From Actinomycetota bacterium (GTDB lineage Bacteria; Actinomycetota; Thermoleophilia; Gaiellales; Gaiellaceae): a stretch of 52,068 nucleotides of DNA. The translations under genes were made by a program, and so were the position numbers. The notes beneath the pieces were generated by a model. It was not told where the DNA came from. It ran no database searches and saw nothing but the letters and a program-made list of their open reading frames with translations. This document shows, piece after piece, positions 1 through 52,068 of the stretch (position 1 is the stretch's first letter; each line of letters starts with the position of its first letter). The stretch covers positions 1 to 52,068 of the forward strand of contig PMOB01000033.1 in NCBI GenBank assembly GCA_003161615.1, written 5' to 3'.

Positions 1-1
1 G

Positions 2-52
2 CTGCTCAGCATCCTGCTCGACCGCGACCTCGTATCTCTATGGGGCCGCTAG
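2..52 (+). CDS. C-terminal tail of a sulfotransferase paralogue (cut by window edge)
   Basis: Only the last 16 codons and a TAG stop are inside the window. They read LLSILLDRDLVSLWGR, almost the same as the end of the next gene (LLSRLLDRDLVSLWRR). I infer that this is the end of a second copy of the neighbouring sulfotransferase, so the two form a tandem pair on the same strand. The stop at 50-52 lies three bases before the GTG I prefer as the start of the next gene. No catalytic part is visible, so the function rests only on the matching tail. Confidence 0.7.
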   Translation: MLSILLDRDLVSLWGR

Positions 53-54
53 CC

Positions 55-891
55 GTGCGCCGCCCGAACCTGTTCATCGTTGGCGCCCACCGGTGCGGCA
101 CCAGCGCGATGTTCGAGTTTCTCGGCGCCCACCCCGAGATCTACCCGTCGGTGACGAAGGAGCCGCACTACTTCACACCGGCGAGGAACACGAGAACCCT
201 CGATGAGTACCTGGAGCTCTTCGCCGGCTCGACCACCGAGCCATGGTTGCTGGACGCGACGCCGGAGTACCTCTACACGGAGGAGGCACTACGACTGATC
301 CGCGAGTTCTCGCCGGAGGCCCGAGCGATCGTCATGGTTCGGGACCCGATAGAGCAGATGCGCTCGCTCCACGACATGTACGTCCTGTTCAGGCCCGAGC
401 CGATCGACCTCGCCCACGACCTCGCCGGCCCTCGCGCCGAGCGCCTCTACTGGAACCGAGTGCGTTCGGGCGTCAATCTCTCCAGGCTCCTCGCGATCTT
501 TCCGCCCGACAACGTCCACACAGTCGTCTATGACGACTTCCGCGCGGACAACGCCGGCGAATATCGGCGAGTGCTCGAGTTCCTCGGGGTCGACACGTCC
601 TTCACCCCGCAGTTCCGGGCGGTCATCCCGACGAAGACGGTGCGCAGCAGGACACTGCAACGCAGCCTCTGGGACGGCAGCGGGGCCTTGCGGGCAATCG
701 CGCGCGCAACGCTTCCGAAGCGGATACGGAAGAAAGGCTTCAACTGGGCTGCGAGGCTCAATTGGCGCCGCAGCGCACAGTCGCAGATCGATCCCGACCT
801 CGCGCAAGAGCTCTGGCGCAAGCTAGAGCCCGACGTCGAACTGCTCAGCCGCCTGCTGGATCGGGATCTGGTCAGTCTCTGGCGCCGCTAG
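55..891 (+). CDS. Sulfotransferase (PAPS-dependent, carbohydrate type)
   Basis: This 278-residue protein should transfer sulfate from PAPS to a hydroxyl or amine of a glycan in the cytoplasm. The 5'-phosphosulfate loop is seen near the N-terminus as GAHRCGTSAMFEFL. It is followed by KEPHYF, a sequence typical of heparan-type Sulfotransfer_1/3 proteins. The 3'-phosphate site looks like VMVRDPIEQMRSLHD around residue 100. An ATG at 40 is in frame but lies inside the end of the preceding gene. The GTG at 55, three bases after that stop, puts MRRPNLFIVGAHR at the start and fits the family better. It ends four bases into the opposite-strand GT gene, tail to tail. The tail is nearly repeated at 2-52, showing tandem duplication. 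The sulfated acceptor is unknown; a surface glycan is inferred from the locus. Confidence 0.88.
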   Translation: MRRPNLFIVGAHRCGTSAMFEFLGAHPEIYPSVTKEPHYFTPARNTRTLDEYLELFAGSTTEPWLLDATPEYLYTEEALRLIREFSPEARAIVMVRDPIEQMRSLHDMYVLFRPEPIDLAHDLAGPRAERLYWNRVRSGVNLSRLLAIFPPDNVHTVVYDDFRADNAGEYRRVLEFLGVDTSFTPQFRAVIPTKTVRSRTLQRSLWDGSGALRAIARATLPKRIRKKGFNWAARLNWRRSAQSQIDPDLAQELWRKLEPDVELLSRLLDRDLVSLWRR

Positions 892-1718
892 CGCCGCCGC
901 AAATCGTGCAGACGATCCTTGAGGCCTAGCAACCGCTTCCTATCTCGCCTCTCGTCTACAGGCCCGCTCAACCGATTGAGCTGGGACCACCGCTCATCGA
1001 GTTCTGCGCGCGTCGCCTGGTGCTGCGCCCCGAACCGATGCGACCGATCGAACTCTGCTCGTCTCGGTTCGATCTGGAGCTTCCGCGCCTTGAACTCATC
1101 CGTCCAGGGACTGAAGCCGTACCACCAGATCGCTCCGTCGAGCCGGTCGACGTCGAGCTGGTCGGGCAAGTGAGATCGGTGCCGGCCGGGCAGGTACGCC
1201 CCTACCGCGTAGCGGTGGTAGACGCGCCGCCGACTCGTCGCAGGCCCGCGGAGGCCTGGTATCCGCAGCCGATCGAGGTTCACCCGGCCTTCCCATATTC
1301 CCGAGCGTTTTTGCTCCACGAGCGGCGCAGAAGGCTCCGGCGGACGATCCGGTGCGTCGTCGACCATGATCGCCGCAGGAAGCCTCGCTGCGATCAGCCC
1401 TTTGCCCACAAGCCTCTCTTCTAAGCGGGCGAGTTCAGGCGCGACCAGGAACTCAGTCGTGTTGAGGGCGAGCTTCCATGCGTCGGGAAACCGCGCCTCG
1501 TGACTCATGATCTCGAAGTCGCACATGATCGCAGCGAACTCGTTGTTCACCGACGGCACGACCTCCCAGTCCGGTGCGAGCTCGCGGCAGATCTCTACCG
1601 ATGCATCCGACGAGTTCCAGTCGATCAGGACGCCGTGATCGAAGATTTCCCGGTGGTGACGTAGCCACCACGGAAGCAGATACTCCTCGTTGAAGAAGTG
1701 GCTGATGACAACGCGCAT
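888..1718 (-). CDS. GT2/GT92-like glycosyltransferase
   Basis: A 276-residue cytoplasmic protein that begins MRVVISHFFNEEYLLPWWL, the usual opening of Glyco_tranf_2_4/GT92-like enzymes, which have a short GT-A core. The segment LIDWNSSDASVEICREL fits the nucleotide-sugar part of the fold. HRYAVGAYLPGRHRSHL in the second half resembles the H-rich stretch conserved near the acceptor site in this group. The C-terminal 60 residues are very basic and predicted helical, and may bind the membrane or another protein. It is the last gene of a three-gene minus-strand set, three bases after the C-methyltransferase. The donor sugar cannot be told from sequence. The family assignment is fairly clear; the exact activity is not. 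Confidence 0.8.
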   Translation of the reverse strand: MRVVISHFFNEEYLLPWWLRHHREIFDHGVLIDWNSSDASVEICRELAPDWEVVPSVNNEFAAIMCDFEIMSHEARFPDAWKLALNTTEFLVAPELARLEERLVGKGLIAARLPAAIMVDDAPDRPPEPSAPLVEQKRSGIWEGRVNLDRLRIPGLRGPATSRRRVYHRYAVGAYLPGRHRSHLPDQLDVDRLDGAIWWYGFSPWTDEFKARKLQIEPRRAEFDRSHRFGAQHQATRAELDERWSQLNRLSGPVDERRDRKRLLGLKDRLHDLRRR

Positions 1719-1721
1719 TGC

Positions 1722-2933
1722 CTAGATGCCGCCCGGTTCGATCTCGCGGAGGCGCGGATAGTACGTCAGAAAACGCGGGGCGATTCTGAGCGGGAGCTCC
1801 GTGATCTTCCTGATCAACTCATCTGCAAAATTCCATGCCCCGATCACGAACACCGTGTCGTGATCTAGGGCACTGATCTCCTCAAGTCGTCGAATGGGGA
1901 CGTCGTAGCCTGGTACGTATCGTCCGACTTTCAGTTCTGCCTCATCGAAGAACGCCACAGGGCGCACGCCGAGGGCTCGGATGAAGGTCAGCGCTTTCGC
2001 GGCGACTCCCACCAATGCAAGGTCACGCCCCGCGCTTTCGTGATCGCTGATGGCCTGCGCGACGGTTCGCATGACATCGTGCGCTTCCCTCGCGAACCCC
2101 GACCACGACAGAGCGTCGCCTTCCAGGTTCGTCTCCGCCAGCGCGAAGTCTCCCTCCCACGCCACCGGGACACGACGCTGTTCGGCGTCGTCTCTGCTGA
2201 GAAGGAAGACAAAGCTCGTCCCGTGGACCGAGGCCAGGTGCATCGCTTCGAGATGGAGACCCGTGCGCGCAGCGAGAGCTCGCATCGATTCGACGGTGAA
2301 AAACGAGTAGTGCTCGTGATAGATCGTGTCGATCTCCACGTTCTCGATCATCCGCGCCTGGCTCGTCTGGATGAGCGCGATCCCGCCCGGCGCGAGCGCG
2401 CGTCTGACCCCGGCCATGAAGCTGACGGGGTCAGGCGTGTGGGCGGCGACGTTCATGCCGACGATGAGATCGAAATGGCCGTCTGGGCTGGAGGCCGGAA
2501 AGAATCCAGTCGTGACATCATGCCCTGCCGCACGCGCGACCTTGTTCAGCCGCTCGGCGGGGTCGAGTCCCACGGCGTGAAGGCGCACGTCTCGGAGTGC
2601 GGACAAGAAGGATCCGTCGTTCGATCCGATCTCGAGGATCCGGCCGCCCTCGGGCACTAGCTGCACGAGCCGGTGAGCGAGCCACGCGAAGTACTGGCGA
2701 AGCGTGTCGCTGGTTCCACTCGCGTACAAGTAATCCGTGAACAGTTCGCGGGGCTCGACGAAGTAGCTGAGCTGCCCATGGCTGCATCGCGGGCAGGCGG
2801 AGAGTCCCAGCGGATAGCTCGCAAACGGGTCATTCGGCGAAGCGAGGAGTGTGTTCGCGGGGGGCTGGACGCCGAGATCGAGCACCGGCTCGACGGGGTT
2901 ACCGCAGACGATGCACTCCGCCTGCTCCAACAC
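1722..2933 (-). CDS. NDP-sugar C-methyltransferase (zinc-finger, three-domain type)
   Basis: This 403-residue protein has the three-part build of the TylC3/TcaB9-type sugar C-methyltransferases. An N-terminal zinc-binding part carries CIVCGNPVEPVLDLG with a second Cys pair (CPRC) near residue 50. The middle is a SAM-binding Rossmann domain (GGRILEIGSNDGSFL, about residues 95-110). The C-terminal C-methyltransferase domain includes LVGVAAKALTFI. Such enzymes methylate C-3 or C-5 of a keto-deoxysugar nucleotide and produce branched sugars. It starts with GTG at 2933, directly abutting the TGA of the SDR gene upstream, so the two are probably translationally coupled. Paired with that SDR it suggests a branched deoxysugar in the glycan. 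The product sugar itself is not deducible. Confidence 0.9.
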   Translation of the reverse strand: MLEQAECIVCGNPVEPVLDLGVQPPANTLLASPNDPFASYPLGLSACPRCSHGQLSYFVEPRELFTDYLYASGTSDTLRQYFAWLAHRLVQLVPEGGRILEIGSNDGSFLSALRDVRLHAVGLDPAERLNKVARAAGHDVTTGFFPASSPDGHFDLIVGMNVAAHTPDPVSFMAGVRRALAPGGIALIQTSQARMIENVEIDTIYHEHYSFFTVESMRALAARTGLHLEAMHLASVHGTSFVFLLSRDDAEQRRVPVAWEGDFALAETNLEGDALSWSGFAREAHDVMRTVAQAISDHESAGRDLALVGVAAKALTFIRALGVRPVAFFDEAELKVGRYVPGYDVPIRRLEEISALDHDTVFVIGAWNFADELIRKITELPLRIAPRFLTYYPRLREIEPGGI

Positions 2934-3851
2934 TCAGGCGCGTGCCACCACGGCAGCGGCGAATTCCTCACAGCGCGTCGCGAGATTGGCGTTGCGTCCC
3001 GGCCCGCACAGTCTTTCCGCCAGATCGCAGTTCATCTGAAAGGAGTACGTGGGGGCATCAGCCGTCCGTTCGATCACAGGCACGCCGTAGTGTCCAGCCA
3101 CCTGTTCGGCGAGCTGACCGAGGCGCACGTTCAACGAGGCGACGTTGACGATGCTCGGGAGAGGCTCTTTCCGCTCCAGCAATGCAAGTACACAGCGCTC
3201 CAAATCGTCGAGAAACAGGAGACTGCGAAACGCGAACGGGTTGGCGAGATGTACCGAACCATCCTCGAGCGCCGAGATATTCATCGCGTTGAATACAAGC
3301 TCAGCGCGGAGGCAGGAGCCGTAGCCGGACACCGTCCCGAGGCGTAACCCGGTCAGACCTTCCGCATAGCCCTTTGCGAGCGCGTCGAATGCCATCTTCG
3401 AAGCGTCGTATGCGTTCTCGGGATTCAATCGCGTCTCCGTCTCGTCCAGTAACGGAGGCGGCGTCGGCGTGCTCCCGGACGAAACGGAATACAAACTCGC
3501 CGTGCTTGCGTAGATCAGCCTCGTCTCGGCGCGTTTCCGCCTGGCGAGCGCGAGAAGATCGAAGCAGTTGTTCGCAATCGCGCCGTCAGGGTCTTGCGTC
3601 GCCTGGAGGACGCTCGAGTGTCCGGCCATCCAGATAATCACACCGAAGGGAGCTAGGTCGTCGACGCCCAGCTCCTGGTATCGACAGCAGACTGCGTTCT
3701 CCATGCCCTCGACCGCCAGCGGATTCTGGTCGCATACGACGGGCGAATAGCCGGCTCTATCAAGGGCAGAGCGGAGCGCCGACCCGACGTAGCCGTGGCC
3801 GACGAGCAAAACGCTGCTGTTGCTGCAGCTCTGCAGGTGTGAGTCGTTCAT
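2934..3851 (-). CDS. NAD-dependent epimerase/dehydratase (extended SDR)
   Basis: The protein has an N-terminal Rossmann motif (LLVGHGYVGSALRSAL) and the active-site pattern of extended SDRs: a YASTASLY strand with the catalytic Ser/Thr, then YDASK (YxxxK). The family acts on nucleotide sugars as 4-epimerases, reductases or dehydratases. The open frame extends to 3908, but the ATG at 3851 (MNDSHLQSC) is closer to the family N-terminus and gives 305 residues, so I use it. It is the first gene of the SDR, C-methyltransferase, GT set. An NAD(P)-linked 4-ketoreductase acting after C-methylation is the natural guess from this order, but it is inference. Its promoter should lie in the 97-base divergent gap before the GT2 gene at 3949. 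Confidence 0.87.
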   Translation of the reverse strand: MNDSHLQSCSNSSVLLVGHGYVGSALRSALDRAGYSPVVCDQNPLAVEGMENAVCCRYQELGVDDLAPFGVIIWMAGHSSVLQATQDPDGAIANNCFDLLALARRKRAETRLIYASTASLYSVSSGSTPTPPPLLDETETRLNPENAYDASKMAFDALAKGYAEGLTGLRLGTVSGYGSCLRAELVFNAMNISALEDGSVHLANPFAFRSLLFLDDLERCVLALLERKEPLPSIVNVASLNVRLGQLAEQVAGHYGVPVIERTADAPTYSFQMNCDLAERLCGPGRNANLATRCEEFAAAVVARA

Positions 3852-3948
3852 CGCGCGACCGTGACTACGGGGCCGACATCGTGCCAGATGGCCGTACGCC
3901 GGACTCACGGCCGGCCCTCGGCGACGATGCGATCATCCGTAGCGGCCG
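3852..3948. promoter_or_regulatory. Divergent intergenic region
   Basis: This 97-base gap separates the minus-strand SDR/C-methyltransferase/GT set from the plus-strand GT2 gene, so it must hold both promoters if the genes are transcribed from here. I see no clear -35/-10 pair and no strong palindrome. The upstream extension of the SDR reading frame across part of it is arginine-rich and I regard it as non-coding. Confidence 0.4.
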
Positions 3949-4827
3949 ATGAGTAGTCGCCAGTTAACTGTGAGCGTCGTCGTTCCCGTCCTCGACCGTC
4001 CTGAGTTTCTCCGGAGGGCGCTCGCGAGCGTGGCAGCCCAAACGCTCGAGGACTTCGAATGCATCGTCGTTGATGACTGCTCGCGGGAGCCGCTCGAATC
4101 CGTCGTCCGAGAGTTCGACGAGCGCTTCGTCTATGTCCGCCGCGACGAGAACGGCGGGCCGGTAGCGGCGCGCCTGACCGGCTACCAGCGCGCCAAAGGC
4201 GCCATCGTCGCGAAGCTCGACAGCGACGACGAGCTTCTCCCCCACACGCTCGAGCGCGCCGCCGACCTCCTTGCCGAGCATCCTGAGGTCGACGCGGTGA
4301 TCGGCCTCGCGCGGTTGGACGGGCGCCTGCCCCTGCGGATTCCCAGCGGACTCCACATCGTCGATCCGGACGAGTACTCCCGCCGCTTACCGCCCCCGGT
4401 GGACGTTTGCGAGGTTTTTCGGGCGAACGTCTTGGCCGAGTGGCTTGCCGAGCTGCCGCCGCTCTACAAGGAGGAGCTCGCCTTCAAGCTGGTTCTCGGA
4501 CGCGGACACAATGTCCTCTACGTCGACGAGCAGTGGGACGAGCACCACGCGGACGCCGCCAACCGGCTGAGCACCAATTTCGACGACCCGCGCTGGGTCG
4601 ACGACCTGCGGACATTCCTTGCGTACTTCCGCCCTCGGATCGGGAGCCAGCGCTGCGCACCGCTCGACCAGTACCTCGTCCACCGACGCGTCCTCCTCAG
4701 ACGTCTAGGTCATCGAGACGAAGCCGAGCTCGTCTCCGACTGGTTGGCCGAGCGCGGGACCGGCCCGCTCCGTCAAGCGCGGATCCTCCTGAGGACCCGG
4801 CGCGAACGCCGCAAGTACCGGTTCTAG
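3949..4827 (+). CDS. GT2 family glycosyltransferase
   Basis: A 292-residue enzyme with a canonical GT-A fold start (VSVVVPVLDRPEFLRRALAS). The nucleotide-binding segment is FECIVVDDCSREPLESVV, and the metal-binding acidic cluster is KLDSDDELLPHTLERA at about residues 88-103. It should transfer one sugar from a nucleotide donor to a lipid-linked acceptor at the inner membrane face. No membrane segment is present. The arginine-rich C-terminus (RILLRTRRERRKYRF) may help membrane association. It stands alone on the plus strand and runs four bases into the 3' end of the convergent ABC exporter gene. Donor and linkage are unknown. Confidence 0.9.
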   Translation: MSSRQLTVSVVVPVLDRPEFLRRALASVAAQTLEDFECIVVDDCSREPLESVVREFDERFVYVRRDENGGPVAARLTGYQRAKGAIVAKLDSDDELLPHTLERAADLLAEHPEVDAVIGLARLDGRLPLRIPSGLHIVDPDEYSRRLPPPVDVCEVFRANVLAEWLAELPPLYKEELAFKLVLGRGHNVLYVDEQWDEHHADAANRLSTNFDDPRWVDDLRTFLAYFRPRIGSQRCAPLDQYLVHRRVLLRRLGHRDEAELVSDWLAERGTGPLRQARILLRTRRERRKYRF

Positions 4828-6626
4828 TCGACACCGAGCAGCTCGAGCTCGACGTCGCGGTTGACGAGCGCCGCGTAGCGTCCGCCGCGGGCCAGCAGCT
4901 CCTCATGCCGACCGAACTCGACCACCCGCCCCTGATCGAGCACGACAATTTGGTCGGCGTCCCGGACAGTCGAGAGGCGGTGAGCGATCGCAATCGTCGT
5001 GCGCCCCTCCGAAAGGCTGTCGAGCGCCTCTTGCACCAGTCGCTCGGTGGATGTGTCGAGCGAGCTCGTCGCCTCGTCGAGCACGAGAATCGGCGGGTTC
5101 CGGAGGATCGTTCGCGCGATCGCGATGCGCTGTTTCTCACCTCCGGAGAAGCGATAGCCGCGCTCGCCGACCACGGTGTCGTAGCCCTCGGGCAAAGCGG
5201 CGATTACGTGGTGGATACGCGCTGCCTCCGCTGCAGTCACGATCTCGTCGTGCGTGGCCTCAGGCTTGGCGAAGGCGAGGTTCTCGCGCACGCTCGCGTG
5301 GAAGAGATACGTCTCCTGCGCGACGACCCCAACGAGAGCGGCAAGCGCATCAAAGGACAGATCGCGGACGTCGACGCCGCCGAGAGTGATGACGCCACGC
5401 TGCGGTTCGTAGAGCCGCGCCACGAGGTACGCGAGCGTCGTCTTGCCAGAGCCGGTCTCGCCGACGAGCGCGGTCGTAGTCCCGGCGGGAACCGAGAAGC
5501 TCACGTCTTCGACAGTCCACTTCTCACCGCCATAACGAAACGAGACGTGGTCGAAGACGACATCCGCTCCGTGCACCACCTCCACCGCATCCGGCCGCTC
5601 GGCGATGTCGACCGGCTGGTCGAGGTACTCGAAGATTCGATCAAAGAGCGCGAGAGAGGTCTGGACGTCGAGGCCTACTGAGAGCAGCGAGTTCGCCGGG
5701 AAGAAGAGACGCGTCTGCAATGTCGCGAAGGCAACGAGGAGCGGCACGGACACGTGGCCGCCAATGGCGGATCCTCCGAACCAGTAGATCGCCGCAGGCA
5801 TCACGGCAAGACTCGTCTGGATGCTCGCCATCACCCAACGCCCCGTCATGCGCTGCCGGACTTGAAGATCAGCGAGCTTCAGCGAGTCGCGCTCGAAACG
5901 ATCGGCGAGCTCGCGCGTCCGCCCCATCGTCTTCCCGAGCAGGATCCCCGACACGGACAGCGACTCCTGCACCTGGCTCGAGAGATCAGCGAGCGTTTCC
6001 TGTGTCGACGTCGCGACCCGGCGGCGCTCGGCGCCGACTCGCTTGGTCATCGCGACGAAGACCGGCAGGAGAGCGAAGGCGAAGAGCGCCAACTCCCAGC
6101 TCAAGACGAGCATGCCGACGAGGGCAGCGATGATCGTCGTCACGTTCGAGGCGATCGTCGTCGCCGTCTCCGTGACAACGCTCTGGATTCCGCCGATGTC
6201 GTTGTTGATTCGGGACTGCACCTCGCCACCGCGCGTGCGCGTGAAGAAGGCGAGGGAGAGCCGCTGCAGGTGACGGAAGACAGCCGCGCGCAGGTCGTGC
6301 ATCACGTGTTGGCCGATCTGATTCGACAAGAGCGTCTGGATGACGCCGAGTACTCCATTCACGACGGCAACCAGGATCATCCCGCCGGCCGCGTACGCCA
6401 GAGCGGTCGAGTTGTGGCTGCCGATCGCCTCGAGTGCGCGCTTCAGGAGGAAGGCAGGAGCGACGCCGAGCCCGGAGCTGGCGACGATCAACGCGCAGAC
6501 GAGGGAGAGTCGCCGCCAGTACGGCCTGAAGAGGCGACCAGCCCGTCGCACGTTCGCGCGGCGCACATCGGCCGAAACCGTCCGATCGGGCCAGTGGGAG
6601 GGCCGTCTCAGGGGAAACGAGGGCAT
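4824..6626 (-). CDS. ABC exporter, fused membrane and ATPase domains (copy 1)
   Basis: A 600-residue half-transporter of the MsbA/lipid-exporter type that should work as a homodimer. The first 340 residues hold the transmembrane helices, including the coupling region FFTRTRGGEVQSRINND. The ATPase domain follows, with Walker A GETGSGKTT (about 389), signature FSGGEKQR (about 493), Walker B ILVLDEAT (about 513) and H-loop AIAHRLSTVRDADQ. The open frame begins at 6686, but the ATG at 6626 is the better start: it lies exactly 11 residues before the conserved WPDR, as the start of its close paralogue at 45515-47320 lies 11 residues before WPER. It is head-to-head with the GT4 gene at 6685, 58 bases away. 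The substrate could be a lipid-linked glycan or an NRPS-type product. Confidence 0.92.
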   Translation of the reverse strand: MPSFPLRRPSHWPDRTVSADVRRANVRRAGRLFRPYWRRLSLVCALIVASSGLGVAPAFLLKRALEAIGSHNSTALAYAAGGMILVAVVNGVLGVIQTLLSNQIGQHVMHDLRAAVFRHLQRLSLAFFTRTRGGEVQSRINNDIGGIQSVVTETATTIASNVTTIIAALVGMLVLSWELALFAFALLPVFVAMTKRVGAERRRVATSTQETLADLSSQVQESLSVSGILLGKTMGRTRELADRFERDSLKLADLQVRQRMTGRWVMASIQTSLAVMPAAIYWFGGSAIGGHVSVPLLVAFATLQTRLFFPANSLLSVGLDVQTSLALFDRIFEYLDQPVDIAERPDAVEVVHGADVVFDHVSFRYGGEKWTVEDVSFSVPAGTTTALVGETGSGKTTLAYLVARLYEPQRGVITLGGVDVRDLSFDALAALVGVVAQETYLFHASVRENLAFAKPEATHDEIVTAAEAARIHHVIAALPEGYDTVVGERGYRFSGGEKQRIAIARTILRNPPILVLDEATSSLDTSTERLVQEALDSLSEGRTTIAIAHRLSTVRDADQIVVLDQGRVVEFGRHEELLARGGRYAALVNRDVELELLGVD

Positions 6627-6684
6627 CGGGAAAGGGTACGCACGAACTGCCGGGCCGGGCATCGCGCGTGCAAACCTTGCGCGC

Positions 6685-7704
6685 ATGGCCGAGGTCGTGA
6701 TCGCCCATGACTACCTGACGCAACGCGGCGGGGCCGAGCGCGTCGTGCTCGCGCTCGTCGAAGCGTTTCCAGGCGCGCGTGTCGTGACAAGCGTCTACGC
6801 ACCCGAGCGAACGTTCCCAGAGTTCCGCGACGTGGAGGTCGAGACGCTCTTGCCCGCGGCCGCGCTGTTCGGCCGAGACACACGCCTGGCGTTTCCGCTC
6901 CTCGCGCCGACGTTCTCCCGTCATGTCGTCCGCGACGCCGACGTCGTCGTCTGCAGCAGCAGCGGCTGGGCTCACGGCATCTCGACTTCTGCGCCGAAAG
7001 TCGTCTACTGCCACACACCGGCGCGGTGGCTCTACGTGACCGAGGACTACGTCGCCGGCCATGGCCCCCTCGTTCGCGCGGTCGCGAACGCGGCCCGCGC
7101 GCCGCTCCGCCGCTGGGACAGGCGCGCGGCGGCGACCGCCTCCGTCTACGTCGCAAACTCGACGGTCGTGCGCGACCGGATCGAGCGGGCGTACGGGCGG
7201 ACTGCGGAGGTCGTCCATCCGCCGGCGACCCTCGATCCGGCCGGCACTCAAGAGCCCGTGCCGGACATCGACGCTCCGTTCCTCCTCACGGTCGCACGGC
7301 CGCGCGGCTACAAGAACCTCGCGATCGTCAAGGATGCGGCGGCCGCAGCCGGCGTCCACCTGTTCACCGCCGCCGGTGGGTTGGACGACGCGCAGCTGCG
7401 CTGGCTCTACGCGAACTGCCGCGGTCTCGTCGCGGCAGCGCACGAGGACTTCGGACTGACGCCCGTCGAGGCGATGAGGTTCGGCAAGCCGGTGCTCGCG
7501 TTGCGCGCGGGTGGCTATCTCGATTCCGTGGCGGCAGATCTCACTGGCTCATTCTTCGATCGTCTCGATGTCTCGACGCTCGCGGACGCGATCGCAGCAT
7601 TTGACGAGAACGCATTCGATCCGGGGGCGATCCGGCAGCACGCCGAGCAGTTCTCGATCGAACGCTTCGCGGCCCGGATGCGCGAGATCGTGGCGGACAC
7701 CTGA
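6685..7704 (+). CDS. GT4 family glycosyltransferase
   Basis: A 339-residue GT-B enzyme resembling WbaZ-type mannosyltransferases. It opens with VVIAHDYLTQRGGAERVVLA, whose GGAER glycine loop is typical of the acceptor domain. The retaining-enzyme EX7E motif is EDFGLTPVE at residues 254-262. The donor-domain opening TVARPRGYKNLAIV is also clear. The open frame reaches back to 6340, but those 115 codons are antisense to the ABC exporter. MAEVVIAHDY from ATG 6685 is the normal family start. The stop overlaps the start of the next GT4 gene by one base (TGATG), so the two are probably co-translated. The sugar is not predictable, though the WbaZ resemblance hints at mannose. Confidence 0.92.
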   Translation: MAEVVIAHDYLTQRGGAERVVLALVEAFPGARVVTSVYAPERTFPEFRDVEVETLLPAAALFGRDTRLAFPLLAPTFSRHVVRDADVVVCSSSGWAHGISTSAPKVVYCHTPARWLYVTEDYVAGHGPLVRAVANAARAPLRRWDRRAAATASVYVANSTVVRDRIERAYGRTAEVVHPPATLDPAGTQEPVPDIDAPFLLTVARPRGYKNLAIVKDAAAAAGVHLFTAAGGLDDAQLRWLYANCRGLVAAAHEDFGLTPVEAMRFGKPVLALRAGGYLDSVAADLTGSFFDRLDVSTLADAIAAFDENAFDPGAIRQHAEQFSIERFAARMREIVADT

Positions 7705-8831
7705 TGCGTGTCGTCTATCTCGACCACGTCGCGCGCCTGTCGGGTGGTGAACTCGCGCTGCTCGGCCTGATCCGGTCAATCCGCGGTGAGGTCGATCCAT
7801 ACGTCGTACTCGGCGAGGACGGCCCTCTTGTCGAGCGCTTTCGAGAGGAAGGCATTGCGGTCGAGGTGGTGCCGATCGCACCACGCTTGCGCGACTTCCG
7901 GAAAGGCCGCATCCGGGCGCACTCGCTCGACCCACGCGTGCTTGCACTGCTGGCGGTCTATGTCTTTCGGCTGGCGCGGCGTCTGCGAGAGCTGCATCCG
8001 GATCTCGTCCACACGAACTCACTCAAGTCCTCGCTCTACGGCGGAATCGCCGGCCGACTTGCACGCGTTCCCGTCGTCTGGCACGTCCGTGACCGGATCA
8101 GCGGCGACTACCTCCCGCCGAGCGCCGTCCGCCTCGTCCGGCTTGCCGCGAGGTTCCTCCCGGCCGCCGTCGTCGCGAACTCGCAGACGACGCTCGCCAC
8201 CCTGCCGCATGCCCGGCGCGGGACCGTCGTCTACAACCCGGTCGAGCCGCCTCCTGTCCTGGCCGCGAGAGAGGGCGAGCTGACGGTCGGAGTCGTCGGC
8301 CGGCTCGCCCCGTGGAAGGGACAACACGTCTTCCTCGGAGCGTTCGCTGCGGCGTTCCGCGGCCAACCGGTCGGCGCGCGAATCGTCGGCGCCGCGCTGT
8401 TCGGCGAGGAGGACTACGAGCTGCAGCTGCGTGAGCAGGCACGCGAGCTCGGAATCTCCGACCAGGTCGAGTTCCGCGGCTTCCGCGAGCCGATCTGGGA
8501 CGAGCTCGCGGAGCTCGACGTTCTCGTCCACAGCTCCACCGTGCCGGAGCCATTTGGCCAGGTCGTGCTCGAAGGGATGGCGGCGGGTTTGCCGGTCGTC
8601 GCCGCCGCCGCCGGAGGACCCGCCGAACTGATCACCGACGGCGCCGACGGGCTGCTCGTCACGCGGAACGACGCGAAAGCGCTCGCGGCCGCCCTCGAGC
8701 GACTTGCGGCAGATCCCGATCTCCGTCTGCGCCTGGGGAACGCCGCCCGCGAACGCAGCCGCGCCTTCACTCCGGCGGCAACAGCCTCACGAATGCTCGA
8801 GATCTACGTTGCGGTCGCGCGGCGGCTCTGA
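7704..8831 (+). CDS. GT4 family glycosyltransferase
   Basis: A 375-residue GT-B protein. The N-terminal domain has the SGGELALLGL loop and HVRD near residue 127, which fit acceptor binding. The C-terminal donor domain starts at TVGVVGRLAPWKGQHVFLGA (about 194). The EX7E catalytic pair is in EPFGQVVLE at 282-290. It starts one base into the stop of the upstream GT4, so both are in one transcript. It is the last gene before a 181-base hairpin-rich gap ahead of the large secreted protein. The donor and acceptor sugars cannot be read from sequence. Confidence 0.92.
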   Translation: MRVVYLDHVARLSGGELALLGLIRSIRGEVDPYVVLGEDGPLVERFREEGIAVEVVPIAPRLRDFRKGRIRAHSLDPRVLALLAVYVFRLARRLRELHPDLVHTNSLKSSLYGGIAGRLARVPVVWHVRDRISGDYLPPSAVRLVRLAARFLPAAVVANSQTTLATLPHARRGTVVYNPVEPPPVLAAREGELTVGVVGRLAPWKGQHVFLGAFAAAFRGQPVGARIVGAALFGEEDYELQLREQARELGISDQVEFRGFREPIWDELAELDVLVHSSTVPEPFGQVVLEGMAAGLPVVAAAAGGPAELITDGADGLLVTRNDAKALAAALERLAADPDLRLRLGNAARERSRAFTPAATASRMLEIYVAVARRL

Positions 8832-9012
8832 ATACACCATTCGGGGGATTTTTCACTCCATCCCCCCAACGGGGGAATGTGGCGCTTTCTTCCGCAACCT
8901 AGAGTCGCAACAGCTCAGTTGCGGTACTTGGGGGCCTCGGGTGCAGGCGGCACCCGCGACAGCGACACTGCGGCGGTAGTCCCGTCGCACTGCGGAAGGG
9001 ATCGGGACACAA
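8832..9012 (+). promoter_or_regulatory. Hairpin-rich leader of the large secreted protein
   Basis: This 181-base gap is one of the few in the window with clear structure. Hairpin 1 pairs GGGGGAT (8843-8849) with ATCCCCC (8860-8866). Hairpin 2 pairs CGCAAC (8906-8911) with GTTGCG (8918-8923). Hairpin 3 pairs CGGGTGC (8938-8944) with GCACCCG (8950-8956). The C-run of hairpin 1 can instead pair with GGGGG at 8871-8875, so two mutually exclusive folds are possible. A purine-rich GGAAGGG at 8994-9000 can serve as ribosome binding site for ATG 9013. It may contain the promoter, operators or an attenuator. I do not recognise a known riboswitch here. Confidence 0.5.
8862..8875. promoter_or_regulatory. 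C-run/G-run palindrome, possible operator
   Basis: The sequence CCCCCCAACGGGGG is an inverted repeat with a three-base centre, flanked by T on the left and AA on the right. A similar element, CCCCT-CACGA-AGGGG, lies in the divergent promoter gap of the main glycan operon at 39691-39705. Both could bind a dimeric regulator, which would tie the secreted protein to glycan production. This is inference from two sites; either could also form RNA structure. Confidence 0.35.
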
Positions 9013-12000
9013 ATGCGGATGCGCCGCGCGTTGCGCAAGAAGACATTCGTCGTTCTGCTGCTCACAATTGCGGCAGCCTCTGGGGTACTGCTGATCGGAT
9101 CGGCCGGTTCGGCCTCGGCCAACGGCTCGGTCACGTACACCGCACAGGAAACACAGCCGATCCCGCCGGCGCAGAATTACGCCGGGACCGCGAGTGGAGA
9201 CGGGTGGGCGCTCGGGTTCTACAACGGGCGCGTCTACAACGTCCTGCACCACGCGACGAAGCTGCAACTCGCCTGTCACATCCAGAGCACTGCGGCGTCC
9301 TGTCCGAACGCCGTCGAGACGATCACCGATGGATCGGGGAACAACTTTGCGACCTCCACCGGCCCGGGCACGTACGTCGACCAGGCAACCGGCAAGATGT
9401 GGGTCTACGCAAGGCGGACCGTTGACGAGACGGCAGGCGTCGTCTGCATCGACCTGACGATCTCCGACACGAATCCGAATCCGTACTGTGGCTTCGTGCC
9501 GCTCTCGGCGATTGGTGACGCCGCCACCAACGCCGGACGGTCACTCATCGGCAACCCGATGATGGTCGGCTCCCGCCTGTACGACTTCAACTTCGTCGCG
9601 AATGTCGGAGTCGTCGGCACGAAGAACAAGATCCTCTGCTTCGACACCAGCACCGACACAGCGTGCGCCGGACAGCCGTATACGGTGACCATCGGCGTCC
9701 CGGGAGCGACCCTGAACTCTTTTGTCCCTGAGCCGTACGACGCGGCCATCGGCACAGATCTCATCTTTCCGCTCCAGGTGAACGGCAACAACAAGCTCGC
9801 CTGCTTCGACACGACCACGAACACGACATGCGCCGGCTCATGGCCGGTGGCGACCCCGACGGTCACCGTCGAGACGTATGGAGCTCCGTTCCCGATGCTC
9901 GACCCGACGGGATCCACGGTGACCGGTTTCTGCCTGCCGAACGGCACCGACCCGTGCTTCAGCCTCACGGGTGCGTCTGTCGCGACTCCGGCCGGGATGA
10001 GCGCAGCCATTCCGCAGAATGTCTTGACGAACGGGGCGTCGGTAGTCATCGGACCGCGCGTCTACGTACCGAACGGGAACAGCAATGCCGTTGACTGCTG
10101 GGACTACTCGCAGGCGGCGAGCTGCTCCGGCTTCCCGAGGGCTTTCTCGAATCTCGCAACTCTCTACACAGTCAACGCCGATCCGCAGCGGCCGGCCTGC
10201 ATCTGGGTCAACTCGGACGTCGGCGCATTCCAGATTCAGAACTTCGATGCCTACACCGGTGGGCCGTGCACCCAGAACCGCGTGCTTGCCTCGCAGTTCG
10301 TTGTCTCCGGTCTGCCGCAGTGCGTCCCGACGACGTACACGTCGTTCCAAATCATTTCGCCGACTCCTGACGTCTACGGAGGCGGCTCGGTCCAGTTCGC
10401 GGATGGTGACGGCATTCCGATTCCCGGTCTCCCGACCGTGCCGCTCGATGCGACCGGCACCGCCGATCTGACCGGGCTGAACCTGAGCACGCCGACGGGA
10501 TTGCCGCAGTTCCTCATCACGCTGGCCAACGGAAATATCAGCAACGTGCCGCTCACGACCAAGTTGACGTGGGTCGCCCCCTTCGACCCGGCCTGCGGAG
10601 CCTCCAAGGCAACGACGTCGCTCGACGCGAACCTCAACGACGGGACGACCACGGCGAAGAGCCTCACCGAGTGGGCGGGGACCCCGGTGACGAACCAGGG
10701 GATTCTCAGCGGTACGAACGCGGCAACCGCGACCGGAACTGTGACCTACCACTGGTACACGGACAACTCGTGCTCCACGCAGGCGACGTCCGACTCCGTG
10801 CAAACGATCACGACGCCGGGCACGCTGCCGGCCTCTGATCCGGTCAACCTCCCGGCGGGCACGTACTACGAGACCGTCGACTACAGCGGTGACACCGCTA
10901 ACTCTGCCTCGAGCACGCCGTGCGGTCTGGAGACCCTCGTGGTCCAGCAGACGCCGACGAACATCACGTACATCGGTGATACGCACGTCCTCGTAGGAGC
11001 GTCGGCGACCATCGCGTTCCAGCTCACGGACACGGACGGGAACGTCCTGCCGGGCATGCCGGTGACGATCACGCTGCCGGGCGGCTCGACGTTCTCGGGC
11101 ACGACGGATGCGAACGGCGTCCTCTCCGACGTCGTCACCGCGCCGCTGACCGTGGGCTCCTATCCGGTCTCCGAGTCCTTCGCCGGACAGGGACCCCTTG
11201 GCCGCTACCTGGCAAGCAATGGCTCCGGGACGCTCGTCACGAGCGACATCCCGACGAACATCACCTACACCGGTGACACGACCGTCCAGGCCGGCCAGCC
11301 GGCGACGATCTCGTTCGTCCTCAAGGACAGCTCGGGGAACGTTCTGCCGCACATGCCGGTCTCGCTGACGCTGCCCGACGGCTCGCCGTTCAGCGGCACG
11401 ACCGATGCGAACGGCGTCGTCTCGACGACGATCACCGCGCCGATGCACACTGGCACCCTTTCGACTTCCGAGTCGTTCGGCGGCCAGGTGCCGTACGAGT
11501 CGAGCACCGGCCCGGGCACCATCCAGGTCACCCCGATCCCGACCCACATCACCTACCTCGGTGACACGACCGTCCAGGCCGGCCAGCCGGCAACGGTCAA
11601 GTACGTCCTCAAGGACGGCTCGGGCAACGTCCTGGCGGGGATGCCGATCACGGTCAACCTGCCGTTCGGCGGCACGGCCACCGGCACCACCGATGCGAAC
11701 GGCGTCTTCACGACGACCCAGACCGCACCGATGACCACCGGCTCCTACGGCACCACGGAGTCGTTCGGCGGCCAGGACCCGTACCAGTCGAGCACCGGCC
11801 CGGGCACCATCCAGGTCACCCCGATCCCGACCCACATCGCGTACGTCGGAGACACGCAGGTGTACTCCGGCCAGCCGGTGACGGTCACGTTCGTCCTTAC
11901 GAACAACGTCACCTCGACCCCGCTCGCAGGGATGCTGGTGACGATCAACCTCCCGTTCGGCGGCACCTTCACCGGAACCACCGACGCGCTCGGCATGGTC

Positions 12001-13737
12001 TCGGACACGATCACGTCGCCGATCGTCTCGAGCAACACGACCTACGGGACGACCGAGACCTTCGCGGGCCAGGAGCCGTACCTCGGAAGCAACGGCCCCG
12101 GCTCGATTCTCGTGAAGCCGATCCCGACGAACATCACGTACACCGGTGACACGAGCGTCACCGCCGGCTCGACGGCAAACGTGAGGTTCGTCCTAAGGAA
12201 CTCGATCACGAACAACGTCCTGCCGAACATGCCCGTCACGATCACGCTGCCGGGCGGCGGCACCGTCGCGGGCACCACTGACGCGAACGGCGTCTTCTCG
12301 ACGACCACCGGCACGCTCTCGGCAGGTAGCTACTCGGTCTCCGAGGCGTTCGGCGGGAAGAACCAGTACCTCGCGAGCACCGGGCCCGGCACGATCACCG
12401 TGACGGCGGCACCTCCGCCCCCGCTCAACTGCTCTGCCAAGGGCAAGACGGGCGCGAAGTGCGAATCGATCCTCGCCGACCCGACCGTCGTGTCCAATTC
12501 GCAGCTCTCGATCGTGGCGACGGACGACTCGTCGTTCGCCGGGGCGTGCGCACCAACCGCGATCCTGATGAGCAACGGGCAGCAGCTCGCCGTCTCGACG
12601 AGCCCGACGAGCGGCCAGCCGCAGAACTACGTCAACAACTACAACGGCTCGTTGTCGGCGAAGTACCAGGAGCTGATCAAGATCAACCTCCCGTCGGGCC
12701 TCACGTCGGGCCAGTACTCGATCCGGATCACTGCCTGCGACGGCGACGGCGACATGGACCAGTGGACGTGGAACATCGCGGTCGACGGCAGCGGCAACGT
12801 CACCAGCGTCAGCACCGGCCCCGGCCCGATCGACTGCACCGCCAAGGGGACGAAGTGCGAGTCGATCCTCGCCGACCCGGCCGTCGCGTCGAACTCGCAG
12901 CTGACGATCGTGGCGATGGACGACTCGCCGATCGGCACGAGCGGCGCAACGGCACCGAATGCCGTCCTCACGAGCGGCCAGGTGCTCAACGTCACGACTG
13001 CTGCAACCACCGGACAGCCACAGAACTACGTCGACAGCTTCAAGGGCTCGATGTCGACGAAGTACCAGACGCTGATCACGATCAACCTGCCGAGTCTCTC
13101 GGCCGGCAACTACACGATCCGCGTCACGGCCTACGACGGCGACGGCGACCTCGACCAGTGGAACTGGCCGATCAGCGTCGACGGCAGCGGCAACGTCACG
13201 ACCAGCGCCTCCGGCGGAGGTAGTGGCGGGACGCTCGCCAGCGGCACCACGACCTGCAACGGCGTCTACAGCGGTACAGGCCAGAGCGTGACGGTCCCGG
13301 CCGGCGCCACCTGCACGCTGCTTCCGGGCACGCACGTGACCGGGGCCGTGAATGTGGCGAAGGGCGGCACCCTGGTCGCGAGCGGCGTGACGATCGGAGC
13401 CAACCTCGCGATCCAGGGCAGCGCAACGGTGTGTGCCAGCACGATCGGCAACGACCTCACGGCCACCGGCGCACCGGGACCGGGAGGCGGCCCGATCGTG
13501 ATCGGCGGCAGCTCCTGCGCAGGCAACACGGTCACCCACGACCTGAACGTCACCGGTGAGACGGGTGGTGTCAGCGTCGTGAGCAACCAGGTCGGGCACG
13601 ACATGAACGTCAAGAACGACGGCCCGAACACCGTGGTCAGCGACAACACCGTCGGCCACGATGCGAACTGCGACAAGAACGCCGGCCAGAGTGGCTCAGG
13701 CAACAGTTCGAGCCACAACGACAGCTGCCCCATCTGA
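9013..13737 (+). CDS. Very large secreted repeat protein (propeller-like N-terminus, Ig-like repeats, beta-helix-like C-terminus)
   Basis: A 1,574-residue exported protein. A basic N-terminus and hydrophobic segment end at about GSASA (residues 32-37), a signal peptide with an AxA-like site. Residues 40-480 hold Cys-containing units such as CFDTSTDTACAGQPYT, reminiscent of beta-propeller blades. Five Ig-like repeats of 96-99 residues start near 648, 747, 843, 939 and 1038, each opening PTxIxYxGDT and containing GTTDANGV (Big_1-like). Two 130-residue repeats start at 1140 and 1275, each with KCESILADP and an acidic DGDGDxDQW loop that may bind calcium. The C-terminal 160 residues alternate small and beta-branched residues, as in a beta-helix. 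No LPxTG or membrane anchor is seen, so it is probably released or bound to the glycan. It looks like a matrix or adhesion protein. I do not know a named homologue. Confidence 0.88.
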   Translation: MRMRRALRKKTFVVLLLTIAAASGVLLIGSAGSASANGSVTYTAQETQPIPPAQNYAGTASGDGWALGFYNGRVYNVLHHATKLQLACHIQSTAASCPNAVETITDGSGNNFATSTGPGTYVDQATGKMWVYARRTVDETAGVVCIDLTISDTNPNPYCGFVPLSAIGDAATNAGRSLIGNPMMVGSRLYDFNFVANVGVVGTKNKILCFDTSTDTACAGQPYTVTIGVPGATLNSFVPEPYDAAIGTDLIFPLQVNGNNKLACFDTTTNTTCAGSWPVATPTVTVETYGAPFPMLDPTGSTVTGFCLPNGTDPCFSLTGASVATPAGMSAAIPQNVLTNGASVVIGPRVYVPNGNSNAVDCWDYSQAASCSGFPRAFSNLATLYTVNADPQRPACIWVNSDVGAFQIQNFDAYTGGPCTQNRVLASQFVVSGLPQCVPTTYTSFQIISPTPDVYGGGSVQFADGDGIPIPGLPTVPLDATGTADLTGLNLSTPTGLPQFLITLANGNISNVPLTTKLTWVAPFDPACGASKATTSLDANLNDGTTTAKSLTEWAGTPVTNQGILSGTNAATATGTVTYHWYTDNSCSTQATSDSVQTITTPGTLPASDPVNLPAGTYYETVDYSGDTANSASSTPCGLETLVVQQTPTNITYIGDTHVLVGASATIAFQLTDTDGNVLPGMPVTITLPGGSTFSGTTDANGVLSDVVTAPLTVGSYPVSESFAGQGPLGRYLASNGSGTLVTSDIPTNITYTGDTTVQAGQPATISFVLKDSSGNVLPHMPVSLTLPDGSPFSGTTDANGVVSTTITAPMHTGTLSTSESFGGQVPYESSTGPGTIQVTPIPTHITYLGDTTVQAGQPATVKYVLKDGSGNVLAGMPITVNLPFGGTATGTTDANGVFTTTQTAPMTTGSYGTTESFGGQDPYQSSTGPGTIQVTPIPTHIAYVGDTQVYSGQPVTVTFVLTNNVTSTPLAGMLVTINLPFGGTFTGTTDALGMVSDTITSPIVSSNTTYGTTETFAGQEPYLGSNGPGSILVKPIPTNITYTGDTSVTAGSTANVRFVLRNSITNNVLPNMPVTITLPGGGTVAGTTDANGVFSTTTGTLSAGSYSVSEAFGGKNQYLASTGPGTITVTAAPPPPLNCSAKGKTGAKCESILADPTVVSNSQLSIVATDDSSFAGACAPTAILMSNGQQLAVSTSPTSGQPQNYVNNYNGSLSAKYQELIKINLPSGLTSGQYSIRITACDGDGDMDQWTWNIAVDGSGNVTSVSTGPGPIDCTAKGTKCESILADPAVASNSQLTIVAMDDSPIGTSGATAPNAVLTSGQVLNVTTAATTGQPQNYVDSFKGSMSTKYQTLITINLPSLSAGNYTIRVTAYDGDGDLDQWNWPISVDGSGNVTTSASGGGSGGTLASGTTTCNGVYSGTGQSVTVPAGATCTLLPGTHVTGAVNVAKGGTLVASGVTIGANLAIQGSATVCASTIGNDLTATGAPGPGGGPIVIGGSSCAGNTVTHDLNVTGETGGVSVVSNQVGHDMNVKNDGPNTVVSDNTVGHDANCDKNAGQSGSGNSSSHNDSCPI
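10954..12408 (+). repeat. Five tandem Ig-like repeat units within the secreted protein gene
   Basis: Unit starts (Pro codon) are at 10954, 11251, 11539, 11827 and 12124, giving 96 to 99 codons per unit. Units 2, 3 and 4 are spaced by exactly 288 bases and share long identical DNA stretches. One is around 11268-11300 and 11556-11588; another, of about 50 bases, is at 11498-11549 and 11786-11837. This shows recent intragenic duplication or gene conversion. They are coding repeats, not CRISPR. Confidence 0.85.
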
Positions 13738-13757
13738 CCTAGCTCACAGCAGCACGA

Positions 13758-13785
13758 ACGGAGGGCCGGGAAACCGGCCCTCCGT
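13758..13785. terminator. Bidirectional stem-loop terminator
   Basis: A perfect 12-base-pair stem (ACGGAGGGCCGG with CCGGCCCTCCGT) closes a GAAA tetraloop. It sits in the 51-base gap between the stops of two convergent genes, the secreted protein and the GT4 at 13789. The T-tract after it is weak on both strands, as is common in high-GC genomes, so termination efficiency is uncertain. Confidence 0.8.
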
Positions 13786-13788
13786 CGT

Positions 13789-14970
13789 TCAGCCCAGCCG
13801 CCGCAGGACTGGTAGCGCGAACGGCCTCGCCCCTGCGGTGGTGGAAGCGGTCGGCCCGAACTCCTGCCGGGCGCGTTGGCGTGTCGCGGCCGACGGAGGG
13901 AGCCGCTCCACTCCTGCCACGACTGCGCGGTAGAGCGCGGCCTGGCGCTCGCCGACGGCCTTCCACGTACGACCGGCAGCGAGCTCGATGCCTGCTTTGC
14001 GGCGACGGGCGAACTCCTCCTGGGTGAGCGACAGCACACGGCGAGCGAGCCCCTCGACGTCACCGGTGGGGACGAGGAGGGCGGGCTCGCCACCCACCTC
14101 GCCAATCGAACCGCTGTCGTAACCGGCGACGACTGCGCCGGATGCCTGGGCCTCCACGATCACGCGGCCGAACTGTTCTGTCCACGTCGCCGTCGGCCGG
14201 CTTGGAACGAGCACCACGTGCGCGCTGCGGTAGGCGGCGGCGAGCTCCGCGCGCCCAAGGGCGCCGCGCAGCTCCACGCGCGCGCCAGCGGCTTCCGGTA
14301 CCACCGGCCCTTCGCCGCACACGACGAGACGGGTAGGCCGCTCGGCAGCCAGGATCGCCGCGACTCGACCGGCGTCGCCGACCCCCTTCTCGGGCACGAG
14401 CCTGCCGACGAAGGCGAGCACGAGCTCGTCATCGTCGAGCGACTGCGTCCCGGGATAGAACAGGTCTGGTTCATAGCCGAGCGGGAGCACTTCGATCCGG
14501 CCTGTGAAGCCTTTGCCGCGCGCCACGCTCGCGGCCTGCCGGCTGCACGGATAGAGAGCGGCCACGCGACGGTGCGCCGACCGCTCCCACTGGTGGAAGG
14601 GCGGCGGCAGCCGCTTGTCGACGTTCTGCGCCGTGTACATCACGATCGGCAGCTCCGGCGGCGCCGCGCGCAGCCACTGGCGCGCCGCCGCGCTGAACGG
14701 CTCCTCGTGGAGATCGAGAACGTCCGGCCGCACCTCGGCGAGAACGGCGCTGATCGCTCCCGGGTCGGAGTAGCGGTGCCGGTTCACGTCGCCGGGACGC
14801 ATGACGTCGAGCTCGAGGATCCGGAACGGCTCCGGCGAGAGCTCCGTCTCGCCGCTGCTCCACTCCCGCGGCACGACGAGCGTCACGTCGACGCCGGCGG
14901 CGACGAGTGCGCGCTCGCGGGAGCGGTGCGCCGCATCGCGGCCGGCGTGGTAGATGCGCAAGACCTTCAT
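13789..14970 (-). CDS. GT4 family glycosyltransferase
   Basis: A 393-residue GT-B enzyme beginning MKVLRIYHAGRDAAHRSRE, whose ATG at 14970 is a far better start than the Arg-rich extension to 15039. The donor-domain opening is LAFVGRLVPEKGVGDAGRV at about residue 185. The EX7E pair is in EQFGRVIVE at 265-273, with nucleotide-site residues GEGP at 219-222. The acceptor half has ENAQ-like YTAQNVDKR near 112-120. It is a single minus-strand gene, convergent with the secreted protein over the terminator at 13758-13785. On the other side it is head-to-head with the sulfotransferase at 15025, 54 bases away. The transferred sugar is unknown. Confidence 0.92.
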   Translation of the reverse strand: MKVLRIYHAGRDAAHRSRERALVAAGVDVTLVVPREWSSGETELSPEPFRILELDVMRPGDVNRHRYSDPGAISAVLAEVRPDVLDLHEEPFSAAARQWLRAAPPELPIVMYTAQNVDKRLPPPFHQWERSAHRRVAALYPCSRQAASVARGKGFTGRIEVLPLGYEPDLFYPGTQSLDDDELVLAFVGRLVPEKGVGDAGRVAAILAAERPTRLVVCGEGPVVPEAAGARVELRGALGRAELAAAYRSAHVVLVPSRPTATWTEQFGRVIVEAQASGAVVAGYDSGSIGEVGGEPALLVPTGDVEGLARRVLSLTQEEFARRRKAGIELAAGRTWKAVGERQAALYRAVVAGVERLPPSAATRQRARQEFGPTASTTAGARPFALPVLRRLG

Positions 14971-15024
14971 CGCGTGCCGAGGATACGGCCCGGCGGAACC
15001 ACGACGGAAGGCGATACTTCTTCT

Positions 15025-15765
15025 ATGCCGCGCATGCAAAGAGCTTTCGCCCTCGCCGTCGGCCGCCCGCGAGAGCAGGATGCAGCGAGAGCGGTCGCAT
15101 GGTCTCGCAAGAGGATCATCGTCTCGGCCGGAATGATGCGCTCGGGGAGCACATGGCTCTATAACGCGGTGCGCCTGCTACTCCAGCAGGCAGAACAACC
15201 CGTGTATGGCTTCTGGATCAGCGACTTCAGAAGAAGGGACGCGCGCCACGCGCGATACCTCATCCCGAAGCTGATAGAGCCGAGCCGGGTCTTGGCCGAT
15301 GCGGCCTGGAGGTGCTACACGTGCCATCGAGACCTGAGAGACGTGGCCGTCTCCTTGCATGACCTGGGCAAGGTGTCAGATCGCGGCCGTCAACTGGGAT
15401 GGCTCCAGGCAGCGCGAACCGGCCATGACTTCTGGTCACCGCGGGCGAATCTCGACATCGCCTACGCAGACATCGTCAACAGCGCTTCCTCCGTGCTGGC
15501 CGATCTCGCTGTCGATCTTGATCTAACGATCGCGGCCGACAATCTGTCGACGATCGCCTCCACGCTCGCAAGCCTGGACGGCGCCCGAGCCGCACCGGGC
15601 GGCCTCGATCCAGAGACGCTCATGTACAAAGAGCACCGATTCGACGGTCGTCCAGGGCGCTATGTCGATTCCCTGGACCCCCGCACGGAAGAGTTAATTG
15701 TGCAAGCCCACGGCGACTGGTTGAGAAGCCACGGATATCTCACGGCCCACCGTCGTACGTACTAG
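15025..15765 (+). CDS. Sulfotransferase-like protein
   Basis: A 246-residue protein with a clear 5'-phosphosulfate loop, SAGMMRSGSTWLYNAVRLLL (about residues 33-52). The 3'-phosphate region is CHRDLRDVAVSLHDLGKV near 105. MYKEHRFDGRPGRY near the C-terminus is like the RKGxxGDW-type region that closes over PAPS, though diverged. It belongs to the small prokaryotic sulfotransferase group whose members often lie beside glycosyltransferases. ATG 15025 (MPRMQRAF) is chosen because the open frame before it is antisense to a GT4. ATG 15034 is a possible alternative. It is the first gene of a seven-gene plus-strand run, nine bases before the next GT4. The acceptor is not predictable. Confidence 0.83.
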   Translation: MPRMQRAFALAVGRPREQDAARAVAWSRKRIIVSAGMMRSGSTWLYNAVRLLLQQAEQPVYGFWISDFRRRDARHARYLIPKLIEPSRVLADAAWRCYTCHRDLRDVAVSLHDLGKVSDRGRQLGWLQAARTGHDFWSPRANLDIAYADIVNSASSVLADLAVDLDLTIAADNLSTIASTLASLDGARAAPGGLDPETLMYKEHRFDGRPGRYVDSLDPRTEELIVQAHGDWLRSHGYLTAHRRTY

Positions 15766-15774
15766 CGTCCCACC

Positions 15775-16920
15775 ATGCGGATCGCGTTGCTGCCGAGCGC
15801 CTACGCGCCTGCGATCGGCGGCGTCGAGGAGCTTACGGCGCGTCTCGCGCACCACTTGATGGAGACGGGTGACGAGGTCGAGGTCTGGACGATCCGCCAC
15901 CCGCTCGAGCTGCCGGCGCGGGAGGGGATCGACGGCCTGACGGTGCGCAGGTTCGAGCTGCCGCTGCCGCGCATGGCCGTTGGCGCACTCCTTCGCTTCC
16001 CGTTCGACCGCCGCCACGCGCTGGGGGAACTCGCCGCGGCGGCGGCGGCGTTCGACCCGGACGTCCTCCATGTCCAGTGCTTCAGCGCGAACGGCGTCTA
16101 CGCGACGTGGCTGGCGCGCCGGCTCGGAGTCCCGCTCGTCGTGAGCCTGCAAGGCGAGACGCTCATGGACGACCACGACATCTACGAGCGCTCGCTTGCG
16201 CTCCGGCTGGGGCTCCGGCGCGGCTTGCGGCGCGCTGCCGCCGTCACCGGTTGCTCGCGTTTCGTCCTCGCCGACGCGGAGCGGCGTTTCGGCCTCGCCC
16301 CTGGCAAGGGGGAAGTGATCCCGAACGGGGTCGACCTGGCAGAGCTCGCACAGCCGGAATCGCTCCACCTGCCGTTCGAGCGCTTCATCCTCGGACTCGG
16401 CCGGATCGTGGAGAAGAAGGGCTTCGACCTGCTCCTCGCCGCCTTCGCCCGCCTCGCGGACCGGCATAGCGGTCTCGGACTCGTGATCGGCGGCGACGGG
16501 CCTGCGCGGCCGGCGCTGCTTTCCTCCGTTGCGGAGATGGGGCTCGGCGACCGCGTCGTCCTCCCCGGCCCGCTCGACCGCGGCCAGGTCGCGTGGGCGA
16601 TGCAGACGGCGGACGTCTTTGTGCTTCCCTCCCGGGTCGAGCCCTTCGGGATCGTCGTTCTCGAGGCGCTCCGGGCCGGTTGCCCGGCCGTCGTCTCGTC
16701 GCGCGGCGGCGCTACCGAGATCGTCCGCGACGGCGAAGACGGGCTCGTCGCCGACCCGTTCGACGCCGAAGCTCTCGCCGGTGCGATCGAGCGCGTGCTC
16801 GCGGATGACGGTCTCGCCGCACGTCTCGCCGAGGCCGGACGCGCCCGTGCGACAGAGTTCGCCTGGGACGGCATCGCAGACAGGTACCGGCCGCTCTATG
16901 CGAGCGATCGCTCACAATAG
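15775..16920 (+). CDS. GT4 family glycosyltransferase (PimA-like)
   Basis: A 381-residue GT-B enzyme with a textbook layout. LLPSAYAPAIGGVEELTARL near the start carries the glycine loop. VIPNGVDL is at about 181. The donor domain opens with GLGRIVEKKGFDLLLAAF (about 207). The catalytic EX7E is EPFGIVVLE at 289-297. This pattern is common to PimA-like mannosyl- and other alpha-hexosyltransferases. It sits nine bases after the sulfotransferase gene and eight bases before the methyltransferase, so all three are likely one transcript. Linkage should be retaining by family; donor identity is unknown. Confidence 0.93.
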   Translation: MRIALLPSAYAPAIGGVEELTARLAHHLMETGDEVEVWTIRHPLELPAREGIDGLTVRRFELPLPRMAVGALLRFPFDRRHALGELAAAAAAFDPDVLHVQCFSANGVYATWLARRLGVPLVVSLQGETLMDDHDIYERSLALRLGLRRGLRRAAAVTGCSRFVLADAERRFGLAPGKGEVIPNGVDLAELAQPESLHLPFERFILGLGRIVEKKGFDLLLAAFARLADRHSGLGLVIGGDGPARPALLSSVAEMGLGDRVVLPGPLDRGQVAWAMQTADVFVLPSRVEPFGIVVLEALRAGCPAVVSSRGGATEIVRDGEDGLVADPFDAEALAGAIERVLADDGLAARLAEAGRARATEFAWDGIADRYRPLYASDRSQ

Positions 16921-16928
16921 TTCGCTGC

Positions 16929-17618
16929 ATGAACGACATCGAGGAGACACGCCAGATCGCCGAGAGCCTGGAGGGCTGGCTGTACCCGCGGGAAGGACCG
17001 AAGCTCTATGAGCTCGCGAAGGCCTGCCGCGCCGGCGTGATCGTCGAAATCGGATCGTGGAAGGGCAAGTCCACGGTCTGGCTTGCCCGCGGCGCACTCG
17101 CAGGAGCCGCGCCTCCGATCTACGCCATCGACCCTCATCAAGGGAGCGAGTCCGGGCAACCGACGTTCGATGCGTTCCAGCGGAACCTCGCGGCCGCCGG
17201 AGTTGCCGAGAGCGTGACGCCGGTCATCTCCACCTCCGCCGCTGCAGCTGCGGATTTTGCGTTGCCCATCGGCCTTCTGTTCATCGACGGCGATCACAGC
17301 GTCGAGGCCGTCGAAGACGATCTCCGTAGCTGGGCCCCGCAGATCGTCGACGGAGGTGTGCTCGCTGCCCATGACGCGAGCCTGTCCGAGCTCGCGGTTC
17401 ACGGGCCGCGACGAGCGCTGAGAAGTTGGGCAGTCGGAAATCGTGACTTCGGCGATCTTCAGGTCGCGGGGACGATCGTCTACGCAACGAGGGGGGCCAG
17501 TGGGAGGAACTCGCTTGGTCGGCTCGCGGCGCTATCAGTCGCCGAGGGCTTGCGAGTTCACCCGAGCCAGCCCGCTTGCGATGCGGCATTCGTGGTCCGG
17601 CATTTCCTGCGCCGCTGA
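16929..17618 (+). CDS. Class I SAM methyltransferase (Methyltransf_24/CmcI-like)
   Basis: A 229-residue soluble protein. The SAM-binding strand and loop are GVIVEIGSWKGKSTVWLA (about 35-52). The acidic ribose contact is in YAIDPHQGSE, and LLFIDGDHSVEAVEDDL (about 116) has the D-G-D-H metal-like motif usual in Methyltransf_24 proteins. Such enzymes O-methylate sugars or amino compounds, sometimes with Mg2+. Its position between a GT4 and an ABC exporter in a glycan operon suggests sugar O-methylation; the target is not known. The next gene's longest open frame overlaps its 3' end, but I place that start after this stop. Confidence 0.85.
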   Translation: MNDIEETRQIAESLEGWLYPREGPKLYELAKACRAGVIVEIGSWKGKSTVWLARGALAGAAPPIYAIDPHQGSESGQPTFDAFQRNLAAAGVAESVTPVISTSAAAAADFALPIGLLFIDGDHSVEAVEDDLRSWAPQIVDGGVLAAHDASLSELAVHGPRRALRSWAVGNRDFGDLQVAGTIVYATRGASGRNSLGRLAALSVAEGLRVHPSQPACDAAFVVRHFLRR

Positions 17619-17653
17619 GGTCGCTGAACGAGAGGAGGATGCGGAGGCCCTCG

Positions 17654-19567
17654 ATGCTAGGCTCGGGCTCCGCCCATGTCGGACTGCGAAACAAGACGGG
17701 TGCGCCTCATTTGAATAGCGGCGGCGGCGACACGATCGTCGGCGGCGTCCGTCGTGCCTGGGCACTTGTCGAGCCGGCAACCCGGAAACGGCTGCGGTTG
17801 ATCGGGCTCTTCGGGATCCTCATCGCCGGCCTCGACACCGGAGCGCTTCTGCTCGTCTACGGCCTGATAACCCTCCTGTCGGGAGGCGGACAGAAGCCGT
17901 CGGGAGTCTCCGGATGGCTGGTTCGCGAGCTCGCCGTCGGGCCGTCGAACCGCTACGACAAGGCGCTCGTCCTTCTGGGAATCACCTCTGTGCTGTTCGT
18001 CGCGCGCAGCTTGCTGAGCGTGCTCAACACCTGGCTCCAGCTCGGCGCGGTGAACACCGGCCAGGCCGGACTTCTCGCGCGGATCCTGACCGGCCACGCT
18101 CTCTCGCCGCACCTCTCACGGATCGAGCGCAACTCCTCCGAGACCCTGCGCACGCTCGCCTTCTCGATCGACCAGGTCAGCTTCGGCGTCGTCGGAGCCT
18201 CGGTCACCATCGTTTCCAATCTCGCGATCGCCCTTGCCGTCGCGGCAGCGCTGTTCCTCTCCTCGCCGCTCGTCGCGCTGACGATAAGCGGCTACTTCGC
18301 CCTCGTCACGATGGCGTGGACGCGTGGCGTGAGAGGCGCCTTCAAGCGCCGCGGCGAAAGCGTGCAGGAGCTCCAGGAGGAGCGCTACCGCCTCGTGATG
18401 CAGGGACTCGGAGCGGCAAAGGAGTTGCAGCTGCGCGGCCGCGCGCTCTTCTACGCCGAAACGGCGGTGGGGACGACGCGCAAGATCAACGCCGCCATGC
18501 GCGCCGTCGGCGTCCTCAGCAACACCATTCCCCGGATGCTCGAGAGCTCGCTCGTGATCGGAACCGTGCTCGTCGTCGCAGTCGCGGGACTGACAGGCGG
18601 CCGCTCGGCGACCCTGCCTGCGGTCGGGCTCGTACTCGCGGCCGCGTTCCGGCTGCTGCCGGCCCTCAACCAGGCGATGACGCTCGGGAACAGCGTCCAG
18701 TACAACCTCCCGGCGATCGGACTGCTCGAGCAGGAGCTCGAGGGCTTCAAGCGGGCCGGCACGCCAACCGAAGGCGAGCAGTCGGCCGACCGCGTTCCGT
18801 TCCTCGACGAGCTGCGGCTCGAAGGGGTCTCGTTTCGATATCCGACCCGGCAGAAGCCCGCGCTCCGCGACGTCAGCCTCGCGATTCGCCCGGGCGAGGC
18901 CGTCGGGATCGTCGGTACGACCGGAGCGGGAAAGAGCACGCTGCTCGACGTCATCCTCGGGTTCCTCGAGCCGGACGCCGGCGAAGTACTCCTCGACGAA
19001 ACGCCGCTGCGGGAGACGCGCGAGGGCTGGCAGCGGTCGATCGGCTACGTCCCGCAGGAGGTCTATCTCGTCGACGACACCCTCCGCGCGAACGTCGCTC
19101 TCGGCTGGCGCGGCGACGACATCGACGACGAGGCGGTGCTCGAAGCCGTCCAGCTCGCCGAGCTCGACGAGGTGGTCGCGAACCTCCCCGAAGGGCTCGA
19201 GACGAGGCTCGGCGAGCGCGGCCTTCGGCTGTCAGGAGGCCAGCGCCAGCGGGTCGGCATCGCACGGGCGCTGTACACGCGGCCGAGCGTGCTCGTGCTC
19301 GACGAGGCGACGTCCAACCTCGACCGAGCAACCGAGGGACGCATCGTCGAGACCTTGGGCCGGCTCACGGGCGGCGTGACGATGGTGATCGTCACCCACC
19401 GGATCAGCAGCGTGCACCACTGCGACCGGATCATCTGCCTCGAGGACGGCGCGGTCAGGACGACCGGCACGTTCGCCGAGGTGGCCGCGACGGTGCCGGA
19501 GCTGCTCGGCGTCGAGGACACCCCCGGGCCTGAGCCCGTCGTCGTTACGCGCGCGCGAGCGGACTAG
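17654..19567 (+). CDS. PglK-like ABC exporter, possible lipid-linked oligosaccharide flippase
   Basis: A 637-residue ABC half-transporter with fused membrane and ATPase domains. Walker A is GTTGAGKSTLLD (about 421), the Q-loop YVPQEVYLVDDTLRANV, the signature LSGGQRQRVGIARAL, Walker B VLVLDEATSNLD, and the H-loop VTHRISSVHHCD. The helix-rich first half with long cytoplasmic loops (KELQLRGRALFYAET) resembles PglK, which flips lipid-linked oligosaccharide. I use ATG 17654 because GGAGG lies six bases before it. The open frame to 17576 overlaps the methyltransferase, and ATG 17639 has its purine run directly against the start. It is distinct from the two near-twin exporters at 4824 and 45515. 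No Wzx-type protein is in the window, so this is my best flippase candidate; that role is inferred. Confidence 0.88.
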   Translation: MLGSGSAHVGLRNKTGAPHLNSGGGDTIVGGVRRAWALVEPATRKRLRLIGLFGILIAGLDTGALLLVYGLITLLSGGGQKPSGVSGWLVRELAVGPSNRYDKALVLLGITSVLFVARSLLSVLNTWLQLGAVNTGQAGLLARILTGHALSPHLSRIERNSSETLRTLAFSIDQVSFGVVGASVTIVSNLAIALAVAAALFLSSPLVALTISGYFALVTMAWTRGVRGAFKRRGESVQELQEERYRLVMQGLGAAKELQLRGRALFYAETAVGTTRKINAAMRAVGVLSNTIPRMLESSLVIGTVLVVAVAGLTGGRSATLPAVGLVLAAAFRLLPALNQAMTLGNSVQYNLPAIGLLEQELEGFKRAGTPTEGEQSADRVPFLDELRLEGVSFRYPTRQKPALRDVSLAIRPGEAVGIVGTTGAGKSTLLDVILGFLEPDAGEVLLDETPLRETREGWQRSIGYVPQEVYLVDDTLRANVALGWRGDDIDDEAVLEAVQLAELDEVVANLPEGLETRLGERGLRLSGGQRQRVGIARALYTRPSVLVLDEATSNLDRATEGRIVETLGRLTGGVTMVIVTHRISSVHHCDRIICLEDGAVRTTGTFAEVAATVPELLGVEDTPGPEPVVVTRARAD

Positions 19568-20532
19568 TGACCCGTCAGGCCCCGCAGGTGTCCGTCGTCC
19601 TTCCGACGTACAACGGCGGCGAGCACCTCGCGGAGAGCGTGAGCAGCGCTCTGTCCCAGTCGTTCGGGGACCTGGAGCTCATCGTCGTCGATGACGGCTC
19701 GACCGACGGCTCAACCGATGCACTGCCTGCCGATCCGCGGCTCGGGCTGGTCCGGCAGCCTCACAGCGGCGTGTCGGCCGCACGGAATCGCGGCGCCAAG
19801 GAAGCGCAGGCGCCTCTCGTAGCGTTCCTCGACGCGGACGACCGCTGGCTGCCAGAGAAGCTCGAACGCCAGGTCGAGACGTTGCGCGCGCATCCCGACG
19901 CGCTTCTCTGCTACTCCGCGTTCGCGGTCATCGACCCGTCAGGCGCTCGACTCTCCGCGACACTGGGAGGCGAGGACTGCACGTACGTGTCGCTCTTCGC
20001 GTACAACCCGATCCCGGTGCCGACGGTCTTGATGCCGCGCAAAGTCCTCCTCGAGGCAGGAGGGTTCGACCCGTGCTACAGCGTCGGGGAGGACTGGGAC
20101 CTCTGGCTGCGACTCGCTCTCCAAGGATCGTTCTGCTGCGTCCCTGACTGTCTGGTCGAGGTTCGCGTCGCGCCGCACAATGCCGGCCAGGCGAGCGGGA
20201 GCGATCCGTGGCTGACGTGCCTCCAGGGTTTTTCCGTTCTGGGGCGTCACGAGATCGGAGCGCTGCAGACCGGGGACACGGCTGTCTTGGCGGCGATTCG
20301 CCGCGCTCGGCGGCAGACTCGCCTCGAGTGCTCTGCGCGGGCGGCGGCGCTCTTCGCGGACTCCGTTGGCTGGCCGCCGCGACCCAACTGGGCGATGGCC
20401 AGAACGGCGTTCCGCATCCGTCCGTTCCGAGGTGGTGTGACGATCGCGCACCTCCTGCTACGGCGGGCGCGACATGACTGGCTCGCTCGCTCTCGTCCCG
20501 AGCGCTCCGCCGAAAGCGTGGCGCGGTCGTGA
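19567..20532 (+). CDS. GT2 family glycosyltransferase
   Basis: A 321-residue GT-A enzyme that starts with GTG, overlapping the exporter's stop by one base. The fold is marked by VSVVLPTYNGGEHLAES, LELIVVDDGSTDGSTDAL (nucleotide site) and the metal-binding FLDADDRWLPEKLERQ at about residue 87. SVGEDWDLWLRLA near 172 carries the ED/WDLW motif with the likely catalytic base. It is the first of three tandem GT2 genes with four-base overlaps, and the most diverged of the three. No membrane helix is present. Donor and acceptor are unknown; these genes probably add successive sugars. Confidence 0.92.
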   Translation: MTRQAPQVSVVLPTYNGGEHLAESVSSALSQSFGDLELIVVDDGSTDGSTDALPADPRLGLVRQPHSGVSAARNRGAKEAQAPLVAFLDADDRWLPEKLERQVETLRAHPDALLCYSAFAVIDPSGARLSATLGGEDCTYVSLFAYNPIPVPTVLMPRKVLLEAGGFDPCYSVGEDWDLWLRLALQGSFCCVPDCLVEVRVAPHNAGQASGSDPWLTCLQGFSVLGRHEIGALQTGDTAVLAAIRRARRQTRLECSARAAALFADSVGWPPRPNWAMARTAFRIRPFRGGVTIAHLLLRRARHDWLARSRPERSAESVARS

Positions 20533-21521
20533 CCGGCGGGCCGACCTTCTCGGTCCTGCTCCCGTTCTTCAACGAGCGGGAGCTCGTGGGAACCGCCATC
20601 GAATCCGTCCAAGCCCAGACATACGAGGACTGGGAGCTCCTGGCGGTCGACGACGGATCGACCGACGGATCGGGCGAGATCGTCACGCGCTATGCCGCCG
20701 ACGATCCGCGGATTCGGCTCATCCCGCGCCCCAACGGCGGCTTGTCTGCAGCGCGCAACACGGGAATCGCCGCCGCGAACGGCCGTTACTGCGCGCTGAT
20801 CGACGCGGACGACATTTGGCTACCGGAGAAGCTCGAGCGCCAGCTGCCGCTCCTGGACGACCGGACAGTGGTCTTCTCGGAGGCACGCGCCACGGAAGAC
20901 GGCCGGACCGATCCCTACAGCATGCGGCTGCATCGAGCCGCCGGCGACTATCCGCGCGGCGACGTCTTCGCCGAACTCCTCCGCCAGAACTTCGTCCCGT
21001 CTCTCACGGCCGTGGTGCCATTGGATCTCCTGCGCAAGCACGGCGGGTTCGACGAGCGGCTCAGGATCTCTCCCGACTGGGATCTCTGGCTCCGCCTCAC
21101 AGTCGCAGGCGCACGGTTCGACTACGTTCCGGATCCGCTCGCGGTGTACGCGGTTCGCTCCGGCAGCCTCTCGAGCGACTACGAAGCGGTGTACGGGGAG
21201 TCGATCGTGGTGCTTCGCCTCCTCCAGCGCGCCGTGAGTGGTCGCGCCGAGAGAGACGCGGTCGGCCGTCAGCTGGCTGTGGCGCGACGCGAGCTCGAGG
21301 TCTTCCTCCGCAAGCTGGCCTGGGCCGCCGCTGCGGGTGGCGATACCCGCTCGGCGAGGCGCGATCTCCTCGCTTCCGCCCGCGCCAACCCCAGCTCGAG
21401 CCGCGCCATCGCGGGCGTCGCGCTCACGCTGGCGCCACCCGTGCTTCGCTGGTACGCGAACCGGCATCCACCGGCAAGCTCTGAGGCCGAGTTGGCCAGT
21501 CTTTCGAGGACGCAGCCGTGA
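20529..21521 (+). CDS. GT2 family glycosyltransferase (tandem copy A)
   Basis: A 330-residue GT2 protein with TFSVLLPFFNERELVGTAIE at the N-terminus, the nucleotide site LLAVDDGSTDGSGEIV, and metal/catalytic motifs LIDADDIWLPEKLERQ and SPDWDLWLRL. GTG 20529 overlaps the previous stop as GTGA. The next gene is a close paralogue: both share the same order of motifs, the same C-terminal WYANRHPP/WYARRQPP pattern, and a 35-base identical DNA stretch near the start (20541-20575 and 21530-21564). The pair arose by tandem duplication. They may add the same sugar type to different positions or may have diverged in acceptor; sequence cannot decide. Confidence 0.92.
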   Translation: MTGGPTFSVLLPFFNERELVGTAIESVQAQTYEDWELLAVDDGSTDGSGEIVTRYAADDPRIRLIPRPNGGLSAARNTGIAAANGRYCALIDADDIWLPEKLERQLPLLDDRTVVFSEARATEDGRTDPYSMRLHRAAGDYPRGDVFAELLRQNFVPSLTAVVPLDLLRKHGGFDERLRISPDWDLWLRLTVAGARFDYVPDPLAVYAVRSGSLSSDYEAVYGESIVVLRLLQRAVSGRAERDAVGRQLAVARRELEVFLRKLAWAAAAGGDTRSARRDLLASARANPSSSRAIAGVALTLAPPVLRWYANRHPPASSEAELASLSRTQP

Positions 21522-22516
21522 CCGACACGCCGACCTTCTCGGTCCTGCTCCCGTTCTTCAACGATCGCGAAACGCTGGGCGAAGCGATCGAGTCGGTCTT
21601 GGCTCAGACCTACGAGAGCTGGGAACTCTTGGCGATCGACGACGGATCCAACGACGGATCCGCCGAGCTTGCAGACGGCTTCGCCGCGAACGACGCACGC
21701 ATCCGCGTCCTCCATCGTCCCAACGGCGGCGGTGCCGCCGCCCGGAACACCGGTCTCGCCGTGGCGCAAGGCCGGTACTGCGCACTGCTCGACGCCGACG
21801 ACCTCTGGCTTCCGGCGAAGCTGGAGCGCCAGCTTCCGCTGCTCGAACCTGACACGGTCGTCTTCTCCGATGCGTACGTCGAGGAAGACGGGGCGCGCTA
21901 CCTCTACGGACGGCGTGCCCAGCAGCCAGACGGGGTGTATCCGCGCGGGAGAGTCTTCGACGAGCTGCTTCGCCACAACTTCATCCCCTCCAATCTCACG
22001 GCCGTCGTACCGACAGAACTGCTTCGCAGTGTCGGCGGGTTCGACGCCACGATGCCCCGCCCAAGCTCACCCGACTGGGAGCTGTGGCTCCGTCTCGCCC
22101 TCGCCGACATCCGCTTCGACTTCGTCGCGGAGCCGCTCGCCGTCTACCGCATCCGAGGAGGCAGCCAGTCACAGAACGGCGAGGCGGTGCGCAAGGCCGT
22201 AATCGTGGTTCTCCGCAAGATGCGTGAGCGTACGACCGGATCGAAGCGAACCGCCGTGAAGCGCCGTCTCCGGATCGCCAACCGCGAGCTGGAGGTCTTC
22301 CACCGCAAGTGGGCGTGGGAGGCGGCGGCGAGCGGCGACGCCCGTGCCGCACGTCAAAGCCTCATCGCCGCCCTCCGCGCCAACCCTCGCTCGGCGCGCG
22401 CCGTCGCAGGCGTCGCGCTGGTGCCCGTCCCGCCACTCGTTCGGTGGTACGCGCGACGGCAGCCTCCGACGAACTTCGCCGGCCGGTTCGTCCATGACGA
22501 CGGCCCGCGCGACTAG
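21518..22516 (+). CDS. GT2 family glycosyltransferase (tandem copy B)
   Basis: A 332-residue paralogue of the gene just upstream. It carries TFSVLLPFFNDRETLGEAIE, LLAIDDGSNDGSAELADG, LLDADDLWLPAKLERQLP and SPDWELWLRLAL. The Asp-Asp nucleotide site, the DADD metal site and the WxLWLRL helix are all intact, so both copies should be active. GTG 21518 overlaps the upstream stop (GTGA). Its own stop overlaps the stop region of the convergent methyltransferase by four bases. Copy B differs from A mainly between residues 110 and 150, the part likely to touch the acceptor, which hints at a changed acceptor. That last point is inference. Confidence 0.92.
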   Translation: MTDTPTFSVLLPFFNDRETLGEAIESVLAQTYESWELLAIDDGSNDGSAELADGFAANDARIRVLHRPNGGGAAARNTGLAVAQGRYCALLDADDLWLPAKLERQLPLLEPDTVVFSDAYVEEDGARYLYGRRAQQPDGVYPRGRVFDELLRHNFIPSNLTAVVPTELLRSVGGFDATMPRPSSPDWELWLRLALADIRFDFVAEPLAVYRIRGGSQSQNGEAVRKAVIVVLRKMRERTTGSKRTAVKRRLRIANRELEVFHRKWAWEAAASGDARAARQSLIAALRANPRSARAVAGVALVPVPPLVRWYARRQPPTNFAGRFVHDDGPRD

Positions 22517-23235
22517 CGCCGACCGCCGAGATGCTCGCGGAGCCGGTCGATCTCCCACACCCCGAGCCTCTTCCCTTCGAAGCCCGCGATTGTCGAGCGC
22601 TCGTCGATGAGATGAAGCGGCTCAGGTAGCGAGAACGGCGGCGCCGCCAGGTTCAAGGGACGCCAGCCGCCCGTGATGATGTCCTGCGAGGGCTCGCCCG
22701 GAAACGTCGTCGTGAGGAGGTAGCGGGCGGACGACCGGGAGACGTTGCGGAGAGCGGTCATGACGTCTCGGTTCGAGAAGCAGCCGAGGACGTCGCGGAC
22801 GAGGATCGCGTCGACCGGCGGAAACTCGTCGCTGAGCAGATCGAAGACGGCGAAGTCGCACTGCTCGTGCGCGCGTTCGCGCGCGCTGGCGACGAGCTCG
22901 CCGACGATGTCGCCGCCGAAGTAGTAGTCCAGCTCGTCGACGATGAGGGACATCCAGTAGAAGTCGCCACAGGGGACGTCGGCCAGCCGCGAGATGCCCA
23001 GCTCCGACCAGAGGCGCGGCAGCTCCGCGCGGAGAACCTCTGTCTGTTCAAGGTTGCTGCCCGGGCCGGAGGCCGTGTCCGGGTCGTCCCAGAGGTTCTC
23101 CCGGAAGAACAACTCGAACAGCCGCCGCCTCGCCGCCGGGCGGTGGGAGTAGGACCAGTCCACGTAAGCGCGATGCACACGCGCCGCACCGGGGATGGAG
23201 CGGCGCACGACGGCCTTGACCTGGCTCGGCTTCAC
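22513..23235 (-). CDS. Class I SAM-dependent methyltransferase
   Basis: A 240-residue protein. After a basic N-terminal segment (KPSQVKAVVRRSIPGAARVH) comes LADVPCGDFYWMSLIV, the SAM loop, then YYFGGDIVGELVASARE with the acidic ribose contact, and AILVRDVLGCFSNRDVMTAL. The end, RLGVWEIDRLREHLGG, is helical. The frame is open to 24114, but everything upstream is antisense-like Arg/Gly-rich sequence overlapping a GT4 gene. GTG 23235 overlaps that gene's stop as GTGA and gives the normal family length, so I choose it. It is likely translated together with the GT4 upstream. The methyl acceptor, probably a sugar in this setting, is unknown. Confidence 0.83.
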   Translation of the reverse strand: MKPSQVKAVVRRSIPGAARVHRAYVDWSYSHRPAARRRLFELFFRENLWDDPDTASGPGSNLEQTEVLRAELPRLWSELGISRLADVPCGDFYWMSLIVDELDYYFGGDIVGELVASARERAHEQCDFAVFDLLSDEFPPVDAILVRDVLGCFSNRDVMTALRNVSRSSARYLLTTTFPGEPSQDIITGGWRPLNLAAPPFSLPEPLHLIDERSTIAGFEGKRLGVWEIDRLREHLGGRR

Positions 23236-24380
23236 AGAATCCAGTCTCGCAAGCGCAGCCAGTGCGGGCGGACGCGCAAAGCCGAGCGCCAGCCCGCGCG
23301 CACGACAGGATCGACCAGCCAGCCGGGCGATCGACTCGCCCCGGCCGCCTCGAGCGCCTCGCGATAAAGCTCGAGGTAGTCCTCGGCCATGCCGCCGGCC
23401 GTCCAGCGGCTCTCCGCTTGCCTTCGGCCCTCGGCGACAAGAGCAGCTCTGAAAGCCGGATCCACGAGCCGCTGCAGCGCTGCAGCGACGGCTGCGGCTC
23501 CTCCCTGACGGTCGTACTTCACTGCGGTTGCACCGTCCTCGAGGTGGACGAGCCCCGGAATGCGGGGAGCGACTGCCGGGCACTCGCACGCCATCGCCTC
23601 GACGATGGAGCAGTTGAATCCCTCCGAGCGGCTCGTGTTGACGATCGCCCCGCCGGACGCCGCAGCCCGGCGATAGAGCTGGGCCATCTGCTCGGGCTCG
23701 AGAGACGCAGCGTGACTGATCCGCTCGCCGATCCTGTCGAGTCGCACGCGAACCTCGGGCCTCGGCTCCTGGACACTGTCGACGAGGATCGCGGCGTAGT
23801 CGGGGCACAGCTCGACGAGGTCGAGGAAGAGGTCGACGTCTTTGACGGGGTCGAAGGAGCGGCCGACCCAGACGAGCAGCGGACGGTCCGCCGGCTCGGC
23901 CGGGCCTGGACCGAAGACCTCCTCGTCGTAGCCGCTCACGATCGCAGCGACGGGCCGCGCCGCGTCCTCGGCAAGCACCGCAGCCGCGCTTTCCGAGACC
24001 GCGACGTAGCGCGTCGCATGGGTAGGCCCCTTCAACACACGCTCGCCGCCGGCGCCGAGGAGAACGATCGGCCCGCGGAATCGCGCACGCCGAACCCAGG
24101 TCTCGATCCCCCACGGCGGCGAGTACGCGCTATCCACGCACTGGAGCAGGTCGTAGCGCCCCGACATCAGCACCTCGGCCAGGGTCGTCTCGCGGCCGTC
24201 GATCAGCTCGTCGCAGAACGTCCAGAGCGTGTCCTCACCCCAGCCGTCGAACGCAAAGGCCGAGAAACGAACCCCGGGCGGCCTCAAGTGCCTCGCCAGA
24301 GCCCGGTAGATCGTCAGGACGCCGCTACGCGGATCCCACGCGCTGACGATCAGAACTCGGATGGTCGCCGCCTCACGCAC
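23232..24380 (-). CDS. GT4 family glycosyltransferase
   Basis: A 382-residue GT-B protein beginning with GTG (MREAATIRVLIVSAWDPRSG). The donor domain starts at LLVWVGRSFDPVKDVDLFLD (about 168). The EX7E motif is EGFNCSIVE at 253-261, preceded by NTSRS. The region around residues 108-113 is glycine-rich (LLGAGGERV). It heads a two-gene minus-strand unit with the methyltransferase at 22513 and is divergent from the methyltransferase at 24463 across 82 bases. Family membership is clear from the catalytic motif; sugar specificity is not. Confidence 0.9.
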   Translation of the reverse strand: MREAATIRVLIVSAWDPRSGVLTIYRALARHLRPPGVRFSAFAFDGWGEDTLWTFCDELIDGRETTLAEVLMSGRYDLLQCVDSAYSPPWGIETWVRRARFRGPIVLLGAGGERVLKGPTHATRYVAVSESAAAVLAEDAARPVAAIVSGYDEEVFGPGPAEPADRPLLVWVGRSFDPVKDVDLFLDLVELCPDYAAILVDSVQEPRPEVRVRLDRIGERISHAASLEPEQMAQLYRRAAASGGAIVNTSRSEGFNCSIVEAMACECPAVAPRIPGLVHLEDGATAVKYDRQGGAAAVAAALQRLVDPAFRAALVAEGRRQAESRWTAGGMAEDYLELYREALEAAGASRSPGWLVDPVVRAGWRSALRVRPHWLRLRDWIL

Positions 24381-24462
24381 GGGGGTCTAGAGTTCCAGGC
24401 TCTTCGAGCATCCGCAAGGGCCACCGCGCCCGTCGCGAGTCCCGACGCCTGCTCTCCGCGAG
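24381..24462. promoter_or_regulatory. Divergent intergenic region
   Basis: These 82 bases separate a minus-strand GT4/methyltransferase pair from a plus-strand methyltransferase pair and should hold two promoters. I see no clear promoter hexamers, no palindrome like those at 8862 and 39691, and no strong ribosome binding site. Confidence 0.35.
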
Positions 24463-25206
24463 ATGACCACGAGTTACACCTCCGATTGGTTCCGCTTCAT
24501 CGCCGAGAGCTCGCGATCGTCGGCCGAACGAATTCTGCCCATGGTGCTCGAGCACCTCTCGGTGGAGTCGGCGCTCGACGCCGGCTGCGGGGTCGGCACC
24601 TGGCTCGCGCCGCTGCAGCGGCTCGGCGTCAGCGACGTGACCGGCATCGACGGCGACTACGTCGATCGGGAGCTCCTCGAGATCGACGGCGACCGGTTCG
24701 TGCCGCTCGACCTCTCCCAGCCGTTCGACCTCGGCCGCACGTTTGACCTTGTCCTCTCTCTGGAGGTCGCCGAGCATCTGCCTGCCGACGCGGCCGACGG
24801 CTTCGTCGCTTCGCTCGTCCGGCATGCTCCGGCCGTGCTCTTCAGCGCCGCCATCCCGGGTCAGGGCGGCACGGATCACGTCAACGAGCAATGGCCCGAC
24901 TACTGGGCAGAGAGATTCGCCGCTCACGGCTTTGCCGCGGTCGACGCGATCCGGCCTCGCGTCTGGACGGACTCCGAGGTGCAGTTCTGGTACTCGCAGA
25001 ACACGATCCTCTACCTGCGCGAGAGCGAGATCCCGGATTCGCTCCGGCAGTACGTGGTCGAGGACTTCCGCGCCCTTTCGATCGTGCATCCGAGCCAGTT
25101 CGCCTGGACGTGTCGCGAGCGGACGCCGCGCCGCCTGTTGCTCGAGGCGACGCTCGGCGTGGACAGGACGGAGCGTCTGCGCCGGCGACTGAGGCGAAGC
25201 GACTGA
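24463..25206 (+). CDS. Class I SAM-dependent methyltransferase (Methyltransf_23 type)
   Basis: A 247-residue soluble methyltransferase. Motif I is ALDAGCGVGTWLAPLQRLG (about 37-55), the acidic residue ending strand 2 is in TGIDGDYVDRELL, and motif post-II/III is FDLVLSLEVAEHLP (about 93-106). AIPGQGGTDHVNEQWPDYW near 129 is typical of Methyltransf_23 proteins found in glycan clusters, where the H-x-N-E-Q-W segment lies close to the substrate. Its TGA overlaps the ATG of the next methyltransferase gene by one base, indicating co-expression. The substrate is likely a sugar or glycan chain, by context only. Confidence 0.87.
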   Translation: MTTSYTSDWFRFIAESSRSSAERILPMVLEHLSVESALDAGCGVGTWLAPLQRLGVSDVTGIDGDYVDRELLEIDGDRFVPLDLSQPFDLGRTFDLVLSLEVAEHLPADAADGFVASLVRHAPAVLFSAAIPGQGGTDHVNEQWPDYWAERFAAHGFAAVDAIRPRVWTDSEVQFWYSQNTILYLRESEIPDSLRQYVVEDFRALSIVHPSQFAWTCRERTPRRLLLEATLGVDRTERLRRRLRRSD

Positions 25207-25922
25207 TGGGCGCGCGTCGCCTGATCGGCCGTTATCGCCCGAGCCGAGTCCGCGAGCGTCGGCACATCGAGGAGAGGGTTGCGCTCTCGCAGCGCGTCAG
25301 CGCGATGCTCGACGGCACGGTCGCGCGCGGCCCGTTCGCCGGGATGCGCATGCCAGAGGTACTGCCCGACACGTCCGCGAAGCTGCTCGGCTCCTACGAG
25401 GAGGAGCTGCACCCAACGCTCGAGCGGCTGCTCGGCGGAGACTTCGACGTCGTCGTCAACGTCGGCTGCTCGGACGGCTACTACGCGGTGGGAGCGCTCC
25501 GCCGGCTGAGCGCGGCCCGAGGGGTCGCGTTCGACCTCAACGAGAGCTTCCGGAAGGCGACCGCCGCCACTGCCGCTGCGAATCACGTCGAGTTGAAGAT
25601 CGAGTCGACGTGCTCGCCCGCACGGCTTCGAGAGCTGGCCGGCACATCCCGGGTGCTGGTGATCTGCGACTGCGAAGGCTGCGAGCGCGACCTGATCGAG
25701 CCCGAGACGACGGGGCTCGCGAGCATCGTCGTCGAGCTCCATCCCGGCACCGAGGATCTCGCGCAGCGATACGGCGCCGGCTACGTCGTCACGCTCGTGG
25801 AAAGCACGGGCCGCGATCCGAGTGGCTACCCGGAGCTCGCGACGCTCGCTTCGGAGGAACGTTCCCTCGCGGTGTTCGAGCGGATGGAGCCGCAGACGTG
25901 GGCCGTTATCGAGCCAGCGTGA
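25206..25922 (+). CDS. FkbM-like / class I methyltransferase
   Basis: A 238-residue protein. I take ATG 25206, which overlaps the previous TGA, instead of the open frame to 24891 that lies inside the previous gene. The SAM-binding loop is VVVNVGCSDGYYAVGALRRL (about 79-98), with the ribose-binding acid in VAFDLNESFRKATAA. A later stretch, LVICDCEGCERDLIEPE, resembles the D-x-E-G motif of FkbM-type O-methyltransferases, with two Cys residues added. The last part, ERMEPQTWAVIEPA, overlaps the convergent sulfotransferase-GT4 fusion gene by 17 bases. The methyl acceptor is unknown. Classification as FkbM-like is tentative. Confidence 0.75.
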   Translation: MGARRLIGRYRPSRVRERRHIEERVALSQRVSAMLDGTVARGPFAGMRMPEVLPDTSAKLLGSYEEELHPTLERLLGGDFDVVVNVGCSDGYYAVGALRRLSAARGVAFDLNESFRKATAATAAANHVELKIESTCSPARLRELAGTSRVLVICDCEGCERDLIEPETTGLASIVVELHPGTEDLAQRYGAGYVVTLVESTGRDPSGYPELATLASEERSLAVFERMEPQTWAVIEPA

Positions 25923-27663
25923 GGTAGGCGGCGAGAGTCGCGTCGGCTGTCGCCTCCCAGCTGAACCGCTCGCGCACATGCTCGGCGAGGCCCGGCGTGG
26001 CGCCGGCCTCGAGCGCCTCCTCGACCGCAGTCCGAATCGACCTCCGCTGCGCGGGATCGCAGTACACCGCCAAGTCCCCGAAGTACTCGCGCGTGTCTCC
26101 CCGTGAGGTCGTGACGACCGCGCACCCGCACGCTGCCGCCTCGAGCGACACGAGGCCGGTGGTCTCGAACCACGAGGGAAGGACGTGCACCTTTGCGGTA
26201 CGGAAGAGCTCGGCGAGCTCCTCCTGCGTGAGCACGGATCGGAACTCGACGTTCGGGCCGGCCGCGGCGCGACAACGCTCGGCGTAGCCCGGGTGATGGG
26301 GATGCTCCTCACCGACGAGGGTCAACGGCACTGCGACGCCGCGCAGCGCCTTGATCAGGCCGAGTTGGTTCTTGTGGGGCTCGAGCCGCGCAACGCACAC
26401 GATGCCCTGGCGCTCGACCGGCGTCTCGGGAGACGAGAAGGTGCGGGGGTCGAAGCCGTTGTAGACGACGTGCATCGGGGTCGTCACGTCGAGGGTCGAC
26501 CGGATGCGCAGCGCCTCGCTCTCCGAGTTCGGCAGCAGCAGATCGGCGAGTTCGAGGAGCATCGCTGCCTCCTCGGCGCGCCCGCGAACGCGCGCTGCTG
26601 TCGCGTCGATGCCTCGGCGAACGCTCGAGACGGTCAGGCGCGCCGCTCGGTTGGGCGACCGCAACAGTCGCCCGGCCAGGCCCTGCGCAGCTCCGTACTC
26701 CCAGTAGATCGGCGAAACGACGACCCGCGCCCCGCGCCGTCGCGCCTCACGCAGGACGTCGCGGATGTGCAGCGGAGAGCCGAAGGCGTGCACGATGTCG
26801 TAGCCGGAGACGTCGGCGCCGGCGGCGTTCGCCACCGTGACGTCTACCCCACTCAGCCTCAGGAACTCGGCGGTCTTCTGGGCCTGCATCAGATGGCCGC
26901 CGTGAATCGCTCCCTCCGCCAGCATGAGGACGCGTGGCGACCACTCGGCGGCTGAGACGTGCGAGCCGGCCGGCCGTGGCCTCGCCACCCGGCTGTTGTG
27001 CCACGGAAACGGCTCAGTCGGCGTGTCGACTCCCAGGAACGGACAGAGGCGCTCCCAACCCTCCCCGCTGCAGATGTCGAGGACGAGCAGCTTGTCGGGG
27101 CGGTCTGCGAAGCGCTCGCGAACCGCCTGCTCGTGCGAGCGGCGGACGGCGGCAAAGCGCTCCGCGGCGAAGTCGCTGCTCCCGTAGAGGTGCTTCTCGA
27201 TCGCCGCGGTGTACGCCGAGTGGTCGATGGAACGACCCAGGCGGCGCCGCAGAGGGCCGGTGATGAGCGCCCGCAGTCCGCGATCGAAGCGGCTCCGCCC
27301 AGCGCCGAGGCGCCGGCCCTTGGGATGTCGCTCGGGATCGCCCCAGTACGCCTCGCAGGAACGCAGCCACGACGCCTCGTCGCGGACGGTGAGGATGAAC
27401 TTGGCGTCTGGATACGCCTCGTCGAGCCCCTCGTAGACGCAGCAGATCGGCGTGTCGGAGACAGCGTCGAGGTCGCCGAGCACCGTGAGCTCGAGAGGGC
27501 CGGCAGCCCCTTGGTCGAGGTAACGGATGATCTCTCGCCGCGTGGCCGGATCGGCGGGAAAATGCACGGTGCGGAGGCCGAGCCGGACGAGCGCTGCACC
27601 GAGACTCGCGCCGCCGGTCCTGCTCAGGCCGATCCCGAAGACCTTCTGAGGGGCCACGGACAT
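25906..27663 (-). CDS. Fusion protein: N-terminal sulfotransferase + C-terminal GT4 glycosyltransferase
   Basis: A single 585-residue reading frame with two complete enzymes. Residues 1-226 are a Sulfotransfer_4-like domain. The phosphosulfate loop is GIGLSRTGGASLGAALVRLG (10-29), the 3'-phosphate region KFILTVRDEASWLRS (88-102), and the typical ending GWERLCPFLGV...EPFPWHN (202-223). A short linker follows. Residues 243-585 are a GT4 domain: MLAEGAIHGGHLMQAQKTAE, NGFDPRTF, VCVARLEPHKNQLGLIKAL and the EX7E pair in ETTGLVSLE. ATG 27663 overlaps the upstream GT4's stop by one base (TGATG). It is the last gene of the 12-gene operon. The arrangement suggests sulfation of the sugar that is added, or of the growing chain, by one protein. 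That coupling is inference; domain identification is firm. Confidence 0.88.
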   Translation of the reverse strand: MSVAPQKVFGIGLSRTGGASLGAALVRLGLRTVHFPADPATRREIIRYLDQGAAGPLELTVLGDLDAVSDTPICCVYEGLDEAYPDAKFILTVRDEASWLRSCEAYWGDPERHPKGRRLGAGRSRFDRGLRALITGPLRRRLGRSIDHSAYTAAIEKHLYGSSDFAAERFAAVRRSHEQAVRERFADRPDKLLVLDICSGEGWERLCPFLGVDTPTEPFPWHNSRVARPRPAGSHVSAAEWSPRVLMLAEGAIHGGHLMQAQKTAEFLRLSGVDVTVANAAGADVSGYDIVHAFGSPLHIRDVLREARRRGARVVVSPIYWEYGAAQGLAGRLLRSPNRAARLTVSSVRRGIDATAARVRGRAEEAAMLLELADLLLPNSESEALRIRSTLDVTTPMHVVYNGFDPRTFSSPETPVERQGIVCVARLEPHKNQLGLIKALRGVAVPLTLVGEEHPHHPGYAERCRAAAGPNVEFRSVLTQEELAELFRTAKVHVLPSWFETTGLVSLEAAACGCAVVTTSRGDTREYFGDLAVYCDPAQRRSIRTAVEEALEAGATPGLAEHVRERFSWEATADATLAAYLTLAR

Positions 27664-28709
27664 CAGTCAAGCACCGACTCGTAGAGGGCCGCCGTCGCCA
27701 GCGCGGCGCGCTCCCACGTGTACTCGCGGGCGATCGCGATCCCGCGCTCGCACCGGCGCTCGACGTCCTCGCCGCCTGCGAGCGACTCGAGGAGGCCGAC
27801 GGCGAGAGCTTCCGCTGTCGGCTCGACGAGCAGCGCTCCGTCGCCGCAGACCTCCGGCAGCGCACCGCGGGCGGCGGCGACGACGGGCGTTCCCACGAGC
27901 ATCCCTTCGAGCGCCGGCAGCCCGAACCCCTCGTACAGCGAGGGGACGACGATGACCGCGGCCGTTCGCATTAGCCGCGCGACGAAGGTGGGCTCGCGAA
28001 GCCCGAGAGAGCGGACGCCCGGTTGGCCGTCGAAGAGCTCGTCACGCCGAGAATGCGGCGGGCCACACAACGCAAGGCTCGCGTCGGGGCGGGCCGCGCG
28101 GACCTCTGACCAGGCAGCGGCGAGGACGTCGAGGTTCTTCCGCTTCGTCGCGCCGGCGGCATGAAGGACGAAAGGCCTGCTCAGGCCAATATTTTCCAAC
28201 TCCTCGTCCGGCAAAGGTTCGGCGTCCGCCCGGCCCTGGTCGATCCCGTAGGGGACGACATGGACTGTCTCGACCCCGAGCAGCTCGCGCACCTCGGCGG
28301 CGGCGAACTCCGAGGGGCAGATGACGGCTGCGGCCTCGCGCGCACTGCGCGCAGCCCAACCCGGCAGCGACCCTTCGTCCTCGAAGCGCAGCGGCGGGAG
28401 GTCGTGAATCGTCAGAACCTCGCGCCGCGGCGCCGGCGGGCAGCGCAGGTCGAGCCGGTGCACGAGATCGCTCCGCCCGTAGACCGCGCCGCCGATCAAG
28501 CGTGCGACGCCGAACGGAGCGCCCCAGACGAGCCGGAGCGGCAGTCGCCGCGCGCCGGCGCCGGCCTCCGCGCGGAGCGGCACGATCGCGCGCTCCTGCA
28601 GCGACCAGCCGCCGCCGAGCGCCTCGAGAGCCTTGCGAAGCTCGGTCTCGTAGACCTGCTGGCCCATCGGCGGCGCGGAGCCGTACCGTGCGCAGCAGAC
28701 CGTCCTCAT
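27663..28709 (-). CDS. GT4 family glycosyltransferase
   Basis: A 348-residue GT-B enzyme of the type often annotated as mannosyltransferase. It has GMGQ-like PPMGQQVYETELRKAL near the start, LTIHDLPPLRFEDEG at 99, VPYGIDQGRADAEP at 152, and the donor-domain opening VLHAAGATKRKNLDVLAAAW at 181. The EX7E motif is EGFGLPALE at 260-268. The open frame runs back to 29084 but overlaps the next gene; ATG 28709 sits in an ATGA overlap with that gene's stop and is clearly the start. It probably shares a polycistronic message with its neighbours on both sides. Sugar specificity is unknown. Confidence 0.92.
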   Translation of the reverse strand: MRTVCCARYGSAPPMGQQVYETELRKALEALGGGWSLQERAIVPLRAEAGAGARRLPLRLVWGAPFGVARLIGGAVYGRSDLVHRLDLRCPPAPRREVLTIHDLPPLRFEDEGSLPGWAARSAREAAAVICPSEFAAAEVRELLGVETVHVVPYGIDQGRADAEPLPDEELENIGLSRPFVLHAAGATKRKNLDVLAAAWSEVRAARPDASLALCGPPHSRRDELFDGQPGVRSLGLREPTFVARLMRTAAVIVVPSLYEGFGLPALEGMLVGTPVVAAARGALPEVCGDGALLVEPTAEALAVGLLESLAGGEDVERRCERGIAIAREYTWERAALATAALYESVLD

Positions 28710-29617
28710 CGCGCCGCCTCGACGTGGCGCGCGAGCTCGGTATGGCGATCCCACTGGTGGAGGATCGCGGGCACCGTCCCGTCGGAGTTGAGCACCGCGC
28801 CGTCCGGCGCGGTCTCGTAGGAGCGCATCTTTCCGAGTGTCAGGACCCGGCCGGTGCCGTTCGCGATGACAGTCGCGGGCGAGAGCCGGCCGCGGTGGAG
28901 GAGGTAGTTGTGGATGCCCTGGTCGTGCGACCCGAGCGGCCGGCGGCGGCCCGCGATCTCGGCGGTCATCGCCTGCAGGTAGGCGCGAATCGCGGCGCCG
29001 TCGCCCACGACCGTGCCGGAGCAGGACACCGGCTTGTCCCGCAGCCGCTCGAGCTCGTCGCCGCCGTAGAGACTGCGAATCCAACGGGTGTTGAAGCTGT
29101 CCCGGCCGATCCGCACGGAATCGTCCTCGAGGTACAGCTCGAGCCCGGCGACCGGCTCCGCGAACGGGTCGCGCTGGAAAGCGACGTCACGGAGGTCGGT
29201 GAGCAGAACGCTGTCGGGGTCGGCGTCGAGCGCGGCGAGGTAGCGCTCGTAGTGGGAGTAGCGCAGCGACTGCAGCCCCTCGAGGTGAAACTCCAGGCGG
29301 CGCCGGCGCTCTGAAGAACCGCCTGTGAGCAGGGAAAACGCGGCCGGATAGATGCGCCGGAGACCGCGGGTCGAGCGGAGCCACCTCAGGAGCCGCAGCA
29401 TCGCGGCGGCCGGGCGCGGGTACTCGGCGTCGACATCGACGACTACGTCGGCGAGCTCCCGCAGCCTGTTCTTCTCCTCGTCGTCGCAGCGGCCGGCGAA
29501 GACCACGAACCTCCCGCGAAAGCCGCCGGCGCGAAGCGAGCGCGCGAACGGTTCGATCAGCCGTGCCGGCAGGCCCGTGTAGGCGCCGAGAACGAGAGAG
29601 CGCTCGGTCGAGCTCAC
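28706..29617 (-). CDS. Glycosyltransferase-like protein of unknown specificity
   Basis: A 303-residue protein that I do not place in a named family. It opens with LVLGAYTGLPARLIEPFARS, and then FVVFAGRCDDEEKNRLREL resembles the Rossmann-like start of a GT-A fold. SVLLTDLRDVAFQRDPFAEP near the middle has a T-D-x-R-D pattern like a DxD metal site. RPLGSHDQGIHNYLLHRGRL later resembles the D-Q-x-x-x-N motif found in several GT-A families, including GT77- and GT8-like ones. GTG 29617 overlaps the stop of the GT47-like gene as GTGA, which fixes the start; the frame to 29683 is not needed. Operon context strongly favours a role in glycan assembly. Confidence 0.65.
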   Translation of the reverse strand: MSSTERSLVLGAYTGLPARLIEPFARSLRAGGFRGRFVVFAGRCDDEEKNRLRELADVVVDVDAEYPRPAAAMLRLLRWLRSTRGLRRIYPAAFSLLTGGSSERRRRLEFHLEGLQSLRYSHYERYLAALDADPDSVLLTDLRDVAFQRDPFAEPVAGLELYLEDDSVRIGRDSFNTRWIRSLYGGDELERLRDKPVSCSGTVVGDGAAIRAYLQAMTAEIAGRRRPLGSHDQGIHNYLLHRGRLSPATVIANGTGRVLTLGKMRSYETAPDGAVLNSDGTVPAILHQWDRHTELARHVEAAR

Positions 29618-30558
29618 GACCGCGCCGACGCCCGCTCGCGGAAGGCGCGCGCCGCGGCCCGCCATGTCCGCCACCGCAGCCAAGGGCTGACCGGTCCGAT
29701 TCCGCCCTCGGCGCGGATCTCACCGCAGAGCTCGACGACGCGATGGAACCAGACGTCGGGCGCGAACCACTCGTCGTAGACGGAGCCGGCTCCAGCACTC
29801 AGCCGCGGCCAATCCGCCTCGAGCTCCTCGAGACGCTCGCCCAGCGCACGTACGTCGGCCTCGCGAACCCGGACCGAGCAATCTTCCCAGTCGATGCCCG
29901 CGGGTGGAACCCAGTCGTCGCTGATCACCACCGGCACCCGCCCCGCCGCGAGCGTCTCGAAGAGCCGGATCGTGGCCGTGCCCGCGCCGCGCGGACAGAG
30001 GACGAACTTCGATCGGCCGACGACATCCACGTACCTCGCACGCGCCTCCTCGAGCCCGGCGGCCGGCCGGCCGAAGAAGTCGAGCGCCGAGGTGTCCTCG
30101 AGGATCGCACGCGGATGCTGCAGGGCGAGAACGTGCTCCCGCACTCGGCCCCCACGCCGTCCCTGAAAGGAGAAGAGCAGGTCGGGCGTCCGGTCACGCG
30201 CCGCTCGTGTGTCGGCGACGAGCCGGAAGTAGCCGAACGCGCGCTGGCGGCGCGGGTCGAAGGCGCGCCTCGGCATCGCGACGTAGACGCCGGGAAGCAC
30301 GTCGCGCGGAAAGTCCCGCTCGTCGTAGACGAACGCCTTCTCCGGATAGGCCCGGACGAGCTCGTGGCTCCTCAGCATCGCCATCGCCCAGTCCGACGGG
30401 TACTGGTGCGCGTCGACGAAGAGGATGACGTCGGCGTCCTCCGGCTCGGCGACGACCTGATGAACGCCGAAGCGGTCGCGCGCGGCCAGCTCGTCCCACT
30501 CGGCGCGAAGGCGCTTGCTCCACGCCGCGTCGATCCCGGTGGCGATCAGAACCTTCAC
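29614..30558 (-). CDS. Exostosin-like (GT47-type) glycosyltransferase
   Basis: A 314-residue protein starting with GTG (MKVLIATGIDAAWSKRLRAE). The diagnostic part is the C-terminal donor-binding core FVLCPRGAGTATIRLFETLA followed by GRVPVVISDDWVPPAGIDW, the signature of the exostosin family (PF03016). SFQGRRGGRVREHVL upstream also matches. GT47 enzymes are inverting; animal and plant members transfer GlcA, Gal, Xyl or Ara, and bacterial ones are sparsely studied. It is four bases from the GT2 gene upstream and overlaps the gene downstream by four. It is probably cytoplasmic, as there is no signal anchor of the eukaryotic kind. Confidence 0.85.
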   Translation of the reverse strand: MKVLIATGIDAAWSKRLRAEWDELAARDRFGVHQVVAEPEDADVILFVDAHQYPSDWAMAMLRSHELVRAYPEKAFVYDERDFPRDVLPGVYVAMPRRAFDPRRQRAFGYFRLVADTRAARDRTPDLLFSFQGRRGGRVREHVLALQHPRAILEDTSALDFFGRPAAGLEEARARYVDVVGRSKFVLCPRGAGTATIRLFETLAAGRVPVVISDDWVPPAGIDWEDCSVRVREADVRALGERLEELEADWPRLSAGAGSVYDEWFAPDVWFHRVVELCGEIRAEGGIGPVSPWLRWRTWRAAARAFRERASARS

Positions 30559-30562
30559 CGGC

Positions 30563-31537
30563 TCACCACGTGAGCGGCTCCCGGACGATCCGCGGCAACG
30601 GATAGCCGCGCACGTATCGCCAAAGATGAGCCAGGAGCCGGCCCGACCGGTCGTACGCCTCGCGCAGGTGCCGCTCGCGGAGCGCCGTCAGGGCCTCGCC
30701 GCGCCGCTGCCGCGCCATCATCGCCTGGTACGCGCGCCAGCCCTGCCGCGCGCGTCGCTGCTGGCCCGGCGAGTTCTCCGGCGAGTGGAAGGCGATGCAG
30801 CGGACACGCCAGGCCTGAAGCGGTGTCGTCGGCCGCGCGCCCTGGTTCGCGTCGTGCCGGCGGTAGAGGAGGATCACATCGTTGACGAAGGCGAGGTCGC
30901 CGAAGCGGCTGAGCCGGATGAGCATGTCCCAATCCTCCGGCCCTGCGAGGGACTCGTCGAACCGACCGGCGCGCTCGTAGACGTCCCGGCGGGCGAGGAG
31001 GAGGCCCGGCGGGAAGAGAACGTTGCCGTTGACGAGGACGTCGAACGTCGTCGGGCGGTCGAGCGGCCAGCGGACGAGCCTTCGCCCCTCGAGGCCGAGC
31101 CGGTTTCGTCCCGCTTCCGCGTACTCGCCCGGCGCGTAGCGCGTTCCCTCGGCGTCGACGAGCTCGGCGAGGCCGTGGCATCCGGCGAGCCGGTCGTCCT
31201 GTTCCAGCCGCTCGAGCAGCGTCGCGAAGGCATGCGGAAGCCAGGCGTCGTCACTGTCCATGAAGGTCACGTAGCTCGTCCCTCGGACGCTGGCGCGGAA
31301 GCCCTCGTTGCGGGCGTGCGACGAGCCGCCGTGGTCGACCTGGAGCGCTCGGAAGCGAGCGTCCCGCTCGGCAAAGCCGCTCGCGATCGCGAACGTCGTG
31401 TCGGTCGAGCCGTCGTCGACGACGACGCATTCCCACCGTTCCTCCGTCTGCGCGGTGAGGCTCTCGAGCGTCTCGCCGAGGAAGCGCGCCGCGTTGTAGG
31501 CGGGCACGACGACCGAGATCAGCGGACGTGCGGTCAC
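30563..31537 (-). CDS. GT2 family glycosyltransferase
   Basis: A 324-residue GT-A enzyme: PLISVVVPAYNAARFLGETL, CVVVDDGSTDTTFAIA, the metal site TFMDSDDAWLPHAFATLL at about 93, and GPEDWDMLIRLSRFGDLAFV near 190. GTG 31537 is preceded at six bases by GGAG and gives MTARPLISVVVPAY. The open frame to 31798 overlaps the next gene and is rejected. The C-terminal 100 residues (GWRAYQAMMARQRRGEALTA) are helical and basic, perhaps for membrane contact. It lies 13 bases after the upstream GT2. The likely role is chain extension of the lipid-linked unit. Confidence 0.91.
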   Translation of the reverse strand: MTARPLISVVVPAYNAARFLGETLESLTAQTEERWECVVVDDGSTDTTFAIASGFAERDARFRALQVDHGGSSHARNEGFRASVRGTSYVTFMDSDDAWLPHAFATLLERLEQDDRLAGCHGLAELVDAEGTRYAPGEYAEAGRNRLGLEGRRLVRWPLDRPTTFDVLVNGNVLFPPGLLLARRDVYERAGRFDESLAGPEDWDMLIRLSRFGDLAFVNDVILLYRRHDANQGARPTTPLQAWRVRCIAFHSPENSPGQQRRARQGWRAYQAMMARQRRGEALTALRERHLREAYDRSGRLLAHLWRYVRGYPLPRIVREPLTW

Positions 31538-31550
31538 GCGCTGCTCCAGC

Positions 31551-32399
31551 TCAGTGACGCGCAGCCGCGACGCGGCACGGGCCGCGCAGGTAGATGAGCA
31601 GCCGCCGAGCGGCGCCCGCGCGGCGCGGCCGAGGCAGGACGATCGCGCGAACGGCTGCGCCCGCGACGACGGCCAGGCGGTAGAGCAGCCAGCCGCTCGA
31701 GCCGTACCACTTGCGGATGTAGATCTCCTGCGCGGAGTAGAACAGCCGCTCGCGCCGCGAAGGATCCTCGCTCGTCGCGCCGCCGACATGGGTCGCAACG
31801 ACGTCCGGGCGGACGACGGGATGCCAGCCGAGCTCGTGAGCCCTCCGCTCCCAGTCGGTCTCCTCGGAGTAGAGGAAGAAACGCTCGTCGAACAAGCCGA
31901 CCTCCTGCAGCGCCTCCCAGCGGAGCAGCAGGATCGTGGCTACCGCGAACTGCGGATGCCGGTCGAGGCGCGCGAGACCGATCGCCTCGAGCCACGCCTG
32001 CGCCGGGGACGGGAAGGGCCAGAGCACGCGCTGCGCGGAGCCTGTCGTGTAGTTGATCGCGGGAGCAACGGCGGCGGCGCGCTCGTCGGCCGCCAGCGTC
32101 TCCGCCAACTTGGCGATCGCGCCCTGCGGGAGGACGGAGTCCGGATTGAGCAGGAGGACGTCGCATGGCTCGCCGTCGAGAATCTCACGCAGAGCGGCGT
32201 TGACGCCGGCCCCGAAGCCGAGGTTGCCGGTCGTGCGGAGATAGCGCGCGCCTCGCCGTTCGCACACCGCCGCGACCGCGTCGCTTTGCGAGTTGTCGAC
32301 GACGGTGACGGGCGCCTCTCCTCGGACGCTCTCGAGCGCACGGTCGAGCGCGTCTTCCCCGTTGTAGGCAACGACTACGACGTGCACGGGGCGATTCAC
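31551..32399 (-). CDS. GT2 family glycosyltransferase (WbbL/rhamnosyltransferase-like)
   Basis: A 282-residue protein with the compact layout of WbbL-type rhamnosyltransferases. It has VHVVVVAYNGEDALDRALES, VTVVDNSQSDAVAAVCE, GNLGFGAGVNAALRE (about 58), the DxD-like LLLNPDSVLPQGAIAKLAE, and FDERFFLYSEETDWERRAHE (about 172) with the catalytic acidic pair. Enzymes with NLGFGxGxN and E-E/D-D-W motifs commonly use dTDP-rhamnose. That would fit the rmlA/C/D genes at the right end, but the match is by resemblance only. GTG 32399 overlaps the polymerase stop as GTGA. The C-terminus is a short hydrophobic/basic tail. Confidence 0.88.
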   Translation of the reverse strand: MNRPVHVVVVAYNGEDALDRALESVRGEAPVTVVDNSQSDAVAAVCERRGARYLRTTGNLGFGAGVNAALREILDGEPCDVLLLNPDSVLPQGAIAKLAETLAADERAAAVAPAINYTTGSAQRVLWPFPSPAQAWLEAIGLARLDRHPQFAVATILLLRWEALQEVGLFDERFFLYSEETDWERRAHELGWHPVVRPDVVATHVGGATSEDPSRRERLFYSAQEIYIRKWYGSSGWLLYRLAVVAGAAVRAIVLPRPRRAGAARRLLIYLRGPCRVAAARH

Positions 32400-33700
32400 G
32401 TGGCCGCCGCCTCCCCCTCGCGGCTCTGCCAGGCGAGCGCGCAGACCATGCCGGCGAGGAGCCAGCTGAGCACCGGTGTCCCTCGCACCCAGTACTCGTC
32501 GACGAGGCCGTGCGTGGTCGTCGCAATGAGGATCGCGACGGCCGCAGGAGCGAGCTCGACCCGTCTCAAGCGGACGAGCGCGTATCCCGTTCCGAGGATC
32601 AGCAGGATGAAGCTCCCGGCGAAGACCCAGCCTCCTTCGGCCGCTTGCAGGAGCAGGACGTTGTGCGGATCGTCGGTGGGAGTGAGGCGGTCAGCAGCCA
32701 CGACTGCGCCATACGACCCGACGCCGATCCCGAGCCACGGATGAGCGCGGATGATGTGGAGCGCGTCCCGCTGGTATTCCTGCCGGAAGCGGATGTTGTA
32801 GGCCCCATGACTCTTCCCCTGCGACCCGTACGTCGTGACGAAGGACTGCGCGGTCGATGGGAGGAGCTCGAAGGAAAGGCCGGCGATCGCCGCGATCGCG
32901 AGCCCCGTCGCAATCGCCTGGCGCGGCGAGTGCATCCAGCGGAACGCCAGAAGGATCACCACGCCGACCGCACACGCTAGGAGCGCCCCGCGACTCTCCG
33001 TCGCGAACACCCCGTAGACGAGGAGCGGCACGAGGATGCGATAACGGCTCAGTCGCGGCACGCCGACGAGCAGCAGGATCGCGTTGGCGACGAACTGCCC
33101 CGCCGGATTCTTCTGGAGGCCAAGCGAGTCGAAGGGGAAGACGACCGCAACCACCGTGGCGGCAACGAGGTATGCCTTGAGAACGCGGATGTGGACGCCG
33201 CGCAGGACGAGGTAGCTGCCGACGACGAGCGGAAAGGCGATCAACTCGTAGCGCTGGAACGTCTGACCGACAGGCTGGAAGCCGGGGTGGTGTGCGAAGA
33301 GCAGGACCAGCACGAAGACGCAGTACTGCAGCGCCGGCCACCGGACGGCCCGAAGCGCCCCAAACACGGCGGCATTGCGCTCGAGGACGGCTGCTCCGGT
33401 CGCCGACAGGACGAGCAGCAGCAGGAGCATGTCCCCGAGCCCGATATGCAGGCCGACGTGCCCACTTGCGATCGTCTGCACGGCCGGGATCGAGATGCCC
33501 AACGCGACGGCTGCCGCGCGCGGTCTGACGGCGAGCCAGATTGCGAAGAGCGCCGCCACCGGTAGCAGCGCGTAGAAGGGGTTCTTCCCGACGAGGAGCC
33601 CGACCGCGGCTGCGGCGAGAGCGCCGATGGCGACATCGCGACCTGCACGGCCGACATCGGCGGCCTTCGGACGCCGTGCCGACCAGGCGTACGCGCTCAT
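32396..33700 (-). CDS. O-antigen polymerase/ligase-like membrane protein (Wzy/WaaL type)
   Basis: A 434-residue polytopic membrane protein with about ten or more hydrophobic segments, starting around GALAAAAVGLLVGKNPFYAL. It has the long periplasmic-type loop of the Wzy_C/WaaL family in the second half (SFVTTYGSQGKSHGAYNIRF), followed by HPWLGIGVGSYGAV and the family-like DDPHNVLLLQAAEGGWVFA with its conserved H-N. Such proteins join lipid-linked repeat units into polymer, or ligate a glycan to an acceptor, outside the membrane. ATG 33700 (MSAYAWSARRPKAAD) is chosen over the Arg-rich extension to 33808, which overlaps the kinase gene. It sits directly after the Wzz/BY-kinase gene, as expected for Wzy-dependent polymerisation. 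Confidence 0.88.
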   Translation of the reverse strand: MSAYAWSARRPKAADVGRAGRDVAIGALAAAAVGLLVGKNPFYALLPVAALFAIWLAVRPRAAAVALGISIPAVQTIASGHVGLHIGLGDMLLLLLVLSATGAAVLERNAAVFGALRAVRWPALQYCVFVLVLLFAHHPGFQPVGQTFQRYELIAFPLVVGSYLVLRGVHIRVLKAYLVAATVVAVVFPFDSLGLQKNPAGQFVANAILLLVGVPRLSRYRILVPLLVYGVFATESRGALLACAVGVVILLAFRWMHSPRQAIATGLAIAAIAGLSFELLPSTAQSFVTTYGSQGKSHGAYNIRFRQEYQRDALHIIRAHPWLGIGVGSYGAVVAADRLTPTDDPHNVLLLQAAEGGWVFAGSFILLILGTGYALVRLRRVELAPAAVAILIATTTHGLVDEYWVRGTPVLSWLLAGMVCALAWQSREGEAAAT

Positions 33701-33728
33701 CCCAGGCGGATGCGAAGAGCGGTCACCG

Positions 33729-35345
33729 TCACGCCTTCGCCGCCTTGGCGGGAGCGGCACCGCGCGCGTACGTATACGCGCCGTAGCCGTAGCCGTAGCC
33801 CGCCTCATCGACGCTGACGCCGGTGATCACGACGCCGAGCGGATGCGCCGGCATCGTGTCGAGCATCCGCCTCAGCCGGGTCAGTTCGGGGCGCCGGGCC
33901 ACATCCATCTTCACCGCGAGGATGACGGCGTCGACCTTCGCGCTGAGCGCGAGGCCATCGCCGACGTGGAAAAGCGGCGGGGCGTCGATGAGCACGAGAT
34001 CGCCGCGAGCCCGCAGCGTGTCGAGGAGGTTCGACAGCGGACGCGACGCGACGAACTCGCCCGGGTTGGGAGGAGTCAGGCCGAGCGCGAGGACGCTGAG
34101 CGGCGCGGCGCGATCGCTGGACGCCGACAGACCATTGCCACCCGGCTCGCTCGCGCTGTTTCCGTTCGGACCAGCAGTGCCGTTGCTGTCGCCACGGAAG
34201 TCGAACTCCGCGAGCGCCTCGTCAAGCGAGGCGTGCCCGAGCACGACTTCCGCCAGACCGGGCCGGCCGGCAACCGGGAAGAACCGGTGCAGCATCGGCC
34301 GGCGCAGGTCGAGGTCGACGAGCGTTACCGGCCGCCCGAGCCGTGCGAAGGCGACCGCAAGGTTGGCGATGGTCGTCGACTTCCCCTCTTCCTCAATCGC
34401 GCTCGTGATCATCACCGTCCGGATGTCGCGGTCGAGCATCGCGAACTCGAGGTTCGTGCGGAGCATCCGGAATGCCTCGGCTCCAGGCCCGGTCGGGTCA
34501 TCGATCATCGCGAGCTTCCCTCCGCCCTGCAACGCCTTCGGAGGCTCCGGGAGCCGCGCCAGAAGCGGCAGGCCGAGCCGCTCCTCGATGACGTCGACCG
34601 AGCGCACGCGGGTGTCGAGCGCGTCGAGGAGGAACGCGAGCCCGAGCCCGAGGACGAGCCCGAGGACGAATCCGAGCGCGACGTTGCGCTTCGTCGGCGG
34701 CCGCAACGTCGCGGCGCCGGTCGCGACCTGGAAGACTCGCGCGTCGGCGACGTGGAGCGCCTGAGCGGCGTCGACCTGCTGCAGTTCGGCCGCGAGCGCG
34801 ACGCGACCGGCTCCGCGGGGTGTCGCCTTGAGCCGCGCCTCGAGCGTCCTTGCCGTCGCTTTCAGACCGGAGGTGTCGCTCGCGTAGCGGTAATTGACGT
34901 AGGCGTGGGCGTAGGCGTTCGCGATCCGCGGCGCGGACGCCGCGTCGGAAGTGGTTGCGGTAGTGGTCACGATGCTTCCGGACGGATCGAATCCGAGGCC
35001 TGTCTCGGCGAGGAACTCACCGGGCGAGATCCCGAGATGTCCGTGCGAGATGGCGAGCTCGGCAACCGGGGTCGAGCGGGCGAGCAACGTCTGGGTGTCG
35101 ATCGTGTTCGGGATCACCGGCTGCACAAAGGAGTTCGACGACGTCGATGTCGTCGCAGTCGTCGGGGTGAGCAGGAGAACCTCCGCAGCTGCGAAGTAAT
35201 GCGTCGCCTCCCGCGCAGTGAAGACGTAGGCGACGGCCGGCGCGACGATGACCGCCGCGAGCACGAGCCACTTGCGCCGCCACAGCAGCTGCAGGTAGGC
35301 GCGGACCGTGACGGTGCCTTGCGTGGAGCTGTCGAAGGCGGTCAT
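33729..35345 (-). CDS. Wzz-type chain-length protein fused to BY-family tyrosine kinase
   Basis: A 538-residue protein. Two membrane helices (about 26-43 and 222-244) flank an extracytoplasmic Wzz region. The cytoplasmic BY-kinase follows: Walker A SAIEEEGKSTT (315-325), Walker A' TLVDLDLRRP (341-350), Walker B DLVLIDAPPL (449-458). A Gly/Asn/Ser-rich insert (about 384-413) interrupts the kinase between Walker A' and B. The C-terminus ends with five tyrosines in YGYGYGAYTY, then an Ala/Lys tail: the autophosphorylation cluster. Phosphorylation cycles of such proteins set chain length and export of capsule or EPS. The partner phosphatase is likely the PHP protein at 39758. The gene lies between a GT4 and the polymerase in the 12-gene operon. 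Confidence 0.93.
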   Translation of the reverse strand: MTAFDSSTQGTVTVRAYLQLLWRRKWLVLAAVIVAPAVAYVFTAREATHYFAAAEVLLLTPTTATTSTSSNSFVQPVIPNTIDTQTLLARSTPVAELAISHGHLGISPGEFLAETGLGFDPSGSIVTTTATTSDAASAPRIANAYAHAYVNYRYASDTSGLKATARTLEARLKATPRGAGRVALAAELQQVDAAQALHVADARVFQVATGAATLRPPTKRNVALGFVLGLVLGLGLAFLLDALDTRVRSVDVIEERLGLPLLARLPEPPKALQGGGKLAMIDDPTGPGAEAFRMLRTNLEFAMLDRDIRTVMITSAIEEEGKSTTIANLAVAFARLGRPVTLVDLDLRRPMLHRFFPVAGRPGLAEVVLGHASLDEALAEFDFRGDSNGTAGPNGNSASEPGGNGLSASSDRAAPLSVLALGLTPPNPGEFVASRPLSNLLDTLRARGDLVLIDAPPLFHVGDGLALSAKVDAVILAVKMDVARRPELTRLRRMLDTMPAHPLGVVITGVSVDEAGYGYGYGAYTYARGAAPAKAAKA

Positions 35346-35397
35346 TGAGCGGAGATTACTTCGTACTGGGTTGCAGCTGGATTAGGAGCGGTGCAGC

Positions 35398-36501
35398 CTA
35401 GCCTGCGCGGGCAAGAACCGCCGCAAACGAGGCTGCGCGCTCGTCCCAGCTCGGGATTTCCGCTGCGTGGGCCGTCCGGATCCCGTCTGCGAGCGCTGCC
35501 TGGACAGCGCCTACGAACCCTTCCCGGTCGACGACGACGAGGGATTCTTCGAGCTCGCGAAAGCCCGCAGCGGGCGTGGCGACGACCGGACGAGCGACTG
35601 CCAGGCACTCGTACGCCTTGATCGGGTCGAGGCTCTCCGTGAACGCGTCGACGCGGTGTGGCACGACGATCACGTCTGCGTGCTGGAGATAGGCGGGGAC
35701 ATCCGCGTACGGCCGCGGCCCGAGCAGCTGAACCCTCGCATCGGCGAGAGCGCGACGCGCGCTTTGCGACAGCGAGTCGGGGCCGACGAGGGCGATCGAG
35801 AGCCCTTCGACCCCCCGCGCCAGCTCGACCAGGAGCTCCACGTCGAGCCGGGAGTCGTGGAGCGAGCCGACGTAGACCGCGACCGGAGCCGGCGGCAGGT
35901 CGTCCGGACGTTCCCTCGGACGTTGGAAGTGCTCGACGTCGACGGCGTTTCGGATCAGCGTCACCGGCCGTGTCTCCCCACGGCTCTGCGCGAGGTCCGG
36001 CGAGCAGACGACGACCTCCGCGGCATCCCGCAGCGCGAGCTCGTCGAGCCTGCGGAGCCGCTCGAGCTCGCGGTCCGACGCCGGTGCGAGCAGCCAGTCG
36101 TCCGTAACGTCGTAGACGGTGGGCCAGCCGGTCTCGCCAATCAGCGGTGCGTACGTGACGTCGTTGAGCCAGAGCGTCGGGTGGTCGAATCCGAGGACGC
36201 GGGCCGCCATGCGCACCTGCGCGCGAAGGGCGGCGTCCGCTGCTGCACCCGCGCGGCGCGGCAGCGGCTTGAGCGGCCGGAACGTCCGCAGCCTCCGGTC
36301 GGCGTCGATCGAGCGCACGCGAAGCAGGCGGGGCAACCGCTTACGGAGAGCGTCGTGGAGCGGATCGGCAGCCGGCTCGACGTAGAGGATCCGCAGCTCC
36401 GGGTCGCGGCGCAGCAGCCGGTCGGCGAGGAACTGATTGCGCCGCCAGACCTCGTCCCACTCCTCGAGCGAGCAGACCACGAGCTGCGATGGGCCGCTCA
36501 C
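35398..36501 (-). CDS. GT4-type glycosyltransferase (TuaH-like)
   Basis: A 367-residue protein opening LVVCSLEEWDEVWRRNQFLA, the start usual in TuaH-like GTs of teichuronic acid and EPS clusters. LWLNDVTYAPLIGETGW and VYDVTDDWLLAPA (about 128) are family hallmarks, as is NAVDVEHFQRP near 192. The catalytic half has VAVYVGSLHDSRLDVELLVE and ESLDPIKAYECLAVARPVVA, where E-S-L-D-P-I-K-x-Y-E stands for the EX7E pair. GTG 36501 overlaps the methyltransferase stop as GTGA. A 52-base gap separates it from the downstream kinase gene and shows no terminator. Donor unknown. Confidence 0.88.
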   Translation of the reverse strand: MSGPSQLVVCSLEEWDEVWRRNQFLADRLLRRDPELRILYVEPAADPLHDALRKRLPRLLRVRSIDADRRLRTFRPLKPLPRRAGAAADAALRAQVRMAARVLGFDHPTLWLNDVTYAPLIGETGWPTVYDVTDDWLLAPASDRELERLRRLDELALRDAAEVVVCSPDLAQSRGETRPVTLIRNAVDVEHFQRPRERPDDLPPAPVAVYVGSLHDSRLDVELLVELARGVEGLSIALVGPDSLSQSARRALADARVQLLGPRPYADVPAYLQHADVIVVPHRVDAFTESLDPIKAYECLAVARPVVATPAAGFRELEESLVVVDREGFVGAVQAALADGIRTAHAAEIPSWDERAASFAAVLARAG

Positions 36502-37127
36502 GCGTCAAACCGACCAGCTACATGACCCACGTCCTTGTAGGCCACGTATGCAGCGCCCAACGCGGGAACGTGAAGCGACAGTGAAGCTAGGTCACGTCCG
36601 ACTCGAATTCGCGGTTCGATCCGTGCGAGGAACGAACCGGGCGCCCCAAACCCGGCGCCGAGGATCCGGTATCCGCGCTCGCGAAGTCTTGATCTCGGCA
36701 CGTAGCTCCGATGCGCCTCGTACTCGTTGACCCCGTCATCGCCCCTGAACGCCGGTCCGTTCGGTGTCGAGACGATGATCCGGCCAGCAGCAGCCCCTTC
36801 CAGCACATCCAGGGCCGGATCGACGTCTTCTTCGGGAAGGTGCTCCAGCAGTTCACACGCGAGCACGGTGTCCCACGTACCCGTGACCAGGTTCGGCAGA
36901 CGGTGCTCCCACACGCTCCGATAGACGCCGAGGTCCTGGGTCGTCGACACATTCGGCGAAAAGGCGTCGAACCCATCGACGGTCGGCGGCGATGCCATGC
37001 CGGCTTCCCAGAAGTTCGCTCGCAGCAGGCACCCCCATCGACCGGCACCACAACCGGCGTCGAGGACGGTGCGTCCGCGAACGAGGGGGATGACGACGGC
37101 ATCGAGGTAGAGAGGAGATGAACTCAT
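36498..37127 (-). CDS. Class I SAM-dependent methyltransferase
   Basis: A 209-residue protein. TVLDAGCGAGRWGCLLRANF (about 20-39) is motif I, VDGFDAFSPNVSTTQDL carries the ribose acid, and DTVLACELLEHLPEEDVDPA (about 85) is the post-motif. IIVSTPNGPAFRGDDGVNEY fits the substrate loop of Methyltransf_11/23-like proteins. It lies 18 bases downstream of a GT4 and overlaps the next GT by four bases. Probable sugar O-methylation in the polymer repeat unit is inferred from the operon. No other hint of substrate is visible. Confidence 0.85.
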   Translation of the reverse strand: MSSSPLYLDAVVIPLVRGRTVLDAGCGAGRWGCLLRANFWEAGMASPPTVDGFDAFSPNVSTTQDLGVYRSVWEHRLPNLVTGTWDTVLACELLEHLPEEDVDPALDVLEGAAAGRIIVSTPNGPAFRGDDGVNEYEAHRSYVPRSRLRERGYRILGAGFGAPGSFLARIEPRIRVGRDLASLSLHVPALGAAYVAYKDVGHVAGRFDA

Positions 37128-37145
37128 CGCGTCAGTACCGCAGCC

Positions 37146-38162
37146 TCACGATGCCCCTGCCTTCGCGTACTCCTCGAGCAGCCGCTCGACGTGCTCCTGC
37201 AAGGTCATCCGGGCGAGCGCGGCCTCGCGGACGCGCCGCGAAAGCTCGGCACGAAACGAGTCTTTGCTCACGGCCCGCAGGCCGGCTGCGGCGGCAACCG
37301 CGTCTCCGGGAGCGAAGCTCGGCATGTCGCCGATCCGGCCGATCGACTCGAGGTGACCGCCGGCCGCCGCCGCCACCACGGGTACGCCCGCGCTCATCGC
37401 CTCGAGGACCGCGAGCGCCGACGAGTCCTGCCCGCCTGGAGCGAGGAGGACGCTGGCTCGCGCGAGCTCGGCATCGGGCTCGTCGCTCCAGCCGCCGAAT
37501 TCGACGCCCGCCACCCCATGCTCTCCGACCCACTGCTCGAGGTCAGCCCGCTCGCTGCCGTCCCCGACGACGCGCATCGTCCAGCCCTCCCCTGCCAGCC
37601 CCGACTCCTCCCACGCGCGCAGGGCGATCAGCGTGTCCTTCTCGGGCTCGAGGCGCTGGAGGACGAGAACGACCCGCGATTCCTGTTGCCAGAGGAGCGG
37701 CCGTGCGTGCACGGCATTCGGGAGCACCGCAGCAGCCGGAGCCTCGAGCTTCCCGGCGACGTACTCACTGACAGCGAGCTGCCGGGCCAGACCGCGCGCG
37801 ATCCACGGTGCAAGCACGCGGCCGAGGCGCGTCTTGCCGCGCGGCGCGGCAAAGTGGCGGGTCGCCACGACCGGAGCCCGGTGCAACGGCCGGGCCGCAA
37901 GGGCGACGGCCTCGGCCTTCGTCATGTGGGCGTGACATACGTCGACGCGTCCCGCGCGCGCGAGCGAGAAGAACGCCTCGGCGGAACTGCCGCCGGGAAG
38001 CCACCGCACACGGCCGTCGAGCGTCCGCGGCATCGCGGCCGGATTGCCGCCCACGACCGCAACGTCCCAACCGTGCGCAGCCGTCTCGACCGCGACATCC
38101 GCGACATAGCGCTCCACGCCCGCGAAGCGCCGCGTGGTCACGACGTGCACGACCTTCGGCAT
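37146..38162 (-). CDS. GT4 family glycosyltransferase
   Basis: A 338-residue GT-B enzyme: VVHVVTTRRFAGVERYVADV, HMTKAEAVALAARPL, VVATRHFAAPRGKTRLGRVL, and VVLVLQRLEPEKDTLIALRA at about 165, the donor-domain opening. The catalytic region is LAPGGQDSSALAVLEAMSAG. Here the first Glu of the usual EX7E pair is replaced: the position reads Q-D-S-S-A-L-A-V-L-E, so only the second Glu is clear. That substitution occurs in some GT4 members but is worth noting. It follows the priming glycosyl-phosphotransferase by 18 bases, and so is a good candidate for adding the second sugar. Confidence 0.9.
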   Translation of the reverse strand: MPKVVHVVTTRRFAGVERYVADVAVETAAHGWDVAVVGGNPAAMPRTLDGRVRWLPGGSSAEAFFSLARAGRVDVCHAHMTKAEAVALAARPLHRAPVVATRHFAAPRGKTRLGRVLAPWIARGLARQLAVSEYVAGKLEAPAAAVLPNAVHARPLLWQQESRVVLVLQRLEPEKDTLIALRAWEESGLAGEGWTMRVVGDGSERADLEQWVGEHGVAGVEFGGWSDEPDAELARASVLLAPGGQDSSALAVLEAMSAGVPVVAAAAGGHLESIGRIGDMPSFAPGDAVAAAAGLRAVSKDSFRAELSRRVREAALARMTLQEHVERLLEEYAKAGAS

Positions 38163-38180
38163 GGAAGGAGGCTACGCGCG

Positions 38181-39662
38181 TCAAGAATCGCGCGCGCCAC
38201 GCGCGAACAGGAACGGCGCCGTGCGGAGGATCAACGCGATGTCGCGGCCGAGCGACCACGATGTGATGTAGCGGTAGTCGAGCTTGACCATGTCCTCGAA
38301 CTCGATCGAGTCGCTGCCCAGTACCTGCCAGAGGCCGGTCATGCCCGGGCGCAGGTCGAGGCGCTTCGTCGCCCAGTCGCCGACCCAGCGGTGCTCCTCG
38401 GGAATGAGCGGCCGCGGCCCGACGAGCGACATCTCCGCCCGGAGAACGTTGATGAGCTGCGGCAGCTCGTCGAAGTGGCGCCGGCGGAGCCAGCGCCCGA
38501 CGCTGGTCACGCGCGGGTCCCCGTCGATCTTGAACATCCGGGGATCGCGCTGGTGCTTGTTCAGGTGGGCGACCTCGTTCTTCCTCTCGTCCGCGTCGAT
38601 CACCATCGTCCGGAACTTCCAGATCACGAACGGAGTCCCACGGCCACCGATCCGCACCTGCCGGAAGAACACCGGGCCTCGAGAGGTGAGCTTGATCGCG
38701 AGAGCGATCAGCGCGAAAAGCGGCGAGAGCACGATGAGCAAGAAGACGGAGCCGAGCACGTCGATCGTCCGCTTCAACAGCAGCGAGGCACGGCCGATGC
38801 GGGGCGGCCGCAAGCCGAGCACGGGGATGCCCTCGAGGTCGTGGACGTCGATGCCCGGGTCGAGGACATCGAAGAAACGGGTCAGGATGTCGAGCTGCAC
38901 GCCGTGCGCTGTGAGCCTGCGGATCGCGCCGACGAGGTGATCGCGCTCGTGATCCGGGAAGGCGAGGATCACGCGGCGGACGCCGAGGCGTTTCACGATC
39001 TCCTCGAGCTCGCCGATGTCGCCGAGCAGCGGCAGGTGCTCGAGCTCCTGCGGACGCTCCAGCGAGTCGTTCGGGTCGTCCGCGAAGCCGAGCACCCTCA
39101 ACCCGTACTCGGGATGCAACGCCAGCTTCTGGGCGATGACCTGTCCGGCCACGTCCGTGCCGACGATGATCGTGTTCTGCACGTAGAGGGGATGACGGCG
39201 ACAGATGGCTCGCGCGACGGTCCGTAACGTCGACATGAAGACGATCGCGAACAGCCAGCACATGATGATCTTCGTCCGGTCGTTGCTGTCCCTCCCGATC
39301 GTCCACGTGAAGAGGAAGGCGAGCCAGGCGCCGACGGTGAGCGTGCTGACGAGGCGCGGCAGATCTTCGGAGCTCGTGTGATCGACCCTGTCGCCGTCAC
39401 GGTCGTATAGGCCGGCGACGACGGCTACAAGGACCCAGGCCGGTGGCGCGAGGAAGTAGAGCGCGGCACCGGGATCCCAGCGTCCCCAGACGGTCTCTGC
39501 GATCGCGAAGGCGACGAGCAGGCCGGTAATGTCGGCGATCGCCAGAGCGCGCCGCAGCAGCCAACCGCGATTCCGGTCGCCTCGGACGCTCGGGGAATGG
39601 CCGAGCCGGAGCTTCGCCTCGACGACCAGTGCGCCGTCGAGCGTTTGTCCTTCAGTACTCAT
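38181..39662 (-). CDS. Polyprenyl-phosphate glycosyl-1-phosphate transferase (priming enzyme)
   Basis: A 493-residue membrane protein of the WbaP/WcaJ group. The first 150 residues hold several transmembrane helices, then a CoA-binding-like Rossmann domain (TIIVGTDVAGQVIAQKLAL). The C-terminal Bac_transf catalytic domain starts at LLKRTIDVLGSVFLLIVLSP. Its catalytic features are intact: FRQVRIGGRGTPFVIWKFRT, DELPQLINVLRAEMSLVGPR with the essential D-E, and RPGMTGLWQVLG. It should transfer a sugar phosphate to undecaprenyl phosphate and so start the repeat unit. It is the first gene of the 12-gene minus operon, 95 bases from the divergent phosphatase gene. Which sugar it uses is not predictable. 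Confidence 0.94.
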   Translation of the reverse strand: MSTEGQTLDGALVVEAKLRLGHSPSVRGDRNRGWLLRRALAIADITGLLVAFAIAETVWGRWDPGAALYFLAPPAWVLVAVVAGLYDRDGDRVDHTSSEDLPRLVSTLTVGAWLAFLFTWTIGRDSNDRTKIIMCWLFAIVFMSTLRTVARAICRRHPLYVQNTIIVGTDVAGQVIAQKLALHPEYGLRVLGFADDPNDSLERPQELEHLPLLGDIGELEEIVKRLGVRRVILAFPDHERDHLVGAIRRLTAHGVQLDILTRFFDVLDPGIDVHDLEGIPVLGLRPPRIGRASLLLKRTIDVLGSVFLLIVLSPLFALIALAIKLTSRGPVFFRQVRIGGRGTPFVIWKFRTMVIDADERKNEVAHLNKHQRDPRMFKIDGDPRVTSVGRWLRRRHFDELPQLINVLRAEMSLVGPRPLIPEEHRWVGDWATKRLDLRPGMTGLWQVLGSDSIEFEDMVKLDYRYITSWSLGRDIALILRTAPFLFARGARDS

Positions 39663-39757
39663 CTAATGATGTAGAGCCGCAGTCTCCGATCCCCTCACGA
39701 AGGGGCATCCTTACGTACCTCGGTTCGAGCCGCAACACAGGATTCCGTGAAGAAACT
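39663..39757. promoter_or_regulatory. Divergent promoter region of the main glycan operon
   Basis: This 95-base gap separates the start of the 12-gene operon (minus) from the PHP phosphatase gene (plus). It must contain the promoters of both, including the most important one in the locus. Apart from the palindrome at 39691-39705 I see no strong hexamers. The ribosome binding site of the phosphatase is weak (GAAGAAA just before GTG 39758). Confidence 0.55.
39691..39705. promoter_or_regulatory. CCCCT-N5-AGGGG palindrome, possible operator
   Basis: A perfect five-base inverted repeat, CCCCT and AGGGG, around CACGA. It lies in the middle of the divergent gap and so could control both directions. 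It resembles the CCCCCC-AAC-GGGGG element in front of the large secreted protein at 8862-8875. A dimeric DNA-binding regulator is the simplest explanation, but no regulator gene is in the window. Confidence 0.4.
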
Positions 39758-40507
39758 GTGATCGACCTCCATACACACGTCTTGCCGGGCCTCGACGACG
39801 GCGCTGGGACGACCGCCGACGCACTCGAGCTTGCGCGCGCGGCGGTCGCGGCCGGGATCGCCCTTGTCGCCGGAACGCCACACGTCCGCCACGATTACCC
39901 CACGACGCCGGAAACGATGCAGGCCGCCCTGGCGGAGTTACAGGAGGCAATCGCAGCGGCGGGACTGCCGCTCGATATCCGCGGCGGCGGCGAGCTCGAT
40001 CTCGAATGGCTCGCAGAGGCGGACATCGAAGACGTGCGCCGCTTCGGCCTCGCGGGGAACCCGGGCTACGCGCTCGTCGAGTTCCCGTACTCGGGGTGGC
40101 CACTCGCGATCGGCGACGAGCTCTTCCGCCTCCGCGCCGCGGGCATCACGCCGGTGCTCGCACACCCGGAGCGAAATCCCGAGGTGCAGGCGCGGCCGGA
40201 GCGGCTGCGGCCGCTCGTCGAGGCCGAGACGCTGGTGCAGGTGACCGCCGCCTCGCTCGACGGCCGGATGCGGGCGCGCACGGCCGAGACGGCGCTCGAG
40301 CTCGTCCGGAGCGGGCTCGCACACGTGATCGCGAGCGACGCCCACAGCCCGACGATGCGGGGGTTCGACCTCGCGACGGCCGCGTCGCGCGTCGGCGACC
40401 CCGCGCTCGCGAACTGGCTCGTTCAGGACGTGCCCGCGGCGATCGTGAGCGGCGCGCCGCTGCCCGAGCGTCCGGTCAGCACGCGCCGACGCTGGCGGCG
40501 GCCCTAG
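39758..40507 (+). CDS. PHP-domain protein-tyrosine phosphatase (CpsB/YwqE-like)
   Basis: A 249-residue metal-dependent phosphatase. The polymerase-and-histidinol-phosphatase motifs are all there: IDLHTHVLPGLDDGA at the start (H5, H7, D13-D14), GTPHVRHDY near 42, VLAHPERN at about 131, and HVIASDAHSPTMR near 190. This family removes phosphate from the tyrosine cluster of BY-kinases, and here the partner should be the kinase at 33729. GTG 39758 is used: it begins exactly at the conserved IDLHTH, and the open frame before it (39629) crosses the promoter gap. The C-terminus ends with basic residues. A PHP phosphatase with a single-chain Wzz-kinase mixes features usually associated with Firmicutes and Proteobacteria respectively. 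Confidence 0.93.
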   Translation: MIDLHTHVLPGLDDGAGTTADALELARAAVAAGIALVAGTPHVRHDYPTTPETMQAALAELQEAIAAAGLPLDIRGGGELDLEWLAEADIEDVRRFGLAGNPGYALVEFPYSGWPLAIGDELFRLRAAGITPVLAHPERNPEVQARPERLRPLVEAETLVQVTAASLDGRMRARTAETALELVRSGLAHVIASDAHSPTMRGFDLATAASRVGDPALANWLVQDVPAAIVSGAPLPERPVSTRRRWRRP

Positions 40508-40532
40508 CGAACCGCGGCAGAATCCACCCCGC

Positions 40533-41444
40533 ATGCCCAGGTTCGCGTTCGTCGTCCTCAACTGGAATGGCGCGGAGGACACCGTCGCCTGTCTCGAGAG
40601 CCTTCGAGCCTCGACGGTTCCACTGCACCTCATCGTCGTCGACAACGGCTCGACCGACGACAGCCTGGCCGTGATCGGATCGTCGGGTCTTGCAGACACG
40701 GTGATCGGAACCGGGGCGAACCTCGGCTACGCAGAAGGGAACAACGTCGGGTTGAGGCGGGCGATCCAAGAGGGCTTCGAGGTCATCTGTGTCCTGAACA
40801 ACGACACCGTCGCGCCACCCGATTTCGCGGAGAGGCTTCGTGCCGCTCTTCCCGGCGACCGAGCCAGGGCCGTGAGCGCCGACATCCGTTACCACGACAA
40901 CCCCGAGCAAAGCTGGTTCCTCGGCGGGACGATGGAGCGCGGCTGGGCATACCATTCCCGCTCGCAGGAGCAGCGGTCAGGCCCGACCCCGATACTGACA
41001 GGCTGCTGCATCGCGGCCCGCGCCGAGGTGTGGACTCGCGTGGGACTCTTCGACGAAAGCTTCTTCCTCACCTTCGAGGACTTCGACTGGAGCCTCAGAG
41101 CGGGAGCTCTCGGCGTCGAGTTGGCGACGGTCCCAGAGGCGATCCTGCTCCACAAGGTGTCGAGAAGCTTCAAGTCGTCCGCCGCCGCGCGCCGTCTCGG
41201 AGCCTTCTACTTCTCCCGTAACGGCATGCGGTTCGCGTGGCGCTGGAACCGACGGCACCTCCTGACATTCATGACGCAGCAGGTCGTGCGGCCCGCGATC
41301 AGAGACCTGCGCCGGCGCCGCGAGCCCGACCCACTCTTCGCGCTCCTCGGCATCGGAGCGTTCTGGCTCGGACACAAAGGGCCGGCTCCCCGCCTACTTG
41401 CGCGCTTGGCCGAGCTGCCGCCGCGCTCTCGTGGCGGGGCGTAG
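40533..41444 (+). CDS. GT2 family glycosyltransferase (WbbL-like)
   Basis: A 303-residue GT-A enzyme: FAFVVLNWNGAEDTVACLES, HLIVVDNGSTDDSLAVIG, GANLGYAEGNNVGLRRAIQE, the DxD-like VLNNDTVAPPDFAERLRAAL, and FDESFFLTFEDFDWSLRAGA (about 171) with the catalytic acids. The NLGYAxGNN and E-D-x-D-W signature matches rhamnosyl- and related transferases. It is 25 bases after the phosphatase gene and six bases before the phosphopantetheinyl transferase gene, so these three share a transcript. It is the only GT on the plus strand here, which sets it apart from the 12-gene operon. Donor unknown; rhamnose possible. Confidence 0.9.
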   Translation: MPRFAFVVLNWNGAEDTVACLESLRASTVPLHLIVVDNGSTDDSLAVIGSSGLADTVIGTGANLGYAEGNNVGLRRAIQEGFEVICVLNNDTVAPPDFAERLRAALPGDRARAVSADIRYHDNPEQSWFLGGTMERGWAYHSRSQEQRSGPTPILTGCCIAARAEVWTRVGLFDESFFLTFEDFDWSLRAGALGVELATVPEAILLHKVSRSFKSSAAARRLGAFYFSRNGMRFAWRWNRRHLLTFMTQQVVRPAIRDLRRRREPDPLFALLGIGAFWLGHKGPAPRLLARLAELPPRSRGGA

Positions 41445-41450
41445 GGCACC

Positions 41451-42134
41451 GTGGAAGCCTGTCCGGCGGAGAGGCTCGGCCGTCGCTCCGTCCACGTCTG
41501 GCTGTTTGCGCTCGCCGACGTCGCCGAAGACGAGCTGTCACCGATCGACGAGGCCGAGCGCGCCAGAGCGGACGGCTTCGCGTTCGAGGAGGACAGGCGC
41601 CGATTTCTGGCCGGGCGGGCCTGCCTCCGCAGCGTCTGCAGCCGATACGTGGCCGACCCCGCCGAGCCCTTCAGCAGCCTCTCCCACAGCGGCGACCTGA
41701 TCGCAGTCGCCGTCGCCCGGCGTGAGGTCGGGATCGACGTCGAGCAGCTCCGCGGGATCGAGCCCGAGCCCGCGCTCGTCACCCGCGCCTGTACGGCCGC
41801 GCAGCGGAGCCGGCTTGAGCGGGTCGCTCCCGAAGAACGTGAGCGGTTGTTCCTCGCGCAGTGGGTGCGGAAAGAAGCCGTAGGCAAGGCGCTCGGCGTC
41901 GGGCTCGACCTTGCCCTGTCTCCTACGAAGGTCACGGCGTTTCCGCGCGCCGGCGGTCGCCGATACCGCGGAATCTGGCGCGTCTTGGAGATAGAGACGC
42001 CGGAGGGCTATGCCGGCGCGGTCGCCGCCCGCGGGGTTGCCGCGCGGCTCGTCGTTCGCCGCAGCCCCTCGATCTCCGGGATCAACACCGCGGCAACCTT
42101 CCGCATGCCGGCTTCCGTCGCCAGTTCGAAGTGA
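41451..42134 (+). CDS. 4'-phosphopantetheinyl transferase (Sfp type)
   Basis: A 227-residue enzyme that moves phosphopantetheine from CoA to a carrier-domain serine. The Sfp motifs are present: SSLSHSGDLIAVAVA (about 75-89, CoA-binding SHS), VGIDVEQL (93-100, Mg2+-binding D96 and E98) and FLAQWVRKEAVGKALG (134-149) with the W-x-x-K-E-A catalytic part. GTG 41451 gives the usual family length. The obvious target is S544 of the NRPS-like protein encoded tail-to-tail on the other strand. The last 42 codons and stop overlap that gene's 3' end by 127 bases. From about residue 205 the chain (RRSPSISGINTAATF) is antisense to the thioesterase end and may be dispensable. Confidence 0.9.
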   Translation: MEACPAERLGRRSVHVWLFALADVAEDELSPIDEAERARADGFAFEEDRRRFLAGRACLRSVCSRYVADPAEPFSSLSHSGDLIAVAVARREVGIDVEQLRGIEPEPALVTRACTAAQRSRLERVAPEERERLFLAQWVRKEAVGKALGVGLDLALSPTKVTAFPRAGGRRYRGIWRVLEIETPEGYAGAVAARGVAARLVVRRSPSISGINTAATFRMPASVASSK

Positions 42135-44644
42135 CGACCGCCGATCGGAACCTGCTTGGCCGGAGCGGTCAGGAAGCGGTCCCATGGTTCGGCCGGGAAG
42201 GTGCTCGGATCGCACCTCAACACCGTCAGCGGGCCGTCGTAGCGGCTGTCCGGCAGATACGAGTCGAGCAGTCCTCCGTAGATGCGCATCGCGAACGTGG
42301 CTCGAAGCGCGAGCGGCACCGCAGGCCCTCCTGCGGTAGCCGCGCGCATGAGCTCGTCGTCGGCTGCCTGACGCGCACGGGCTCGGCGATCGCTTCCGCT
42401 CACGAACGCCGCGCTGCGGCGGGCACGGAAGGCGAGCTGGCGAGCCGCGAGGCGCAGGGCGTAGCGGGCAGCTGCGGCGGCCGGCATCTCTCGCAGCTCG
42501 CTGGCGCGCGCGGCCGCCCGTTCGCGCAACCCGAACCCAGGGGGCACCGAGTCGCCGAGCAGGAGTACCGGCACGTCCTCGCCGGCGCGCCGGAGCTGCC
42601 GGGCCATCTCGAAGCCGATCGTGCCGCCGGAAGACGCCCCATACAGGAGGTACGGCCCGTGCGGTCGCACCGTGCGGATCGCGGCGACGTAGCTTCCGGC
42701 AAGCTCCTCGATCGAGCGCTCGGGAATCCCCCGGCCTTCGAGCGCCTGGCCGAGTAGGCCGTAGATCGGGAAGCCGTCCGGGAGCAAAGTCGAGAGAAGG
42801 CGTGTGTGGACGACCTCCCCGTAGACGTCGTGCACGACGAAGAGCGGCGGCCCGGAGCCCTCGCTGCGCGCCGTGACGAGCGGCGACGGGGCGGAGCCTG
42901 TCTCGAGGAGAGCAGCCAGCTGGCGGACGGTCGGCGCCTCGACGAGCACGGAGACCGGCAGGTCGACGGCGAGCTCCTCGTTCATGCCGATGATTACGCG
43001 CGCCCCGCGCAGCGAGTCGCCGCCGACCGTGAAGAAGTCGTCCTCCACGCCGAGGCCCTCGGACCCGAGGACTTCCTGCCAGCGCCGCAGGATCCGCTCC
43101 TCGAGCTCGGTCTCCGGCGGCGCCGACGACTCGCCCGCAAGCCTGCGAGCGACCGGAAGCCGCAGCCGATCGACCTTGCCGCCGGGCAGACGGGGCAGCT
43201 CGTCGAGGACGGCGATTCCGTCCGGAAGCAGCGGCGCAGGCAGACGCCGCGTCAGCTCGACGCGAAGCGCGCTCGGATGCAGTGACTTCCCCTGGACGGG
43301 AACGACGGAGGCGGTGAGGCGAAGCTCGCCCGCCTCGTCGACGTAGGTCGTGGCGGCGGCGTCCGCCACACCGTCGAGTTGACGCAACGTCGCCTCGAGA
43401 TGTCCCAGCTCGACCCGGTTGCCGGCGATCTTCACCATGTGGTCGGCGCGCCCGCGGTACTCGATGTTGCCGTCGGGCAGCAGCCGGCCGAGATCGCCGG
43501 TGCGAACCCGGCGCAGGCCGTCGCCGAGCTCGGTGAACGTCTGCGCCGTCTCCTCGGGGCGCTTCCAGTACCCCAGTGACGTCTCTCGGCTCGTCACGAC
43601 GATCTCGCCCGGCTCACCCGGCGGCACGGGCTGTCCTTCCTCGTCGACGAGCTCGACCAGCTTTCCCGGGAACGGCACGCCTAGGGGAAGCGCCCCTGTT
43701 CCGAGCTCCGTGCCCACGTCGATGACGTAGTGGAGGACGCCGCCGGCCTCCGTGCCGCTGTAGAGGTTGATTATCTGGACGTTTGGCGCCAGGTGGCGCC
43801 TGATTTCTGCGACGTCTTCCCACGTCGAGGCCTCGCCGCTGAGGTAGAAGGTTGTCGCGCCGATGAGCTCGTTCGGACCGAGGGCGGCCATGATGTGCCG
43901 CACGAGCGTCGGAACACCGCCGAAGTTGAAGGTGTTCATCGAACGCAGCCACTCTGGTATCCCGGTCAGACCGTCGCGCCGGATCTCGTACGCAGCGATG
44001 GTCGCGCCTGTCCCGATGTACGTCTCGAGGCTGAGGACGGTCGCATTGTTGGAGCCGATCGCGATCACCGCGGCACGCGGGAACTCCTGCGCAGCATGGA
44101 GGTCGCCGGTGAGCATGCTGGCGTAGTTCCGCTGCGCCATGACGATGCCCTTCGGCTCTCCGGTCGAGCCTGACGTGAACGCGATCGACACGTACTCGCC
44201 CGGCGGGACGTCCGCCCAGTCGGTAGGCGGCTCGGCAACGAGATCGAGCGGATTGATCGCCTCGACGCCCGCCTCTGACTCGGCGAGGTCGGTCAAGATC
44301 GCCGTTGCTTCGACGTCGGCGGCCACTCGGCGGACGTGCTCGGCCGGCGCAGTTGGATCGATCGGGACGGTCACCATTCCGGCCCGACCGACCGCCAGCG
44401 ACGCGATCAGCACCGCCCTCGTGCTCTCGATCTGGAGCATGACGTGGTGGCGGCCGGAACCGAGCCGGTCGACGAGCGCGGCCGCGACGCTCGCCGTCGC
44501 CGCGTCGAGCTCGGCGTAGGTCATACGGTCGTCGCCGACCTCGAGCGCCAATCTGTCCGGATCGCTAGCCGCGATCTCCCGCAGCACCTCGGACGCGGCG
44601 GCTTCCCCCTGGACTGCCACGCGCGGAACCCTAGCGCTGGTCAC
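42008..44644 (-). CDS. NRPS-like enzyme: adenylation - carrier - thioesterase (A-PCP-TE)
   Basis: An 878-residue single-module enzyme without a condensation domain. The adenylation domain (about 20-500) has A3 FTSGSTGEPKG (156-166), A5 NLYSGTEAG (293-301), A7 RTGDLGR (381-387), A8 GRADHMVKIAGNRVE and A10 LPGGKVD with Lys490. Where A4 normally reads FDxSV, I align NNATV (199-203), so the Asp that holds the amino group of amino acids seems absent. The carrier domain has DDFFTVGGDSL with Ser544 for phosphopantetheine. The thioesterase (about 590-860) has the GASSG elbow (Ser671) and GGRHFEL for the catalytic His. GTG 44644 overlaps the stop of the free thioesterase gene as GTGA. A-PCP-TE enzymes such as RalA-type synthetases act on alpha-keto or hydroxy acids. 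The product here is unknown. Confidence 0.92.
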   Translation of the reverse strand: MTSARVPRVAVQGEAAASEVLREIAASDPDRLALEVGDDRMTYAELDAATASVAAALVDRLGSGRHHVMLQIESTRAVLIASLAVGRAGMVTVPIDPTAPAEHVRRVAADVEATAILTDLAESEAGVEAINPLDLVAEPPTDWADVPPGEYVSIAFTSGSTGEPKGIVMAQRNYASMLTGDLHAAQEFPRAAVIAIGSNNATVLSLETYIGTGATIAAYEIRRDGLTGIPEWLRSMNTFNFGGVPTLVRHIMAALGPNELIGATTFYLSGEASTWEDVAEIRRHLAPNVQIINLYSGTEAGGVLHYVIDVGTELGTGALPLGVPFPGKLVELVDEEGQPVPPGEPGEIVVTSRETSLGYWKRPEETAQTFTELGDGLRRVRTGDLGRLLPDGNIEYRGRADHMVKIAGNRVELGHLEATLRQLDGVADAAATTYVDEAGELRLTASVVPVQGKSLHPSALRVELTRRLPAPLLPDGIAVLDELPRLPGGKVDRLRLPVARRLAGESSAPPETELEERILRRWQEVLGSEGLGVEDDFFTVGGDSLRGARVIIGMNEELAVDLPVSVLVEAPTVRQLAALLETGSAPSPLVTARSEGSGPPLFVVHDVYGEVVHTRLLSTLLPDGFPIYGLLGQALEGRGIPERSIEELAGSYVAAIRTVRPHGPYLLYGASSGGTIGFEMARQLRRAGEDVPVLLLGDSVPPGFGLRERAAARASELREMPAAAAARYALRLAARQLAFRARRSAAFVSGSDRRARARQAADDELMRAATAGGPAVPLALRATFAMRIYGGLLDSYLPDSRYDGPLTVLRCDPSTFPAEPWDRFLTAPAKQVPIGGRHFELATEAGMRKVAAVLIPEIEGLRRTTSRAATPRAATAPA

Positions 44645-45510
44645 CCGTTTGCAGCGAGCCCGATCTCGGTTGTCAGCACGGCGGCAACCTCCCGGACGGC
44701 TGCCTCGGTCCCGAGGTCGATGTGGCGACGGCTAACGGGAACCTGCTTGGCCGGGCTGGTCACGTAGCGGTTCCAGGGCTCCACCGGAAGCCTGCTCTCG
44801 GGGCAACGCAAGACGGTAAGCGGGCCGTCGTACGGGCTGTCCGGCTTGTACGCGACGGTCATCCAGCCGTACACGAGCACCGCGAAACTGGTTCTGAGTG
44901 CGGGCGGCACCGCGGTCCCGCCTTTGGCGGCCGCCTGCATGAGCTCGTTGTCGGCGGCTCGACGGGCCCGGTCGCTGCGAACGTCCCCGGTCACCCGTGC
45001 CGACACTCGATGGGCGCGGAAGGCGAGTTGGCGGGCGGCGATGCGCAGCACGTAGCGGCTCGCCGCGCCGACCGGCAGCTCCTTCAGCTCGCGCGCTCGG
45101 GCAGCCGCCCGCTCGCTGCGACCCCACTTCATCGGAGTACCCGGAGCGATGCTGTCACCGAGCACGAGGACAGGCACGTCCTCGCCGGCGCGGCGGAGCT
45201 GCCGCGCTATCTCGAAGGCGATCGTGCCGCCGGCCGAAGCCCCGTACAGGCGGTACGGCCCGTGCGGGCTGACAGTTCGCATGGCCGCGGCGTAGCGTCC
45301 GGCGAGCTCCTCAATCGAACGCTCCGGAATCATTCGGCCCTGAAGCGCCTGGCCGCGTAGGCCGTAGATCGGGAAGCCTTCGGGGAGCAGCGTCGCAAGC
45401 AGACGGGTGTACACGACCTCCCCACCGACGTCATGCACCACGAAGAGCGGCGGCTCGGAGCCCTCGCTGCGCGCGAGGACGAGTGGCGACCAGGTAGCGG
45501 CGCCGTCCAT
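44641..45510 (-). CDS. Stand-alone alpha/beta-hydrolase thioesterase, paralogue of the NRPS-like TE domain
   Basis: A 289-residue thioesterase that is a full-length copy of the C-terminal domain of the next gene. SPLVLARSEGSEPPLFVVHD at its start matches the linker and first strand after the carrier domain there, so the copy begins just after the PCP boundary. The nucleophile elbow is YGASAGGTIAFE (Ser92) and the His region SRRHIDLGTEA near 266. The lid segment with ERAAARARELKELP is also shared. It could offload, proofread (type II TE) or act as an acyltransferase on the same carrier. It lies four bases after the ABC exporter stop and overlaps the NRPS-like start, so expression is tightly coupled. 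Confidence 0.9.
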   Translation of the reverse strand: MDGAATWSPLVLARSEGSEPPLFVVHDVGGEVVYTRLLATLLPEGFPIYGLRGQALQGRMIPERSIEELAGRYAAAMRTVSPHGPYRLYGASAGGTIAFEIARQLRRAGEDVPVLVLGDSIAPGTPMKWGRSERAAARARELKELPVGAASRYVLRIAARQLAFRAHRVSARVTGDVRSDRARRAADNELMQAAAKGGTAVPPALRTSFAVLVYGWMTVAYKPDSPYDGPLTVLRCPESRLPVEPWNRYVTSPAKQVPVSRRHIDLGTEAAVREVAAVLTTEIGLAANG

Positions 45511-45514
45511 GCCT

Positions 45515-47320
45515 CTACTCGACGCCGAGCAACTCGGTCTCGGCGTCGCGGCTGACGAGCGTGGAGTAGCGGCCGCCGAGCGCCCTCAGCTCCTCGTGGC
45601 GGCCGCGCTCGACCACTCGGCCACGGTCGAGCACGACGATCTGATCGGCGTCCCGGACAGTCGAGAGGCGGTGAGCGATCGCGATCGTCGTCCGCCCCTC
45701 CGACAGGCTGTCGAGCGCTTCCTGCACCAACCGCTCCGTCTCCGTGTCGAGCGAGCTCGTCGCCTCGTCCAGTACGAGGATCGGCGGGTCGCGAAGAATC
45801 GTCCGCGCGATCGCGATCCGCTGCTTCTCCCCACCCGAGAAGCGATAGCCGCGCTCACCGACCACCGTGCCGTACCCGTCGGGCAGCGCCGCGATGACGT
45901 GGTGGATGCGGGCCGCCTCGGCCGCTGCGACGACCTCCTCCTCCGTCGCGTCGGGCTTCGCGAAGACGAGGTTCTCGCGCACACTCGCATGAAAGAGGTA
46001 CGCCTCTTGCGACACGACCCCGACGAGCCCGGCAAGCGCCTCGAACGAAAGGTCACGGACGTCGACCCCGCCGACTCTGACATTGCCGCGCTCGGCCTCG
46101 TACAGCCGCGCCACGAGATAGCCGAGCGTCGTCTTTCCTGAGCCGGTCTCGCCGACGAGCGCGGTAGTCGTCCCGGCCGGAACGAAGAAACTCACGTCTT
46201 CGAGGACCCACGGGCCTTCGCCGTATCGGAACCAGACGCCCTCGACTGCAACGTCCGCGCCGCTTGTCACCTGCTCCCGCGCGCCAGGCCGCTCGGAGAT
46301 ATCGACCGGCTGGTCGAGGTACTCGAAGATCCGGTCGAAGAGGGCCAGCGACGTCTGGATGTCGAGTCCGACGCCGAGCAACGAGTTGGCCGTCCAGAAG
46401 ACGCGCATCTGCAGCGTCGTGAAGGCGACGAGCAACGGTACGGAGATATGGCCGCCGGCCGCGGACCCTCCGAACCAGTAGACCGCAATGGGCATCGCCG
46501 CCATGCTCGTCTGGATCGAGGCCATCACCCACTTGCCGGCCATGCGCTGCCGTACCTGGAGGTCGGCGAGCTTGAGCGAGTCGCGCTCGAAGCGGTCGGC
46601 GAGCTCGCTCGTGCGCCCCATCGTCTTCCCGAGCAGAACACCCGAGACCGAGAGGGACTCCTGCACGAGGCTCGAGAGGTCGGCGAGCGTCTCCTGGGTT
46701 CTCGTGGCGACCTTGCGCCGCTCCCACCCGACGCGCTTGGTCAGCGCGACGGCAACGGGAATGAGCGCGAGCGCGAAGAGGGTGAGCTCCCAGCTGAGGA
46801 TGAACATCGCCACGACCGCGGCGATGAGCGTCGTGGCGCTGGCCGCGATCGAGGTCGCGGTCTCCGTGACGACGTTCTGGATGCCGCCGATGTCGTTGTT
46901 GATCCGCGACTGGACCTCGCCGCCGCGAGTGCGCGTGAAGAAGGCGAGGGAGAGCCTCTGCAGGTGCCGGAAGACGGCGGCGCGCAGATCGTGCATCACC
47001 CGCTGGCCGATCTGGTTCGAGAGCAGCGTTTGTCCGACGCCGAGGACGCCGTCGATCGCCGTGACGCCGAGGATCGCGCCCGCGGCGATCGCGAGCGTCT
47101 GCGAGTCGTGCCGGAGGATGGCTGCGAGCGCGCTCTTGAGGAGAAACGCCGGCACCACGCCAAGCGCCGCGCCGACGACTATGAGACCCCAGAGGACGGC
47201 GAGCCGCCGCCGATAGGGAACGAAGAGCCGACCGATGCGGCGGAGGTTTGTGCGGCGCACGGCGGCGTCAGCCGGCCGCTCCGGCCAGCCCATGGCCGAC
47301 TTCACGCGCGCCGGAAGCAT
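45515..47320 (-). CDS. ABC exporter, fused membrane and ATPase domains (copy 2)
   Basis: A 601-residue ABC half-transporter, very similar along its full length to the exporter at 4824-6626. Both share FFTRTRGGEVQSRINNDIGG, ESLSVSGxLLGKTMGRT, Walker A GETGSGKTT, signature FSGGEKQR, Walker B ILVLDEATSSLDT and the H-loop. The DNA is also close, for example around 45653-45715 and 4968-5030. TTG 47326, ATG 47320 and ATG 47293 are possible starts. ATG 47320 puts 11 residues before WPER, the same as the start of copy 1, and is chosen. The gene lies four bases before the thioesterase and NRPS-like genes, so this copy likely exports their product or a glycan carrying it. Confidence 0.92.
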   Translation of the reverse strand: MLPARVKSAMGWPERPADAAVRRTNLRRIGRLFVPYRRRLAVLWGLIVVGAALGVVPAFLLKSALAAILRHDSQTLAIAAGAILGVTAIDGVLGVGQTLLSNQIGQRVMHDLRAAVFRHLQRLSLAFFTRTRGGEVQSRINNDIGGIQNVVTETATSIAASATTLIAAVVAMFILSWELTLFALALIPVAVALTKRVGWERRKVATRTQETLADLSSLVQESLSVSGVLLGKTMGRTSELADRFERDSLKLADLQVRQRMAGKWVMASIQTSMAAMPIAVYWFGGSAAGGHISVPLLVAFTTLQMRVFWTANSLLGVGLDIQTSLALFDRIFEYLDQPVDISERPGAREQVTSGADVAVEGVWFRYGEGPWVLEDVSFFVPAGTTTALVGETGSGKTTLGYLVARLYEAERGNVRVGGVDVRDLSFEALAGLVGVVSQEAYLFHASVRENLVFAKPDATEEEVVAAAEAARIHHVIAALPDGYGTVVGERGYRFSGGEKQRIAIARTILRDPPILVLDEATSSLDTETERLVQEALDSLSEGRTTIAIAHRLSTVRDADQIVVLDRGRVVERGRHEELRALGGRYSTLVSRDAETELLGVE

Positions 47321-47356
47321 CCGCAAAGACTATGCGCGGACTCGCCGAAACTCATT

Positions 47357-47381
47357 CCGGCTTTCGATCGTCTGGAGCCGG
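47357..47381 (-). terminator. Weak stem-loop after the glycoside hydrolase
   Basis: CCGGCT (47357-47362) and AGCCGG (47376-47381) can pair across a 13-base loop, directly after the hydrolase stop. There is no clear U-tract, so it may only attenuate reading into the ABC exporter gene 37 bases on. Confidence 0.35.
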
Positions 47382-48836
47382 CTAGTTGCCCCAGGGGCCG
47401 TAGTGCGGGTACACCGGCCGCTTGAGGGAGAAGGCGAGTGACGGCGCCGAACCCACGGTCGCGCGCAGCCAGTTCCGCTTCGTCGCCGTGAGGGGCAGGC
47501 TCGCCTTGAAGATGCCGTAGCGGTTCGCGCGGATCCGCGCCACGGTCTTCCAGTGTCCGGTCACGCTCCTGCCGAGTTGGACCGTGACGAGAGCCGGAGA
47601 ACTCGTCGCGTCGCGTCCCCAGACGCTGACGGTGCCGGCGTCGCCGCCCGTGCCGAGGTAGGCCACGAACGGGAAGCTGAACGCGGTCAAGGTCGGCTTT
47701 GGCTGGGCGGTGGCGATCGGGTTGTCGAGGTAGTAGAGGCCGGACTGGTACGGCGTGTTCAGCGGCTCGTCCTGCAATAGGAACCACGTGACGAGGGAGA
47801 CGCCGGAGAGCCACATCTGGTGCAGCGACTCCGCGGTCGCGCGCGACTGCAGATAGAGGGATAGCGCGTTGTGCACGCGCGGCGGGTTCGTGTCCATTGC
47901 GAACTCGGTGACCCAGAACTGCACCTTGTGCGTGGACGAGATGCGGTGGAGCTTCTCCGCCGTCTGCAAGAGCGCGGTCATCTTGGGAAGGTCACCGAGC
48001 GAGACGTCGTTCTTGCCCTTCGCCTTCCCGAACGGGCCGCCGAACGTGTACGGGTGGTGCGACCAGACGTCGAAGTGGACGGGCGTCTTGCAGGTCGCGT
48101 GCGGACGCCGCCCCCCGGAGACGCAGAGAAGCTGCCGCATGAAGGTGAGCGGAGCCACCGTGTGCCAATGGCTCGTGCTGTTCGCGAACGGGTCGAGCGC
48201 GCCTGCGACGACGAGGTTCTGCGGGTCGACCTGGTGCACCGCCGCAGCGAACGCGTTGACCATGCCGCGGTACGCGGAGGGATCAACGGGCGAGAGGTCA
48301 CGGCTGAGGTTCGGCTCGTTCCAGACCTGGAAGACGTGGACAGCCGGAGCGCCATGGCTGCCGTCGTAGTGCTGTGCAAGCGCGGTGGCGAAGGCTCCGA
48401 GGTCGTCGGTGCTCGGCGTGCCGCCGTCGACACCGCTGACCGGCGCTGTCAGGGCCCAGCGGGGCGGATGGCCGACGTCAACGATCGGTGCGAGGCCGGC
48501 GTGCTCCGCGTTCCTGACCTCCTGGTCGAGCGGCCGCCAGTTGTAGCCGATCGAGGTTGGATCCGACGCGTGGAAGGCCGGGGACGGGGTCGCCGGGGCG
48601 AGCTGCGCCCAGACTGCGGCAAGGCGGACGTATGTCGCGCCGGTCGCACGTGTGGTCGTGAACGCCTGCGCCTGCTGCGAACCGAGGAAGAGGATCGGAT
48701 CCATGACCCCGGTGCGCAGTGGCAACGTCGACGGCGTCGAAAAGGTGTGGACGGACGAGCTCGTGCTCGCCGATGCGACGGCCGCGCAGGCAACGACGGC
48801 CACGCAGGCGAAGGTGGCAACCACGACCCGGACCAC
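47382..48836 (-). CDS. Secreted glycoside hydrolase (clan GH-A, GH5/GH39-like)
   Basis: A 484-residue exported enzyme. A hydrophobic N-terminus ending near AAVASAS (about 18-24) acts as signal peptide. The TIM-barrel part has VRLAAVWAQLAPATPSP, the acid/base loop VFQVWNEPN (Glu174) and the nucleophile strand VQFWVTEFAMDTNPP (Glu311), both typical of clan GH-A retaining enzymes. DVWSHHPY (near 256) is another active-site strand. The last 100 residues (TVSVWGRDATSSPALVTVQL) look like a beta-sandwich accessory domain. The start is GTG 48836. It lies between rmlD and the ABC exporter on the same strand. It may trim or release the glycan made by this locus; substrate unknown. Confidence 0.87.
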   Translation of the reverse strand: MVRVVVATFACVAVVACAAVASASTSSSVHTFSTPSTLPLRTGVMDPILFLGSQQAQAFTTTRATGATYVRLAAVWAQLAPATPSPAFHASDPTSIGYNWRPLDQEVRNAEHAGLAPIVDVGHPPRWALTAPVSGVDGGTPSTDDLGAFATALAQHYDGSHGAPAVHVFQVWNEPNLSRDLSPVDPSAYRGMVNAFAAAVHQVDPQNLVVAGALDPFANSTSHWHTVAPLTFMRQLLCVSGGRRPHATCKTPVHFDVWSHHPYTFGGPFGKAKGKNDVSLGDLPKMTALLQTAEKLHRISSTHKVQFWVTEFAMDTNPPRVHNALSLYLQSRATAESLHQMWLSGVSLVTWFLLQDEPLNTPYQSGLYYLDNPIATAQPKPTLTAFSFPFVAYLGTGGDAGTVSVWGRDATSSPALVTVQLGRSVTGHWKTVARIRANRYGIFKASLPLTATKRNWLRATVGSAPSLAFSLKRPVYPHYGPWGN

Positions 48837-48880
48837 TGATCCAAGCTAGCACCCGGACCAGCCGTTCCCTAGGCCGTTCC

Positions 48881-49681
48881 TCAGACGCCGAGCCGGTCGA
48901 AGCAGGCCCGCAGGCCGTCGCGCCAGTGAGGCAAGGTTGGAGCCCCGGGACGCTCGCTCCGGAGGACCGAGTAGGCCGGTCGCGCCGCCGGCCGGCCGAG
49001 CTGCTCGCTCGTGACGCGGCGGACACGGCAGTCGAGTCCCGCCTCTTCGAAGATCGCCTCGGCGAACTCGGCCCAGGTGCAGTCTCCGTCGGCAGCGAGA
49101 TGCCAGACACCCTGTGGCAGCTCGACGAGTTCCCACACCGCCGCGGCGAGATGGCCGGCGTACGTGGGACAGCCGCGCTGGTCGTCGACGACCGTCACCT
49201 CGTCCCGCTCGGCGCCGAGCCGCAGCATCGTCTGGACGAAGTTCGTGCCCGTCCAGCCGAACAGCCACGAGGTACGGACGACCCAGGCATCGTCGCCCGA
49301 TGCCGCCTCCGCGAGCAGCTTCGTCCGCCCGTAGACCGAGAGCGGCGCCGGCCCGTCGGACTCGACGTACGGCTCGCGTTTGCTGCCGTCGAAGACGTAG
49401 TCGGTGGAGAAGACCACGAGCGGCGCACCGAGTTCCGCCGCGTGCTGGGTTCCTCCGACGTTCACCGCAGCCGCCTCTTGCGGTTCTGCCTCGGCGCCGT
49501 CGACGTCGGTCCACGCCGCCGTGTGGAGGACGAGACCGGCGCCGGCGAGGTTCGCAGGCGGTACCTGTGTCACGTCCCAGTCGGCGCGGGAGAGCGGGAC
49601 GACGTCCGCGTCGCGGAACTCCTCGCAGAGCGCCGCGCCGAGCTGTCCACCGGCCCCGGTGACGAGGATGGGGCCGTTCAC
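48881..49681 (-). CDS. rmlD: dTDP-4-dehydrorhamnose reductase RmlD
   Basis: A 266-residue SDR that makes the last step to dTDP-L-rhamnose, reducing the 4-keto sugar with NAD(P)H. It has the nucleotide loop LVTGAGGQLGAALCEEF, the RmlD-specific HTAAWTDVDGAEAEPQEAAA with the conserved T-x-V-D-x-x-E, VFSTDYVFDGSK, VYGRTKLLAE (YxxxK) and VVRTSWLFG. DQRGCPTYAGHLA near 190 is also characteristic. GTG 49681 overlaps the RmlC stop as GTGA. It is the third gene of the rmlA-rmlC-rmlD set. RmlB is missing from the window. Confidence 0.94.
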   Translation of the reverse strand: MNGPILVTGAGGQLGAALCEEFRDADVVPLSRADWDVTQVPPANLAGAGLVLHTAAWTDVDGAEAEPQEAAAVNVGGTQHAAELGAPLVVFSTDYVFDGSKREPYVESDGPAPLSVYGRTKLLAEAASGDDAWVVRTSWLFGWTGTNFVQTMLRLGAERDEVTVVDDQRGCPTYAGHLAAAVWELVELPQGVWHLAADGDCTWAEFAEAIFEEAGLDCRVRRVTSEQLGRPAARPAYSVLRSERPGAPTLPHWRDGLRACFDRLGV

Positions 49682-50154
49682 GCGCTCTCGCGACAGGCGG
49701 CGACGTCACGCGCCGAGAGGATCGGCTCGGAGACGCTCCACAGATGCTTGACGCGCGGGTCGGCCCAGCAGACCCCGTGCTCGTCCGGATCGGAGGGGTC
49801 GTACTCCTCGGTGACGAGATAGGCCACGTGCGCGTCGGTCAGCGCCTCGTAGCCATGCGCGTGGATTCCGGGGACGTAGATCGCCATCGGGTTGTCGTCG
49901 CCGATGTCCTCGGAGAACGCCTCCCCGGTCGTCAGGTCCAAGACGACGACGCGGACCATCCCCGTCAGGCAGAGGAAGACGTCGTCCTGGCCGCGCTCGT
50001 GGTAGTGGAGGCCGCGTACGACACCCTGCCGCGAGAACGAGAGGTTGACCTGCCGGATCGGCTTCGGCAGGGAGCTCGCGCGGGCGAATTCGGCGAACCA
50101 GCCGCGCTCGTCGTCGTGCCGCGTGAGCGGGAAGCGCTGTAGGCCTTCGATCAT
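49678..50154 (-). CDS. rmlC: dTDP-4-dehydrorhamnose 3,5-epimerase RmlC
   Basis: A 158-residue cupin. QRFPLTRHDDERGWFAEFA matches the D-x-R-G-x-F/W start of RmlC. VNLSFSRQGVVRGLHYHERG contains the catalytic H in GLHYH, and MAIYVPGIHAHGYEALTD the second H pair. The protein is shorter than typical RmlC (about 180 residues) and has HYHERGQDDVF where many have HYQxPP. It may therefore be a diverged subtype, though genome context supports RmlC. ATG 50154 overlaps the RmlA stop as ATGA. The open frame to 50580 is antisense-like and rejected. It epimerises C-3 and C-5 of the keto sugar. Confidence 0.88.
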   Translation of the reverse strand: MIEGLQRFPLTRHDDERGWFAEFARASSLPKPIRQVNLSFSRQGVVRGLHYHERGQDDVFLCLTGMVRVVVLDLTTGEAFSEDIGDDNPMAIYVPGIHAHGYEALTDAHVAYLVTEEYDPSDPDEHGVCWADPRVKHLWSVSEPILSARDVAACRESA

Positions 50155-50885
50155 GCGCCGCGGCTCCCCCGCACGAAGTCGTTGACCGCGTAGTAGCCGT
50201 CGATCGACTCGCCGGCGTCGCCCCAGAAGCCGTCCAGGACGTCGGCCTCGAGCTCGCCACGCTCGCCGTACCAGTTGTTCACGTCCGTGATCTCGAGCTC
50301 GCCACGGCCGGACGGCTCGAGCGCGGGCAGCACGTCCCACACCTGCGCGTCGTAGAAGTAGACGCCGGTTACCGCAAACGGGCTCGCGGGAGCGTCCGGC
50401 TTCTCGACGATGCGGACGATGCGCTCGCCGTCGAGCTCGGCGACGCCGAGATGGCGGAGATGCTCCTCGTCGTCGACCCGCGCGAGCACGACGCGCGCGC
50501 CGCGCTCCTGCGCCTCGAACTTCTCCACGACCGGCCGCAGCGAGCTCTCGAACACGTTGTCGGCGAGGAGGACGCAGCACCGATCGCCGTCGATGAACCG
50601 CTCTGCGAGCCCGAGCGCCTCGGCGATCCCGCCGGGCCGCTCCTGGTAGGCGTAGAAGAGCCGCTCGATCCCGTACTCGTGGCCGTTCCCGAGCAAGCGG
50701 AAGAACTCGCCGGCGTGCGCGCCGCCGGTTACGAGCATCAGCTCCTGGATGCCCGCCTCGACGAGCGCCTCGACCGCGTAGGTGACCATCGGACGGTCGT
50801 AGAGCGGCAGGAGGTGCTTGTTCGTGATCCGGGTCAACGGAGCGAGCCGGCTGCCCGAGCCCCCCGCGAGGATCACGCCTTTCAT
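50151..50885 (-). CDS. rmlA: Glucose-1-phosphate thymidylyltransferase RmlA
   Basis: A 244-residue nucleotidyltransferase that makes dTDP-glucose from dTTP and glucose-1-phosphate. The pyrophosphorylase signature MKGVILAGGSGSRLAPLTR and NKHLLPLYDRPMVTYAVEAL start the protein. QERPGGIAEALGLAERFIDG (about 84) and VLLADNVFE carry the sugar- and metal-binding parts, and VRIVEKPDAPASPFAVTGVY closes the active site. It is of the short RmlA type, without the extra C-terminal part of about 290-residue members. ATG 50885 is used. Just upstream, after a methyltransferase gene, a 50-base copy of this gene's first bases reappears at 51952-52001. Confidence 0.93.
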   Translation of the reverse strand: MKGVILAGGSGSRLAPLTRITNKHLLPLYDRPMVTYAVEALVEAGIQELMLVTGGAHAGEFFRLLGNGHEYGIERLFYAYQERPGGIAEALGLAERFIDGDRCCVLLADNVFESSLRPVVEKFEAQERGARVVLARVDDEEHLRHLGVAELDGERIVRIVEKPDAPASPFAVTGVYFYDAQVWDVLPALEPSGRGELEITDVNNWYGERGELEADVLDGFWGDAGESIDGYYAVNDFVRGSRGA

Positions 50886-50895
50886 CGCCGCGCGA
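50846..50895. repeat. Direct repeat, left copy (start of rmlA)
   Basis: This 50-base stretch covers the first 40 bases of rmlA and 10 bases upstream. It reappears at 51952-52001 with two mismatches by my alignment. The two copies flank the methyltransferase gene at 50911. Confidence 0.85.
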
Positions 50896-50910
50896 TCGTA
50901 GCGGCCGTTC

Positions 50911-51906
50911 CTAGGCGCCGACAGCGCAAGTTCGGAGCCAGAACGACGAAGTCCGGATGTCCGAAAGGCTCTCGGGCACTGGGCATGCGGCTGCAAGGTC
51001 GGTGGGATGCTCCCGCGCGAGATACGCGGCCGCGAGGAGAACCTCCAGTCGGGGATTGTCGGCCAGCAGAGCCTCCAGAACGTACTGCTCTGTCCAGAAC
51101 CATCGTCGCCGACTCCATTCGGCCGGGTAGTCGTACGGCGTGAAGACGTCGTGGACGTGCACGAGGACGCCCGGTGCGAGCGCCGGTAGCACCTCGAGCA
51201 GAAGGAAAGGAACGTCTCCGCCGGGCTGTGGAACGTGCGAGGAATCGATGAAGAGAACGTCGCCGGCAGCGAGGTCTTTGAACACGGACGGGTCGACCTC
51301 TTCGGCGCGGCGCCGGACGACCTCGACGCCGAGGGACTCGAGGTACGGCGGGCCGTACGGCTCGATCGCCACGAGCCGGCCCGCGTCGCCTTCGGCCGCG
51401 TTGACCGCGAGCGCCTTCGTGGCGAAGCGCGTCGACTCACCGCTTCCCACCTCCATCACAAGCTGCGGGCGTGCCATACGAAGAAGCGAGTAGAGGAGCT
51501 GTGCGTCCACCGGACCGAAGAGGCCATTGCGGTAGTACGGCTCGGTCACACCGTCGTAGTCCAGCGGAATCGCCGAGAGCTCCTCCCCATAACGGAGCCG
51601 GCGGAGTAGGTCGAGCTGCGCTTCGACTCTCAGATCGAGCCAAGGAAATTGGCGCGGCACGGTGTCGTCTCGAGCAGCCGGGCGAACCGGCGGGTCGTGG
51701 TAGTGATCGACGAGGGGGTAGATGCCGAGCCGGTCAGCGAGCGCGTAGAGATGCGGGCTCGTTGGCACAAAGTCGGGCCGATAGAGCCGCACGAGACGCA
51801 GCGCGAGCTTGAGAAACGGCAGACCCACGAACTCGAGTACCGGCCGTAGTTGCTGCCGCTTGACCGGCGAACGCCGGCGCAGCCATGAACTCACGCGCTC
51901 GCTCAA
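50911..51906 (-). CDS. Class I methyltransferase (Methyltransf_24-like)
   Basis: A 331-residue protein with a long basic/hydrophobic N-terminal part (FLKLALRLVRLYRPDFVPTS). The SAM-binding region follows: LVMEVGSGESTRFATKALAV (about 149), LVAIEPYGPPYLESLGVEVV, and GDVLFIDSSHVPQPGGDVPF (about 213), with the D-x-S-H motif of Methyltransf_24. The first start is TTG 51906; GTG 51894 (VSSWLRRRSPVKRQQ) would give 327 residues and cannot be excluded. The gene lies 25 bases before rmlA and is bracketed by direct copies of the rmlA start, so it seems to have been inserted or displaced here. It is possibly a tailoring O-methyltransferase for the glycan; the substrate is unknown. Confidence 0.82.
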   Translation of the reverse strand: MSERVSSWLRRRSPVKRQQLRPVLEFVGLPFLKLALRLVRLYRPDFVPTSPHLYALADRLGIYPLVDHYHDPPVRPAARDDTVPRQFPWLDLRVEAQLDLLRRLRYGEELSAIPLDYDGVTEPYYRNGLFGPVDAQLLYSLLRMARPQLVMEVGSGESTRFATKALAVNAAEGDAGRLVAIEPYGPPYLESLGVEVVRRRAEEVDPSVFKDLAAGDVLFIDSSHVPQPGGDVPFLLLEVLPALAPGVLVHVHDVFTPYDYPAEWSRRRWFWTEQYVLEALLADNPRLEVLLAAAYLAREHPTDLAAACPVPESLSDIRTSSFWLRTCAVGA

Positions 51907-51910
51907 CCCG

Positions 51911-51991
51911 TCAGAACGTACACAACGCGGTCAAGCGAGTCCTCAGGGCCGGCCGGCTCCCCGAGCCCCCCGCGAGGATCACGCCCTTCAT
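51911..51991 (-). pseudogene. Remnant of an rmlA 5' end
   Basis: ATG at 51991 opens MKGVILAGGSGSR, identical to the first 13 residues of RmlA. The frame then departs (PALRTRLTALCTF) and stops at 51911. It cannot make an enzyme and is best read as the left-over start of an rmlA copy after a rearrangement. It belongs to the 50-base direct repeat that also occurs at 50846-50895. Confidence 0.8.
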
Positions 51992-52001
51992 CGCCGCGCG
52001 A
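51952..52001. repeat. Direct repeat, right copy (rmlA remnant)
   Basis: This is the partner of the 50-base repeat at 50846-50895, with 48 of 50 positions alike by my count. Sequence beyond it on the right (from 52002) differs from that next to the left copy, apart from a short TAGCG match. Confidence 0.85.
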
Positions 52002-52039
52002 GCCTAGCGAGGGGCACGGCGAGTCCGGTCGCACGGCGC

Positions 52040-52068
52040 TTACGCGAAGCGACGGCGGATGGCGTTGA
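52040..52068 (-). CDS. Possible C-terminus of a gene cut by the right edge
   Basis: On the minus strand the last bases read NAIRRRFA followed by TAA at 52042-52040. A short basic tail such as this is a plausible protein end, but nine codons are too few to identify. If coding, it would be the gene upstream of the rml group. Confidence 0.3.

Follow-up and report, generated by a model that had tools for sequence, protein, structure and literature searches.

A predicted Sulfotransfer_4-GT4 fusion protein in an actinobacterial polysaccharide locus

The fusion gene and its surroundings

The window, which is the whole stretch of analysed DNA with a length of 52,068 nucleotides, carries a minus-strand frame in which a Sulfotransfer_4 domain is followed by a GT4-type glycosyltransferase domain (Table 1). 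This fusion is the last gene of a minus-strand run that holds GT4, GT47, two GT2, Wzy_C, and Wzc-like genes. Further GT4 genes follow beyond the Wzc-like gene, as does the gene for an initiating sugar transferase, and the opposite flank of the fusion comprises methyltransferase, GT4, and GT2 genes. By their gene content, the surroundings are a putative Wzy-type exopolysaccharide locus. The Pfam scan, which covered part of the genes of the window, detected no Wzx flippase. The polysaccharide locus is adjoined by genes for an AMP-binding/PP-binding/thioesterase protein, a second thioesterase, and a 4′-phosphopantetheinyl transferase (42008-45510, minus strand, and 41451-42134, plus strand).

Table 1. 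Features of the fusion gene and of the run of polysaccharide genes, in window positions.
Feature	Position	Strand	Basis or remark
Fusion ORF, Sulfotransfer_4 + GT4	25906..27663	-	585 aa, open frame
Sulfotransfer_4 domain, residues 7-225	26989..27645	-	Pfam E 9.2e-39; AlphaFold model of residues 1-238
Donor (5′-phosphosulfate) loop, residues 12-21 GLSRTGGASL, Thr to Gly at 18	27601..27630	-	Alignment of relatives
Linker, residues 227-243	26935..26985	-	pLDDT <50 at 224-236, weak coding signal
GT4-type GT-B domain, residues 244-585	25909..26934	-	Pfam PF00534/PF13692, fold match, standalone relatives
EX7E motif, E500 and E508	26140..26166	-	Both Glu invariant in 10 relatives
TGATG, overlap of upstream GT4 stop and fusion start	27661..27665	-	Sequence
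Upstream GT4 gene, start MRTVCC, translationally coupled to fusion	27663..28709	-	Stop/start overlap
325-aa gene within the glycosyltransferase run, no Pfam or NCBIfam match	28706..29683	-	
GT47 exostosin-like glycosyltransferase	29614..30558	-	
GT2 glycosyltransferase, frame start uncertain	30563..31798	-	
GT2 glycosyltransferase	31551..32399	-	
Wzy_C O-antigen ligase/polymerase	32396..33808	-	PF04932
Polysaccharide co-polymerase/tyrosine autokinase-like (Wzc-like)	33729..35345	-	TIGR01007 above cut-off
Initiating sugar transferase (Bac_transf)	38181..39662	-	PF02397

The 585-codon frame contains neither an internal stop nor a frameshift. The source DNA has a GC content of 68.6%, GC3 is high along the whole frame, and all long blocks of both domains have their best coding score in the fusion frame when compared with the other five frames. 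The Pfam coverage, the open 585 codons, and the coding signal in the same frame bear out the earlier note, which had described a complete Sulfotransfer_4 and a complete GT4 domain in one frame. The A of the fusion's ATG is also the last base of the stop codon that ends the upstream GT4 gene. At the junction, ten full-length standalone GT4 relatives open with M(K/R)V where the fusion has SPRVLML (residues 242-248), and residue 243, which is aligned to the Met of the standalone proteins, is Pro (codon CCA). Judged from the sequence, the joint lies at the natural borders of both domains, which some 17 linker residues connect.

Two separate genes could look fused if a miscalled base hid a stop in the linker, which is rated as very unlikely. 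The locus is known from one assembly only, and linker codons 227-246 (n = 20) have no clear coding signal when taken alone, several of them being one base off a stop. In contrast, both halves share one frame, and the natural GT start has no start codon. The only in-frame candidate starts close by, GTG226 and ATG247, lack a preceding Shine-Dalgarno-like sequence, and a frameshift alone would be an insufficient explanation. A missed stop or frameshift between residues 225 and 245, which the earlier note had named as a possible refutation, has left no positive sign. A frameshift or a hidden second start was rejected as the main reading on frame, coding-signal, and start-site evidence.

The two domains and their active sites

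The sulfotransferase half matches Sulfotransfer_4 (PF17784) in Pfam with 133.9 bits against a curated cut-off of 22.8, and covers profile positions 1-212 of 215. A review refers to Sulfotransfer_4 as the S. mansoni type (PMC11625862). Residues 1-238 modelled alone with AlphaFold reach a pLDDT of 81.5 and a pTM of 0.80. The model resembles SgdX2 (8y9p; Z 21.7, 187 aligned residues, rmsd 3.4), Cpz8 with PAP (9kf2; Z 21.1), and the schistosome sulfotransferases (Z about 20). Matches to tyrosylprotein sulfotransferases (Z 12.6) and kinases (about 10) are far below those to the Sulfotransfer_4 members. The full-length AlphaFold model, based on 30 sequences, has a mean pLDDT of 82.5. Its pTM of 0.64 and the linker pLDDT below 50 indicate that the placement of the domains relative to each other is not confidently predicted.

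G12, T16, D70, P72, R94, W99, S102, and N223 are invariant in alignment A3 (21 sequences), including the fusion. D70 is the conserved Asp, and R94 and S102 are taken to form the 3′-phosphate site, roles that are presumed from the SULT enzymes. The donor loop of the fusion reads RTGGAS, whereas the Sulfotransfer_4 relatives have RTGT. R15, T16, G17, and S20 are retained, but residue 18 is Gly in the fusion and Thr in all relatives that cover the column of the HMM alignment (76/76). The counts for the sulfotransferase half come from alignment A3 and the HMM alignment. In alignments A1 and A2, a few sequences had their sulfotransferase C terminus or GT4 N terminus wrongly placed, and A2 was used solely for the full-length model and the GT4 motif counts.

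The KSGTT loop of cytosolic sulfotransferases binds the 5′-phosphosulfate of PAPS (PMC11677658), and by analogy the Thr that the relatives have in place of Gly18 is expected to touch the donor phosphate. Without it, the fusion may bind the donor less tightly. Backbone amides do part of the donor phosphate binding in the sulfotransferase fold, so the loss may also be tolerated. On this reading of the loop, Gly18 is the main doubt about a sulfating activity of the fusion. It would lower the activity claim and leave the Sulfotransfer_4 assignment intact, since the assignment is based on profile and fold. The earlier note had credited each domain with its own active-site motifs. This holds for the GT4 half with its EX7E motif, and for the sulfotransferase half in part, the Thr of RTGT being replaced. 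A degenerate PAPS site, the other refutation that it had foreseen, is hinted at by one loop substitution absent from the 76 relatives, while the other conserved residues are intact.

The C-terminal half has a Glycos_transf_1 match in Pfam at residues 413-554 (E 1.3e-17), and the GT fold spans residues 240-585. In VIA-align, residues 240-585 match 6kih_A with Z 32.2 over 318 residues (rmsd 2.7), MshA with Z 30.6, and BshA with Z about 30. Full-length standalone GT4 relatives (n = 10), including Mucilaginibacter, Sediminibacterium, Puia, and Geomonas, have 36-40% identity. K431 and the DTRExFG block are invariant with respect to these ten relatives, and R426 lies within VARLEPHK. A characterised GT4 equivalog with known donor and acceptor was not found, as no NCBIfam equivalog reaches its cut-off.

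Relatives, distribution, and PAPS supply

In a tree of 45 sulfotransferase domains, the fusion groups with the standalone L010 from the same genus (support 97/93), and both fall within a clade with L124, L003, and L039 (support 100/99), the inner order of the tree being unsure due to long branches. All of these relatives are separate genes. L010/L139 adjoins GT2, nucleotide-sugar epimerase, and C-methyltransferase genes, and L124/L138 adjoins GT2 and two Sulfotransfer_3 genes. L003/L140 has GT2 and carbamoyltransferase genes nearby, and L039 lies between ABC exporter and sugar aminotransferase genes, together with GT2 and a Sulfotransfer_2 gene. Members of the clade occupy glycan loci in four further places examined, one of them elsewhere in the fusion's own genome and the others in three different genomes. 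The occurrence of these separate genes in glycan settings supports a glycan as the probable substrate of the clade. The short contig of L138 (G545:C69), on which a Sulfotransfer_4 gene, a GT2 gene, and two genes of Sulfotransfer_3 type stand side by side, is a candidate sulfated-glycan locus in itself.

In many standalone Sulfotransfer_4 proteins of the phylum (L109-L127, mostly of family f23), the C terminus consists of a hydrophobic stretch and then Arg-rich residues, which on sequence grounds resembles a membrane anchor. The GT domain of the fusion sits where these proteins have the hydrophobic, Arg-rich C terminus.

Six proteins of family f10, which belongs to the class of the fusion, have an N-terminal Sulfotransfer_4 domain and a type III PKS or KAS III-like domain (L080, L084, L086, L087 at 1908-3683 on the plus strand, L088, and L089, from genomes G314, G387, G241, G189, G345, and G171). 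Only L087 is confirmed by Pfam. A separate Sulfotransfer_4 gene adjoins the PKS-like fusion in most cases. In caprazamycin biosynthesis, Cpz8 sulfates triketide pyrones, which then donate the sulfate (PMC4257720), and the pathway requires a type III PKS (PMC4257720 and its reference 41). By analogy, the f10 proteins look like a fused aryl-sulfate-donor pathway.

The earlier note had proposed a search for the same domain order in databases. Overlapping samples of 399 class, 396 phylum, 129 order, and 103 family genomes contain no second Sulfotransfer_4-GT4 fusion, even though Sulfotransfer_4 is found in many genomes. No plasmid record covers 80% of the fusion protein, and phages have no match to it. 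In the class sample, Sulfotransfer_4 frames of at least 450 aa were checked for a GT4 half. Other long frames with Sulfotransfer_4 in the class were rejected as GT4 fusions. Most of them merely gain length because open reading continues upstream in GC-rich DNA, and those with long C-terminal tails are fusions to a type III PKS-like domain. The class sample has one full-length standalone relative of the GT4 half (G146, 39% identity), and its contig carries no Sulfotransfer_4 gene. No sulfotransferase lies near two Bacteroidota/Geomonas GT4 relatives, and polysaccharide genes are present in both neighbourhoods. The two domains were not seen as neighbouring genes in any of the relatives' loci examined. 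The lack of a second fusion in the samples and of a sulfotransferase near the GT4 relatives makes the fusion look recent and local.

As for the supply of PAPS, an APS kinase start (GLSGSGKST) lies at the edge of contig C1 (G000:C1:1-57), where the gene runs off the contig. ATP sulfurylase, searched for as Sat and CysD, was not found in the assembly. In two congeners, the next frame after cysC is cysD-like, and the longer of the two loci also shows a cysN-like frame behind it, as read from the translations. Since the cysD-like frame comes right after cysC in these congeners, the missing Sat/CysD-type genes may be in the same assembly gap as the remainder of the APS kinase gene. A PAPS supply is plausible for the organism, its genes being incompletely assembled. 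A contig end interrupts the APS kinase gene at the same position in two congeners (G000:C1:1-57 and G002:C23:4-60); perhaps repeated cysC copies break the assembly.

Interpretation and comparison with known systems

There is about an even chance that the fusion is a genuine two-domain protein of one predicted sulfated-glycan (Wzy-type exopolysaccharide) pathway. In the cytoplasm, the C-terminal GT-B domain would extend a lipid-linked oligosaccharide by a sugar taken from a nucleotide donor. Its fold, EX7E motif, and neighbourhood are observed, and the donor and acceptor are presumed. The N-terminal Sulfotransfer_4 domain would use PAPS to sulfate a hydroxyl group, either on that glycan or on a precursor within its pathway, a role suggested by the family, the residence of the clade in glycan loci, and the fusion itself. 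Most likely, the fusion ties two steps of this pathway to each other at a constant stoichiometry. A narrower form of this reading, in which one polypeptide adds a sugar to the lipid-linked oligosaccharide and sulfates the same residue from PAPS with a loop that works without the family Thr, is tentative and leans towards the doubtful. The earlier note had suggested such a coupling of sulfation to sugar addition, which would go beyond the shared glycan pathway that the exopolysaccharide setting and the glycan loci of the sulfotransferase relatives support. In none of the other genomes sampled was the fusion seen, nor the two domains as neighbours, so genome comparison gives no proof of a pathway common to both partners. 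We know of no sulfated polysaccharides shown in the organism group of the fusion.

It is somewhat unlikely that the sulfotransferase half is catalytically dead and now acts as a binding or regulatory module, the protein being in effect a GT4 enzyme with a decayed partner. The replacement of Thr by Gly in the phosphosulfate loop is unique to the fusion, the domain diverges strongly from other members (best identity 43%), and the missing ATP sulfurylase would fit such decay. However, every other invariant residue of the family alignment is retained, including the Arg, Thr16, and Gly17 of the loop, the uninterrupted frame scores as coding just as strongly here as in the GT half, and an APS kinase is present at the contig edge. 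Both domains could also be active on different molecules, with the sulfotransferase acting on another repeat-unit sugar or precursor and the fusion setting expression and location only. The genes of the relatives are separate and non-neighbouring in every case, and the GT4 relatives (Bacteroidota, Geomonas, and the one class member) lack a Sulfotransfer_4 gene nearby, which is consistent with this option. In contrast, the PKS-like fusions of the same class, together with the need of the Cpz8 pathway for a type III PKS, suggest that Sulfotransfer_4 fusions can join consecutive steps, and activity on different molecules is considered improbable.

Documented cases of sulfated polysaccharides in bacteria are few, and most sulfotransferases have yet to be assigned to a particular step. 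If both domains work in one sulfated-glycan pathway, the fusion suggests two candidate steps, both open to assay with a single purified protein. It also brings Sulfotransfer_4, whose solved members act on small molecules, into consideration as a family that may sulfate polysaccharides, given the glycan loci of the clade around its domain.

SgdX2 (8y9p), Cpz8 (9kf1/9kf2), and the Schistosoma sulfotransferase (4mua) belong to the family of the sulfotransferase half, match its fold (Z about 20-22), and share most of the invariant residues. In contrast, they are single-domain proteins with small-molecule substrates, while the fusion has RTGG in place of RTGT and an attached GT-B domain. MshA, BshA, HepE, SenB, and the Mucilaginibacter and Geomonas standalone proteins have the GT-B fold and EX7E in common with the fusion. 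Unlike the fusion, none of the GT4 members examined has an N-terminal sulfotransferase, and the N-terminal GT4 loop is GGH in the fusion compared to GGD in GT4 enzymes. The f10 proteins resemble the fusion in having an N-terminal Sulfotransfer_4 in a two-domain protein, but their partner is ketosynthase-like and their sulfotransferase is from another clade. The xss locus for sulfated exopolysaccharide (synechan) of Synechocystis (PMC8205485) and the predicted wps-1 sulfated exopolysaccharide locus of Actinoplanes (PMC13390465) are similar to the fusion locus as Wzx/Wzy-type loci with glycosyltransferases and sulfotransferases. In both, the sulfotransferases belong to other families and are encoded on their own. 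No report of a bacterial sulfotransferase-glycosyltransferase fusion was found in the open-licence literature; the parts of the fusion are known, and their combination appears to be new.

What the first reader, a model, noticed from the sequence alone, without database searches (positions are those of the whole stretch)
44032..44050. A-domain lacks the usual substrate-binding Asp in core motif A4
In alpha-amino-acid A domains motif A4 reads FDxSV and its Asp holds the substrate amino group. By hand alignment anchored on GAT (residues 213-215), the same place here reads NNATV (199-203), with Asn for Asp. Known: loss of this Asp is typical of A domains using aryl acids, keto acids or hydroxy acids. 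Inference: the loaded substrate is not a common alpha-amino acid.
Basis: partly seen in the sequence, partly recalled or inferred. Interest (0 to 1): 0.6.

Follow-up and report, generated by a model that had tools for sequence, protein, structure and literature searches.

The report
Single-module synthetase lacking amino-acid-binding aspartate
A lone enzyme that resembles one step of a peptide-antibiotic assembly line lacks the residue that normally grips an amino acid, as do all its sequenced relatives found here, so it probably loads a different kind of acid, and it sits among sugar-coat genes.

Summary
Window gene 42008-44644 (-) is an intact 878-aa A-T-TE protein. Its A4 stretch reads SNNATV, and Asn200 takes the place of GrsA Asp235 in three alignments. 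The nearest Asp residues are 181 and 224, so no sensible realignment restores it. A second amino-acid mark, the Pro of A5 GPTE, is also gone (YSGTE).

This is a family trait. Nine A domains form one clade (99/99). None of the 9 has the Asp or the Pro, whereas 33 of 41 other A domains have both. All 8 members scored fall below NCBI's amino-acid A-domain cut-off; 4 of 4 controls pass.

The inference that the substrate is not a common alpha-amino acid is well supported but unproven: McyG activates Phe with Val at this position (PMC11253843). An EntE-type aryl acid is disfavoured; a hydroxy, keto or other carboxylic acid is likelier.

In its genome this is the only NRPS-type carrier, with no condensation domain. 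It has an adjacent PPTase, a duplicated TE and an ABC exporter, in an exopolysaccharide island. Relatives are enriched near glycosyltransferases (6 of 7 against 1 of 10).

The parts
42008..44644 (-). A-T-TE single-module NRPS-like synthetase, 878 aa, GTG start
   Evidence: Pfam AMP-binding 22-360, AMP-binding_C 416-490 (below Pfam cut-off), PP-binding 516-580, Thioesterase 600-715
44036..44050 (-). A4 motif NNATV (residues 199-203); Asn200 codon 44045-44047 at the GrsA Asp235 place
43748..43768 (-). A5 motif NLYSGTE (residues 293-299); Gly297 (43754-43756) in place of the Pro of GPTE, Glu299 kept
43175..43177 (-). A10 Lys490 (GGKVDR), equivalent of GrsA Lys517, kept
   Evidence: alignment
42905..43099 (-). 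T (carrier) domain, Ser544 of GGDSL as pantetheine site
42065..42847 (-). Thioesterase domain with Ser671, Asp698, His838
   Evidence: triad by alignment to EntF
44641..45510 (-). Free-standing second thioesterase (TE2), 70% identical to the fused TE, triad kept, stop overlaps the A-T-TE start by 4 nt
45515..47326 (-). MsbA-type ABC exporter, 4 nt upstream of TE2, same strand
41451..42134 (+). Phosphopantetheinyl transferase, convergent, 3' end overlaps the A-T-TE by 127 nt

Best explanation
The gene encodes a stand-alone A-T-TE enzyme. Its A domain activates a carboxylic acid without a free alpha-amino group, most likely an alpha-hydroxy or alpha-keto acid, and loads it on its own T domain, which the neighbouring PPTase arms. 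The fused TE, perhaps helped by TE2, then releases the acyl group as an ester, dimer or free product that serves the exopolysaccharide locus or is pumped out by the adjacent ABC exporter. Shown here: intact domains, loss of Asp235 and of the A5 Pro in the whole clade, kept catalytic residues, operon layout, no other NRPS-type partner in the genome, glycan context. Inferred: substrate class, TE outcome, use of the product. My estimates: 0.75 that the substrate is not a common alpha-amino acid; 0.35 that the acyl group ends on a glycan.
For: Asn at the Asp235 place. The 9-member clade has no Asp and no A5 Pro; the two sites co-vary over 50 A domains (33 both, 2 Asp only, 0 Pro only, 15 neither; Fisher 6e-11, not corrected for kinship). 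TIGR01733 cut-off failed by 8 of 8 members scored, passed by 4 of 4 controls. Other catalytic motifs kept, so not a dead domain. Own genome (95% complete): 0 condensation domains, 2 carrier proteins, 2 PPTase-family genes. TE2 under purifying selection, dN/dS about 0.15-0.30. Glycosyltransferase nearby in 6 of 7 family loci of at least 17 kb against 1 of 10 control A-domain loci, p=0.0037; without the window 5 of 6, p=0.0076.
Against: McyG activates L-Phe without this Asp (PMC11253843). Asn is not the Val or Ile reported for keto acids nor the Gly or Ala reported for hydroxy acids. The other code residues differ widely within the clade, so members may have different substrates. Two of the 8 loci scanned, L040 (full length) and L041 (6.4 kb contig), have no glycosyltransferase, and the ABC exporter is found in the window only. 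No biochemical or good structural evidence.
Confidence: 0.6

Rival explanations
1. Keto-acid dimer synthetase like EchA/DatA: the A domain loads an aromatic alpha-keto acid and the TE condenses two units into a quinone or furanone that the ABC exporter secretes.
For: Same A-T-TE layout without C domain; DatA shown to turn phenylpyruvate into polyporic acid in a Streptomyces (PMC9379647 passages); A-T-TE enzymes described as using aromatic alpha-keto acids (PMC9047271 passages); exporter in the operon.
Against: First code residue is Asn, not Val (PMC10316625); family sits near glycan genes; EchA, DatA and RalA were not placed in the tree.
Confidence: 0.2
2. Acyl loader for polysaccharide decoration: a small hydroxy or other acid is loaded and the TE passes it to a sugar hydroxyl or to a lipid-linked glycan.
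For: Window is an EPS island (glycosyltransferases, Bac_transf, Wzy_C, RmlD); relatives near glycosyltransferases, DegT aminotransferase, PglD-like hexapeptide protein, carbamoyltransferases.
Against: No acyltransferase partner identified; co-location is not function; L026 lies next to ORFs that look by eye like a catechol siderophore cluster.
Confidence: 0.3
3. An alpha-amino acid is used after all, held by backbone or other pocket residues, as in McyG.
For: Nearest solved relatives are amino-acid A domains (LgrA, TycA); A10 Lys kept; the family groups with NRPS A domains rather than EntE.
Against: Loss of both Asp and A5 Pro in 9 of 9 members; below TIGR01733 cut-off.
Confidence: 0.2
4. Aryl acid (DHB or salicylate type), Asn contacting a 2-hydroxyl as in DhbE.
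For: DhbE has Asn235 (PMC11253843).
Against: A5 is NLYSGTE, not QQVxFMAEGL; no EntE-like insertion after A4; EntE lies outside the clade.
Confidence: 0.07

Closest known systems
Bacterial A-T-TE quinone synthetases EchA and DatA (and RalA)
   Same: A-T-TE without condensation domain, non-Asp first code residue reported for keto-acid enzymes
   Different: Asn instead of Val; not compared by sequence here; different gene neighbours (glycan island, TE2, exporter)
NRPS amino-acid A domains (LgrA, TycA/GrsA, EntF)
   Same: Nearest by sequence; core motifs and A10 Lys kept
   Different: Asp235 and A5 Pro missing; TIGR01733 cut-off not reached
Aryl-acid ligases DhbE/EntE
   Same: Asn at position 235 as in DhbE
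   Different: No QQVxFMAEGL, no insertion after A4, separate branch, fused T-TE
Sister clade with A at position 235 (L036/L041, L039/L043, L046/L069, L047/L070, L048/L071)
   Same: A-T-TE, no Asp, no A5 Pro, glycan surroundings
   Different: Different pocket residues (AVYYxGGVx); paired Amidohydro_2 genes and carbamoyltransferase near some of them, absent in the window

Membership tests
alpha-amino-acid A domain | Asp at GrsA position 235 | tested here: not met
   Asn200; no Asp in residues 182-223
alpha-amino-acid A domain | Lys at GrsA position 517 | tested here: met
   Lys490 of GGKVDR
alpha-amino-acid A domain | Pro in A5 GPTE | tested here: not met
   YSGTE
alpha-amino-acid A domain | TIGR01733 curated score 317.4 | tested here: not met
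   236.6 bits; 8 of 8 members scored below, 4 of 4 controls above
Aryl-acid ligase (DhbE/EntE) | A5 QQVxFMAEGL | tested here: not met
   NLYSGTE; motif from PMC11253843
Aryl-acid ligase (DhbE/EntE) | Groups with EntE and shares its insertion after A4 | tested here: not met
   tree (EntE on a long branch); alignment
A-T-TE keto-acid quinone/furanone synthetase | A-T-TE without C domain | tested here: met
   no condensation domain in the genome
A-T-TE keto-acid quinone/furanone synthetase | Val as first code residue | tested here: not met
   Asn; criterion from PMC10316625
A-T-TE keto-acid quinone/furanone synthetase | Shared clade with EchA/RalA; dimeric aryl pyruvate product | not tested
   reference sequences not in hand; product needs the bench
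alpha-hydroxy-acid A domain | Small aliphatic first residue (Ala or Gly) | tested here: not met
   Asn in the window; Ala in 5 and Gly in 2 sisters

The most novel reading that the evidence does not exclude
A previously unnamed clade of glycan-linked A-T-TE enzymes, in which a single NRPS-like module activates non-amino carboxylic acids to decorate a surface polysaccharide, with the fused TE acting as the transfer enzyme.
Probability: 0.25. Interest if true: 0.65.

Novelty: new variant of a known kind. Interest (0 to 1): 0.4.

Why it matters
Substrate predictors assume Asp235. A whole clade without it, outside the aryl-acid type, marks a class of single-module enzymes whose substrates these predictors may misread. 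Its link with surface-glycan genes would connect NRPS-like chemistry to polysaccharide decoration, which can be tested with one purified protein.

Tried and rejected
AlphaFold2 of the A domain with 5 rows gave mean pLDDT 52.6 and was dropped; no fold search was run on it. The genome-contig scan gave 9 loci, of which only L026 proved to be in the family. L027 and L033 read by eye as acyl-CoA-ligase-like, L029, L030 and L034 did not share the family A4/A5 pattern, and L028, L031 and L032 were not examined further. PPTase and ABC exporter are not enriched near the family (2 of 7 and 1 of 7 against 1 of 10 each). Aryl acid was rejected as above. Sequencing error was considered and judged unlikely. 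Rows dropped: short matches and duplicate loci, and L003 and L004 (distant ligases); from the tree, L021 and L067 (short); L065 as a copy of L039. The L025 residue at position 235 is Gly and Thr, never Asp. Control A domains taken are the best non-family hits to the family profile, not a random draw. Glycan searches used HMMs built from this window's own enzymes. No open-access paper describing this clade showed in listings 17, 32, 53, 67 and 68; that library is partial.

Full report
Observation. ORF 42008-44644 (-), 878 aa with GTG start, is an A-T-TE protein by Pfam. Residues 199-203 are NNATV. Phmmer aligns this stretch gaplessly with the SFDGSA motif of LgrA, Asn200 on the Asp. MAFFT with E. 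coli EntF and EntE gives the same, and an HMM of 35 Asp-type A domains gives the same with moderate posterior marks. Since residues 182-223 contain no Asp at all, the loss does not depend on register. Through EntF (DVWHFSLVD) the code reads NALGYSLGV, with Lys490 as tenth residue. The GrsA position numbers are those listed in PMC11253843 (passages); placing them on the motif anchors of EntF is from my own knowledge.

A second site. The A5 motif reads NLYSGTE where amino-acid A domains read GPTE. PMC11253843 states that the StsA Met at the place of this Pro matters for keto-acid binding, that the Pro is conserved in alpha-amino-acid domains, and that LgrA P483 mutants gain some keto-acid activity. 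That LgrA P483 is the GPTE Pro is my own reading of the alignment. Across the 50 A domains, 33 have both Asp and Pro, 2 have Asp only (L013, L049), none has Pro only, and 15 have neither: the 9 family members plus L012, L014, L037, L051, L060 and EntE. Fisher p is 6e-11, without correction for kinship.

A clade, not a quirk. The window A domain, L025, L026 (Phytohabitans maris), L036, L039, L046, L047, L048 and L072 form one group with 99/99 support in a 48-row tree. EntE lies outside on a long branch. Seven full-length relatives that I scanned are A-T-TE by Pfam (L025, L026, L041, L043; L069, L070, L071; L041, L043, L069, L070 and L071 are larger fetches of L036, L039, L046, L047 and L048). 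The TIGR01733 score is 236.6 for the window protein and 244-271 for the seven relatives, all under the cut-off of 317.4; four control A domains score 406-462. The family is sparse: 1 of 129 genomes of the window's order had a match of this kind, judged from the aligned hits, 2 of 396 genomes sampled over the phylum matched at E 1e-60, and 5 of 298 genomes of the G499 order scored above 530 bits with the next at 352.

Surroundings. On the minus strand an ABC exporter, TE2 and the A-T-TE follow each other with a 4-nt gap and a 4-nt overlap. TE2 is 70% identical to the fused TE, keeps the triad and has dN 0.20 and dS 0.67 by NG86, or 0.17 and 1.18 by YN00. A PPTase converges from the plus strand. 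The genome holds no condensation domain, one other carrier protein (an 83-aa open frame elsewhere, presumably the fatty-acid ACP) and one other PPTase-family gene. The system therefore looks self-contained: one module, its own PPTase, an extra TE, an exporter. The window around it carries glycosyltransferases, a Bac_transf initiating transferase, Wzy_C, sulfotransferases and RmlD.

Comparative context. With HMMs from the window's glycosyltransferases, 6 of 7 family loci of at least 17 kb (window included) hold one, against 1 of 10 control A-domain loci of that size (p=0.0037; without the window 5 of 6, p=0.0076). Over all sizes it is 6 of 8 against 2 of 18. Results against: L040 and the short L041 have none; PPTase and exporter are not enriched. 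Paired Amidohydro_2 genes flank L069, L070 and L071, one Amidohydro_2 frame is seen at L041, and carbamoyltransferases are near L043, L070 and L071; none of these is seen at the window.

Mechanism. The domain keeps the motifs of a working enzyme (A3 TSGSTG, A5 Glu299, A7 RTGD, A10 Lys490, T Ser544, TE Ser671/Asp698/His838). I infer ATP-dependent activation of a carboxylic acid without free alpha-amino group, transfer to the T domain, and release by TE. Asn could hydrogen-bond an alpha-hydroxyl or carbonyl, as DhbE Asn235 does with a ring hydroxyl; this is analogy only. Whether TE hydrolyses, dimerises as in DatA (PMC9379647 passages) or transfers to a sugar is not known.

Comparison with the known. 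Layout matches the A-T-TE enzymes that join aromatic alpha-keto acids (PMC9047271 passages; PMC10316625 passages, name RalA and EchA as bacterial counterparts), but the reported first-position Val is not met and those enzymes were not aligned. Against the amino-acid reading stand the two lost sites and the profile score; for it stand the McyG precedent and the nearest solved relatives. The aryl-acid reading fails on A5, on the insertion and on the tree.

Verdict.

Noticed in passing
window 44641-45510: Free-standing TE arisen by duplication of the fused TE, kept under purifying selection.
   Followed up: partly
window 42008-42134: Convergent 3' overlap of 127 nt between the A-T-TE gene and the PPTase gene.
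   Followed up: no
L069, L070, L071: Sister A-T-TE genes lie next to a pair of Amidohydro_2 genes; L070 and L071 also have a carbamoyltransferase, and L070 a phytanoyl-CoA dioxygenase-like and a radical SAM/SPASM gene: an undescribed-looking cluster type.
   Followed up: partly
L043:1480-2325: Good Pfam match to the WelO5 carrier-independent halogenase family, some kb from a family member.
   Followed up: no
L026:1-9312: Phytohabitans maris A-T-TE next to a GT2 gene and ORFs that by eye look like catechol siderophore genes (one reads QQVFGMAEGL like EntE).
   Followed up: no
L072: An IMG/VR contig end encodes a family member; the rest looks bacterial by eye, so its viral label is doubtful.
   Followed up: no
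window 25906-27663: Sulfotransferase domain fused to a GT4 glycosyltransferase (Pfam).
   Followed up: no
window 9013-13737: 1574-aa ORF with unusual codon-position GC (0.54/0.55/0.89) for this window.
   Followed up: no
family A domains, after A4 (window residues 220-226): By eye all nine members share (D/E)-x-R-x-x-G-(L/V) after A4, which EntF lacks.
   Followed up: no
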